A stretch of 64,000 nt of DNA, taken from Branchiostoma floridae. Taxonomy: Eukaryota > Chordata > Leptocardii > Amphioxiformes > Branchiostomatidae. The stretch is taken from contig NC_049982.1 in NCBI RefSeq assembly GCF_000003815.2, forward strand, positions 29,599,433-29,663,432, given 5' to 3'. The notes beneath the pieces are model-generated. The model ran no database searches. It was given only the letters and a program-made list of their open reading frames with translations, and was not told where the DNA came from. Position numbers and translations under genes: made by a program. This document shows, piece after piece, positions 1 to 64,000 of the stretch (within the stretch, counting starts at the first letter, position 1; the number at the start of each line of letters is the position of its first letter).

Positions 1-3000
1 AGGTGAGCCTTCATTCGTATGTAGAAAAGTTACAAAGTAATTTTGGGTACTCGAATCACTTTCTTCCTTCTGCCCACGGGTTTGAATATGATATTTAAGT
101 GTTGAAAGTAACGCACACTTTGTTTGAAATTTCCTTAGTCCGACCGTATGGGGTCGCTTTTTTTGCGGTTACCGAAGGGTTCGCTTAGCGGTTAGCGGTT
201 ATCCCCCAGGTGAGCCTTCATTCGTATGTAGAAAAGTTACAAAGTAATTTTAGGCACTCAAATCACTTTCTACCTTCTTCCCACGGGTTTTACTATGATA
301 TTCAAGTGTTGAAAGTAACGCACACTGTGTTTGAAATTTCGTAAGTCCGATCGTATGGGGTCGCTTTTTTGCGGTTACCGAAGGGTTCTCTTAGCGGTTA
401 TCCCCCAGGTGAGCCTTCATTCGTATGTAGAAAAGTTACAAAGTAATTTTGGGTACTCAAATTACTTTCTGCCTTCTGACCACGGGTTTTACCATGATAT
501 TCAAGTGTTGAAAGTAACGCACACTTTGTTTGAAATTTCGTAAGTCCGATTGTATGGGGTCGCTTTTTTGCGGTTACCGAAGGGTTTTCTCAGCGGTTAT
601 TGGTTATCCCCCAGGTGAGCCTTCATTTGTAAGTAGAAAAGTTACAATGTGATTTCGGGTACTCAAATCACTTTCTACCTTCTGCCCACGGGATTTACTA
701 TGATATTCAAGTGTTGAAAGTAACGCAAACTTTGTTTGAAATTTCGTAAGTCCGCTCGTATGGGGTCGCTTTTTTGCGGTTACCGAAATGTTCGCTTAGC
801 GGTTAGCGGTTATCCCCAGGTGAGCCTTCATTCGTATGTAGAAAAGTTACAAAGTAATTTTGGGTACTCAAATCATTTTCTACCTTCTGCCCACGGGTTT
901 TACTATGATATTCAAGTGTTGAAAGTAACGCACACTTTGTTTGAAATTTCGTAAGTCCGATCGGATGGGGTCGCTTTTTTGCGGTTACCGAAAGGTTCGC
1001 TTAGCGGTTATTGGTTATCCCCCAGGTGAGCCTTCATTCGTATGTAGAAAAGTTACGAAGTAATTTTGGATACTCAAATCACTTTCTACCTTCTACCCAG
1101 GGGTTTTACTATGATATTCAAGTGTTGAAAGTAACGCACACTTTGTTTGAAATTTCGTAAGTCCGACCGTATGGGGTCGCTTTTTTTGCGGTTACCGAAG
1201 GGTTCGCTTAGCGGTTATCCCCCAGGTGAGCCTTCATTCGTATGTAGAAAAGTTACAAAGTAATTTTAGGCACTCAAATCACTTTCTACCTTCTTCCCAC
1301 GGGTTTTACTATGATATTCAAGTGTTGAAAGTAACGCACACTGTGTTTGAAATTTCGTAAGTCCGATCGTATGGGGTCGCTTTTTTGCGGTTACCGAAGG
1401 GTTCGCTTAGCGGTTATCCCCCAGGTGAGCCTTCATTCGTATGTAGAAAAGTTACAAAGTAATTTTGGGTACTCAAATTACTTTCTGCCTTCTGACCACG
1501 GGTTTACCATGATATTCAAGTGTTGAAAGTAACGCACACTTTGTTTGAAATTTCGTAAGTCCGATTGTATGGGGTCGCTTTTTTGCGGTTACCGAAGGGT
1601 TTTCTTAGCGGTTAGTGGTTATCCCCCAGGTTAGCGTTCATTTGTAAGTAGAAAAGTTACAATGTAATTTCGGGTACTCAAATCACTTTCTATCTTCTGC
1701 CCACGGGATTTACTATGATATTCAAGTGTTGAAAGTAACGCACACTTTGTTCGAAATTTCGTAAGTCCGCTCGTATGGGGTCGCTTTTTGCGGTTACCGA
1801 AAGGTTCGCTTAGCGGTTAGCGGTTATCCCCCAGGTGAGGCTTCATTCGTATGTAGAAAAGTTACGAAGTAATTTTGGATACTCAAATCACTTTCTACCT
1901 TCTGCCCAGGGGTTTAACTATGATATTCAAGTGTTGAAAGTAACGCACACTTTGTTTGAAATTTCGTAAGTCCGACCGTATGTGGTCGCTTTTTTTGCGG
2001 TTACCGAAGGGTTCGCTTAGCGGTTAGCATCAATCCCCCAGGTGAGCCTTCATTCGTATGTAGAAAAGTTACAAAGTGATTTTAGGCCTCAAATCACTTT
2101 CTACCTAATGCCCAGGGGTTTTACTATGATATTCAAGTATTGAAAGTAACGCACACTTTGTTTGAAATTTCGTAAGTCCGATTGTATGGGGTCGCTTTTT
2201 TGCGGTTACCGAAGGGTTTTCTCAGCGGTTAGTGGTTATCCCCCAGGTGAGCCTTCATTTGTAAGTAGAAAAGTTACAATGTAATTTCGGGTACTCAAAT
2301 CACTTTCTACCTTCTGCCCACGGGATTTACTATGATATTCAAGTGTTGAAAGTAACGCAAACTTTGTTTGAAATTTCGTAAGTCCGCTCGTATGGGGTCG
2401 CTTTTTTGCGGTTACCGAAATGTTCGCTTAGCGGTTAGCGGTTATCCCCAGGTGAGCCTTCATTCGTATGTAGAAAAGTTACAAAGTAATTTTGGGTACT
2501 CAAATCATTTTCTACCTTCTGCCCACGGGTTTTACTATGATATTCAAGTGTTGAAAGTAACGCACACTTTGTTTGAAATTTCGTAAGTCCGATCGTATGG
2601 GGTCGCTTTTTTGCGGTTACCGAAAGGTTCGCTTAGCGGTTAGCGGTTATCCCCCAGGTGAGCCTTCATTCGTATGTAGAAAAGTTACGAAGTAATTTTG
2701 GATACTCAAATCACTTTCTACCTTCTGCCCAGGAGTTTTACTATGATATTCAAGTGTTGAAAGTAACGCACACTTTGTTTGAAATTTCGTAAGTCCGACC
2801 GTATGTGGTCGCTTTTTTTGCGGTTACCGAAGGGTTCGCTTAGCGGTTAGCATCAATCCCCCAGGTGAGCCTTCATTCGTATGTAGAAAAGTTACAAAGT
2901 GATTTTAGGCCTCAAATCACTTTCTACCTAATGCCCAGGGGTTTTACTATGATATTCAAGTATTGAAAGTAACGCACACTTTGTTTGAAATTTCGTAAGT

Positions 3001-6000
3001 CCGATCGTATGGGGTCGCTTTTTTGCGGTTACCGAAAGGTTCGCTTAGCGGTTAGCGGTTATCCCCCAGGTGAGCCTTCATTCGTATGTAGAAAAGTTAC
3101 AAAGTGATTTTAGGCCCCAAATCACTTTCTACCCAATGGCATTATTAGGTTTACTATGATATTCAAGTATTGAAAGTAACGCACACTTTGTTTGAAATTT
3201 CGTAAGTCCGATAGTATGGGGTCGCTTTTTTGCGGTTACCGAAAGGTTCGCTTAGCGGTTAGCGGTTATCCCCCAGGTGAGCCTTCATTCGTATGTAGAA
3301 AAGTTACGAAGTAATTTTGGATACTCAAATCACTTTCTACCTTCTGCCCAGGGGTTTTACTATGATATTCAAGTGTTGAAAGTAACGCACACTTTGTTTG
3401 AAATTTCGTAAGTCGGATCGTATGGGGTCGCTTTTTTACGGTTACCGAAAGGTTCGCTTAGCGGTTAGCGGTTATCCCCCAGGTGAGCCTTCATTCGTAT
3501 GTAGAAAAGTTACAAAGTAATTTTAGGCACTCAAATCACTTTCTACCTTCTTCCCACGGGTTTTACTATGATATTCAAGTGTTGAAAGTAACGCACACTT
3601 TGTTTGAAATTTCGTAAGTCCGATCGTATGGGGTCGCTTTTTTGCGGTTACCGAAAGGTTCGCTTAGCGGTTAGCGGTTATCCCCCAGGTGAGCCTTCAT
3701 TTGTATGTAGAAAAGTTACGAAGTAATTTTGGATACTCAAATCACTTTCTACCTTCTGACCACGGGTTTTACTATGATATTCAAGTGTTGAAAGTAACGC
3801 ACACTTTGTTTGAAATTTCGTTAGTCCGACCGTATGGGGTCGCTTTTTTTGCGGTTACCGAAGGGTTCGCTTAGCGGTTAGCGGTTATCCCCCAGGTGAG
3901 CCTTCATTCGTATGTACAAAAGTTACAAAGTAATTTTAGGCACTCAAATCACTTTCTACCTTCTTCCCACGGGTTTTACTATGATATTCAAGTGTTGAAA
4001 GTAACGCACACTGTGTTTGAAATTTCGTAAGTCCGATCGTATGGGGTCGCTTTTTTGCGGTTACCGAAGGGTTCTCTTAGCGGTTATCCCCCAGGTGAGC
4101 CTTCATTCGTATGTAGAAAAGTTACAAAGTAATTTTGGGTACTCAAATTACTTTCTGCCTTCTGACCACGGGTTTTACCATGATATTCAAGTGTTGAAAG
4201 TAACGCACACTTTGTTTGAAATTTCGTAAGTCCGATTGTATGGGGTCGCTTTTTTGCGGTTACCGAAGGGTTTTCTCAGCGGTTATTGGTATCCNNNNNN
4301 NNNNNNNNNNNNNNNNNNNNNNNNNNNNNNNNNNNNNNNNNNNNNNNNNNNNNNNNNNNNNNNNNNNNNNNNNNNNNNNNNNNNNNNNNNNNNNNNNNNN
4401 NNNNNNNNNNNNNNNNNNNNNNNNNNNNNNNNNNNNNNNNNNNNNNNNNNNNNNNNNNNNNNNNNNNNNNNNNNNNNNNNNNNNNNNNNNNNNNNNNNNN
4501 NNNNNNNNNNNNNNNNNNNNNNNNNNNNNNNNNNNNNNNNNNNNNNNNNNNNNNNNNNNNNNNNNNNNNNNNTGCCCAGGGCTTTTACTATGATATTCAA
4601 GTGTTGAAATTAACGCAAACTTTGTTTGAAATTTCGTAAGTCCGACCGTATGGGGTCGCTTTTTTTGCGGTTACCGAAAAGTTCGCTTAGCGGTTAGCGG
4701 TTATCCCCCAAGTGAGCCTTCATTCGTACGTAGAAAAGTTACAAAGTAATTTTAGGCACTCAAATCACTTTCTCCCTTCTGCCCACGGGTTTTACTATGA
4801 TATTCAAGTGTTGAAAGTAACACACACTTTGTTTGAAATTTCGTAAGTCCGCTCGTATGGGGTCGCTTTTTTGCGGTTACCGAAAGGTTCGCTTAGCGGT
4901 TAGCGGTTATCCCCCAGGTGAGCCTTCATTCGTATGTAGAAAAGCTACAAAGTAATTTTAGGCACTCAAATCACTTTCTACCTTCTGCCCACGGGTTTTA
5001 CTATGATATTCAAGTGTTGAAAGTAACGCACACTTTGTTTGAAATTTCGTAAGTCCGCTCGTATGGGGTCGCTTTTTTTGCGGTTACCGAAGGGTTCGCT
5101 TAGCGGTTAGCGGTTATCCCCCAGGTGAGCCTTCATTCGTATGTAGAAAAGTTACAAAGTAATTTTAGGCACTCAAATCACTTTCTACCTTCTGCCCACG
5201 GGTTTTACTATGATATTCAAGTGTTGAAAGTAACGCACACTTTGTTTGAAATTTCGTAAGTCCGACCGTATGTGGTCGCTTTTTTTGCGGTTACCGAAGG
5301 GTTCGCTAAGCGGCTTGCATTTATCCCCCAGGTGAGCCTTCTTTCGTATGTAGAAAAGTTACAAAGTGATTTTAGGCCTCAAATCACTTTCTACCTAATG
5401 CCCACGGGTTTTACTATGATATTCAAGTATTGAAAGTAACGCACACTTTGTTTGAAATNNNNNNNNNNNNNNNNNNNNNNNNNNNNNNNNNNNNNNNNNN
5501 NNNNNNNNNNNNNNNNNNNNNNNNNNNNNNNNNNNNNNNNNNNNNNNNNNNNNNNNNNCGGTTTCCGAAAGGTTCGCTTAGCGGTTAGCGGTTTTTCCCC
5601 AGGTGAGCCTTCATTCGTATGTTGAAAAGTTGCAAAGTAATTTTGGGTACTCAAATCATTTTCTACCTTTTGCCCACGGGTTTTACTATGATATTCAAGT
5701 GTTGAAAGTAACGCACACTTTGTTTGAAATTTCGTAAGTCCGATCGTATATGGTCACTTTTTTGCGGTTTCCGAAAGGTTCGCTTAGCGGTTAGCGGTTA
5801 TCCCCCAGGTGAGCCTTCATTCGTATGTAGAAAAGTTTCGAAGTAATTTTGGATACTCAAATCACTTTTTACCTTCTGCCCCCGGGGTTTACTATGATAT
5901 TCAAGTGTTGAAAGTAACGCACACTTTGTTTGAAATTTCGTAAGTCCGACCGTATGGAGTCGCTTTTTTTGCGGTTACCGAAGGGTTCGCTTAGCGGTTA

Positions 6001-6594
6001 GCGGTTATCCCCCAGGTGAGCCTTCATTCGTATGTAGAAAAGTTACAAAGTAATTTTAGGCACTCAAATCACTTTCTACCTTCTGCCCAGGGGCTTTACT
6101 ATTATAATCAAGTGTTGAAAGCAACGCACACTTTGTTTGAAATTTCGTAAGTCCGATCGTATGGGGTCGCTTTTTTTGCGGTTACCGAAGGGTTCGCTTA
6201 GCGGTTAGCGGTTATCCCCCAGGTGAGCCTTCATTCGTATGTAGAAAAGTTACAAAGTAATTTTAGGCACTCAAATCACTTTCTACCTTCTTCCCAGGGG
6301 TTTTACTATGATATTCAAGTGTTGAAAGTAACGCACACTTTTTTTGAAATTTCGTAAGTCCGACCGTATGGGGTCGCTTTTTTTGCGGTACCGTAGGGTT
6401 CGCTTAGCGGTTAGCGGTTATCCCCCAGGTGAGCCTTCATTCGTATGTAGAAAAGTTACAAAGTAATTTTAGGCACTCAAATCACTTTCTACCTTCTGCC
6501 CAGGGGCTTTACTATTATAATCAAGTGTTGAAAGCAACGCACACTTTGTTTGAAATTTCGTAAGTCGGACCGTATGGGGTCGCTTTTTTTGCGT
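1..6594. repeat. Satellite array block 1, ~200-207 bp monomer
   Basis: Head-to-tail copies of one unit run without a break from base 1. The phrase AGGTGAGCCTTCATTCGTATG starts near 1, 208, 407 and 613, giving spacings of 207, 200 and 206 bp. Monomers differ by point changes and by one or two copies of a 7-bp GTTAGCG word before the TATCCCCC box. Short open frames of about 60-72 residues recur in each monomer; they come from the repeat itself, follow no codon-constraint pattern and are not annotated as genes. Assembly gaps lie at 4295-4572 and 5459-5558. The block ends where a LINE is inserted. About 32 monomers fit in this span. Confidence 0.97.
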
Positions 6595-8368
6595 TTTTTT
6601 TTTTATTATTATAAACAACAACAACAACAGTACATTTGTCAACAACTAAGACTAGATTTTGTACAGTCGATTACCATTTCACATGGAGAGATAACATATA
6701 CTGGTGTGTCTGGACGAATTACATGCAGTACATGGGTAGTGGAACAGTTAGAAGAGACAAATACATGTAGTACATCTGGGGAACCTTAAGGAATATGTAC
6801 AGTCTGATATTACACTATGATCAAAAATGGAGAAGTCTAATAGTAGGTGCAGTTCATGCCAAACTATCAATAGAAAATTTGTACAATCAATCTACATTGG
6901 CTGTCAGTCTATCATGGAATATCCGTTCTTCGAAGTCCTTTTCAAAGACATTAAAGAGGCTAGTAATGCACAGGTGTGGGTCTTTTCTATGCCAGATCCA
7001 AGTTTTAAAGATTGTCCATTTAGCCACAGTAATAGTAAAGGTTCTATTTTTCTGGTCTTTAGCAGTTATCAAATGATCAATTTTTCCAAATAAAATCTCC
7101 TGCAAGGTAATTTTTATGTTGGGCAAGGGTACAAATGTGTTCACTAATTCCCAGAAATTACACAGTCTTTCACATTTAAAGAACATATGCTCATAATCTT
7201 CTATGCTTCCACTGCTACATAGTGTACATGTTGCATCATATATGTGTCCCGTTTCATCTTTGATACCCCATTTGTGCAGATTGTGTGCACATGGTAATAT
7301 TCGGTGTAATAGTTTGTAGTTTAACTCTGCTAACTTAGTGTCTATACAGGTCTGTGTGCTTAACCATCTCCAGATATTTTCCCAAGCCAGGGTTTCAGTA
7401 GGAAATGTGGATTGCCATTTTTTACAGCATGTTGGTTCCTTGGCCTGTGCCTGCACTAATGCATTATAAAACAGTTTGCAGGTGTTCTTGCTTTTGATTT
7501 GTTTTGTTGTTTTACCATAAAATATACGTGGGGTAAGGGTGTTAAGCTCTAATCTTCGATAAGGAATTGGGCCTCTATGGTTTCTTATTGCATTCTTCCA
7601 TGTAAGAGGTATAGCTTGAAACAGAGTTATATATTCAATAATACCATTAGGTCTTGTGTTAAGGTTAAGCTGAGGGTAGTGATCTAGAGACATGAACCTG
7701 TCTAAGGGGAAAATGTCTTTTACGAATATTATGTCATTTTTTATCCAGGTTGGGAAGAAAATTGTTTTACCTTGTGACCTTATATATTTGTTGCACCATA
7801 TAGTTTCACCCATTATTTCACTTACACTAGAGGGTTTGTTCTTACCTCCTCCACCAGCAGAGTGGAAGGATGATATTACCTGTTTATAAAATGTGGGGAA
7901 TTTACTCATGTCAGGACCATCTTTATCAGAAGTAAAGTTCATATGCAATAGCAAATTGTCTTGACCAAGGGAGTTTATAAATGTTAACGCAATAACTTTC
8001 CATCTTGCGTTGTCATTTGTCACTAATCTTGGTATCCAGGATGCAAGTAGGGCTTGTCTTTGGAGATCTAAGTTTGTCAGGCCTAATCCTCCCTGCTCAA
8101 TAGGTTGGCTAACAACATCTCTTTTAATCTTATCTTTTTTACCGTTCCACAGGAAAGTAAACATTTCTTTCTTTACAATGTTTATCACCCAAGGTGGGGT
8201 AAGAATCATAGACATGTTATAGATTATTTGTGAAAGGGCAAGTGATTTTAAGACAGTAACTTTTCCATATAGAGTTAGGTTTCTACCTTTCCAGATTTGA
8301 AGTGTGGTTTTCAGTCTTTCTATCTTTTTCTCCCAGTTTAGCAGTTCACATTCATGGTGTAGGGATGA
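6595..8368 (-). mobile_element. 5'-truncated L1/Tx1-type LINE inserted in the satellite
   Basis: Non-satellite DNA interrupts the array. On the minus strand it reads as the 3' end of a non-LTR retrotransposon: ORF2 C-terminal coding, a 3' UTR of about 290 bp, then an A-rich tail (T-run and TTATTATTATAAACAACAAC on the plus strand at 6594-6630). The 5' side breaks directly into satellite at 8368, as expected for a truncated target-primed insertion. Satellite sequence of about 45 bp (GTTTGAAATTTCG through TTTTTTGCG) occurs on both sides, at 6548-6593 and 8369-8412, with about three mismatches and one indel. Confidence 0.9.
6887..8367 (-). CDS. LINE ORF2 C-terminal fragment (post-RT region with zf-RVT)
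   Basis: The frame is open from the truncation point to a TGA at 6887-6889, about 490 codons. An internal ATG gives a 442-residue open frame from 8215. The first part carries the post-RT block typical of L1/Tx1 elements: WEKKIERLKTTLQIWKGRNL, then LTLYGKV, then FLWNGKKDKIKR and GGLGLTNL. Near the C-terminus is a zf-RVT type cysteine cluster, CTLCSSGSIEDYEHMFFKC followed by a conserved tryptophan. The reverse-transcriptase catalytic YxDD and the endonuclease are absent because the element is truncated, so this is not an autonomous element. The lack of stops over nearly 1.5 kb suggests a fairly recent insertion. Confidence 0.88.
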
Positions 8369-11300
8369 GTTTGAAATTTCGTAAGTCCGATCGTATGGGG
8401 TAGCTTTTTTGCGGTTACCGAAAGGTTCGCTTAGCGGTTAGCGGTTATCCCCCAGGTGAGCCTTTATTCATATGTAGAAAAGTTACGAAGTAATTTTGGA
8501 TACTCAAATCACTTTCTACCTTCTGCCCAGGGGTTTTACTATGATATTCAAGTGTTGGAAGTAACACACACTTTGTTTGAAATTTCGTAAGTCCGACCGT
8601 ATGGGGTCGCTTTTTTTGCGGTTACCGAAGGGTTCCCTCAGCGGTTAGCGGTTATCCCCCAGGCCAGCCTTCATTCGTATGTAGAAAAGTTACAAAGTAA
8701 TTTTAGGCACTCAAATCTTTTTCTACCTTCTGCCCAGGGGATTTACTGTGATATTCAAGTGTTGAAAGTAACGCACACTTTGTTTGAAATTTCGTAAGTC
8801 CGCTCGTATGGGGTCGCTTTTTTGCGGTTACCGAAAGGTTCGCTTAGCGGTTAGCGGGTATCCCCCAGGTGAGCCTTCATTCGTATGTAGAAAAGTCACA
8901 AAGTAATTTTGGGTACTCAAATCATTTTCTACCTTCTGCCCAGGGGTTTTACTATTATATTCAAGTGTTGAAAGCAACGCACACTTTGTGTGAAATTTCG
9001 TAAGTCCGATCGTATGGGGTCGCTTTTTTTGCGGTTACCGAAGGGTTCGCTTAGCGGTTGGCGGTTATCCCCCAGGTGAGCCTTCATTCGTATGTAGAAA
9101 AGTTACAAAGTAATTTTAGGCACTCAAATCACTTTCTACCTTCTGCCCTGGGGTTTTACTATGATATTCAAGTGTTGAAAGTAACGCACACTTTGTTTGA
9201 AATTTCGTAAGTCCGACCGTATGGGGTCGCTTTTTTTGCGGTTACCGAAGGGTTCCCTCAGCGGTTAGCGGTTATCCCCCAGGTTAGCCTTCATTCGTAT
9301 GTAGAAAAGTTACAAAGTAATTTTAGGCACTCAAATCACTTTCTACCTTCTGCCAAGGGGTTTTACTATGATATTCAAGTGTTGAAAGTAACGCACACTT
9401 TGTTTGAAATTTCGTAAGTCCGCTCGTATAGGGTCGCTTTTTTACGGTTCCCGAAAGGTTCGCTTAGCGGTTAGCGGTTATCCCCCAGGTGAGCCTTTAT
9501 TCGTATGTAGAAAAGTTACAAAGTAATTTTGGGTACTCAAATCACTTTCTACCTTCTGCCCACGGGTTTTACTATGATATTCAAGTGTTGAAAGTAACGC
9601 ACACTTTGTTTGAAATTTCGTAAGTCCGACCGTATGGGGTCGCTTTTTTTCGGTTACCGAAGGGTTCGCATGGCGGTTAGCGGTTATCCCCCAGGTGAGC
9701 CTTCATTCGTATGTAGAAAAGTTACAAAGTAATTTTAGGCACTCAAATCACTTTCTCCCTTCTGCCCACGGGTTTTACTATGATATTCAAGTGTTGAAAG
9801 TAACGCACACTTTGTTTGAAATTTCGTAAGTCCGATAGTATGGGGTCGCTTTTTTGCGGTTACCGAAAGGTTCGCTTAGCGGTTAGCGGTTATCTCCCAG
9901 ATGAGCCTTCATTCGTATGTAGAAAAGTTACAAAGTAATTTTGGGTAATCAAATCACTTCTGCCCAGGGGTTTTACTATGATATTCAAGTGTTGAAAGTA
10001 ACGCACACTTTGTTTGAAATTTCGTAAGTCCGACCTTATGGGGTCGCTTTTTTACGGTTACCGAAAGGTTCGCTTAGCGGTTAGCGGTTATCCCCCAGGT
10101 GAGCCTTCATTCGTATGTAGAAAAGTTACAAAGTAATTTTAGGCACTCAAATCACTTTCTACCTTCTGCCCAGGGGTTTTACTATGATATTCAAGTGTTG
10201 AAAGTAACGCACACTTTGTTTGAAATTTCGTAAGTCCGACTGTATGGGGTCGCTTTTTTGCGGTACCGTAGGGTTCGCTTAGCAGTTAGCGGTTATCCCC
10301 CAGGTGAGCCTTTATTCGTATGTAGAAAAGTTACAAAGTAATTTTAGGCACTCAAATCACTTTCTACCTTCTGCCCAGGGGTTTTACTATGATATTCAAG
10401 TGTTGAAAGTAACGCACACTTTGTTTGAATTTCGTAAGTCCGCTCGTATGGGGTCGCTTTTTTTGCGGTTACCGAAGGGTTCGCTTAGCGGTTAGCGGTT
10501 ATCCCCCTAGGTGAGCCTTCAATATCGTACAGAAGGACGAGCTTACANNNNNNNNNNNNNNNNNNNNNNNNNNNNNNNNNNNNNNNNNNNNNNNNNNNNN
10601 NNNNNNNNNNNNNNNNNNNNNNNNNNNNNNNNNNNNNNNNNNNNNNNNNNNNNNNNNNNNNNNNNNNNNNNNNNNNNNNNNNNNNNNNNNNNNNNNNNNN
10701 NNNNNNNNNNNNNNNNNNNNNNNNNNNNNNNNNNNNNNNNNNNNNNNNNNNNNNNNNNNNNNNNNNNNNNNNNNNNNNNNNNNNNNNNNNNNNNNNNNNN
10801 NNNNNNNNNNNNNNNNNNNNNNNNNNNNNNNNNNNNNNNNNNNNNNNNNNNNNNNNNNNNNNNNNNNNNNNNNNNNNNNNNNNNNNNNNNNNNNNNNNNN
10901 NNNNNNNNNNNNNNNNNNNNNNNNNNNNNNNNNNNNNNNNNNNNNNNNNNNNNNNNNNNNNNNNNNNNNNNNNNNNNNNNNNNNNNNNNNNNNNNNNNNN
11001 NNNNNNNNNNNNNNNNNNNNNNNNNNNNNNNNNNNNNNNNNNNNNNNNNNNNNNNNNNNNNNNNNNNNNNNNNNNNNNNNNNNNNNNNNNNNNNNNNNNN
11101 NNNNNNNNNNNNNNNNNNNNNNNNNNNNNNNNNNNNNNNNNNNNNNNNNNNNNNNNNNNNNNNNNNNNNNNNNNNNNNNNNGAGCGTTTCAATCTACTTT
11201 CTGCCTTCTGACCACGGGTTTTACCATGATATTCAAGTGTTGAAAGTAACGCACACTTTGTTTGAAATTTCGTAAGTCCGATTGTATGGGGTCGCTTTTT

Positions 11301-14300
11301 TGCGGTTACCGAAGGGTTTTCTCAGCGGTTAGTGGTTATCCCCCAGGTGAGCCTTCATTTGTAAGTAGAAAAGTTACAATGTAATTTCGGGTACTCAAAT
11401 CACTTTCTACCTTCTGCCCACGGGATTTACTATGATATTCAAGTGTTGAAAGTAACGCAAACTTTGTTTGAAATTTCGTAAGTCCGCTCGTATGGGGTCG
11501 CTTTTTTGCGGTTACCGAAATGTTCGCTTAGCGGTTAGCGGTTATCCCCAGGTGAGCCTTCATTCGTATGTAGAAAAGTTACAAAGTAATTTTGGGTACT
11601 CAAATCATTTTCTACCTTCTGCCCACGGGTTTTACTATGATATTCAAGTGTTGAAAGTAACGCACACTTTGTTTGAAATTTCGTAAGTCCGATCGTATGG
11701 GGTCGCTTTTTTGCGGTTACCGAAAGGTTCGCTTAGCGGTTAGCGGTTATCCCCCAGGTGAGCCTTCATTCGTATGTAGAAAAGTTACGAAGTAATTTTG
11801 GATACTCAAATCACTTTCTACCTTCTACCCAGGAGTTTTACTATGATATTCAAGTGTTGAAAGTAACGCACACTTTGTTTGAAATTTCGTTAGTCCGACC
11901 GTATGGGGTCGCTTTTTTTGCGGTTACCGAAGGGTTCGCTTAGCGGTTAGCGGTTATNNNNNNNNNNNNNNNNNNNNNNNNNNNNNNNNNNNNNNNNNNN
12001 NNNNNNNNNNNNNNNNNNNNNNNNNNNNNNNNNNNNNNNNNNNNNNNNNNNNNNNNNNNNNNNNNNNNNNNNNNNNNNNNNNNNNNNNNNNNNNNNNNNN
12101 NNNNNNNNNNNNNNNNNNNNNNNNNNNNNNNNNNNNNNNNNNNNNNNNNNNNNNNNNNNNNNNNNNNNNNNNNNNNNNNNNNNNNNNNNNNNNNNNNNNN
12201 NNNNNNNNNNNNNNNNNNNNNNNNNNNNNNNNNNNNNNNNNTTTTACCATGATATTCAAGTGTTGAAAGTAACGCACACTTTGTTTGAAATTTCGTAAGT
12301 CCGATTGTATGGGGTCGCTTTTTTGCGGTTACCGAAGGGTTTTCTTAGCGGTTAGTGGTTATCCCCCAGGTTAGCGTTCATTTGTAAGTAGAAAAGTTAC
12401 AATGTAATTTCGGGTACTCAAATCACTTTCTACCTTCTGCCCACGGGATTTACTATGATATTCAAGTGTTGAAAGTAACGCACACTTTGTTCGAAATTTC
12501 GTAAGTCCGACCGTATGTGGTCGCTTTTTTTGCGGTTACCGAAGGGTTCGCTTAGCGGTTAGCATCAATCCCCCAGGTGAGCCTTCATTCGTATGTAGAA
12601 AAGTTACAAAGTGATTTTAGGCCTCAAATCACTTTCTACCTAATGCCCAGGGGTTTTACTATGATATTCAAGTATTGAAAGTAACGCACACTTTGTTTGA
12701 AATTTCGTAAGTCCGATCGTATGGGGTCGCTTTTTTGCGGTTACCGAAAGGTTCGCTTAGCGGTTAGCGGTTATCCCCCAGGTGAGCCTTCATTCGTATG
12801 TAGAAAAGTTACAAAGTGATTTTAGGCCTCAAATCACTTTCTACCTAATGGCCAGGGGTTTTACTATAATATTCAAGTATTGAAAGTAACGCACACTTTG
12901 TTTGAAATTTCGTAAGTCGGATCGTATGGGGTCGCTTTTTTACGGTTACCGAAAGGTTCGCTTAGCGGTTAGCGGTTATCCCCCAGGTGAGCATTCATTC
13001 GTATGTAGAAAAGTTACAAAGTAATTTTGGGTACTCAAATCACTTTCTTCCTTCTGCCCACGGGTTTTATTATGATATTTAAGTGTTGAAAGTAACGCAC
13101 ACTTTGTTTGAAATTTCGTTAGTCCGACCGTATGGGGTCGCTTTTTTTGCGGTTACCGAAGGGTTCGCTTAGCGGTTAGCGGTTATCCCCCAGGTGAGCC
13201 TTCATTCGTATGTAGAAAAGTTACAAAGTAATTTTAGGCACTCAAATCACTTTCTACCTTCTTCCCACGGGTTTTACTATGATATTCAAGTGTTGAAAGT
13301 AACGCACACTGTGTTTGAAATTTCGAAAGTCCGATCGTATGGGGTCGCTTTTTTGCGGTTACCGAAGGGTTCTCTTAGCGGTTATCCCCCAGGTGAGCCT
13401 TCATTCGTATGTAGAAAAGTTACAAAGTAATTTTGGGTACTCAAATTACTTTCTGCCTTCTGACCACGGGTTTTACCATGATATTCAAGTGTTGAAAGTA
13501 ACGCACACTTTGTTTGAAATTTCATAAGTCCGATTGCATGGGGTCGCTTTTTTGCGGTTACCGAAGGGTTTTCTTAGCGGTTAGTGGTTATCCCCCAGGT
13601 TAGCGTTCATTTGTAAGTAGAAAAGTTACAATGTAATTTCGGGTACTCAAATCACTTTCTATCTTCTGCCCACGGGATTTACTATGATATTCAAGTGTTG
13701 AAAGTAACGCACACTTTGTTCGAAATTTCGTAAGTCCGCTCGTATGGGGTCGCTTTTTGCGGTTACCGAAAGGTTCGCTTAGCGGTTAGCGGTTATCCCC
13801 CAGGTGAGGCTTCATTCGTATGTAGAAAAGTTACGAAGTAATTTTGGATACTCAAATCACTTTCTACCTTCTGCCCAGGGGTTTAACTATGATATTCAAG
13901 TGTTGAAAGTAACGCACACTTTGTTTGAAATTTCGTAAGTCCGACCGTATGTGGTCGCTTTTTTTGCGGTTACCGAAGGGTTCGCTTAGCGGTTAGCATC
14001 AATCCCCCAGGTGAGCCTTCATTCGTATGTAGAAAAGTTACAAAGTGATTTTAGGCCTCAAATCACTTTCTACCTAATGCCCAGGGGTTTTACTATGATA
14101 TTCAAGTATTGAAAGTAACGCACACTTTGTTTGAAATTTCGTAAGTCCGATTGTATGGGGTCGCTTTTTTGCGGTTACCGAAGGGTTTTCTCAGCGGTTA
14201 GTGGTAATCCCCCAGGTGAGCCTTCATTTGTAAGTAGAAAAGTTACAATGTAATTTCGGGTACTCAAATCACTTTCTACCTTCTGCCCACGGGATTTACT

Positions 14301-17300
14301 ATGATATTCAAGTGTTGAAAGTAACGCAAACTTTGTTTGAAATTTCGTAAGTCCGCTCGTATGGGGTCGCTTTTTTGCGGTTACCGAAATGTTCGCTTAG
14401 CGGTTAGCGGTTATCCCCAGGTGAGCCTTCATTCGTATGTAGAAAAGTTACAAAGTAATTTTGGGTACTCAAATCATTTTCTACCTTCTGCCCACGGGTT
14501 TTACTATGATATTCAAGTGTTGAAAGTAACGCAAACTTTGTTTGAAATTTCGTAAGTCCGATCGTATGGGGTCGCTTTTTTGCGGTTACCGAAAGGTTCG
14601 CTTAGCGGTTAGCGGTTATCCCCCAGGTGAGCCTTCATTCGTATGTAGAAAAGTTACGAAGTAATTTTGGATACTCAAATCACTTTCTACCTTCTACCCA
14701 GGAGTTTTACTATGATATTCAAGTGTTGAAAGTAACGCACACTTTGTTTGAAATTTCGTAAGTCCGACCGTATGGGGTCGCTTTTTTTGCGGTTACCGAA
14801 GGGTTCGCTTAGCGGTTATCCACCAGGTGAGCCTTCATTCGTATGTAGAAAAGTTACAAAGTAATTTTAGGCACTCAAATCACTTTCTACCTTCTTCCCA
14901 CGGGTTTGTTGAGGCGTTCGCGGGGCCGAAAGTAANNNNNNNNNNNNNNNNNNNNNNNNNNNNNNNNNNNNNNNNNNNNNNNNNNNNNNNNNNNNNNNNN
15001 NNNNNNNNNNNNNNNNNNNNNNNNNNNNNNNNNNNNNNNNNNNNNNNNNNNNNNNNNNNNNNNNNNNNNNNNNNNNNNNNNNNNNNNNNNNNNNNNNNNN
15101 NNNNNNNNNNTGATATTCAAGTGTTGAAAGTAACGCACACTTTGTTTGAAATTTCGTAAGTCCGATTGTATGGGGTCGCTTTTTTGCGGTTACCGAAGGG
15201 TTTTCTTAGCGGTTAGTGGTTATCCCCCAGGTTAGCGTTCATTTGTAAGTAGAAAAGTTACAATGTAATTTCGGGTACTCAAATCACTTTCTATCTTCTG
15301 CCCACGGGATTTACTATGATATTCAAGTGTTGAAAGTAACGCACACTTTGTTCGAAATTTCGTAAGTCCGCTCGTATGGGGTCGCTTTTTGCGGTTACCG
15401 AAAGGTTCGCTTAGCGGTTAGCGGTTATCCCCCAGGTGAGGCTTCATTCGTATGTAGAAAAGTTACGAAGTAATTTTGGATACTCAAATCACTTTCTACC
15501 TTCTGCCCAGGGGTTTAACTATGATATTCAAGTGTTGAAAGTAACGCACACTTTGTTTGAAATTTCGTAAGTCCGACCGTATGTGGTCGCTTTTTTTGCG
15601 GTTACCGAAGGGTTCGCTTAGCGGTTAGCATCAATCCCCCAGGTGAGCCTTCATTCGTATGTAGAAAAGTTACAAAGTGATTTTAGGCCTCAAATCACTT
15701 TCTACCTAATGCCCAGGGGTTTTACTATGATATTCAAGTATTGAAAGTAACGCACACTTTGTTTGAAATTTCGTAAGTCCGATTGTATGGGGTCGCTTTT
15801 TTGCGGTTACCGAAAGGTTCTCTTAGCGGTTAGCGGTTATCCCCCAGGTGAGCCTTCATTTGTAAGTAGAAAAGTTACAATGTAATTTCGGGTACTCAAA
15901 TCACTTTCTACCTTCTGCCCACGGGATTTACTATGATATTCAAGTGNNNNNNNNNNNNNNNNNNNNNNNNNNNNNNNNNNNNNNNNNNNNNNNNNNNNNN
16001 NNNNNNNNNNNNNNNNNNNNNNNNNNNNNNNNNNNNNNNNNNNNNNTCGTAAGTCCGCTCGTATGGGGTCGCTTTTTAGATGTTACCGAAATGTTCGCTT
16101 AGCGGTTAGCGGTTATCCCCAGGTGAGCCTTCATTTGTAAGTAGAAAAGTTACAAAGTAGTTTTGGGTACTCAAATCATTTTCTACCTTCTGCCCACGGG
16201 TTTTACTATGATATTCAAGTGTTGAAAGTAACGCACACTTTGTTTGAAATTTCGTAAGTCCGATCGGATGGGGTCGCTTTTTTGCGGTTACCGAAAGGTT
16301 CGCTTAGCGGTTAGCGGTTATCCCCCAGGTGAGCCTTCATTCGTATGTAGAAAAGTTACGAAGTAATTTTGGATACTCAAATCACTTTCTACCTTCTACG
16401 CAGGGGTTTTACTATGATATTCAAGTGTTGAAAGTAACGCACACTTTGTTTGAAATTTCGTAAGTCCGACCGTATGGGGTCGCTTTTTTTGCGGTTACCG
16501 AAGGGTTCGCTTAGCGGTTATCCCCCAGGTGAGCCTTCATTCGTATGTAGAAAAGTTACAAAGTAATTTTAGGCACTCAAATCACTTTCTACCTTCTTCC
16601 CACGGGTTTTACTATGATATTCAAGTGTTGAAAGTAACGCACACTGTGTTTGAAATTTCGTAAGTCCGATCGTATGGGGTCGCTTTTTTGCGGTTACCGA
16701 AGGGTTCGCTTAGCGGTTATCCCCCAGGTGAGCCTTCATTCGTATGTAGAAAAGTTACAAAGTAATTTTGGGTACTCAAATTACTTTCTGCCTTCTGACC
16801 ACGGGTTTACCATGATATTCAAGTGTTGAAAGTAACGCACACTTTGTTTGAAATTTCGTAAGTCCGATTGTATGGGGTCGCTTTTTTGCGGTTACCGAAG
16901 GGTTTTCTTAGCGGTTAGTGGTTATCCCCCAGGTTAGCGTTCATTTGTAAGTAGAAAAGTTACAATGTAATTTCGGGTACTCAAATCACTTTCTATCTTC
17001 TGCCCACGGGATTTACTATGATATTCAAGTGTTGAAAGTAACGCACACTTTGTTCGAAATTTCGTAAGTCCGCTCGTATGGGGTCGCTTTTTGCGGTTAC
17101 CGAAAGGTTCGCTTAGCGGTTAGCGGTTATCCCCCAGGTGAGCCTTCATTCGTATGTAGAAAAGTTACGAAGTAATTTTGGATACTCAAATCACTTTCTA
17201 CCTTCTGCCCAGGGGTTTAACTATGATATTCAAGTGTTGAAAGTAACGCACACTTTGTTTGAAATTTCGTAAGTCCGACCGTATGTGGTCGCTTTTTTTG

Positions 17301-20300
17301 CGGTTACCGAAGGGTTCGCTTAGCGGTTAGCATCAATCCCCCAGGTGAGCCTTCATTCGTATGTAGAAAAGTTACAAAGTGATTTTAGGCCTCAAATCAC
17401 TTTCTACCTAATGCCCAGGGGTTTTACTATGATATTCAAGTATTGAAAGTAACGCACACTTTGTTTGAAATTTCGTAAGTCCGATTGTATGGGGTCGCTT
17501 TTTTGCGGTTACCGAAAGGTTCGCTTAGCAGTTAGCGGTTATCCCCCAGGTGAGCCTTCATTCGTATGTAGAAAAGTTACAATGTAATTTTGGGTACTCA
17601 AATCACTTTCTACCTTCTGCCCAGGGGTTTTACTATGATATTCAAGTGTTGAAAGTAACGCACACTTTGTTTGAAATTTCGTAAGTCCGACCGTATGGAG
17701 TCGCTTTTTTTGCGGTTACCGAAGGGTTCGCTTAGCGGTTAGCGGTTATCCCCCAGGTGAGCCTTCATTCGTATGTAGAAAAGTTACAAAGTGATTTTAG
17801 GCCTCAAATCACTTTCTACCTAATGCCCACAGGTTTTACTATGATATTCAAGTATTGAAAGTAACGCACACTTTGTTTGAAATTTCGTAAGTCCGATAGT
17901 ATGGGGTCGCTTTTTTGCGGTTACCGAAAGGTTCGCTTATCGGTTAGCGGTTATCCCCCAGGTGAGCCTTCATTCGTATGTAGAAAAGTTACAAAGTAAT
18001 TTTAGGCACTCAAATCACTTTCTACCTTCTTCCCACGGGTTTACTATGATATTCAAGTGTTGAAAGTAACGCACACTGTGTTTGAAATTTCGTAAGTCCG
18101 ATCGTATGGGGTCGCTTTTTTGCGGTTACCGAAGGGTTCGCTTAGCGGTTATCCCCCCGGTGAGCCTTCATTCGTATGTAGAAAAGTTACAAAGTAATTT
18201 TGGGTACTCAAATTACTTTCTGCCTTCTGACCACGGGTTTTACCATGATATTCAAGTGTTGAAAGTAACGCACACTTTGTTTGAAATTTCGTAAGTCCGA
18301 TTGTATGGGGTCGCTTTTTTGCGGTTACCGAAGGGTTTTCTCAGCGGTTATTGGTTATCCCCCAGGTGAGCCTTCATTTGTAAGTAGAAAAGTTACAATG
18401 TGATTTCGGGTACTCAAATCACTTTCTACCTTCTGCCCACGGGATTTACTATGATATTCAAGTGTTGAAAGTAACGCAAACTTTGTTTGAAATTTCGTAA
18501 GTCCGCTCGTATGGGGTCGCTTTTTTGCGGTTACCGAAATGTTCGCTTAGCGGTTAGCGGTTATCCCCAGGTGAGCCTTCATTCGTATGTAGAAAAGTTA
18601 CAAAGTAATTTTGGGTACTCAAATCATTTTCTACCTTCTGCCCACGGGTTTTACTATGATATTCAAGTGTTGAAAGTAACGCACACTTTGTTTGAAATTT
18701 CGTAAGTCCGATCGGATGGGGTCGCTTTTTTGCGGTTACCGAAAGGTTCGCTTAGCGGTTATTGGTTATCCCCCAGGTGAGCCTTCATTCGTATGTAGAA
18801 CAGTTACGAAGTAATTTTGGATACTCAAATCACTTTCTACCTTCTACCCAGGGGTTCTACTATGATATTCAAGTGTTGAAAGTAACGCACACTTTGTTTG
18901 CAATTTCGTAAGTCCGACCGTATGGGGTCGCTTTTTTTGCGGTTACCGAAGGGTTCGCTTAGCGGTTAGCGGTTATCCCCCAGGTGAGCCTTCATTCGTA
19001 TGTAGAAAAGTTAAAAAGTGATTTTAGGCCTCAAATCACTTTCTACCTAATGCCCACGGGTTTTACCATGATATTCAAGTGTTGAAAGTAACGCACACTT
19101 TGTTTGAAATNNNNNNNNNNNNNNNNNNNNNNNNNNNNNNNNNNNNNNNNNNNNNNNNNNNNNNNNNNNNNNNNNNNNNNNNNNNNNNNNNNNNNNNNNN
19201 NNNNNNNNNNGTACGCACACTTTGTTTGAAATTTCGTAAGTCCGACCGTATGGGGTAGCTTTTTTGCGGTTACCGAAAGGTTCGCTTAGCGATTATCCCC
19301 CAGGAGAGCCTTCATTCGTATGTAGAATAGTTACAAAGTAATTTTGGGCACTCAAATCACTTTCTACCTTCTGACCACGGGTTTTACTATGATATTCAAG
19401 TGTTGAAAGTAACGCACACTTTGTTTTTAAAATTTCAAAAGCCAAATCGTATGGGGTCGCTTTCTTGTGGATACCGAAAGATTCGCTTAGCGGTTAGCGG
19501 ATAACACCCAGGTGAGCCTTCATTCGTATGTAGAAAAGTTACAAAGTAATTTTAGGCACTCAAATCACTTTCTACCTTCTGCCCAGGGGTTTTTCTATGA
19601 TATTCAAGTGTTGAAAATAACGCACACTTTGTTTGAAATTTCGTAAGTCCGATCGTATGGGGTCGCTTTTTTTCGGTTACCGAAGGGTTTGCCTAGCGGT
19701 TAGCGGTTATCCCCCTGGTGAGCGTTCATTCGTATGTAGAAAAGCTACAATGTAATTTTTGGTACTCAAATCACTTTCTACCTTCTGCCCACGGCATTTA
19801 TTATGATATTCAAGTGTTGAAAGTAACGCACACTTTGTTTGAAATTTCGTAAGTCCGACCGTATGGGGTCGTTTTTTTTTGCGGTTACCGAAGGGTTCGC
19901 TTAGCGGTTAGCGGTTATCCCTCAGGTGAGCCTTCATTCGTATGTAGAAAAGTTACAAAGTAATTTTAGGCACTCAAATCACTTTCTACCTTCTGCCCAG
20001 GGGTTTTTCTATGATATTCAAGTGTTGAAAATAACGCACACTTTGTTTGAAATTTCGTAAGTCCGATCGTATGGGGTCGCTTTTTTTCGGTTACCGAAGG
20101 GTTTGCCTAGCGGTTAGCGGTTATCCCCCTGGTGAGCGTTCATTCGTATGTAGAAAAGCTACAATGTAATTTTTGGTACTCAAATCACTTTCTACCTTCT
20201 GCCCACGGCATTTATTATGATATTCAAGTGTTGAAAGTAACGCACACTTTGTTTGAAATTTCGTAAGTCCGACCGTATGGGGTCGCTTTTTTTGCGGTTA

Positions 20301-22150
20301 CCGAAGGGTTCCCTCAGCGGTTAGCGGTTATCCCCCAGGTTAGCCTTCATTCGTATGTAGAAAAGTTACAAAGTAATTTTAGGCACTCAAATCACTTTCT
20401 CCCTTCTGCCCACGGGTTTTACTATGATATTCAAGTGTTGAAAGTAACGCACACTTTGTTTGAAATTTCGTAAGTCCGATAGTATGGGGTCGCTTTTTTG
20501 CGGTTACCGAAAGGTTCGCTTAGCGGTTAGCGGTTATCTCCCAGATGAGCCTTCATTCGTATGTAGAAAAGTTACAAAGTAATTTTGGGTAATCAAATCA
20601 CTTCTGCCCAGGGGTCCCACTATGATATTCAAGTGTTGAAAGTTACGCACACTTTGTCAGAAAGTTCGTAAGTCCGACCTTATGGGGTCACTGGGTTACG
20701 GTTACCGAAAGGTTCGCTTAGCGGTTATCCCCCAGGTGAGCCTTCATTCGTATGTAGAAAAGTTACAAAGTAATTTTAGGCACTCAAATCACTTTCTACC
20801 TAATGCCGACGGGTTTTACTATGATATTCAAGTGTTGAAAGTAACGCACACTTTGTTTGAAATTTCGTAAGTCCGACCGTACGGGTCGCTTTTTTGCGGT
20901 TACCGAAAGGTTCGCTTAGCGGTTATCCCCCAGGTGAGCCTTCATTCGTATGTAGAAAAGTTACAAAGTAATTTCGGGTACTCAAATCACTTTCTACCTA
21001 ATGCCCACGGGTTTTACTATGATATTCTAGTGTTGAAAGTAACGCACACTTTGTTTGAAATTTCGTAAGTCCGATCGTATGGGGTCGCTTTTTTGCGGTT
21101 ACCGAAGGGTTCGCTTATGCGTAGATTATGCCCTTGGTGAGCCTTGCAATTCGTATGTAGAAACTAGTTACAAAGTAATTTTAGGCACTCAAATCACTTT
21201 CTACCTTCTGCCCACGGGTTTTACTATGATATTCAAGTGTTGAAAGTAACGCACACTTTGTTTGAAATTTCCTAAGTCCGACCGTATGGGGTCGCTTTTT
21301 TTTAGGTTACCGAAGGGTTCGCTTAGCGGTTAGCGGTTATCCCCCAGGTGAGCCTTCATTCGTATGTAGAAAAGTTACAAAGTTATTTTAGGCCTCCAAT
21401 CACTTACTGCCTTCTGCCGACGGGTTTTACTATGATATTCAAGTGTTGAAAGTAACGCACACTTTGTTTGAAATTTCGTAAGTCCGATCGTATGGGGTCG
21501 TTTTTTGCGGGTTCCGAAGGGGTTGCTTATCGGTTAGCGGCAATACCCCAGGTGAGCCTTCATTCGTATGTAGTAATGTTACAAAGTAATTTCGGGTACT
21601 CAAATCACTTTCTACCTAATGCCCCCGGGTTTTACTATGATATTCAAGTATTGAAAGTAACGCACACTTTGTTTGAAATTTCGTAAGTCCGATAGTATGG
21701 GGTCGCTTTTTTGCGGTTACCGAAAGGTTCGCTTAGCGGCTAGCGGTTATCCCCCAGGTGAGCCTTCATTCGTATGTAGAAAAGTTACAAAGTAATTTTT
21801 GGTACTCAAATCACTTTCTACCTTCTGCCCAGGGGTTTTACTATGATATTCAAGTGTTGAAAGTAACGCACACTTTGTTTGAAATCTCGTAAGTCCGACC
21901 GTATGGGGTCGCTTTTTTTGCGGTTACCGAAGGGTTCGCTTAGCGGTTAGCGGTTATCCCCCAGGTGAGCCTTCATTCGTATGTAGAAAAGTTACAAAGT
22001 AACTTTGGGTACTCAAATCACTTTCTACCTTCTGCCCACGGGTTTTACTATGATATTTAAGTGTTGAAAGTAACGCACACTTTGTTTGAAATTTCGTAAG
22101 TCCGATCGTATGGGGTCGCTTTTTTGCGGTTACCGAAGGGTTCGCTTATA
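8369..22150. repeat. Satellite array block 2, ~200-207 bp monomer
   Basis: This continues the block 1 array after the LINE, with about 67 monomers' worth of span including gaps. Gaps: 10548-11181, 11958-12241, 14936-15110, 15947-16046 and 19111-19210. Sequence touching some gap edges (10522-10547, 14909-14935) does not match the monomer and may be low-quality contig ends. Variant monomers recur in the same order at distant places, which indicates higher-order repeats. From about 19400 to 21700 the monomers are more divergent and include irregular ones (for example 21110-21150). The array ends at GGTTCGCTTAT, about 22150, where unique DNA begins. Confidence 0.96.
10548..11181. other. Assembly gap (634 N) inside satellite
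   Basis: This is a run of N of non-round length, so probably an estimated gap size. Both sides are satellite, but the last ~25 bases before and the first ~10 after do not match the monomer. Confidence 0.95.
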
Positions 22151-22323
22151 AATAGATTATGCTTGATAGATTTTGCAAATTTTAACAATATTTTACTTTC
22201 AACGTCATGATAACCGAGAAGAAGGTGTATGTGCCACCACAAGATTTTGGGCAACACCTCAGTGTCTAGCCTAATATTAGCAGCATATCACGTCCGAATT
22301 CTACTCTCTTTTGTTTCACACAG

Positions 22324-23659
22324 GGTTCAACGTGGAGACGATTGAATACAAGAACGTCAAGTTCACATCTTGGGACGTCGGTGGACGTGATAAAATCGTA
22401 AGTAGGATAGTAATCAAGTTCGTTGTATGCGTGTTAAGAGTATTCTATGTCGGGGACATTTGACGTAGGTGATATATTAATTGTGAGCTGTCATTGAGTA
22501 CCATTTAGGCCGGGAAGGTATGGGGTTTTATTTGAATTCTGCAACTCGGCGATACAAAAGCGCCGACTAGCAATCTATGCTGTTCCTGCAGCTTTTGAGA
22601 TGGTGACCCGAAGGTGTCAGAATACCAAGACGGCGGCACCCGTCAATGTGAAAGGGTGTATAAAACAGATTTGACTTATTAATAACCTGTGAATATTGTC
22701 AAGACAGCTTTTGTTTATGTTCTCACAGAGACCTTTGTATCGTCACTATTACCCGAACACGGACGCCATCATCTTTGTGTTGGACAGCAACGACAGGGAT
22801 CGGTTACCGGAAATGCGTCAGGAGATTGGAATGTACCTGACCGAGGATGAACTGCGCGACTGCCTCTTTCTCATTCTTGCCAACAAACAGGTAAAACTTT
22901 TTGAAAGATTTTATTTTTGCATTGTGGTATTTTTAATAACAGTTCATAGATTACAATGATAGGACTTTTTTTTATATTTTTAGAAAATACGGGTACTTAT
23001 TGAATACATGCAAATTGCACACTATCACCATACATTGTTTTAGTCAGTGGACTAGAAATGTCTGTTTTTTTTTTCTTGAAGGACATGCCAAACGCCCTTC
23101 CGCCTGACGTCATAAGAGAGAAATTGGAGTTGGACACGTTGCTGGAAGGCCGTCAGTGGCGTGAGTATAACAATATTTTGGCGACGCCTCAGGGCGGAGA
23201 AATATCTCTTAAACCTTTTTATACGCCCATATTGCATTGATTAACGTACAGGAGAGAACAAAAGTGGATTCTATTGTGTGGCATTTGCTTGTTCCTAGTG
23301 TCTTCATAAAACTGATCAGAAATAGCACTATGTTTTAAAATTCTGCTCACAAACGGAACGCCAGGTTGAGAGTTTGTGTTTCTTTTGCAACGCTGGCTCG
23401 TCTAAAATTTGTCTCTCTACCTTTTTTCCTAACCCCAGATCTTCAGCCAGCCTCGGCTAAGGAGGGAAACGGTCTGTACGAGGGACTAGACTGGCTGGCC
23501 GCCAAACTCGCTTCTAAAGAGGCACACGAGTACGTCACACAGTCGGTAGTGGAGGCGAAGGACGATGCCGTCACGATAACCAAGTCCAACCCCATCAAAT
23601 CGGCAGTGAGATACTTCAAGTCGTGGTGGGGCAACGTGGGACAGGCGACGGCTACATGA
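22324..23659 (+). CDS. Arf-family small GTPase, last four exons (5' end missing)
   Basis: Four exons join in frame: 22324-22397, 22729-22890, 23082-23160 and 23439-23659 (TGA). Introns have GT-AG ends and phases 1, 0, 0, 1. The first exon starts at the usual Arf junction before [10 protein letters not shown]. Motifs: WDVGGR in switch II, the long [16 protein letters not shown] strand, NKQD (G4, split across an intron), SAKEG (G5) and GLYEGLDWL. Canonical Arfs end just after that last motif. This frame continues about 46 residues, ending [15 protein letters not shown] and a short tail. Arf GTPases recruit coats and lipid enzymes to Golgi and endosomal membranes. Two oddities: the catalytic Gln of WDVGGQ is Arg here, and the P-loop exon is not in the window, whose upstream sequence is satellite. 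It could be a real gene with a satellite-filled intron, a 5'-truncated duplicate, or the product of an assembly join. Confidence 0.9.
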
Positions 23660-24359
23660 ACAAACTTTGCAAGCTGATATAGTGTATAAACTGGACTAAC
23701 AGACCACTGAGAAGGTCCAATAGAATCTAATAATATGTTGATAGAAGGCTACTTATGGCCTCACGCTCGTGGACATAGACCTAATTATCTTTGAAAACTT
23801 GCGAATGGGTAATACACAAAACAATGGTCCATTTCTCTACAAAGGAATGTTTTATGGAGTATCCGATGTTTTAAAATCTTAACAAACACTAATTTCTGTT
23901 TTAAGCCAGGAATTGACTGTAAAAACTTTGTAAAATGAGTATCAGAGTCTCTTCGACTTTGCTCCTGTTGTTTTCTTGGAATCTGGGGGATCAGAATGCT
24001 CCCAAAATGCAGAAGCCTCTACTGTATTACTTAGAATTTAAATTCATTCATAGACGGCACAGTTATACACTGGTGACTAGTAAATATTCATTAGGTGCCG
24101 GGAAAAAATTTATAAAATCTCTGTTCTATAATGTGTTTGAAATTTTAAGTTAGCTTTCGCTAAGGTACTGGTGAGAAATATACAGCAAACTGTTTTTAAA
24201 GTGTTAAAGTGTTAAGTGCTAAGAAAATAATAAACTCTTCTTTGTTCTATTGTTTAAAACTTTTTAGTTCGGAGGACAGACCGAAGTAAAGTACTGTTGT
24301 ACAGGGAGTAATATACAATGTTGAAAAAAATATTACGATATATGCTTGCATTCTAATCC
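23660..24359 (+). other. Probable 3' UTR and flank of the Arf-like gene
   Basis: This is AT-rich DNA following the Arf stop codon, without another coding exon. An AATAAA poly(A) signal lies at 24229-24234, followed by a T/G-rich stretch. The region ends in a 100-N gap (24360-24459), after which satellite resumes. Confidence 0.55.
24229..24234 (+). promoter_or_regulatory. Candidate poly(A) signal AATAAA (Arf-like gene)
   Basis: A canonical hexamer lies about 570 bp after the Arf stop, followed by CTCTTCTTTGTTCTATTGTTT, which is U/GU-rich as expected downstream of a cleavage site. It fixes the likely 3' end but has no transcript support here. Confidence 0.45.
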
Positions 24360-24459
24360 NNNNNNNNNNNNNNNNNNNNNNNNNNNNNNNNNNNNNNNNN
24401 NNNNNNNNNNNNNNNNNNNNNNNNNNNNNNNNNNNNNNNNNNNNNNNNNNNNNNNNNNN

Positions 24460-26970
24460 ATGATATCAAGTGTTGAAAGTAACGCACACTTTGTTTGAAA
24501 TTTCGTAAGTCCGACCGTATGGAGTCGCTTTTTTTGCGGTTACCGAAGGGTTCGCTTAGCGGTTAGCGGTTATCCCCCAGGTGAGCCTTCATTCGTATGT
24601 AGAAAAGTTAAAAAGTGATTTTAGGCCTCAAATCACTTTCTACCTAATGCCCACGGGTTTTACTATAATATTCAAGTATTGAAAGTAACGCACACTTTGT
24701 TTGAAATTTCGTAAGTCGGATCGTATGGGGTCGCTTTTTTACGGTTACCGAAAGGTTCGCTTAGCGGTTAGCGGTTATCCCCCAGGTGAGCATTCATTCG
24801 TATGTAGAAAAGTTACAAAGTAATTTTGGGTACTCAAATCACTTTCTTCCTTCTGCCCACGGGTTTTATTATGATATTTAAGTGTTGAAAGTAACGCACA
24901 CTTTGTTTGAAATTTCGTTAGTCCGACCGTATGGGGTCGCTTTTTTTGCGGTTACCGAAGGGTTCGCTTAGCGGTTAGCGGTTATCCCCCAGGTGAGCCT
25001 TCATTCGTATGTAGAAAAGTTACAAAGTAATTTTAGGCACTCAAATCACTTTCTACCTTCTTCCCACGGGTTTTACTATGATATTCAAGTGTTGAAAGTA
25101 ACGCACACTGTGTTTGAAATTTCGTAAGTCCGATCGTATGGGGTCGCTTTTTTGCGGTTACCGAAGGGTTCTCTTAGCGGTTATCCCCCAGGTGAGCCTT
25201 CATTCGTATGTAGAAAAGTTACAAAGTAATTTTGGGTACTCAAATTACTTTCTGCCTTCTGACCACGGGTTTTACCATGATATTCAAGTGTGAAAGTAAC
25301 GCACACTTTGTTTGAAATTTCGTAAGTCCGATTGTATGGGGTCGCTTTTTTGCGGTTACCGAAGGGTTTTCTCAGCGGTTATTGGTTATCCCCCAGGTGA
25401 GCCTTCATTTGGAAGTAGAAAAGTTACAATGTGATTTCGGGTACTCAGATCACTTTCTACCTTCTGCCCACGGGATTTACTATGATATTCAAGTGTTGAA
25501 AGTAACGCTAACTTTGTTTGAAATTTCGTAAGTCCGCTCGTATGGGGTCGCTTTTTTGCGGTTACCGAAATGTTCGCTTAGCGGTTAGCGGTTATCCCCA
25601 GGTGAGCCTTCATTCGTATGTAGAAAAGTTACAAAGTAATTTTGGGTACTCAAATCATTTTCTACCTTCTGCCCACGGGTTTTACTATGATATTCAAGTG
25701 TTGAAAGTAACGCACACTTTGTTTGAAATTTCGTAAGTCCGATCGTATGGGGTCGCTTTTTTGCGGTTACCGAAAGGTTCGCTTAGCGGTTATCGGTTAT
25801 CCCCCAGGTGAGCCTTCATTCGTATGTAGAAAAGTTACGAAGTAATTTTGGATACTCAAATCACTTTCTACCTTCTACCCAGGAGTTTTACTATGATATT
25901 CAAGTGTTGAAAGTAACGCACACTTTGTTTGAAATTTCGTAAGTCCGACCGTATGGGGTCGCTTTTTTTGCGGTTACCGAAGGGTTCGCTTAGCGGTTAT
26001 CCCCCAGGTGAGCCTTCATTCGTATGTAGAAAAGTTACAAAGTAATTTTAGGCACTCAAATCACTTTCTACCTTCTTCCCACGGGTTTTACTATGATATT
26101 CAAGTGTTGAAAGTAACGCACACTGTGTTTGAATTTCGTAAGTCCGATCGTATGGGTCGCTTTTTTGCGTTACCGAAGGGTTCGCTTACCGGTTATCCCC
26201 CAGGTGAGCCTTCATTCGTATGTAGAAAAGTTACAAAGTAATTTTGGGTACTCAAATTACTTTCTGCCTTCTGACCACGGGTTTACCATGATATTCAAGT
26301 GTTGAAAGTAACGCACACTTTGTTTGAAATTTCGTAAGTCCGATTGTATGGGGTCGCTTTTTTGCGGTTACCGAAGGGTTTTCTTAGCGGTTAGTGGTTA
26401 TCCCCCAGGTTAGCGTTCATTTGTAAGTAGAAAAGTTACAATGTAATTTCGGGTACTCAAATCACTTTCTATCTTCTGCCCACGGGATTTACTATTATAT
26501 TCAAGTGTTGAAAGTAACGCACACTTTGTTCGAAATTTCGTAAGTCCGCTCGTATGGGGTCGCTTTTTGCGGTTACCGAAAGGTTCGCTTAGCGGTTAGC
26601 GGTTATCCCCCAGGTGAGGCTTCATTCGTATGTAGAAAAGTTACGAAGTAATTTTGGATACTCAAATCACTTTCTACCTTCTGCCCAGGGGTTTAACTAT
26701 GATATTCAAGTGTTGAAAGTAACGCACACTTTGTTTGAAATTTCGTAAGTCCGACCGTATGTGGTCGCTTTTTTTGCGGTTACCGAAGGGTTCGCTTAGC
26801 GGTTAGCATCAATCCCCCAGGTGAGCCTTCATTCGTATGTAGAAAAGTTACAAAGTGATTTTAGGCCTCAAATCACTTTCTACCTAATGCCCAGGGGTTT
26901 TACTATGATATTCAAGTGTTGAAAGTAACGCACACTTTGTTTGAATTTCGTAGTCCGATTGTGTAAGGCG
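24460..26970. repeat. Satellite array block 3, ~200-207 bp monomer
   Basis: The monomer is the same, in the same orientation as blocks 1 and 2, on the far side of the Arf island; about 12 monomers. Diagnostic variants (GGTTTACCATG lacking one T near 26280; AACTTTGTTTG after a changed CGC near 25510) match variants in blocks 1 and 2, so the three blocks are one family with shared history. It ends at a 100-N gap (26976-27075). Confidence 0.95.
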
Positions 26971-27189
26971 GTGGTNNNNNNNNNNNNNNNNNNNNNNNNN
27001 NNNNNNNNNNNNNNNNNNNNNNNNNNNNNNNNNNNNNNNNNNNNNNNNNNNNNNNNNNNNNNNNNNNNNNNNNNNTATATGTTGTTGTCTCTTTGATGAT
27101 TTCAAATCTAAAGATTTGTACGTGCGCCGCTAACTTATTTCTTTCTATTCAAACCGCATAGTCTCTCATTTCATTCACATACAGAGAGA

Positions 27190-27640
27190 GACGTTCATTA
27201 GTATTCATAGTCAAATTCGAGCTAATGTTCCAGAATGATACTGTACTTTCTTGTCATGCATAATTCAACAAAAAGTTTCCAAGTCAAAACAGGACTAAAG
27301 TTATAATGCAACTCTTGTGATTCTATGAAACATATTGTTATAAATCTTGCAATGCCAAATTTGCCCGGATGATGTAGTGTGGATATCTTATTGACAGATG
27401 AAATATGAAATTCTATTCTTGTCCTGGCTAGACTACGTACTGGCAAAATGCCACAGCAAGTAAATGTTATAGATGACTTATTACTCAGTGACCGGAGGGT
27501 AACCTCCATCGACAGAGTACTGTTGTTGCATGTGATGAGTGTTGGCAACAGTATCTCTATGTTCCGTTTGCCTCATTCGTATGTAGTTTGGCATGTCGTC
27601 TGCAATCAGTTGCGTGATGAAGCACGTTGCTCATTTTAAC
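27190..27640 (+). repeat. Diverged direct repeat, copy 1
   Basis: The block beginning GTTCATTAGTATTCATAGTC and ending near GTTGCTCATTTTAAC reappears, diverged, at 28165-28783. Shared words include CTTGTCATGCAT, TCAACAAAAAGTT, GTCAAAACAGG, AAAGTTATAATG and GATGATGTAGTGT. No coding domain was recognised. Near 27449 it carries CACAGCAAGTAAATGTTAT, a motif that recurs at 34616 and, inverted, at 28090 and 35128. Confidence 0.7.
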
Positions 27641-28164
27641 GGTAGCTGTTGTTATAATCGACGTAATAATTTCAAAAATGACCCCTACGTCCCTCGGTAT
27701 ATTGGCCCAGGTCTGCAGTACCTCCGAGCGTTTGGCTTGCGGTAATTGGATATTGCCACCGAACAGATGTTGAGTGATGCAGATATGGGGTTATGTTCTC
27801 TTATGTACAGAACAGCTGTCGCGTTATAGGAATCACCTAAACAGATGTTAGACACTCGCTTCTCAGTACATCGCATTGGTCAGTGCCAGAGTTATAACAA
27901 ACAAGTACATACTTTGCCCTGGTAATAAGCTCTCAGTAATACGGCTTCGTGCACTCGTTTTGTCACCTAAATTAATGTTTTAGAGCGTGTAGTGTCTATC
28001 TGTCTGTTTTGAAAATCTAAAAATCTTGTTTTTGTTTTCCTTATCTTATTTTCTTCGCCCTCTTGCATTAAATTTGGAGTCTGTAGACCATGCCATCCAT
28101 AAAAGTTACTTGCTGTGACATGAACTGTATAAATCTCCCTTTCCATTCACGTACCATGGGTTCA

Positions 28165-28783
28165 CGTTCATTGGTATTGGTGGTCAAGTTCGAGCAAATG
28201 CTCTATAATGATACTGTACTCTCTTGTCATGCATGATTCAACAAAAAGTTCCGTTCATTGGTATTCATAGTCAAGTTTGAGCAAATGCTCCATAATGATA
28301 CTCTGCGCACTTGTCATGCATATATCAACAAAAAGTTACAAGGTCAAAACAGGCATAAAGTTATAATGTAACTCTTATGATTCTGTTATTGATAGAAAAA
28401 ACTTGTGCATAGTATTGTGTGCTATAACGAGTTATGAACCGTACCATACGTATTTTCTCCGATGATGTAGTGTTGTATATCGCATTGACAGATAGAGTAG
28501 CACTGAACCTTCTTGAATATATTGTCTGCCGTCGCTGGATCATTTACATACAGCCTACTGGCATAATGCTTGATTTACAGTACAGTTTAACACAACGAGA
28601 GGGGTAGAATTGTGGAAATCTTACAGCCCGATCGATCGTAAATTCAACTCTTCACTGTTATAAAGGGGGTGGCGCTTACAACTGCGTGCATTCACTGGTG
28701 TGCCCGTCTACTGGATTGGTCCTGTCTTTTACCATACTTTGCGGTGAGGCACGATTAATTCCCATTGCTTATTTTGACATATA
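28165..28783 (+). repeat. Diverged direct repeat, copy 2, with internal duplication
   Basis: This matches 27190-27640 over most of its length. It has an internal duplication of about 90 bp: the GTTCATTGGTATT ... CAACAAAAAGTT segment occurs twice, near 28170 and 28252. The copy is non-coding. Confidence 0.65.
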
Positions 28784-28870
28784 ACCTGCTTCCTCTAGCT
28801 AGTACTGTTAGAAGCCCGTGTTGATTCCAAATATTCTTGGTTTTTAACTAGGCGGTATATGCATCGTAAA

Positions 28871-29215
28871 GCTAAGGGCACAACCCGCCGTACGTGCAAT
28901 TTGTCCGTATGTTTTTGGGGAGGCCACGTCCACCACATTTTTCTGAAAACGTTCAGGTTGTACGTATACAGGGTATACAGGGCAGGCGCGTCGCTCGTTG
29001 TAGCACGTACGGGGGGGGGGGGGGGTGAATCCGCATCCCGATGACACACAAAGTTTTACCTGCTTCTACGGCGTGTCTGCTTGCTCCAAAATCCGTCGGA
29101 TTCCCTACGAGTTCGTACGGAGGCGGTACTTACCATTTACAAATCCCAAAAGATTGCCCACGTTTTGGCACGTAAACAGCGCGTATTTGCACGTACGGCG
29201 GGTTGTGCCCTTAGC
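28871..29215. mobile_element. Inverted-repeat element (MITE-like), CGTACG-rich family, copy 1
   Basis: The ends are near-perfect inverted repeats: TAAGGGCACAACCCGCCG then TACGTGCAA at 28873, and TTGCACGTACGGCGGGTT then GTGCCCTTA ending near 29213. A second copy in opposite orientation lies at 46181-46489, so this is a mobile family and not a chance palindrome. There is a G-run at 29009-29023 inside. No transposase is encoded, so it is non-autonomous. A clear target duplication is not visible for this copy. Confidence 0.8.
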
Positions 29216-29331
29216 CTTTCGAAGAAGAAGCTAAGTCGACTTATTTCAATCGGAATCAGTAGACTCCTTCTTTAGCCTTCTTCTTCGTAATTCCAAAACA
29301 GAGAAGTGTAAAATGTTTATTTCTTCCCCAG

Positions 29332-29345
29332 ACTCTACGAAGAAG
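29332..29345 (+). other. Short 5' UTR after a splice acceptor
   Basis: TTATTTCTTCCCCAG is a good acceptor immediately before ACTCTACGAAGAAG and the ATG at 29346. This suggests the secreted-protein exon begins at 29332, with an upstream 5' UTR exon not identified. Confidence 0.45.
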
Positions 29346-29913
29346 ATGTTTGATGTGAAACTTGTCACAGTGATGATCTTGGCCGTTGCCTTGATTGCCT
29401 CTGGTCAAAGAAGACAGGCTAAGGAGGCATCAAAAGATGCTGGGTCTTCGAACGTTAAAGAGATGACCGAAGAGCGGAAGAACATCCTGAAGGAAGCCTA
29501 TGAGAAGACCTTCTTATCGGGTCTCATCACTGGGATGCTCCAGAAGAACATCGAGAAGGAACTTGACGAAATTGTGACACAACAACAGAAGAAACTCTTG
29601 CAAGAGGAGCTAATGAGACTCTACCACAATGCTATCTTCCTTGCAGGGTTGCCGAACAGCGAAGACAAAGTTAATGAAATCTTGGCTGGAGAGGGTGGGG
29701 ATCTAAAGGCCTTCATTGAGGAAGAAATTCAATGAGGACATCAAGAAGATCTTGAAGACAGTAGAGCCTACCTCCGGGGCTCATTCTAGTGTAGAAGTAA
29801 CAAAAGATGAAACTGCGCACATGTATAACCCCGGGCCTGGAGGACGTAATAAGGATCAGGACTACGAGAAACTCTCGACCATTCTGCAGCGTATGATGGA
29901 ACGGAGTCTGTAA
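29346..29913 (+). CDS. Small secreted alpha-helical protein, frameshifted in this assembly
   Basis: The chosen start, MFDVKLVTVMILAVALIASG, is a typical signal peptide directly after a splice acceptor. The longer open frame from 29313 would begin inside the intron-like tract. The mature part is rich in Lys, Glu and Gln, with amphipathic helical stretches (EERKNILKEAYEKTF; KNIEKELDEIVTQQQKK), and the frame stops at 29735. The +1 frame takes over from 29716 with the same composition (KFNEDIKKILKTVEP ... LSTILQRMMERSL) and stops at 29913. So one protein of about 190 residues was probably encoded, broken by a one-base change or sequencing error near 29716-29735. I do not recognise the family. There are no cysteines in the mature part, unlike most secreted invertebrate peptides. 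Confidence 0.6.
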
Positions 29914-29967
29914 TTCCGCAAACGTGGACTGAAAGACTGAGGTAACATCATTTGAAGTAGATTTTTT

Positions 29968-30067
29968 NNNNNNNNNNNNNNNNNNNNNNNNNNNNNNNNN
30001 NNNNNNNNNNNNNNNNNNNNNNNNNNNNNNNNNNNNNNNNNNNNNNNNNNNNNNNNNNNNNNNNNNN
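29968..30067. other. Assembly gap (100 N)
   Basis: This is a standard-length gap just downstream of the small secreted-protein gene, so its 3' UTR or a last exon may be missing. Confidence 0.95.
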
Positions 30068-30663
30068 CGGATATCATCACTACTTTGTATACTAACCAAG
30101 GAAATATTGATATTAGTTAAGTTAAACTTTGTTCCAACTCAAAGAAAAAACTCACGATGAACTTTCAGTCTATCTTGCCGACCTTCATAAGATGTCTGAT
30201 GTTTCGGAAGTCCGAAACAAGACTGGGTTGTGAAAGGCATATCCTTAAGGAGACAATGTAAATCATTTTTTCATTTAAATCAATTTAAAGTGAAGATAAC
30301 TTAAACATTTCAAAACATGTAAGTATTTTTTTGCTCATTGGGCAAACTAGCGTTTAGCCTAGGTTACCCACTGGACAAAGCAGAAACCTGTGTGTAGACA
30401 ATGGCATCAATGCAGGCGTATGTTAAGTGCATATTTCACGTACATGAATTGTTTTTGGATAGAAATACCAATGAGGTTACATAGGGATGAACTTTTAGCC
30501 TAAGTACAATACAATGTAGTATGGCAGCTTTGCAAGTCAAATATATGACTAGACTCCAAGTGTTCAACCTTCGGGCGTCCTTGTTGTAAGGTGTCTGATG
30601 TGCAACATGGCAGAGCAATGCATTTCTAACTGTTGAAGGGATTCATTAGTCACGTATGTACAC
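30068..30663. other. Intergenic, no gene seen
   Basis: No coding exon or recognisable element was found. The only structure noticed is a small perfect hairpin word, TGTTTCGG-AAGT-CCGAAACA, near 30200. Confidence 0.5.
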
Positions 30664-31156
30664 AGCTAATAAAATTTTCATCAAGCAGTGACTACTTTTT
30701 AAAGGTAAACACACGTACCTCCAAATTTTCGATGGCTATCCATCTTGATCACGGAATGACCTAGTTCTCGCGAGAGTTTCACCAAGCCAACATCTACTCC
30801 AGTCGCTCCACATCGTAACCACCAAAATCAAAGCCTATCTCAGACACCGTCGAGATTATTGACCAAGAACCACTAAGGCCCACAGAAAGGTCAAACAAGC
30901 AGTTCACATCCAGTTGGAAAGTGCGAAGTTGAATTGTAATGATGGCTGGGAGCTGTCCAAGTCCTACTTACACCTACTCCGCAAGGAGGCGGGGGTGAAG
31001 GACAAAATATCCAAGTCTCGTCATAGTTTCTCGCAACTCTCGCGAGAACTACGTCACTCCGTGAGCAAGATGGACAGATATCCGTCGAGAATTTGGAGGT
31101 ACGTGTGTTTACCTTTACAAACGTAGTCACTGCTTGATGGAAATTCTATTAACTAC
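30664..31156. mobile_element. Fold-back element with ~110-bp inverted arms
   Basis: The left arm (about 30665-30780) and right arm (about 31015-31154) are reverse complements at high identity. Shared words include CATCAAGCAGTGACTAC, AAAGGTAAACACACGTACCT, CCAAATT and a TCTCGCGAGA palindrome in each arm (30766-30775; 31038-31047). No transposase is seen between the arms. A diverged half-copy with a 14-bp target duplication lies at 60276-60492, supporting mobility. Confidence 0.75.
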
Positions 31157-31564
31157 ATTTCTGATTACGCTTGTTTACAAGCTTTACTGTAGCGCTTGAA
31201 TGATTTGACTGCAAGTTATATCACAATATCTGTATGGAAGACATTTGATGTTATTAGAATAAGTTTATTGCAAATATAATTATTGCTTAAGATTTAATTG
31301 CAAGTTACAAAATGAGAGACAAACTATGGTGAAAAATATAGTAAGCAAAGACTCTAGTCTAAAGGCTAAAATGTAAGGCATAAAGCAGAGATGTGGTGGA
31401 AAACGAATTCTTATGGAATTTGAAGGAAGAAGCACATTACCATACACGGTTGAGATAATTCGCTCTTGTCTTTTTAACATATAATAAAGTATAATGTCAT
31501 CTGTCTGTTTGCGTTCTGTTTTTATCCTTTCTTTTCCTTTCTATTGGCACATGTACAGTATCGG

Positions 31565-31795
31565 TGGCACGGCGGCCTTGTGATTAGGGTTGTTGACTCC
31601 AACCCGAAGTTCAAACATAGACAAGTCCCAACAATGTGCCATTGGGAAAGTCACTGTTTACCGGTTTCCTCACCAGACATGGGTAAAGATGATTACCGAA
31701 GCTAGGGACGTCCCTCGGAAGTCCCACGTTTGGAGAGAGTCACACCTCGAGCACGTTAACTCAACACTTAATACGAGTACAGGTCCTCCTCGGTT
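31565..31795 (+). mobile_element. tRNA-like SINE, candidate
   Basis: GGTGGCACGGCGGCCTTGTG and GATTAGGGTTGTTGACTC resemble the 5' half of tRNA-derived SINEs, with an A-box-like word. AAGTTCAAACA is a weak B box about 35 bp further on. A body with GATTACCGAAGCTAGGGACG followed by TCCCTCGGA comes next. Both boxes are degenerate. Confidence 0.4.
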
Positions 31796-31844
31796 TGAGT
31801 AGATCAATCAAATATGTACGGATATGTAGCTAGTAGGTAGGCAC

Positions 31845-32340
31845 TAGGTCTGGGTATCGGTACAGCGTACCGGTACAAAACCGTTTTTTCTTATTGGACC
31901 GGTCCAGAAAAACCGGACCTGAAAAAATTTGGTGGACCGGATGCTTGACCGATTAGAAAATTAACATATTATTTTATCAGGTATTCACACATTTTGGCGC
32001 TTGCGTTGATGGCATTGCTGCCCCTACGGCCGATGAGGCTATGGGACCGGTGAGGTGAGGTGAGGTGAGGTGGAAGAAAATAACAAGAGTGAAGTACAGT
32101 AGAGTTTATAGTACTTTCTACCAAGTTTTACAGCCAATCGCATATGTGCAGTTAGCGTTGTAGGATTTTAAAACGCCAGTGTGAGTCTAATACTCCACCA
32201 AACAAATTCCTTTGTAGTGAAATGGACCATTGGTATCAGACATACTGCATCAGGTCCAGGTTCAGGTCCGGACCTGGACCTGATCCTTTGGACCTGAACC
32301 GGACCTGGACCTGAATTTTCTGTACCGGTACCCACCCCTA
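31845..32340. mobile_element. Non-autonomous hAT-type element, 496 bp
   Basis: The ends are inverted repeats TAGGTCTGGGTATCGGTAC and GTACCGGTACCCACCCCTA. They are flanked by a perfect 8-bp direct repeat GTAGGCAC (31837-31844 and 32341-32348). An 8-bp target duplication with TAGGG/CAGGG-like ends is the hallmark of hAT elements. The interior has CCGGTCC/GGACCTG-rich repeats near both ends and no transposase. An embedded segment (32005-32070) matches 40530-40580. A diverged solo right end lies near 60885-60980. Confidence 0.82.
32005..32072 (+). repeat. LINE-tail-like fragment with (GTGAG)n, copy 1
   Basis: GTTGATGGCATTGCTGCCCC and TACGGC..TGAGGCTATGGGACCGGTGAGGT are shared almost exactly with 40530-40580. 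Here the segment ends in a GTGAG tandem run. In frame, the 40500 copy reads [14 protein letters not shown], so it may be the C-terminus and tail of a retroelement ORF. That identity is inference. Confidence 0.55.
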
Positions 32341-32505
32341 GTAGGCACTGTTCAACACCAATCTGGTGTATTGCGACATGCAGCGGTTCACCGCGGTAAG
32401 ACAAATAAACATCTTCATACCCTAAATCACCACATTTCGTGTGGTCCACCAACTTATGACCAATGAATAGGTACACCATTTCAAATCAAGGATGAATCAG
32501 ATATT

Positions 32506-32581
32506 ACTCAATTTACTTGTGTCGTGGACATTATTACATTAATCAAAATGAAATAACGTCCACGACACAAGTAAATTGAGT
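32506..32581. repeat. Perfect 24-bp inverted repeat (hairpin)
   Basis: ACTCAATTTACTTGTGTCGT then GGAC (32506-32529) is the exact reverse complement of 32558-32581. With one mismatch the stem extends to about 30 bp around a loop of about 16 bases. No element ends or coding sequence explain it. Confidence 0.85.
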
Positions 32582-32589
32582 CATGGGCA

Positions 32590-33060
32590 AAACAGTGATA
32601 CAATGAGCTGCTATGTCTCTTTTTTCACTTGGAGGGAAGACAAAAAAATGGGGAAATTTGAAAAATCTATTAGGAATTCAATAATACTTCTTCTTTAAAA
32701 ACACACCTTACACGTTAACTAAGTTCTGCAAAGTTTCCTTTAAAACATACCTTTCTATATCTGTTTAGAGTTCCTCGAGGTGTGGTGTCTACAAAGTTTG
32801 CGCGGACACGTTGCAGAAATTAGTTTTTTTTGTCCTGTAGACTTCCGTCAATTCCTGGCAATAGGACGTATGATATACACGGTTAGGCTAGCTCCTAAGC
32901 GTCGCCAATAACAATTAGAGTTATCATGCTGCCCGTGTAACGTTCACGCAGTGCAAATTCATTAGTTATGTATAGAAAAAAAAAGATCAGGCACTGAAAC
33001 TTGCTGCATTAGGCCACTATGTAGGGCCAAGTATAATAATGTTTACCTACACGGCGGTAT
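32590..33060. other. Intergenic, nothing recognised
   Basis: This is AT-rich DNA with no coding exon or repeat identified. Confidence 0.45.
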
Positions 33061-33065
33061 TTAAC

Positions 33066-33245
33066 TGGCGTAGCGACGCTAAGAAAACAGCTTCAAAAGT
33101 GAAAGTTCTTGGAGAGATAAACCTGAAAACAGGGAAACACCAGACCCTTCCAGAAACAACATATACAACATAACCAGTACGCTTGGACTGCGGAGAACGT
33201 AACACTGGGCTAAACCTTCTTGCAACTTTAAGGTAAGTTGAAACG
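33066..33245 (+). repeat. Dispersed repeat, copy A
   Basis: CGACGCTAAGAAAACAGCTT and CAAAAGTGAAAG, followed by further matching words (GGAGA..AAAC, ACTT..TTGCAAC), correspond to 43544-43690 in the same orientation. The copies are diverged and non-coding. Confidence 0.6.
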
Positions 33246-34200
33246 TGCTTTTAAAATACACTTGTTATTGTGCAAGTAGCACTTTCACATTCAACATGCC
33301 ACCATTTTTTTTAGGTTAGAAATGTATGTAACATTAAATTTTAAAATTCATAATGCATTCCGTAGTCAATTTTTGGTGAAGTATGTATCATTTCTTTGAG
33401 AATGTTGTTTCTATCGTTTTTGTTGTTGTTGTCAAACACGTTTAACACATGGCAATATCAAAATACCACAGCGAAGCCGTTTTGATCGTGAACATATCAT
33501 CCAACAGTATTCCCACTGTCAATTCTTCTGCATATAACTACACAAACACATATCAATAGGCAAGTCAGCAGAGGTCTTATCAGTTGCCATAAGCTCCAAC
33601 TCCATAACTTTGCCCCCAAGGAAGCTTAGACGGACAGGTATGGTTTATTAAGCGAACCAAATCCAAAGACTCGGCAAACTTTCAGTCTTTGCAGATTTAA
33701 ACTTATAAATCAGCTCTGTCTAAGTTGTATCATAGTGTCCATCTAGCTTTGCAGCTTGAAAATATTTTTCCTCACTGCTGAATTAGCTTTGGTAGTAAGG
33801 TGTGTGTCTAGAAATATGACTACCTGACAGTGTATTGTAAGAAACCAGTTAATGCTGTGGCTCAGTAGAAGTTTGCATGTAATTAATTGATAGCTAATGT
33901 CTCACACTAAATGGCAAATCATTTTTGGCATTATTTTGTATCTTGGGCCAGGTGTCCTTTGAACAACTTTCTTTGTGTTTTAGCTTCTTAGAACACACAC
34001 CACTACCAGTGGACTAGCTAGCCCCCTGCTGTAGTGATTGCGTTGTGTGACTCAGGGCTAATGAAACAGAGATGGGCACCGCCCTATGCGCCACCAGGCG
34101 CGGGAAGGGTTTAACTTTAACTTTTTTCTTAGGCAACATATCTAGAGGTGGCAGCGTCGAGAGACGCAACTCTACTAAAGGACTGATACCCAGTGAAATT
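33246..34200. other. Intergenic, nothing recognised
   Basis: No exon or repeat identified. The region includes GTTGTTGTTGTC-type simple sequence near 33420. Confidence 0.4.
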
Positions 34201-34229
34201 TCAGATAGTCACGGCGATACAATTGTCGC

Positions 34230-34645
34230 CATAGCAGGACGCGATACGTTTTGTTTGCTGAATAGGAGTGTTGTCATGGTTCGTGCAAATGCAGGGTTAC
34301 TAGTTGGTACTTGTATGTTTGAACAGTTGATAGGGTGTTGAAAACACTTACACGTTTGTATACGTACAGGTAATTTCTTTTCGCATATTTCAAAATTCAC
34401 ATTTTCTCATATACATTAGAAAGATGAGTTGCAAATTTACATGATATACGCATAGTGATGTATTCCTTTAACTAACTTACATATGTCATAGACTATAAAT
34501 CTAATCACCAGATCAGGACCCGATAAGTTTTGTTTGCATGAAAAGAAGTATTGTGGTGGTGTACGTACAAATGCAGGGTTAATAATGGCATGTTTGAATA
34601 GTGGATTAGTTAGGCCACAGCAAGTAAATTTTATGGATGACATCC
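34230..34645 (+). repeat. Diverged direct repeat pair
   Basis: GATACGTTTTGTTTGC ... GCAAATGCAGGGTTACTAG (34240-34310) recurs as GATAAGTTTTGTTTGC ... ACAAATGCAGGGTTAATAA (34518-34585). Downstream is CACAGCAAGTAAATTTTATG, a motif shared with 27449 and, inverted, with 28090 and 35128. Confidence 0.55.
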
Positions 34646-35239
34646 GCGCGCTCATTATTTTTCGCCTGATTTTAGAAAAAGAAAACAAAAATTTTCTTCT
34701 TCTTGGAGATAGTCAACATGACGAAAAATTACCAAAATGAGCATGTATATTGTGTTGTATCCTAACAATTCTACTTGTAGAGGTGACACTGGCGTGGTAG
34801 CCATGGCTGTAGTTGTAGAAGTGAAAATAGATTTAGTTTGATAGTTGTAAAAGTGGCACCAATACGGATGGCATGAGTGTTACTGCAGTTACCAACTTTA
34901 TTAGTGATACCAGTCTACCACACTAGTGTCACATTTGCCACAACAGTACATGTTCTTAAAACAGGAATGAATGCCTTGTTGACTGTGATACCATGTTTTG
35001 TCACTTAAAATCTTGTGTTTATGGTGTCTATTTCGTATTTCGTGTCTATATTGTACAGCCATCTTGCTTTATTTACAGATCTTGTTTTTTTCGCCCTACC
35101 TCACTATTTTGCAGCCTGCAGAGGATGTCATCCATAAAATTTACTTGCTATGGTCTTATAGTAAACCCACATTGTATCCAGGAGCAACGGCGAAACCAGT
35201 AAAGCTTGTAGTACATGTGTCAAGAAAGCCTTAGCACAT

Positions 35240-36008
35240 CGGTCACGTTCTCTGGCGTGCGTTTGTTTACACATGCCAGAATTTCTAGGTTTCAGCACTT
35301 CACATATGATTTATATAACGCCACCTGTAATCTACTTGACTACTTGAGACGTGGTCTCTATGACAACGGGCGAGGTCTCTATGACAGTGGACAAATATTT
35401 TTAAAGGGGAACTCAACCCTAGAAGCATTTTGTTTCTGGATCTGCACTTACATGGACCGTGATAACATTCAATACGAATATTCCGAAATGGTCTGTACTT
35501 AAAGGTATCTAACTGTCTGTGTGTGTTGTATGTTTATGCGTGTGCATGTGTGTTATTTCTGTGTTGTGTGTCTTTTCGAGAGCACGGTGGTTCGCTCAAC
35601 CAGATGACAAACAAAACACTTGAGACTGCATAGCGTAAATTGACCGTGACCTCTCAATACTCTTTCTATAGCAGGGAGCAAGCACCAAGACGTAAATATC
35701 AATCGTTAACCAGGATACACAATAGTTGGCGTCTGAGACTAGACCAAACCGGGAGAGAAGTCAAATAAAAAATATGTGTTGACCCTGAGCCCTTGACTAG
35801 TAGTTCTTAGAGGATTTTATTCGGAAATCTGGTCAGCCTAGGTGTGGCTATGTTAGGATATTCTCTTTACTTGTTGAATTGCCTCTAAAAGAGATGTTCT
35901 CCATCTTGGGATTTTTCGCACTACTTTGAGATAAAAGACTATTCTCAGCGACCATTCCAAGTGCCCTGGTCCCCTGAAGGGAGCAAAATAGACGAATATT
36001 GATAGAAT
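35240..36008. other. Intergenic, upstream of the lipase gene
   Basis: No coding exon was identified. There is a GTGTGT-rich tract near 35510-35570. A 5' UTR exon or promoter of the lipase gene could lie here or in the adjacent gap, but nothing specific is visible. Confidence 0.4.
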
Positions 36009-36108
36009 NNNNNNNNNNNNNNNNNNNNNNNNNNNNNNNNNNNNNNNNNNNNNNNNNNNNNNNNNNNNNNNNNNNNNNNNNNNNNNNNNNNNNNNNNNNN
36101 NNNNNNNN
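36009..36108. other. Assembly gap (100 N)
   Basis: A standard-length gap about 400 bp upstream of the first coding exon of the lipase gene. Confidence 0.95.
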
Positions 36109-36189
36109 CCATTTAACCTTATCCTGGCTAGTGGGGCTAAAAATGCTAGCGACAACTTTGACGTCGTATAACTGCCAAATGACCAAGGG

Positions 36190-36197
36190 TCTGGATG

Positions 36198-36229
<32 letters not shown>

Positions 36230-36254
36230 ATATGTATGTGTATGTGTGTGTGTG

Positions 36255-36286
<32 letters not shown>

Positions 36287-36344
36287 CGTTCGTGTTGTGT
36301 GTATGTGTTGGTGACTTCTGTGTATGTTGTGTCTACTGTGTATA

Positions 36345-36417
<73 letters not shown>
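36190..36417 (+). repeat. (TG)n microsatellite
   Basis: Long TG runs (36197-36280 and 36348-36416) are broken by TATG and CGCGCG. Open frames here are artefacts of the dinucleotide repeat. Confidence 0.95.
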
Positions 36418-36419
<2 letters not shown>

Positions 36420-36507
36420 AACATTCTGTGGCCAATGTTCCCTTTGTCCAGCACCTATAACAAGTGCTGTTCAAATACGCTTAAATATTGTTAATTTGCC
36501 ATTGCAG

Positions 36508-36526
36508 CAATACCTGAAACGTCAAC
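36508..36526 (+). other. 5' UTR part of lipase coding exon 1
   Basis: TTGCCATTGCAG is a good acceptor, leaving 19 untranslated bases before the ATG. An upstream non-coding exon is implied. Confidence 0.5.
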
Positions 36527-39101
36527 ATGGGGACCTGCGCCAGCGTAAAAGCCAGTCAAGTGCATGAAGCCGAAGAGGGTATTTAACTTTGTTTCTTTGT
36601 TTAACCCTATCCAGCCTGGGGTGTGTGTGTGTGTGAGGGGGGGGGGGGTATGGAATGCCAGCGCCAACTTTGACGTTGTTTAACTCCCAAACGGCTTGTG
36701 CTAGGACAACCAAACTTGGTGACTTTTCCTACATTATTTTTAACAACAATTTATAAGACATAGTAAGTTTATAATTTTTCGTGTTACCATGGCAACGGGT
36801 TTCTGAAAGGCATATTTCACCAAATAAACGCTAATTTTGGTTTGAACAAAGGGATTTAAAAAGACTTTCTTGCTAAACAACACTTGTATTCATATATCTT
36901 ACATATCTTTATTTGACATATTTCATCAAATATTCATAATTCATGCTAATTTGATGACGTAGTTGGTCACAATACAAGATAGCCGACCATATGTTGATGA
37001 AAAGTCGGGACTGCAGCGGGGCGTGTGTGTGCGTGTATTTGCGGACAAGATAACTATTGACGCTGTGGATCGTTTTGCATGATATCTGGTAGTTATTTAG
37101 GGGTTTGGATAATGTATAGTATATAAAGATATATATAATGACTGTAGAGTAAATATGCAGAAATACGAATAGACTAATGTTTATTTCTATTAACAACAGA
37201 CCTGTATAAATGGACGGAACAAAAGCTCAGTATGAAGACAGGGGATGTCCAGCGTGCCCTGATCTGCTCCGATGCCGTGTATCTGTCCGACCTTCCCAAC
37301 ACCGACGCCATTCAACAGTTTTTAAAGGAAGAGCGAAACCTGCACAACTTTAAGCGGGTCAGCGTCAGCCGGTATGGATCTGTGAGGTACCTCCTTGCTG
37401 AAACTCAAGACAAAGAAGAAGTTTTCGTTGCATTCAAAGGTTAGACAATTTCAGACTTTTCGGGGCTATCTATGTTTCGTGTTGCGTTAGCGCTGGCCAA
37501 CCACCACGTCAGCCAATGAGGTACTCCACCTTCAGAGGCTGGAGCGACAGCTATAGACCAACCACGTCACCCTCTACGGTCAAGAGTCAATGTGATTGGC
37601 TGGTGACTTTTTCACCATTGTAAAAGCGTGTAATTATATCTGATTGGCTGACGGCAAGCCAATACCAACGCAGCGAGAAGCACGAATTGCAGGCCAGTAC
37701 CTTAGGCCGCGATGTTGGATGACGTAATCTTCTTTTGTTCAAGTGACCAATCACAACGATGACTCGACAACGCTTGTTTCCGTCATTGTTAAGTAAACAT
37801 GCTTCGTTTCTAATTTTGCAGGTACAACGGACTTCCAAGACGTCATGGCCAACCTGAATATTTGGCAATCGGCATCTAGTCAAAGCCGGGCCAATCACAA
37901 CACCGGGGTTGGCGGGAAATACCACGCGGGCTTCATGCACCTGGCCTTCCTCGTTCCCGCCAACCGCATCCTGGAGGAATACAGCAACAGCCGTATTGTC
38001 GTCTGCGGACACAGCCTAGGGGGCGCTGTTGCACACATTGTAGCTTTAAACATGATGGCGTGCCTACTCAACAAGGGTAAACCAGTCGACAACGTCAAGT
38101 CCATCGCGTTCGGTGCTCCGTACATCGGAAACGACGGCGCTCATCAGTTTGCCGAGGAATACAACCTCTCTCCTCACCTGTTGACGATCGTCAACGAGAA
38201 AGACCCCGTGCCTTACATACTCCGCCTAGCGGAAACGGTTCAATGTGCAGGGAAAACCGTTTTGAAGAAAGTTGAGAATTTTTCATCCACCGCGGCTCCC
38301 ATCGTGTTGGGCATTCTGGCTTCCCTTACCGGCTTGGGTATATTGGGAGCCAGCACTGCTGTTGCCAGCGCCGTAACAGCCAGCACAATACCCGCTCAGC
38401 TTGGCAAATGCGAGGGTATGTTGAAGAAATGGGGTCTACTCGCGCGGGACCTGGATTCCTTGTACGTGCCGCTAGGATGGTATCTGTACATTAGCTGCAG
38501 TACGTCGAAGGCCGGTGGGGGCGGTCATTGGCGGCACAAACTCTTGGAAAACCCCGGAGCTATCGAGTACGTTAGGCCAGACATCCGAGATTGGAAAGGT
38601 AATGTCTTCTCAACCATTATTAGCTGAGGCAACTAGGCTCTAATAGACGTTACACTACAAGTAAAAGCACTATAAAGAAATTCCTCACTAATAATGCAAA
38701 TGAGGTCCTCGTGACCATTTTCTTCTTAAACCTACCCATATGGCTAAAAGCTGTACAATCCTTCCATAGGATTTTAGACTATCTGAAAACGTATTAAGAC
38801 ATAGACACACAGACAGACACACACACATAAACACGTACTCGCACAAAAAAATGCCACAATTTGTAGTAGTAAGATGTCATCTTCGTCTGACTTTTTTTCT
38901 CTTTTACTTCAGATGAGGATTTCCAGTGCCACAGGGTGTCCAACTACCGCACGACTTTCTTTAAAGTCGCGAAAAGGACGACGTACCGGGCTGGTGACGT
39001 CATCATCGCGGACGCCACTTTCCCAGCAAGTATCAAGAGCTTCAGCGTTCTAGCGAAAGGTACGTGAAACAAACTCTCTATAAAGTTTCTCGCAGGCATG
39101 C

Positions 39102-39134
<33 letters not shown>

Positions 39135-39153
39135 CATGTGTGTGTATGTGTAT

Positions 39154-39204
<51 letters not shown>

Positions 39205-40888
39205 TGTGTGTTTATGTGTATGTGTGTGAGTGTATGTGAGTGTGTGTGTGTATGTGTGTGTGTGTGTGTGTGTATGTGTGTACGCGTGTGTGTGTTTATG
39301 TGTATGTGGGTGTGGGTGTGTATGTGAGTGTGTGTGTTATACATGTGTGTGTGTATGTGTGTATGTTTGTGTGTGTGTATGTGTTTGTGTGTATGTATGT
39401 TTGTATGTGTATGTGTGTGTGTATGTAAGTGTGCGTGTATGTGTGTATTATACATGTGTGTGTGTATGTGTTTGTGTTGTTGTGTGTATGTGTGTTTGTG
39501 TTTCTGTGTATGTATGTTTGTGTATGTGTATGTGTGTGTCCAGAATATATGAATATGAGATATAAACACCACCGTTTTGCTACATTACAATTAAAAGCGT
39601 GGTGAAGGACCCAAATTGCAGTTCTCCCTTAATGACGTTGTTTTTTTTTACACAAAGATGACACTGATGATACCAGAGAAACCAAGACATGCCAGATCGA
39701 AATCAAGGGTGACAACTTGGAATTCCTGGCAGAGGATGATCCCGTTTCTGGCAAGTTGACATTTTTTCTATCGATGTGTTTTTCTATGTAGTTTAAGATA
39801 TCACAAATAAACCTATAACGTTACCTCCTCCGTGGTTCCGCTGTTTGTTTATTCGCTTTACTATGTTTCTCTCTCTCTCTCTCTCTCGCCCTCCCTCTGT
39901 ATTTGTGTGTGTACGTGTGTGTTTGTGTATGTGTGTGTATGTGCGTGTGTGTTTGTTTGTTTTATTGGGATCTCCATTAGTGATATCAAATGTATCACTA
40001 TTCTTCCTGGAGTGTTTGTGTGTGTGTTATGTACGTGTAAACATCTTAACTGTAACAATTTGTAATCAGAAACATAAATAGAGAGAGAGAGAGGGAGAAA
40101 GAGATAATTGTGTATACATCTATGGTCATCTATATATAGATAGGTGAGCTTATCAGTCTGTTCTTTGAAACATGCAGGGCTTCCAGTGCCAGATGGAAAG
40201 TTTGCCGTGCTATTCATTTCTAACAACTTGGTGGCGTTACAGTGTGAGCTCCAAACTGACAGTCTGTCTACCATGGAGGCTACAATCAGGACACACTTTG
40301 AAGAAGTGAAGGTTTCCAAAGAGTTAGTTGACATTAAGGTAAGAGGCTTTTTATTGCTGAAAAACCGTGTACGTGTGTGTGTATGTGCGCGCGTGTGTGT
40401 TAGTTTATGTGTGTCTGTGCGTTTGTGTCTGTGTGTTGTGTTTGACGACGGACTTGGGCTAGTGACCGGGACAAACAGTACATCAGCTAGAAACCTTGGC
40501 CGAAGATAGACGAAGATGGACAACTTATGTTGATGGCATTGCTGCCCCTACGGCTGGTGAGGCTATGGGACCGGTGAGGTTGTGTTTGTGTGTTTACGTG
40601 TTGTGTGCGCTCTCGCGTATGTGTACGCGTACGTGAGTGCGTGTGTGTGTGCACGTGTGTACGAGTGAGTGAAGAAATAGCAAACCAAGGCAGCGCTAGT
40701 GTCACAGAAACTTTAATTTGCAGGTAGTGCCCGAACTACCATATAAAGAAGAAGGCCTGGTACGACAGGTCAATGAAGAGGCTACTGAAGGTCCGACTGT
40801 GGGGTCCGTGCTCTATGACGCAGGGACAGTGGTGGTCCAGGGAGCAGTATCAGTGTGGACAACAGTGAAAGGCGGGCTTGGTTACTAG
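36527..40888 (+). CDS. Class 3 (fungal-type) lipase, seven exons, predicted N-myristoylated
   Basis: Exons 36527-36578, 37200-37439, 37822-38598, 38913-39059, 39658-39750, 40178-40338 and 40724-40888 join in frame to 544 residues. A serine hydrolase that cleaves acyl esters of glycerolipids is the family role. Visible: MGTCASVK start (Gly2, Cys4, Ser6 fit N-myristoylation plus palmitoylation), an oxyanion-type VFVAFKGTTDFQD block at about 91-103, the nucleophile elbow GHSLGG with Ser162, AFGAPYIG, and NEKDPVPY with the likely acid Asp225. The likely His is 333 or 336 in [10 protein letters not shown]. Between acid and His lies a hydrophobic, Gly/Ala-rich stretch (about 256-285) that may be a lid or membrane hairpin. 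A C-terminal region of about 190 residues has no recognised domain. Intron 5 uses a GC donor (GCAAGT at 39751). The start is chosen because ATG sits just after an acceptor and in the right phase. Confidence 0.9.
36599..36990 (+). mobile_element. Left part of a TTAA-type element in lipase intron 1
   Basis: TTTAACCCTATCCAGCCTGG, a G-run, then CTCCCAAACGGCTTGTGCTA and CCATGGCAACGGGTTTCTGA match the element at 43814-44669. The right end is missing. A further fragment of the same left end lies at 36112-36185 (TTTAACCTTATCCTGGC ... GACGTCGTATAACTGCCAAA). Confidence 0.75.
37500..37760. promoter_or_regulatory. CCAAT-box-rich stretch in lipase intron 2
   Basis: Five CCAAT/ATTGG words occur in about 250 bp (near 37512, 37594, 37643, 37659, 37747), several as GATTGGCTG or GCCAAT, matching the NF-Y consensus. 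Part may derive from an inverted repeat, since GGCCAACCACCACGTC and GACCAACCACGTCACC are also near-duplicates. Regulatory use is inference only. Confidence 0.3.
39095..39542 (+). repeat. (TA)n/(TG)n microsatellite in lipase intron 4
   Basis: TA repeats at 39112-39134 are followed by about 400 bp of TG/TATG repeats. Long open frames on both strands are artefacts. Confidence 0.95.
40530..40580 (+). repeat. LINE-tail-like fragment, copy 2 (lipase intron 6)
   Basis: Near-identical to 32005-32054 (GTTGATGGCATTGCTGCCCC onward). Upstream codons 40501-40530 stay in frame (RRRWTTY). The fragment is flanked by TG-rich simple sequence. Confidence 0.5.
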
Positions 40889-43540
40889 CTCAGTGAAAAG
40901 CTCAGTAAGAGGTTGTCTAATTCCTTTCTCTGCTGTCTGTGTGTTTGTTTACACAAGGAAAGAGTGGTAGAATTTGAACCCTAGCAGTGACTTGTGACTA
41001 CAACTCTCTTTCTCGTCCTTCTCTTTATACATGTATCAGGCAAATGATGTGATTGTTTTGCACTTTATGATAAGAATCTATATTACCCATGAGCCATTAC
41101 AAACTTTTTTTGTGTGTGTTTGTGTCTGTGCGTTCTTTTGCTTGTGTGCCTAGGTCTTTACACAGGATACTAGATTAAAGAACAAGATTTGGCATGTTAG
41201 ACAGAATATACAAATTAGGATATCATTTATATGATATGGAAATATTATGCTTCCTCTGTTTATTCGTTTATTTTGTATAAACAGTAAACGGTCTTTAGAC
41301 CTACGATACGTTTTGCACAGTAAGAATGAGCTGCAAAAGACTGGGATTGGATTGTAAGGTTTGTGTTGGAATATGAAAGTTATTTCTGAATGCTGTAAAA
41401 GCGGTCAGCATTTTACTTAAATGAATGGTGTTGTTTATGGTGATATAAGGAGACATTTATCATCATAATGTTTGTACGTTTGGTAGCAATGAATATCATG
41501 AATAATGCTATATCCCTTGTAGGATTGTTATTATAACATGTTATAACTCAGTTCCTACGTACAGACTTTTCTCTTCTGCACGCATGCGTACTAAGCAGTG
41601 GTGGGAGATTTCAACTACTCTAACATTCTCTCGCTTCTGTTTTTGATAGATGGATGTAGAGGAAAACTAGGAGATTGTAATTTTCTAAATATAAAACATA
41701 TTTGTAAAGTAAAAGTAAAAATACAAGCACAGTGTTGCGTAAATTTCTTTCGAAATGCATCCCTCGGGTAATGAATATAATTAATTTGTGATAAATAATG
41801 AAGATTTGTGATATCACAAACGTAGGTCAAACAGCAATGAACAGACTATAACAATAAAGTTATGTTTAATCAGATAACCTTGGATAGATTCATACAAATC
41901 AGTATATCATTTGTGTTATGACTCTTTTGTGAATAGCCAATAAACCACGTGCACAGAAAATGTGCAAGACAGCACTGTAGTGTTTGTGAATACAGTAACA
42001 TTATTGATGCATACCGTAAGATCAAAATAATCAATGCATTTACATATCAAATACTAAGTACCTCTTTTGTTTTAAATGCTAAAGAATTAGTTATCATTAC
42101 ATTGTCTGCAGTGCACACTAAGGCATACAAATATTCAAACAATAATGTTTCTACTTGTTTGCTTGAGTGCACCTGGCTTTCACAGCGCAAAACGGTTAGA
42201 TGGTTTCAAAAAGATCAGCTATGCAACTTGATATGGTGGCGAAGATATGATGTCTTAGAGCTTTTTTTTATATAAAGATGTTTATATTTCCATACCATGT
42301 TTGGCAAAGGGAATTGTAATATTTTCTTGAATTTATTGACTATTATTAATCTTGGATTTACTAAAACCTTACTATAAATGTATTTTTCGATCTCGTGTGC
42401 AATGATACTCAAAGCACAAAATTAGGATACGGTAGTAATTTCCTTCAGTAAGGATTTAGTAGGCTAAGCTTCATTGTTATTGTTTAACGAACTGTAAAAT
42501 AGACCACGTCATCAGTTACAAGAGCGTGTATTAAATCAATTTCTGTTATCATGCACACAAATAATACATATATTTTGTGTAAATTGATGTCAAAGTGCTT
42601 TGTCAACTGAGTTTTCTGTGTTTGCTTGCAATATTAGACTTATATGGTAGCTGTGTATGTCATTACGAAAATATTTGGCAAAAATGTACTAATAGACAAA
42701 TGGTTACTTTGCACTGATGTGGAATGTATAGATTGTTTCTTATGAATCGATGCTATGCAACTTTTTCGTGGCTGCTATTTCATCTTTCATGAGTGTAGAA
42801 TTATTTTGTGAAAAATGTTTAACTATCAATATACACAGTTTTCATTTCATCTCAATCATCTCGTTGTTCTTGTCTATTCCCTTTTGGGGAAACCTTTGTA
42901 TACTGTAGCTATCTAATTCAGATAAGTGACAATTTAGAACAACTTTTATCATCAGCTCGTATCTATGTTTGAAGACACAATAACCTAGATTTAACATTTC
43001 GAAAATGTTACAAAAAAATATAACGTTTTTCAACAGTAAAAGGACCACATAAATACTTGTATATTGCTCATTTATTAGATAGATATTTGTGCAGTTACTT
43101 GCAAGATTCTTTCAACTTCTTGAAATGAGTTTAAACATTTTTAAACTGTCATTTTTAATTGTTTGAACAATTGAGAGCAGTTGTGACTGAATTATCAAAT
43201 CTTAATAGTTCAAATTTATTACCTGAAAACAAAACACATACAAACACAACACCGACAACATAACCTACCTGGCGAAGACAGAGAACAATAGGTGAGTCAC
43301 TGGTAGCATTCGCTGCAGTCTTCCGAACGGGGCGAGGGCGATTTTCAACGTTGGCTCTTGTGCCGGGAAAAGGAGTTTACCGAGGAAGGTAGTTTGCTGT
43401 TGAAAGGAGTTAGCCGTGATAGCGAGTCTTTGCCCCGTAAGAAGACTGCGCCAGTTCGGCGAGATGAGAGACCAATTAAAAACACTTAGACGCGATCGAC
43501 CTTTGTGGTACCAGATGTTACGTTTACCTCTATGGTTTGA
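40889..43540. other. 3' UTR/flank of lipase gene, AT-rich
   Basis: No further exon was recognised. AATAAA hexamers on the plus strand at 41853-41858 and 41939-41944 are candidate poly(A) signals, which would give a 3' UTR near 1 kb. The rest is AT-rich and featureless to my reading. Confidence 0.45.
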
Positions 43541-43543
43541 TTA

Positions 43544-43690
43544 AAGCGACGCCACGAAAACAGCTTCAAAAGTGAAAGCTATCGGGAGAACAAACGTCGA
43601 AACAGAGGCACGATAAGTCCAACCGAGACAACGTAACGACGGGGAACTCGAAGTTATGCCACACTTTCTTGTAACGAAGTTTGAAACTAA
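43544..43690 (+). repeat. Dispersed repeat, copy B
   Basis: This is the diverged match of 33066-33245; the shared core is AAAACAGCTTCAAAAGTGAA. It lies directly upstream of a TTAA-type element. Confidence 0.6.
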
Positions 43691-43813
43691 ATAGTGTAGT
43701 ACAATATAAGATTATAAATATCATTTTTAGTTGTACTGCACTGCTACTTTTGCGAAAGATAACAGTTGCCTCTATGGATGGATTTACAGGCGACATTCTG
43801 ATTCTCTCTTTAA

Positions 43814-44669
43814 CCCTATCCAGACTGGGGGGGGGGGGACTTTGACCTCCTATAGCTCCCAAACGGCTTGTGCTAGAACAACCAAACTTTGTGTGTTTTC
43901 CTAAAATATTGTTGGCAACAATTTAAAAAAAATTGAGTAAGTTTATGATTTTTCGTGTTGCCATGGCTACGGGTTTCTGAAAAGCAAATTTTACAAAAAA
44001 TCACAAATTTTGGTTTAAACAATGGGATTTTAAGATTTTTTTGCTAAACTAAACTTCTTTTCATATGTCTTTAATATCTAACACGTCTTAGTTAAACATT
44101 TATAATTAAATATTCATAAATTATGCTAATGAGATGACATAATTGGTCAAAATCCAAGATGGCCGACAATATCATGATTTAAAGTATAACAAGCTTATTT
44201 TCACTCAGATTTCATCATTACGTGGTATTTTCTTACAGAAAACATTCATGTGAACGTTTTTAAACATTTCCATGGGGTTTCAGCGTTAAATGTTGAAAAA
44301 AATGTATCTTGAAAAATTTAAGGTTCATAATGCAAGATGGCGGATAGCTAAACTACAGATGACGTCATTCTATGACGTCATTTTGACGTCGTTGCGTCGG
44401 CTTTTGACAACAGAAGTCTTATAACACTTAAATATTAATAAGAAACCTTTATTGGTAATTTTTTGAGTGAGATATTTAGGTATTATGGGAATTCCCCGTT
44501 TTAGCCAAAAGTATTACGTCATATTACGCCATAATGATAAAAAATTTCAGGAATTATACAACTTGATGAGCACAACCCCCCCTGAAAATTTGGTGATCGT
44601 ACAGTAAGCCGTTTTGAAAATACGAGGGGGGGTCGAATGAGCCCCCCCCCCCCCCCAGTCTGGATAGGG
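43814..44669. mobile_element. Non-autonomous piggyBac-like (TTAA) element, 856 bp
   Basis: The left end CCCTATCCAGACTGGGG follows TTAA (43810-43813). The right end CCCCAGTCTGGATAGGG is its exact inverse and is followed by TTGT, one or two changes from TTAA. G-runs and C-runs lie just inside each end. The core contains CAAGATGGC words (44155, 44333) and TGACGTCA (44359, 44374). No transposase. The TTAA flank and CCC-starting ends are piggyBac-like; superfamily assignment is inference. Confidence 0.72.
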
Positions 44670-44700
44670 TTGTGTCCAGTCTGGATAGGGTTGTGTCCAG
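44653..44700 (+). repeat. Duplicated right end (23-bp tandem)
   Basis: CCAGTCTGGATAGGGTTGTG followed by T occurs twice in direct tandem at the right end of the 43814 element. Confidence 0.85.
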
Positions 44701-45063
44701 ATAGCTACCCAGGTCGATCAAGGTCCTTAAATTGTTACCCTTTCTGATGACTTTCGTCCTGTATACGGCTCAGCAATGTGGAAACGCCGGGTATGAAGTT
44801 TCTGTTCATTTATTTATGAGCTTCCTGTAGAGATTCCTGTAGAGTTAATCCCAATGTTTATTTCACATAACAACGGCTCTTTCCCACATGCAAAATAAAC
44901 GACTAGATCGATTTGATATTATTGGTGTCCAGCTCTGCGGCTTTCTTGCCTTCCTAGGCCCCAATTTTTACCTCCGCTAATTTCCTCGTTATCGTCGACT
45001 TGCACGGTGGTTGGTTGCTAGGGGCAACTTTTAACTGCAGGGGAGGCCAGGGTATCAGATTAC

Positions 45064-45243
45064 CTGAGCTCCCGCGCTCTCCCCCGGCCTGGGGAACCTA
45101 ACGGTAACTGGAACGTTAACATCTTCCAAAAGATCATGATAGTTAGAAAAGCAACCCCCGCTCGTGCCTCGTCGTTGAATTTTATTTCCTAAGTCTTTCC
45201 AAAGGGCGCTTCCAAGTAAGAGACGAGCGGGTGCCGAAGGCAT
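45064..45243 (-). CDS. Possible first exon of an unidentified minus-strand gene
   Basis: On the minus strand an ATG (45243) opens 60 codons ending exactly at CTCAG|GTAATC, a good donor, in phase 0. The peptide starts MPSAPARLLLGSALWKDLG and is rich in Ala, Leu and Arg without early acids, like a mitochondrial targeting sequence. It ends with VPVTVRFPRPGESAGAQ. GC content is above the surroundings, and promoter-like words lie upstream. No second exon was found between 41000 and 45000 on this strand, so it could be a chance open frame or an abandoned fragment. I do not recognise the family. Confidence 0.33.
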
Positions 45244-45289
45244 CCGAAGATCAACGAAGCCGATCGCGGGAGCTCCGTAAAACAACAAC

Positions 45290-45395
45290 AACAAAAACTG
45301 GTCTACGCAAAGCATGATGGGAGTATTGGATTCCCTGGTGACGCAACGTTTTGCGCAAAGACCGACGGGGATGCGGAAGTAACAGCGGTGTGTAT
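45290..45395 (-). promoter_or_regulatory. Promoter-like stretch upstream of the minus-strand exon
   Basis: Read on the minus strand it contains TTACTTCCGCATCC (ETS-type ACTTCCG) and ATACTCCCATCATGC, similar to the ZNF143-type TCCCAnnATGC word. Both are common in TATA-less housekeeping promoters. There is no transcript evidence. Confidence 0.28.
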
Positions 45396-45539
45396 ACTTC
45401 AAATATAACCATGTACGTGTGTTGCACAGTCTTGTCTCAATATTTTCTGAAATATGCCAAGTTGGTTGCTTTAGAAAGGGTGTTTGGTGGACAAAAAAAC
45501 AAATACCACATTTATATTGGCCCTACATCTGACTGAAAA

Positions 45540-46180
45540 ACCGAACTTTTTACATCATATACGCAATGATTGTAAGATCAAACTTTCTGTCTTTCAACTT
45601 TGAATTTTCAACTTCTACTTTAAACTGTGTTACAGCAAAGATAACGTTGAAACATTATTTTCTTACACTCAAAGACCCGTAATTCAAAACTGCCCATATA
45701 GTCCCCAAAGCCCTAAGACCCAAATCTGGAGATATTAGTTGTTTACAATTTAAGTCCTGAAAGGGTTGATTTGCACGCGTTTTGTAAGCGACTTAAATGC
45801 CATGTTTGGTTGTATGTCGAGTCGCACTGATAGGGGCATGGAGTAATTGATACCGCCGTAAACAAGTTATATTCAAGGTCACCAATAATGACGCCAGCAG
45901 CTTCGTTACATGTCACACGTTCCAAACTAAAAGGAAGCAAAACTATGCCGACCATATATTGGTTTATATTTGTGAAAATGTTTGGTTTTGTTCTGACGCA
46001 CGGCACCGGGGAAAATAAGGGCGTTTTCCGCGTGTTTACGGTGAAAACCTGCGGTTGACCGCAGGTACCCTACATAGAACACCTGTTCTGTTCGATTACG
46101 TCAGATCGAACACGATTCTAAACTCCAAATAGAAGTCTGCGAATTTTGGGCCAACTTTTACCGTCGTGCTGACCTTAATG
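45540..46180. other. Intergenic, nothing coding
   Basis: No exon found. A short perfect hairpin, CCTGCGGT-TG-ACCGCAGG, lies at 46048-46065. Confidence 0.45.
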
Positions 46181-46489
46181 TAAGGGCACAACCCGTCGTA
46201 CGTGCAAATAAGTGCTGTCTACGTGGACAAAACGTGGGCAATCTTTTGGGATCCGTAAGTGGTGAGTACCGTCTCCGTACGAATTCGTAGGGAACCTGAC
46301 GGATTTTGGAGAACGCAAACACGCCGTAGAACTTTACGTGCAGGCAAAACTTTGTGGGCTTTCAGGCAGCGCGTTCGCCTGTACAGCCTTAACGTTTTCA
46401 GAAATACGTGGCGGACGTGGCCTCCCCCCCCCCCCCAAAAAAAAAACTTACGTCCAAAATGCATGGCGTACGGCGGGTTGTGGATTTAG
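46181..46489. mobile_element. Inverted-repeat element, CGTACG-rich family, copy 2 (reversed)
   Basis: This is reverse-oriented relative to 28871-29215. Matching words include TAAGGGCACAACCCG, GGGCAATCTTTTGGGAT, GACGGATTTTGGAG and AACGTTTTCAGAAA. The flanks CCTTAATG (46173-46180) and CTTTAATG (46490-46497) form an 8-bp near-perfect direct repeat, suggesting an 8-bp target duplication as in hAT elements. A C-run followed by an A-run occupies 46423-46446. Confidence 0.78.
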
Positions 46490-46497
46490 CTTTAATG

Positions 46498-47141
46498 TCC
46501 TGTCATTCTGCGGTAAACGTGACTAGCATATGGGAAATACACGAAGCGAAAACACAGACAGACACACGTACGCAGGCACAACGGAAACAATGTCCACTGT
46601 CTCAAGGAGGTAACAAATACAACGAAAAGTCTAGCCAGTAAAAAAACCTATATCGCCCAATACGGATGTTTACATTAACAGTTGAAAGAAATATTCCCAC
46701 CATCTTTGAGAACAAAAGGAAACAAACTAGCTTTAAGATTTGGGAAAGAGTAGCTCCTACGAGGTGTAGAAAGTATACAATTGTGCCTATCCCAGACTTT
46801 ATTAGGAACGCTAATACACTTAAGTTAAACCAATCAACTTGTATTTTGACCTTGGAAAAACGAAAACAATCCACGACAAAAAAGACGACTGTTGCAAGTG
46901 GGAAAATCAAATCATCACCTGTAATCCCAATATCCACTTCACTTTGTCCCAAGCCCTGGATACCAACATTCCGTTTTCCTAGCAACTAATGAGATTTTTA
47001 AAAACGACGTCCTTTACTCAAAAGAAGTCTTCAAACCAAGAAGAAAACGTCAGACATAGCAGACGTGCTAACAAACGCACCCCGTTGTTAACGGAAATTT
47101 TGCCGGGTGGTTCGTAAACTTTTGCCGGCACAACGTTTGCC
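46498..47141. other. Upstream region of the CUB-Ly6 gene
   Basis: No coding exon recognised. The frames open here on both strands (46602-46989) have no recognisable family and overlap each other. GCCATGG surrounds the start codon of the next gene. Confidence 0.4.
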
Positions 47142-50100
47142 ATGGAGGGAGAATTCCTCTTCGTTGCGGTGGTTCTAGTGCTGAGTGGTCACACGGGTGA
47201 GTACGTTTTGCCAGGCATCGCTAAGATCGATTACTTTTAGTTGTTGTTCCTTTTTTGCCCAGGGCGTTTTCGCTAGCATTCCAATCTCAATCTAAAGTCC
47301 GCAATCATTAAGCTTATAAGTAGAAAAAAGCGATATCAAAGTAAAACTGATGAAAGCTCGCCCGAGGGTAAAAGAATTTCAAAACAAATCTTGATAGAAA
47401 TATTTTTAAACCAGAGCTCGAGCAAGATTTTTTTCAGTAAGTGCGTAATTCTATTGGGGGGATTGGAAATTGCACGAGCTTTACTCAAAATGGTAGTTCT
47501 ACTATATTTTTGCATAACCGGTTCGAATTGATTATCATATTAACATATGTGTGTATAGAAACTTGATTGTATATCTCTCTTTAAGTTGATGAATGTTAGG
47601 CATTTCAGATACGTATTTCGTTATAAAAGATAAAAACCAAACAGCTGGAAAGAGTATATAAAAGTCTCAGGCGTAGCTCCATTCGATTACCTTCAACGGT
47701 GAACTCTTAATGTATCAATTCACACTTCACTGAGTAAAGACATTGGTCTCTGTCTAAATGGCCAGGCCCTGTCCGAGACTTCGTCCAATTCGTATGACGT
47801 ACTTAATATAATATACATATTGGTATATTTAAGTCTTTCCTGGGAAAGGAAGTCGGAACTGAACAGCAAACATTCGTTCGTCCAGAGGTACGAGGTATCT
47901 AGAGGTAGATAGAGGTAGAAATGGCATCAAGTTTCCTGGCTGTTTCTGTAGAAGGGTATATTTTTTCCGGTATGGATTGGTAGCTCTTCCCGGTGGGGAC
48001 ACTTTCTCGAACACGGTACCCCCATTCTGCGTACCTTTCCAAAGACGGATGCAGCCCAAACGTATCTACCTTACGCAGGATTGAACTTGGGTCTCCTAGT
48101 TACTAACTCATTGTAAACAAGAGCTTAACTGTAGGCTGCTACCAATTGAGCTACAGGGACATCCCTTATGTTACCCTCACCTAACCGTGTGTTTTTTTGT
48201 CTTTATCTACTCCTTGGTATCATGTCCTTCTCGACCAACGCACCAACCGTTTACTGTGGGACTTGGGTCTTCACGTGTGTGGCCTACCGACAACCCTTCG
48301 TTGCTAACAACTACAGAGGGACAGACCACTGTGGCAAACGCTGAACAAGGTATATACTCATTGCTCATATCGTTGTACTGAGAAATAGGTATAGTCGTCT
48401 CTCTGTTGCAATTTTCACTGTTTTTTTCTTAGTTAGAATAGTGTGTATGTATTATATTCCTAACCCAATATGTTCATAAGACATAAAAGAAGAGTAAATT
48501 TTTATATTGGGACGCACTCTGTACTCGATCCTATTCATACCCTGTACTTAATATGCTAATTATGCATTCAGACGAGCTCTACACTCAGTCTTATACATTT
48601 ATACGTAATAGAACAAGTTTTAGTATGCAGCTATGGTGTCTTCGGCGTAGAAATTCATGCTTCAAGTTGTAAACAAAAGTGTAATTCGTTTCTGAAAAAA
48701 AACAAACTTTTAGTTCTAAAGCCGGCGAGAACAAAAAACTGAACTTTTCTCGGTAAGATCAATTCAGTCATATTAATCATTGGTAGGATTTAACCCTCAA
48801 GCACCCGACCTTTTTTTGCGACTAAAATGACCGAGTGGGGTCCAAACGGACCCCAAAATGTTTTGTTCATAAAATCTCAGTACCATGTCTTATCGGCGAG
48901 CATTATATATACATTGCTTCGTTAATGTAAGAGGAAGATTTTGAGATGTTAAGGTGTTGCTAATTCCAACTCATTATCATAATTTATGCAAAAGTTCAGA
49001 AGGACCACGTTTTGCACTAAACCTATTCCCACCAGATAGGGGAATTTTGAGGCCCTCAGAAACATTTATGTCGCATAACTCATGAACGGATAGAGCTAAA
49101 GCTACGAAACTTGGTAATTTATCACAGAATATTGTTTGCAAAAGTTTTTTGTCAATAAAGTAAGTTTATCATTTTTTGGGGTTGCCATGGCAACCATATT
49201 CTAACAGGCATATTTTTGCCAAAATTTGACAATTTCAATATTAACAAGGTTTTCTTGGTAAACTACACCTGTTTTCTGACAACAATTAAATTCTATGAAA
49301 TTCAATGCAGTTTTCATGACTTAAAATTTATAATTTATGCTAATTTTATGACGTCATTGGTCAAAATCCAAGATGGCCGCCCTGATGAGGCAAATGACGT
49401 CATAATGTCGTCACATTACATGTTGATGACCCAGAAATTTTTGTGATGATTTCAGTTTACATTTTTATTATTGTCTGAAAGTTTGGTATTCATACTGTAA
49501 GTGGTTAAGGAGTTAGCCTCCAAAGTTTGTTTTAAAAACTGCACATTTTTGCTGGGGTCCGTTTGGACCCCAGAGGAACTGAACACAAACTTTCTTAATA
49601 ATTTCAACATTATTGTACCAATCATTGCGAAAACTTAGGAGAAGGTGTAAGACATATTGACTGACAAAGTCACGGAAGGATTTTTTCTTCAGATCAAAAA
49701 TGTTGAAATGGCACTTCAAAATGTACGCCTGGGGTCCAAATGGACCCCACTCGGGTGTTTGAGGGTTAAGACAGCCACAAGAAGCGTCCGAGTCCAGTTT
49801 CTTAACTGAACGCACAAATATAGCTACTGTAGATTTCCACAGGTTTCACGTATCGTTTATACCTTTGTCACATTACGCGAGAATCGATCGGACGACAATT
49901 CTGCGAGCTCTAAATGACATTTTCGTAAGACAAATGGTGTTCTCACGATAATCCGCGATTTCTCGGGATCGCCGGCGATTGCGATTTTCAGGGGTCGTAC
50001 GATGGCCGCGGTGCAGCGAAACATGTTATCAATACAGTCCTGTCATATTTGGCGAAAATCGATCGATTCTGCGGCAATCGCCCGAGCCTCACTTATAATG

Positions 50101-53100
50101 ATAAATTTATTGCACAACAAATTGTCCAAGGTAAAAGTATGGCTTATATGTGACAGGGACGGTTTTCAGGTGAAAAATACGCGCGCGCAACCCTCTGTCG
50201 ATCTTAAATAAGGCCGATCTTCCAGCGGTAGGCTTGAAGATAGTGGATGATGTGACAGGGGTGTAACACAAGCGACAAGTCGCCGGTGATCTCTGAGTTC
50301 GTAGAGCTTGTACCAAGTCGCCTGCAGATCGTGCAGATCGTGCAAATCAATTGGCGGACGCCAGTCAGTTGGGTGACGTTCGCCCGACTTAGGGCCGACG
50401 TACGGCCGACTTACGCCCGACTTACGTTTGTTTGAATGTCTTTAAATATGAGGATAATTCTGACATTGTGGCCCCTGTGGTAACATGTAGGCTGGCACAC
50501 ATTTTTCTTTCGTCATTTCTAGTTTGTCCGCGAATATCGTGCATTTAGACGTGCTCGGTACCAAATATAGTACACTTAGACATTCACGATATTTATATAT
50601 CTAAACTCATATCTACATATTTTGGCGTATAATTGACAGGGTGTGGACGAGCGGACGGGGGTTATATGGTCATACGTGGCTTATCCGGCGCCATCTCTAG
50701 CCCTGGTCACCCTGCCATGTACCCATCTAACTCAGTCTGCGCGTGAGTATATACACACAACATTCTACTGTTTATGTGTCGTGTTAATCTTATAACGTAG
50801 TCGTCTCATTATCGTGCGGTACCCATTATTGTGCGGTATCATTATCGTGCGGTACCCATTATCCTGCGGTACCCATTATCTTGCGGTAACTATTATCTTG
50901 CGGTAACCATTATCGTGCGGTACCAGTTATCTTGCGGTTACCATTATTGTGCAGTACCCATTATCGTGCGGTACCCATTATCGTGCGGTACCCATTATCG
51001 TGCGGTACCCATTATCTTTGCGGTACCCATTATCGTGCGGTACCCATTATCTTGCGGTACCTGTTATCTTACGGTAACCATTATCCTGCGGTACCCATCA
51101 TCTTGCGGTACCAGTTATCTTGCGGTTACCATTATTGTGCAGTACCCATTATCGTGCGGTAACCATTATCGTGCGGTACCCATTATCGTGCGGTACCCAT
51201 TATCGTGCGGTACCCATTATCTTTGCGGTACCCATTATCGTGCGGTACCCATTATCTTGCGGTACCTGTTATCTTACGGTAACCATTATCCTGCGGTACC
51301 CATCATCTTGCGGTACCAGTTATCTTGCGGTTACCATTATTGTGCAGTACCCATTATCGTGCGGTAACCATTACCGTGCGGTACCCATTATCGTGCGGTA
51401 CCCATTATTGTACGGTACCCATTATCGTGCGGCAACCATTATCACACGGTAACCATTATCGTGCGGTAACCATTATCGTGCGGTACCCATTATCGTGCGG
51501 TACCCATTACCGTGCGGTACCCATTATCGTGCGGTACCCATTATCGTGCGGTACCCATTATCTTTGCGGTACCCATTATCGTGCGGTACCCATTATCGTG
51601 CGGTACCCATTATCTTGCGGTACCTGTTATCTTACGGTAACCATTATCCTGCGGTACCCATCATCTTGCGGTACCAGTTATCTTGCGGTTACCATTATTG
51701 TGCAGTACCCATTATCGTGCGGTAACCATTATCGTGCGGTAACCATTATCGTGCGGTACCCATTATCGTGCGGTACCCATTATCTTGCGGTACCTGTTAT
51801 CTTACGGTTACCATTATCGTGCGGTACCCATCATCTTGCGGTACCAGTTGTCGTGTGGTAACCATTATTGTGCGGTAACCATTATCGTGCGGTACCAATT
51901 ATCATCCCGTACCATTACTTAGTATTTGAAAATATAGAATTTGCCCCCACTTGCTAATACGGGACCCTCCAATCTCTAGCGGTAGGTCTCGCGAGACTGT
52001 AATCTGGCCGCGCGCGCGCGTGATTTGACAGTCGGACGGTAACAGCCTTTAGCAGCCCAGCGGCTAACAATGGCTTCTCCCAGCATCGACTCGATCGAGT
52101 CAACTTCAGAGATTCGTTGTGCTATTATTTGGCAACATCCGCCGGTAAATCGGCATGCCATGAGCAGATAATATTGTTGTGAACCTATGGACTCGATATC
52201 GTGCTGTAAATTTGCAAATTTCTGGTCAATTTTCACAATTTTTGACGGGCGGTTTATGCTTGCTTGTCGTGAGAAAAACGTGCATATAGGCGCGTCGCCT
52301 TACTTGTAGTTACTCGGATGAGTTTGGCTCAAGCCGTAAAAATATCCCACAAAAGCGTACAAGTACCATTATTGGATCCTTGTAGATCCAAACACGTAAG
52401 ACCTTCGGCGATTTTGACCGTAAATTAGTCGATGGCAACATATCGGCCTTTGGGAGTTTACGCGTACGTGAGTTGGGGAGGGGAGCGTGTTTCCGTGTAT
52501 ATGTGTTCGTTTTGATCAAGACGGAGTCACTTTTCCGACTATGTCTATGATTTCAGTTTTCGCCGGCTGAAACTCCACAAAAACGTGAAAATATCGATGT
52601 AGGGTCCTTCTGGGTAGAAATCTAGCATGGTTTTGGCGGCTTTGTGGGCAACTTTTTATTGGTTAACTTCATACGTGATGAGTGGGTGTGTCTGCAAATG
52701 TATAACGTTTGGCATTTGCTGTTCTTTTTCAGATCAACGCGTCGCGATCGAAATTTACATCATCAGGGAAATACTGCAAATCATATGATGCAATAGCCGT
52801 ATTTCATGTTTTATAAAAGATGTCTTAACATATGGTCTTACTCGATCTCGTAGAGCTTTGCAACTCATGCTTTTGAGAAATGATAATTACATGTATATAT
52901 CATTAGTGTTTTTTCCAAATGATAGACAAGTTCTCACAGCATTTACAGTATTGACGAAAATAAGCATCCGATAAGTAATACTTTTGGGAAATGGTAATGT
53001 TTCATACACATAATCATTCAAATGTGCATTGTATTAAAATGTGAACTTTCAACATCTCTGACTGTTTTTGTGTGGCATAATTTTTGCAACAAATGAGACA

Positions 53101-56100
53101 TCGTCCTACTCAGACCTAAGACAGGTAAGGTGTCCACTTCCCTGTGCTATACATAGTAGTCCACTGTATTTCTTCATACATATCATAGAGTTTCTTACCT
53201 CCTTTGGCTCTTTGAGTGAACAGCTCCGGTAGTATGGCTGTTTTGTGAAAGTGGTCAAGCTTTGGGATATTCTTCTTCTGCCATTCTGAGTCTACTTTAA
53301 TTCGTTCGCAGAATAAATTATCCATGCCAAAGTAGACAACGAAGTCCGCCCAATTTAAGTTACAGCAATAGACATTCCCTTGCACTTGGTGGTGGTACCT
53401 GTGTGACGTTTTGAGTGCTGCACTGCTGTCTACCTTTGTTAAGAAAAATGTCTTATTCTGGACTGCCTATTTTAGCGTGAGTCCTTTCTTTGAATGGGGA
53501 CACAATGAATACACGAATGCGTTACTGGAAATACATGCAGTAGATGTACACATTTCCCGTTAAAATGTATAAAAAACGTACATTTCTAATTTCATGTTCA
53601 TGGTGAAATTATCCCTTCCGAGCTGTCTTTTTACCAGACAATCCCAGTGCTTAAGTAACGTGTTATCATCAAGTACATTTGGGGGGATCTTGAAAAATAT
53701 GATGCATGTTGGCACTTTCTCTTCATTAACACACTTGGACTGACGGCTATTGCATCCATATGATTTGCAGTATTTCCCTGCTGATGTGAATTTCGATCGC
53801 GACGCGTTGATCTGAAAAAGAACAGCAAATGCCAAACGTTATACATTTGCAGACACACCCACTCATTACATATTACATTAACCACAAAAGTCGGCCACAA
53901 AGCCGCCGAAACCATGCTAAATTTCTACCCAGAAGGACCCTACATCGATATTTTCACTTTTTGTGGAGTTTCATCCGGCGAAAACTGAAATCATAGTCGG
54001 AAAAGTGACTCCGCCTTGATCAAAACGAACGCGTATACGCGGAAACACGCCCCCCTCCCCAACTCACGTACGCGTAAACTCCCAAAGGCCGATATGTTGC
54101 CATCGACTAATTTACGGTCAAAATCGCCGAAAGTCTTACGTGTTTGGATCTACAAGGATCCAACAATGGTACTTGTACGCTTTTGTGGGATATTTTTACG
54201 GCTTGAGCCAAACTTATCCGAGTAACTACAAGTAAAGCGACGCGCCTATATGCACGTTTTTCTCACGACAAGCAAGCATAAGCTGCCCGTCAAAAAATGT
54301 AAAAATGACCAGAAATTTGCAAATTTACAGCACGATATCGAGTCCATAGGTTCACAACAATATTATCTGCTCAATCGATTTACCGGCGGATGTTGCCAAA
54401 TAATAGCACAACGAATCTCTGAAGTTGACTCGATCGAGTCGATGCTGGGAGAAGCCATTGTTAGCCGCTGGGCTGCTGAAGGCTGTTACCGTCCGACTGT
54501 CAAATCACGCGCGCGCGCGCGGCCAGATTACAGTCTCGCGAGACCTACCGCTAGAGATTGGAGGGTCCCGTATTGCGTTTTAAAAAGGATTAAATCGTAA
54601 TTGCAGGTGACAATTGCAAGTTACGCAGATTTCCGTCACTTTTTCAATGCCTGTCGCAAATTTTGGTGAAGTCCATTGAAATACCTGTTTAACATAACTT
54701 GATGACGTTATGACTGCCCTTCCAATTGTTTCCGCTAGGTGGAGGATCATTGTCGATGAAGGTCAGCGGATCGTTATAGTCTTCAACGCGTTGGATATTG
54801 AAGTCGACGCGCAGTGTAGGTATGACTACTTCCAGGTAAGACGATAGATAAACAAGACATATTAGTAGGAACTGTTCGGAAACCTCATATCTTCATGAAA
54901 CATTCTGATTATGCAAATAGCTTCAACGTCCTCCTACTCTATGTAAGATTCATTTCTGGGCTTAAGTGTGATCAGTAGTCATTTAAGCAGAAGTGTTCCA
55001 TTTTCGCACATGAGTGATTTTGGAACAGTCTATTGTTGCATTGGGAGGAAGATGACTGAAATGTGCTGCATTTGCTCTCAAGCAAATGCCGGCCTTTCTG
55101 ATTTTTTTTTTCAAGTTCGTCCCATTTCACACTTTCGGTACACCGCCCTTACCCAGTCTCTAGTAAGTGTTGTTCGTAATAGGGCCTTCACACTGAAACC
55201 GAATTACCAGGAATCAAGTAGAACCAGAGGGAATGAAATTCGTGCCACATTCGGGCTCGTTCCGAGTGGGAATTCCACATGGACCTTATATCCCCTTCAC
55301 ACGAGTAGGGAAGGGGCCAAAATGCCGTCAGAATGGAAATTATTTTCCTATTCCTGTGAATTCGTAGTGTAGTCTTGAAATTCTCACTGCATTCCAGATA
55401 TTCTTTTGGCCACATTCTGGCAAGTTTCGAAGTGTCTTGCCGTTTCGGTTCTCCATCGAATGAGATAAAAATGTTTCCAACAATGTTGGAATGCCGTGGA
55501 ATGCGGTTATACTGCAGCTAGAATAGTTAGAATCCACTTAGAATACAGTTTGAATGCCATTCGATATTTTTCCACTTCGAATGCACATCGCTATGTAGTG
55601 TCAAAAACTTTCGGGCCAGCCAAAAGAACGGGCACAAATATCTGGAAATGACTGGAGTACAGTGAGAATTTCTGGAACACGCCAGAAATTGCCAGGAATA
55701 GAAGAGAATTCCGACATTCCGGCTGATTATTGCTCTCGTGTGAAGGGGACTTAAAGGAGTCCGTGTTTCAATTACTGTACATTATGTGATTCAAACACTA
55801 ATGCGAAATTGAATCCCCTCGAAATTGAATTTATTTACAGTATACAATCAACTACTACTAAGTATATTTTCCCTGCAATGACTCTTACTATAGATTCGTG
55901 ACGGATCGGAGCCCTCTGCCGCTTCCCTGGCCAAAGTTTGCGGAAACTCCCTCCCGAGCCCGGTAACAAGTTCGGGGAACAATGTACTCATCACCTTTAG
56001 GTACGGTGTGTAGCATTTCTTTTTTTAACTAACGCTAGTTCACCTTTGTCCGCAGGGGAACCTATGTCCGTTTTATTTAAGGTCTCAGAACATAGTATTT

Positions 56101-59100
56101 ATTCGCGACCCCCGTCCCCAAAGTAGTTCGGGTACTTGCAAAGGCCGTAGTTATTCGTCCGTGCACAACAGCGATGTGGAAACTGTGGTGATTGTAGAGG
56201 AATACATCGGTGTTGATACTGTATAAGTTTGATTACGTTGCTTTTTCGGCCGGCGGGAAAAACAGATATAAAATTGGTGGACGTGGTTTCAAACTACAAT
56301 AATTTTCAAAATAATACAATTTTGAAACCACATCCGTTGACTTGATATTCCTAAACGTCACGTTTGTAGAAACAACGGATACATCATATAGGTCGCCCCT
56401 ATTTTAATGGAATAAACCTTTCATTGATGTATGGTGAGTTTGGTGCATTCAGGCATGTTATAGGTGTTTTTAAGCTTGTTTTAATTGTTTCGGTAACATC
56501 TATCGCGTCATTTTTAGAGTGGATATGTGTTCTAAAATTGACGTACATTGTCATACTTTAATGTACAATTGTATAGCCATGATGTTCCATGTAAGTATGC
56601 TATAAATGCTTATATATGGATGTGTAGTTTGTGTGTCCGTGAAGTATCGCCCATCCACGTACATTCTCGTGTATTCTCGTGAATTCTCGTAATCTCTCAC
56701 ACTCTCTCGCGTAACGTTACATTTGTTAGGTCCGACGACAGCGTTGGCGGCGAGGGTTTCGGCATAGAGTGGTCGGTGGAGTGCCTACCTACCCTGATCT
56801 CCTGTGACTACAGCGCCACCTGCATTAACCAGTCAAAGACATGCGACCTGATCAATGACTGTAACGACTGGACAGACGAGGGTGCAGATTGTCTAGAACA
56901 GGGCTTGGGGGCTTATGCAGCGCTCAAGAACGCTGGTATGATATCTTCTTCTTTTGTAAAATGCCCCATGCCATGGTTTAAGGTATACTATAACAGACTG
57001 GAATATGCAATGGGGGGAAGGGGTTAGACATATGTGACATATACTAAAAGTATACGAAATACTGTAAATGCATTTAAGTTTGCGGGGATTTAATTTTGCG
57101 GTAGCGAGGAAAGGATTGTTCGCAGTGGTTTTAAGTTCGCGTTAGCACCATACTCTGTAGTTTCTTACTGCCATGGAAAATGTTCGCGGTGGTGTTGAGT
57201 TCGAAGTTGCTATAACCACCTCATAAAACCATTCATTCGGTGGTTTTAGCAAAAGACCGGGCGTTATGACACCATATCACCTCGGGGCAGGTCATTAAAA
57301 AAACCCTTAATTTATGCATATGGAAACCTTATTTAGATAAACGATTGGTTGTAGAGGTTTTACATCATTTGACCGTATGAGGTCGTGGAACTCTGTATCT
57401 GTATATATTAACCTGAAAGTGTTGTCGCCATTTTCGTACCATAGGATGCTCAAGTAACATCGAGAACATCGTGGAAAACGGAACTCTGTCCACCCCGAAC
57501 TACCCGAGCTTCTACATCGCTGGGATGGACTGTGCATGGACCCTGAGCGCGGCCCCTGAGTCGGACGGGCGCTACCCCACCATTCTCGCCAGCTTCGACG
57601 ATCCATTCGGCGTCGCTTGCAGCGCGGGAAACATTGAGGTAACTATGTTTGTTAAACTTAAACTTCCACCCCCCCACCCCTACTTTTTTCATTTAAGACT
57701 GGTCAATTCAAGTCTTTTTCAAGGAATAGATGATACACTGCTTTTGTGACGTCTCGTCATGTAACACACGTAACTACAAGAAGACTATGGCAACCCCCGT
57801 CTATATAATATTGATAGACTTCCGCAACTTATGATCCACTACTCACCGAGTCACGTGTGTTTTCTACTTAAGGTGAGGTCACAGAAGCAGTCGATTGTCC
57901 AATTCAAGACAAAGACTGGAGTTGAACAGTCGAAAATTTGGGTCAAATTTTCCATAATAACTTGTACGAATACAGATGCACTTTCAAGTGAAGGTAAACC
58001 GTGTGTGTGTTTATGCACCAATCCTGGCTGTCCATCACAATTAATGGATCAACCAATGAGAGGATGGCAATTATCTGTTCGACCAATGACAGAATGGCTG
58101 CATGACCGTCAGATAATGTCATTTTATCTAATTTTATTTTTCATTTCTACGTTTTGACGGGGGTGGCCACGAGATTAGTCTATTGCATGCCTTTGCCAAG
58201 AAGGTTACGTTTCGGGGGTTGTGTGTCCATTGTGCTTTTGTTGTGTGTTGGTCTTTTGAACAATTAGGAAGGAAACGGAATTATCACAAAAGCATATTTC
58301 ACAATTAGGGCCAAAAGTCTTAAAAACTCTAAAACTTTAAGGAATTTATGTGATCTTCGATTTCCATCCAAACTATTACCAAGTTTAGCCCTTACACTAT
58401 TAGTATGTATTGGGTAGCGATTTTCTTTGTACACAAGACTTGCGATTGACCGTTTATTACACTCCTATTAGCCTATTAGGGCAATTTGATGAATTATTTT
58501 GCGCAATGCAGGTAAGTGTCGCTGCTAACACATGCAGTCCCAAACGTTACGTTATTGCATTAATGTTATAGATCGTGCGTTTTTCTACCATGCGGTGTCC
58601 AAACGTTAAAGAACAATATATATTCTTACAGATCTCAACAAGCGACAGCAACGGGGTAGTGGAGAGCACGACCGTGTGCGGGGACCAGGCGGGGCCCATC
58701 GCGATCGGCGCCGAGGAGGGGCAGACCATGATCCTGACGTTCTCCCCGAGCTCCGTCCCCATCGGGCAGGGTTACCGGGTGCAGTGGAGCCTTTGCCCGC
58801 CGGACTCTCTGGCGTGTCCGGTGACGGGACAGTGTTTCCCTCCTGAAAGCGGTGTGCTGAGCTGTCCAAGCCTCATTACTACAACACAGGACATGTGTAA
58901 GTTTCATTGACCTCCACCAGACCTTCAGGGGATCCACCAGCCATTCGCCATGAATGTAGTTCTGGGTCTAAAACTTCCAGATTTTTTTTCTTGGAAAAAA
59001 TGGGTAGAATTTCTGGCAGTTTTGAGATGTATATGATAGTGGTGGGTTTCTACTTTCTGATTATGGCCGAAAAGCTGAGTTTTTGGTGTTTCTAGGTGAT

Positions 59101-61740
59101 ATAATGTTGGGACTATTTCCTGGTTGTGCATGGGCCTCTTCACTTGATGGTTATGCGTTTGAGGGGGTGGGAGGGTTTGGGGGTATATTTTTTTGCAAAT
59201 TATGCCGTAAGATTTCCAATGACGCGGATTTTATCACAGCTGGGATGATTGGCTTTCATATGAGGGTAAGTTTTTAATCACAGTAACGTCAGAAAGGTGA
59301 GTTATTGCCACTGTCTTTCTCTGCTTTTTTGGGTACATTTCAATGGGCCAGGGATTGCCTGGCGACTGCCCTTCATATGGAGGTCATCGAGGGGATCGTA
59401 GAATTCGATTAAAAATTGGGATATTCGTCAGGGAAATCAGTTCTCGGTAAGGTTAATGTCCCCCTCCGGTAGACTTCCCTGGCAAATTATTCTCCCTTTA
59501 GAGCCAGCATAGTCAGTCTGCTGCAGACTTTTTTTTGTTAAGCTGCAGGAAGTGACAAAGATTTATAAATGACATCGCCGCCTACATTGATTTTCTCATG
59601 ATTTTGAAAATGAACAAATTTTGTCTGTTTCTAACACCAGGACCATAATGACAATCAAAGCATAAGGAAATTTTTTTGAAGAAACTGATCCTTTTTTTTT
59701 ACTTGATTGTGCCCACAAAATTGTCTAAGGGAAGCCTTTGGCATTCCTAGCACATTTGACAGTCTCCCCTCCAATCCAACATGGCCGCCGTATCTGGAAT
59801 GACACTTATTGCCTTGAGAATACTCGATTGGAATTTAAGTCATAACCCTGGTGTCTATTTCTTCATATCAGGCGTTTGAGTAGCTATAAAACGTTATCAT
59901 ATGATGTAATGTCAAATCTTGCGTTGCTATAGCGACCGGTGCTGGTGGTGGCACCGCCGCAGAGGGTGGGCACGCGACAGGGGGAACTCCACACACAGGC
60001 GCCACCATGCGTCAAGGCATCGTTACTGCAGCCGGGTCTTCTGACAACTCCACAATGTACACTGAAGGTAAGATGCACTCTGCCTTGTGTATTTTCTGTA
60101 TCTAACGTGGAAAGATCTATACTTTGCCGACTACGCCCAGGGAGTCAATACATACAGGTGTGTGTTTGCTTTAGTTGGTGTGTATTCGTGGTTATTTGAT
60201 TACGCTGTCATGTTTTTTGTATATAATGTATTCGTATGGTACTGCGGCGTAACATTAATGTACGTTTAGAGAATGGCAACTCCAAGTATTCTTCCTTCAA
60301 GCAATGACTGTAATTAAAGGCTTGGTAAATACATGTACTTCCAAATTTCCCACGGCTGACAGTCCATCTTGTTCACTGAGAGTGATCTTGTCTCGATCTC
60401 GCGAGAGAGCACGAGGCTTGATCAGGCTTGCGTAGATCATCTGCCCCCTTCTCCAAAGTCGTACCTATCCCTATTCCGCAAGGAAATCAATAACGTTTAG
60501 AGAATGATTCTCAAACTTGCTGTCCCCTGCAGGTCCAGACAACACCATGTGTTACCACTGCGAGGGGACATCGCGGGAATGCATGACGGGAAATGGCCTA
60601 GGGGGACATGCCATCAGGTGCCAAGAGCAAGAAGCATGCTGGGTAAGTTTTTTTAAAAACGTTGATTAGAGTTTGTACACTTTTGATACGAACTCCACAT
60701 TCTAACGTTTGCTTTTAGAATAAAGTGACTTTGCCAATGAAACAATCGTTAATCTAGTTATATATATAAAGTCATTATACCTCCTCTAACTGATGTGGTG
60801 CATCTTTGCTTACTTTCCAACACATCAGATCGTAGATTTAACGTTTGTTCTGAGTATGGCCCATTCACAAGTTTTCCCAGATAATTAGGTCCAATTTGAG
60901 GTCACGGACTTCGACCTGATCCTCCGGTTCTGAACCGTATACGTGTACTTGGAAATTCTGTACTAGTACCCACCACTAGTCGTAAATGGATAGTATTTGT
61001 AAGGCTAGTCTTTATGATACCGCATGGTGGCGCTGTATGGCAAGGAGCTAAATATTTTTTCCCCACAAGGTGGAACGAATCGGAGAGGATTTCAACGTGT
61101 CGTACAAACGGAGCTGCAAGCCTTCGTGCACCGACTACTGGAAGTACGAGACCTGCATGACAGCCGACAGGCAAGCAAAGGTAATAATAAGCTTTGGGGA
61201 CCAGTCACATTCTTACGATTTTCGTACGATTGTCGTAGCATCGTCGTACGATTGTCGTATGATCGTCATACGATTGTCGCAGGATCGTCATACGATTGTC
61301 GTAGGGTTGCCGTAGGGTTGTCTTAGGTTTGTTGTAGAGTTGTAGTAACATTGCAAAATGAAGACATTCGCGTGATAGCCTTCCGCATAAGTCGTACAAA
61401 ACTCAACTGTTTGCCTAGCTAAAAGGAAGATCTTCGAGATGGATCATTGTCTAAAGTTGAGAAGTGTTCGAATGTTGATGATGTACTAACTGCTTTCTGA
61501 CTATGCTCACCAATATCTGCGATGATCATGCCCCGTGGGTATCTGTACGTTTATTTTCAGATGTGCAAACTGTGCTGCACGGACGATCGGTGTAACACCC
61601 ACATCCTGACGGGCCACAACGACCCTCGGGCCCCCGTCCGAAGTGGCAACAGTGGTGCCGAGGGGATATTGGCGTCCCTCGGGCTTATGTCCATCCTCGC
61701 TCTCGCAATGTGTGCGGATATTCTCTCACTTATTACTTAG
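47142..61740 (+). CDS. Secreted/GPI-anchored CUB-LDLa-CUB-Ly6 protein, twelve exons
   Basis: Exons 47142-47196, 48317-48349, 50640-50742, 54739-54835, 55894-56000, 56730-56935, 57445-57638, 58632-58896, 59933-60067, 60533-60642, 61070-61180 and 61561-61740 join in frame to 531 residues, all GT-AG with matching phases. Order: signal peptide (MEGEFLFVAVVLVLSGH), CUB1 (about 31-148: LSGAISSPGHPAMYP, then CRYDYFQIRDG, then NVLITFRSDDS), an LDLa module (Cys150-Cys186, CNDWTDEGADC calcium site), CUB2 (about 202-320: NGTLSTPNYPSFY, DCAWTL), a short Cys-containing segment, a Gly/Thr linker (354-398), a Ly6/uPAR fold with 12 Cys (CYHCEG ... CCTDDRCN, about 405-485), and a hydrophobic C-terminus (ILASLGLMSILALAMC) after GNSGAEG, typical of a GPI signal. 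It is probably a cell-surface binding or recognition protein. Exon 2 (33 bp) is the least certain. Confidence 0.88.
47880..48165 (-). mobile_element. tRNA-derived SINE (intron 1 of CUB-Ly6 gene)
   Basis: On the minus strand, TGTAGCTCAATTGGTAGCAG is a strong A box (tRNA-like) and AAGTTCAATCC is a B box about 55 bp further on. A body with TTTGGAAAGGTACGC and GTACCGTGTTCGAG follows. Short TAGAGGTA tandem repeats lie at the tail side (47895-47920). Confidence 0.6.
48794..49765. mobile_element. Non-autonomous piggyBac-like (TTAA) element, 972 bp
   Basis: TTAA flanks both sides (48790-48793; 49766-49769). Terminal inverted repeats CCCTCAAGCACCCGA and TCGGGTGTTTGAGGG differ at one position, with GGGGTCC(A)..GGACCCC repeats just inside. 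The core (GTTGCCATGGCAACC, then TTTATGACGTCATTGGTC and CCAAGATGGCCGCC) is shared with the 43814 element although the ends differ. No transposase. Confidence 0.82.
49860..50440. repeat. CG-word-rich dispersed-repeat-like stretch (intron 2)
   Basis: Dense CGATCG, GTCGCC and CCGACTTACG words occur, including short imperfect tandem repeats at 50386-50430 (CCGACTTA/CCGACGTA) and GTGCAGATC at 50323-50345. There is no coding signal and the base composition is unlike its neighbours. It is probably a transposon-derived segment, but its ends were not found. Confidence 0.4.
50807..51912 (+). repeat. 17-bp minisatellite, ~64 copies
   Basis: The unit GCGGTACCCATTATCGT repeats across 1.1 kb, with variants CTT for CGT and AACC for ACCC. 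Because 17 is not a multiple of 3, all three frames cycle and several remain open, giving long spurious peptides. A longer pattern (TTGCGGTACCAGTTATCTTG ... GTGCAGTACC) recurs near 50920, 51108, 51313 and 51668, so there is a higher-order unit of roughly 11-12 monomers. Confidence 0.95.
53116..53463 (-). CDS. YqaJ-like (PD-(D/E)XK) nuclease fragment of the transposon
   Basis: The frame is open for about 115 codons to a TAG at 53116-53118. It reads TKVDSSAALKTSHRYHHQVQ, then GNVYCCNLNWADFVVY, then LFCERIKVDSEW and ILPELF. HxYxxQVQG ... WADFVV ... ERI is the C-terminal half of the YqaJ/lambda-exonuclease fold (the QVQG helix and the final strand). The catalytic E and D/ExK region is not seen in this piece and may lie in another exon or be lost. 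No ATG begins it, so it is likely an internal exon. Confidence 0.7.
   Translation of the reverse strand, partial: VQNKTFFLTKVDSSAALKTSHRYHHQVQGNVYCCNLNWADFVVYFGMDNLFCERIKVDSEWQKKNIPKLDHFHKTAILPELFTQRAKGGKKLYDMYEEIQWTTMYSTGKWTPYLS
53626..53811 (-). CDS. THAP-like zinc-finger exon of the transposon
   Basis: It begins right after an acceptor (TTCTTTTTCAG) with INASRSKFTSAGKYCKSYGC. It continues with FFKIPPN and LLKHWDCLVKR, matching the first half of a THAP (C2CH) finger: Cys pair, FxxFP-like box, conserved Trp. The distal Cys/His pair is not visible. The first ~70 bp lie in the inverted arm and are duplicated at 52733-52800, where a lost base (CATATGATG for CATATGGATG) breaks the Cys. Confidence 0.5.
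55286..55750. mobile_element. Short inverted-repeat element (intron 4 of CUB-Ly6 gene)
   Basis: TCCCCTTCACACGAG near 55289 and CTCGTGTGAAGGGGA near 55735 are inverted termini around about 460 bp of AATG/GGAAT-rich sequence. There is no coding and no clear target duplication. A similar CCTTCACAC word at 55184 may mark an older nested end. Confidence 0.6.
57060..57250 (+). repeat. Dispersed TTTCGCGGT-type repeat (intron 6)
   Basis: TACTGTAAATGCATTTAAG, GCGGGGATTTAATTTTGCGG, then TTCGCGGTGGT words resemble a repeat I recall as common in marine invertebrate genomes. No ends or target duplication were resolved. Confidence 0.45.
60276..60492 (+). mobile_element. Half-copy of the fold-back family, 14-bp target duplication (intron 9)
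   Basis: The sequence matches the left arm and middle of the 30664 element (CAAGCAATGAC, GTACTTCCAAATTT, GACAGTCCATCTTG, ATCTCGCGAGAG, TATTCCGCAAGGA). It is flanked by a perfect direct repeat ACGTTTAGAGAATG (60262-60275; 60493-60506). Confidence 0.75.
60885..60980 (+). mobile_element. Solo right end of the hAT-type family (intron 10)
   Basis: CCTGATCCTCCGGTTCTGAA ... AATTCTGTACTAGTACCCAC then CACTAG matches the right end of 31845-32340 with divergence. The left end was not found. Confidence 0.6.
61211..61350 (+). repeat. 11-bp minisatellite (intron 11)
   Basis: Units of the form CGTACGATTGT / CGTATGATCGT / CGTAGGGTTGT repeat about 12 times just downstream of the exon 11 donor. Alternating CGTACGAT/ATCGTACG words give it a partly palindromic character. 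Confidence 0.85.
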
Positions 61741-64000
61741 AATGCACCCCCTCCCCCTAAAATTTAGCTGATAAAGATGTTGTAGTATGAAGACAAAGCA
61801 GAGTTTTGACAACCTCTCATATAAAATGTTTGGAGGTTGGGTTAGACATACAATTGCACGAAATTGTACTACAAAAACGTCAGCACATATGTAAAGCAAG
61901 CTCATTAGCAAAGTCCCACCAAAGGCCTTGACGATATGATGTGAAGAGGCTCTGCTAAACCGGACGGAGGTTTCCAATTTTGTGGGCGTGGCCCCTATTA
62001 CCAGCTGTCAATCAATCAGAGAATTGCCTAAATGTGTAAAGTGGAAAACTCGGTTAAACAGAGCCTTCCCTCTGTACAGGCCTTCGGGGAATGTTAGTAA
62101 AGATATTAAACATAAGGAATTTAACTGTTTCGCACGACTAAAAGTTGCTTTGTGAGAAGCTTTCGTACGAGAACCGCCATCTTTCTTTAGCTATTATGAT
62201 AGATAACCATGGTATCAATCCTTGTTTGCTACACCATGTAGATAACCATATAACCAGAGGGTCAAAGGTCATATGGGTTAAATGATACAAGTGTGTTATT
62301 TTGATTTTACCACAATATGACAATTTGCCAACTCACGAGTTATACATATATTGATACAGTCTAGAGGATTTAATGTGTTGAGCACAATTCACTGATTTGA
62401 ACGCATTTGAAATACGACAACTGATTGTGTTCTTTTATTTATGACTTTTCTGGGAACAAGATCATGATTCATGCCCATGAAAATCGTGCTGGAGGGAACT
62501 CGTTCCCAGAGATGGCATGACCGAGAAGGTATGATGACATTTTGTGTTCCAAATAAGTCTTGAAGAAAACACTGTTATGTTATGTCGTTTGAAGTAAAGT
62601 CCTTGTTTTGTATTGTTGTACACATCTTTGTGTTCTTTGTCGTTTGCGCGTTCGTTTGTTACGTTATCGCTTATTTGTCAGAATGCTAAAATTACCTGAA
62701 ATATTTAAACTTCTTTCAAGACATTGAAAGAATTTTGAAAGTAAATGCACAAATATCCATCTAACCAATCAGCAATTTACAAACATGTAGGTCAACCTTT
62801 TACTGTTTGAAAATGTTTTAAAATTTTGTATTAGTTTTGAAATATAAACTGAAGTTACTATGTCCTCAAACATATTGCTAGATACGAGCTACGTCGTAAT
62901 ATTAGAAATCGTTTCAAATAGTCACTTATCTTAATTAGATATCTACAGCCTACAAGGGTTTCCAAAATGTTAGAACAAAGGGCAAGAAATACTAATGGTA
63001 TGATGGATATGAAATAGTGAATCGGTTCTTAAAAAATCATTCTTTATCTATACAAATTGGTACACACAAATAGCAGCCACAAAGAATTTTACATAGAATG
63101 TATTTCAAACGGATGAGAACTCAATATTACATTAATTTGATTTATAACGAACGATTAACCACAATGGTACCATTTATCTATGCATATACATTATGCCATA
63201 TATTTTGGTAATGACATACAATTTTAGCATATAGAACAAGCATTTGCAAGCAAATACAATTTACTTGCAAAATCACATCTAACATAAATTCACACCAAAG
63301 CCTGAAACATATATTATTTACAAGCATGATACATAAAACAGACATTTATTCAATGCACGCTTTTATAACAGACGAAAATTCTAGAAGTTTTCTTTTCAAA
63401 TTGTAACAATGAAGTGCACAGCTGCACCTTTACTAAATGAGATTACTTCTCAGTCCTTATTTTTTTGCTTTGATATATTTCATGGTAAGGATCCCCCCCC
63501 CATATAGAGTATTACATTTCCCTTTCCCAAACAAGGTAGGAAAATATAGTCATCCCTATCTAAAAAGCTCCTAGACTTCATACTCATGAAGTTGCATAAC
63601 TGATTTATCAAAAGCCATCTACATATTTTGGGCTGTCAAAGCCATGTCAAGTGCACTCAGACAACAAGCAAAACATCATTATTTGCATATTTGTATAATA
63701 TCTCAGTATCCACTGCAAACAAAGCATTTTAACTATTTTTTCAGTATATAACACAAACCTTAACATTAGCTATATACATGCAATACTTATCTGTATGCAT
63801 CAATATTCTTACAGTGTGCTCACAAATAATACGAACATTACAATGCTGTGTTACACATCTTACATACTGTTTATCGGTTATTCGGATGAATTTCCAAAGA
63901 AAACTCTTAGGGTTAAAGTTCCATAAATTTACTTTCCGGAAAACCAAAGCGCAAACAACAGATAAAAGTAAGGCCTCCCTAACGATGGTAAAGGACGAAA
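61741..64000. other. 3' UTR and flank of the CUB-Ly6 gene
   Basis: No coding exon was recognised. An ATTAAA variant poly(A) signal lies at 62105-62110. The remainder to the window end is AT-rich, with a C-run at 63493-63501 and no repeat structure that I can support. Confidence 0.45.

Follow-up and report, generated by a model that had tools for sequence, protein, structure and literature searches.

Results

A twelve-exon gene for a predicted surface protein

The DNA analysed here, a stretch of 64,000 nucleotides (the window), corresponds to C4:29599433-29663432 of the B. floridae genome searched (513 Mb, 431 contigs). On its plus strand, a gene of 12 exons and 11 introns, all of them GT..AG, occupies positions 47142-61740. 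When the exons were placed by sequence, joined and translated, they gave a single frame of exactly 531 residues followed by a stop, in agreement with the initial annotation, according to which all twelve exons splice in frame. The features of the gene are given below in window positions, where LU stands for Ly6/uPAR, P0001 is the annotated B. floridae protein C3Y6W7 and P0010 is a stalk-LU protein encoded elsewhere on C4.

47142..47196, plus strand: exon 1, start and signal peptide with the hydrophobic core FLFVAVVLVL; identical in P0001
48317..48349, plus strand: exon 2, short linker, symmetric phase 1-1; identical in P0001
50640..50742, plus strand: exon 3, start of CUB1 (Pfam CUB)
54739..54835, plus strand: exon 4, CUB1 with the calcium-site acidic residues E85 and D93
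55894..56000, plus strand: exon 5, CUB1
56730..56935, plus strand: exon 6, last part of CUB1 with acidic residue D134, followed by the entire LDLa
57445..57638, plus strand: exon 7, first half of CUB2
58632..58896, plus strand: exon 8, second half of CUB2 and a putative half LDLa (CPPDSLACPVTGQCFPPESGVLSC)
59933..60067, plus strand: exon 9, Ser/Thr-rich stalk, symmetric phase 1-1; P0010 resembles the family of the window gene from here onwards
60533..60642, plus strand: exon 10, LU-like domain, cysteines 1-5
61070..61180, plus strand: exon 11, LU-like domain, fingers II and III as numbered in analogy to LYPD1
61561..61740, plus strand: exon 12, last part of the LU-like domain (CKLCCTDDRCN), followed by the GPI-type tail and the stop
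47197..61560, plus strand: stretch covering introns 1 to 11, with exons 2-11 inside

Intron phase was 1 at all module borders, with exon 2, exons 3-6, exons 7-8 and exon 9 each bounded 1-1. CUB1 and LDLa are encoded by exons 3-6, CUB2 and the half LDLa by exons 7-8, the stalk by exon 9 and the LU-like domain from exon 10 onwards. Exon 9 encodes no hydrophobic start and has phase 1 at both ends. The gene was probably assembled from exon modules bounded by phase-1 introns.

Domain content of the encoded protein

The product comprises, in order, a signal peptide, CUB1, LDLa, CUB2, a half LDLa, a Ser/Thr stalk, an LU-like domain and a GPI-type tail. Pfam CUB (PF00431) scored 120.5 bits over two stretches against a cut-off of 21.4, and Pfam LDLa (PF00057), with six cysteines and an acidic calcium cage, scored 25.8 bits against 24.1; both domains exceed their curated cut-offs, which bears out the CUB-LDLa-CUB content first read from the translated exons. 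In CUB1, E85, D93 and D134 align to acidic residues of a cubilin CUB and fit what we take to be the rule for calcium-binding CUB domains (cCUB), in which such an acidic triplet forms the calcium site. The triplet was invariant in all seven aligned lancelet sequences (E89, D97 and D138 in P0003 numbering), as were the cysteines and acidic residues of the LDLa (7/7). At the triplet positions CUB2 carries P, G and S, with no acidic residue, when aligned to the first cubilin CUB. The CUB domains closest by sequence were those of cubilin, PCPE-1 and neuropilin, and those closest by structure were from PCPE-1 and neuropilin, with Neto ranking lower; a Foldseek search with the full-length P0004 model gave its best E value (2.3e-18) to PCPE-1.

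After CUB2, exon 8 encodes CPPDSLACPVTGQCFPPESGVLSC, which has four of the six cysteines of an LDLa and which we read as the first half of such a domain. Scanned alone, this stretch had no Pfam match, and a match to the TMPRSS6 chain 9nrc_A spans query positions 10-145 and, judged by this range only, runs through it. Neither the half LDLa nor the Ser/Thr stalk exon appeared in the initial annotation.

Residues 347-400, the stretch that holds exon 9, include 16 Ser/Thr among 54 residues. The LU domain had earlier been regarded as the stalk of the protein, a view that we revise: since a separate Ser/Thr-rich exon supplies the stalk, the LU-like domain forms the membrane end and is distinct from the stalk. 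The C-terminus consists of a hydrophobic end after SGNSGAEG, preceded by the small residues N502-S503-G504 and with no K/R in the last 25 residues, and on our reading, made by hydropathy and composition, it is a predicted GPI tail. Hydropathy and composition would fit such a tail in P0002-P0006 and P0010 as well, and P0011 has one K/R in its last 25 residues.

Assignment of the C-terminal cysteine-rich domain

A Ly6/uPAR domain had been proposed for the C-terminal part, and this assignment is supported by the cysteine pattern, several agreeing weak profile matches and a shuffle test, at scores below the Pfam cut-off. UPAR_LY6 (PF00021) scored 8.6 bits with the C-terminal piece and 11.4 bits with the trimmed domain, below the cut-off of 24.8, and was unlisted when the whole protein was scanned. 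Because of this score we call the domain LU-like.

Among eight trimmed relatives, UPAR_LY6 was listed in seven (best E 0.011) and Quiver/QVR in five (best E 0.0018), both below cut-off, a snake-toxin-like family in five and an activin-receptor family in one, all of them three-finger families; the sole further Pfam family was a BH3 model, in two of the eight. The Pfam scan of P0010, a stalk-LU protein of the full-length type, listed no three-finger family. A profile built from the eight relatives retrieved two chains from the PDB sequences at E <= 10: LYPD1 (6zss), with an alignment over its whole length at E 0.93, and a CaM-kinase chain, which is unrelated yet scored alike (E 0.89). The LU-like domain has 12 cysteines in the same order as LYPD1 and at nearly the same spacing (2,6,12,5,16,3,8,9,2,0,4 versus 2,8,8,7,16,5,10,8,2,0,4 in LYPD1), from a CxxC start to a CCxxxxCN end. 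Shuffles of LYPD1 reached the real score in 1 of 5000 cases with cysteines fixed and in 0 of 5000 when fully shuffled, and hhalign gave E 0.0064 with a probability of 5.9%. The predicted structure of the domain (pLDDT 45) was too poor to bear on the assignment, and Foldseek and VIA-align searches with that model listed no LU chain.

A phase-1 intron bounds the LU-like exon set at its 5' side, before exon 10. The set has three exons, whereas a mature LU domain is usually encoded by two (PMC6600238, excerpt). Lynx2/LYPD1 contains six disulfides, with two extra ones in loops I and III (PMC7582953, excerpt). Considering the sequence evidence as a whole, the C-terminal cysteine-rich domain very probably belongs to LU. 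The lancelet protein has in common with LYPD1/Lynx2, LYPD6 and LYPD6B the 12-cysteine pattern of Lynx2 and the (here predicted) GPI anchoring (PMC7582953, excerpted text); those three are single LU domains, whereas the lancelet protein adds ~400 residues of CUB/LDLa and stalk before the domain, and its similarity remains below cut-off.

Relatives in lancelets and a paralogue on C4

The best database match was C3Y6W7 (C3Y6W7_BRAFL, P0001) from B. floridae, one of nine matches at E <= 0.001 among 7990 candidates scored of 5.8 billion proteins. These protein searches recover only relatives that share short words (9, 2 and 8 matches), and in two of them scoring was confined to the candidates with the most words in common (7990 and 7993). 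Over residues 1-472, the product of exons 1-11, the window protein and C3Y6W7 are identical, and the tails differ, the product of exon 12 being missing in C3Y6W7 and present in P0002-P0007 and P0010. The C-terminus of C3Y6W7 was rejected as an end for the gene: its last 27 residues, found in none of P0002-P0007, match not exon 12 but the minus strand at 40295-40215 (70% over 27) and also C4:29663894-29664010, just past the window.

Both halves of the protein, CUB/LDLa and LU-like, occur together in seven lancelet sequences, P0001-P0007, which are gene models and not transcripts. P0003, P0004 and P0005 are complete from the signal peptide through to the tail and carry no large insertions. Of the remainder, P0002 starts at the beginning of CUB1, P0007 starts inside CUB1 and has an altered end, P0006 carries insertions and P0001 is without exon 12. 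The domain order is kept in gene models of B. lanceolatum and B. belcheri, and models from hybrid assemblies likewise connect the two halves.

A second copy of the gene, 0.9 Mb away on the minus strand (C4:28757175-28742279), emerged from searches with P0010 and P0001. It has all 12 exons with the same joins, and each of its 11 introns runs GT..AG; exon 1 has 3 additional bases and exon 9 six fewer, and the frame of exon 12 stays open until it meets an assembly gap at the stop. Between gene and paralogue, dN was 0.075, dS 0.196 and dN/dS 0.38, and judging from these substitution rates the pair is under purifying selection. By module, dN/dS was 0.22 for signal peptide plus linker, 0.33 for CUB1, 0.07 for LDLa, 0.38 for the stalk and 0.34 for the LU-like domain; the high values for CUB2 (0.91), the half LDLa (1.27) and the tail (0.79) rest on 5, 1 and 3.7 synonymous changes, respectively. 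The same order in the lancelet models, the same exons in a constrained paralogue and the identity with the annotated protein together support a single gene encoding CUB-LDLa-CUB, LU-like domain and GPI-type tail, as initially proposed. A tblastn search of the downstream 40 kb found no further copy; the upstream 20 kb consist largely of N (19,150 bases).

The CUB2 region (57445-58896 versus C4:28749978-28749177) has a dS of 0.06, compared with 0.20 for the whole gene, and this low value hints at local gene conversion between the paralogues.

Stalk and LU exons at other loci

Full LU exon sets were present at two further loci, on C4 and C11. At C4:31148267-31152717, the stalk and LU exons (P0010, LOC118413775) are 88% identical to those of the window gene over LU and tail. 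They are preceded by an ShK exon at C4:31147210-31147338 (Pfam ShK 31.9 bits, cut-off 20.9) that reads as having AG and GT borders and phase 1 on both sides. P0010 begins inside this ShK exon, and its similarity to the CUB-LDLa-LU family starts with exon 9. No CUB exon was found in the ~14 kb upstream of this locus on the plus strand at E <= 1. At C11:9257906-9262450, CUB exons, a Thr-rich stretch, the stalk exon and the LU exons follow each other in this order, with no LDLa or CUB2 match. In the neighbouring C11:9250633-9253558, CUB exons and exon 12 were found, with no match for LU exons 10-11. That the ShK and C11 loci are spliced in this form is an inference based on exon order and phase, to which the P0010 model adds in the case of ShK. 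Across the four loci, dN/dS of the LU exons was 0.24-0.46 in 6 of 6 pairs, computed on exons 10-12 within C4 and on exons 10-11 only for the three C11 pairs.

From these relatives in the B. floridae genome, the Ly6-anchor end seems to be a part that can be reused, a property not usually ascribed to Ly6 domains, and there is probably a small lancelet family in which stalk-LU-GPI exons stand behind different ectodomains. More broadly, LU, stalk and GPI signal may form a mobile phase-1 cassette in lancelets that was combined with CUB-LDLa-CUB, with a lone CUB and with ShK, a LYPD1-like domain serving as a general membrane mount and the CUB-LDLa case being a one-chain fusion of the two known kinds of receptor-auxiliary domain; we consider this slightly less likely than not. 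Whether LU moves as a module is doubted in a 2019 review (PMC6600238, excerpt); in the lancelet loci it has the look of such a module. With LU-like exons in three modular contexts at phase-1 borders of one genome, LU mobility becomes testable by transcripts in a living animal, and if the transcripts agree, the lancelet family would contradict the view that LU is not exchanged among multidomain proteins.

The region C11:9248001-9263000 holds tandem CUB/LU copies: a complete set, a copy consisting of CUB exons and exon 12, and a further CUB end at 9248078.

P0008 from B. lanceolatum has CUB-LDLa followed by ZP and departs from the window protein at the phase-1 border between exons 6 and 7. In B. 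floridae its CUB-LDLa part is closest to the two C4 genes and its ZP part to sequences on C5, C2 and C1 (84 matches listed; 82 of 742 candidates scored), and no CUB-LDLa-ZP counterpart was found among the matches listed. P0008 resembles another case of shuffling but may be lineage-specific or a mis-joined model, and it carries no weight in our conclusions.

Comparison with known proteins

PCPE-1, the neuropilins and cubilin provide the closest solved CUB domains. Besides CUB they carry NTR, coagulation-factor-type and EGF domains, none of which was found in the lancelet protein, and they are not known to have an LU domain or a GPI tail. Neto1/2, SOL-2 and LEV-10 likewise combine CUB and LDLa in one surface ectodomain (PMC9083331, excerpt). 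They are type I transmembrane proteins for which the excerpt of that source mentions no LU domain, whereas the lancelet protein has an LU-like domain and a GPI-type tail. Its chain ends within or just after the hydrophobic segment, has no cytoplasmic part and so falls outside the Neto/LEV-10/SOL-2 group. GPIHBP1 and SP-10 also have LU exons joined to a foreign N-terminal exon (PMC6600238, excerpt); their added part is a disordered segment, whereas that of the lancelet protein consists of folded CUB and LDLa domains, with ShK in the C4 relative.

The initial annotation did not recognise the combination of domains, and no title or abstract among the matches listed from the open-access literature describes a CUB-LDLa-CUB-LU architecture. 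PMC13409769 and PMC8417595 contain both "LU domain" and "CUB domain", in their excerpts not joined in one protein. This is a real and unusual arrangement of known domains in a lancelet family, and a new one as far as the open-access papers listed go.

Proposed function and alternative readings

We consider it likely that the region is one functional B. floridae gene for a GPI-anchored surface protein with signal peptide, CUB1, LDLa, CUB2, half LDLa, stalk, LYPD1-like LU domain and GPI signal, built from phase-1 modules and belonging to a lancelet family. CUB and LDLa domains usually bind ligands. In the most likely mechanism, CUB1 and LDLa, which keep their calcium-binding acidic residues, would capture a protein ligand with calcium, and CUB2, which has no such residues, would space or dimerise. 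The LDLa of LEV-10 is dispensable (PMC9083331, excerpt), so that a kept LDLa need not mean ligand binding. The stalk and the LU domain would hold the ectodomain at the outer membrane leaflet, and the LU domain, being near the membrane, could offer a second binding surface for a receptor in cis. Since a GPI protein has no cytoplasmic part, its role would be that of a co-receptor or auxiliary subunit tethered to the membrane. As a natural fusion of CUB/LDLa and LYPD1-like domains, it is also a protein whose partners can be sought.

The protein could instead be a ligand-binding receptor with a gut or immune role, belonging to the many shuffled CUB surface proteins of lancelets, with LU serving as membrane mount only. 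CUB-like matches on many contigs (at least 86, own exons included; 86 of 514 candidates scored) and the position of the stalk-LU exons behind different ectodomains, ShK included, would fit such a role, but the two C4 copies are constrained overall (dN/dS 0.38) and not fast-evolving, and we hold this function to be rather unlikely. About as likely is a receptor-auxiliary role, in which the protein would be a lancelet ionotropic-receptor auxiliary subunit like Neto, LEV-10 and SOL-2 with a LYPD1/LYPD6-like LU domain and a GPI anchor replacing the transmembrane part. LEV-10, SOL-2 and Neto, which are CUB and LDLa proteins, act on ionotropic receptors (PMC9083331, excerpt), and an action on nicotinic receptors is discussed for Lynx2 (LYPD1), LYPD6 and LYPD6B, whose loops I and III contain extra disulfides (PMC7582953, excerpt), which makes this the boldest testable reading. 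The LU-like cysteine pattern fits LYPD1, and Foldseek with the full-length model also matched Neto2 chains; however, the best CUB matches are cubilin, PCPE-1 and neuropilin, with Neto lower, and LEV-10 can dispense with its LDLa (PMC9083331, in the excerpt). On balance, we think a receptor-auxiliary subunit unlikely.

Two neighbouring genes, one for a CUB/LDLa protein and one for a separate Ly6-GPI protein, might also have been joined in reading, given that, according to Banyai and Patthy, lancelet genes are mispredicted at a high rate (PMC4967905, excerpt) and that P0010 and P0011 are annotated as LU-like proteins without CUB. We find this very improbable because the other lancelet models (B. 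lanceolatum, B. belcheri and hybrid-assembly) make the same join and the paralogue 0.9 Mb away keeps the exon order in opposite orientation; moreover, CUB exons precede LU exons at C11 too, and exon 9 has no hydrophobic start and is phase 1 at both ends.

That the family members are what annotators named them (tolloid-like, procollagen C-endopeptidase enhancer-like or cubilin-like) is hardly credible: the source names of P0002, P0003, P0005 and P0007 and the CUB matches to PCPE-1 and cubilin favour it, but the names follow the CUB domains, and the identities tolloid, PCPE, cubilin and TLL1 are ruled out by domain content, as astacin, NTR and EGF, the defining domains of tolloid, PCPE and cubilin, respectively, had no Pfam match in P0003, P0004, P0005 or the window protein, even with E values up to 10 allowed.

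Repeats and other elements in the window

A 206-base satellite fills much of the first 27 kb (1-26959) in five arrays of ~5 to 52 copies.

1-5458, 5559-6593, 8369-19110, 19213-22148 and 24460-26959: arrays of the 206-base satellite

Introns 2 and 3 of the gene contain mobile-element-like and minisatellite DNA. In intron 2, an element-like stretch at 48790-49769 begins with CCCT and has inverted ends (79% over 34 bases) and TTAA flanks, a start and flanks like those of piggyBac-type elements. Intron 3 holds 64 copies of a 17-base minisatellite, CATTATCGTGCGGTACC, at 50807-51903, to which the same intron of the paralogue aligns many times over, and a large fold-back element at 51956-54574 with seven nested pairs of inverted arms, 93-100% complementary and ~0.8 kb on each side. 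Upstream of the gene, a class 3 lipase ORF lies at 37797-38627 (Pfam Lipase_3, 70.5 bits), near the minus-strand match of the C3Y6W7 tail at 40295-40215.
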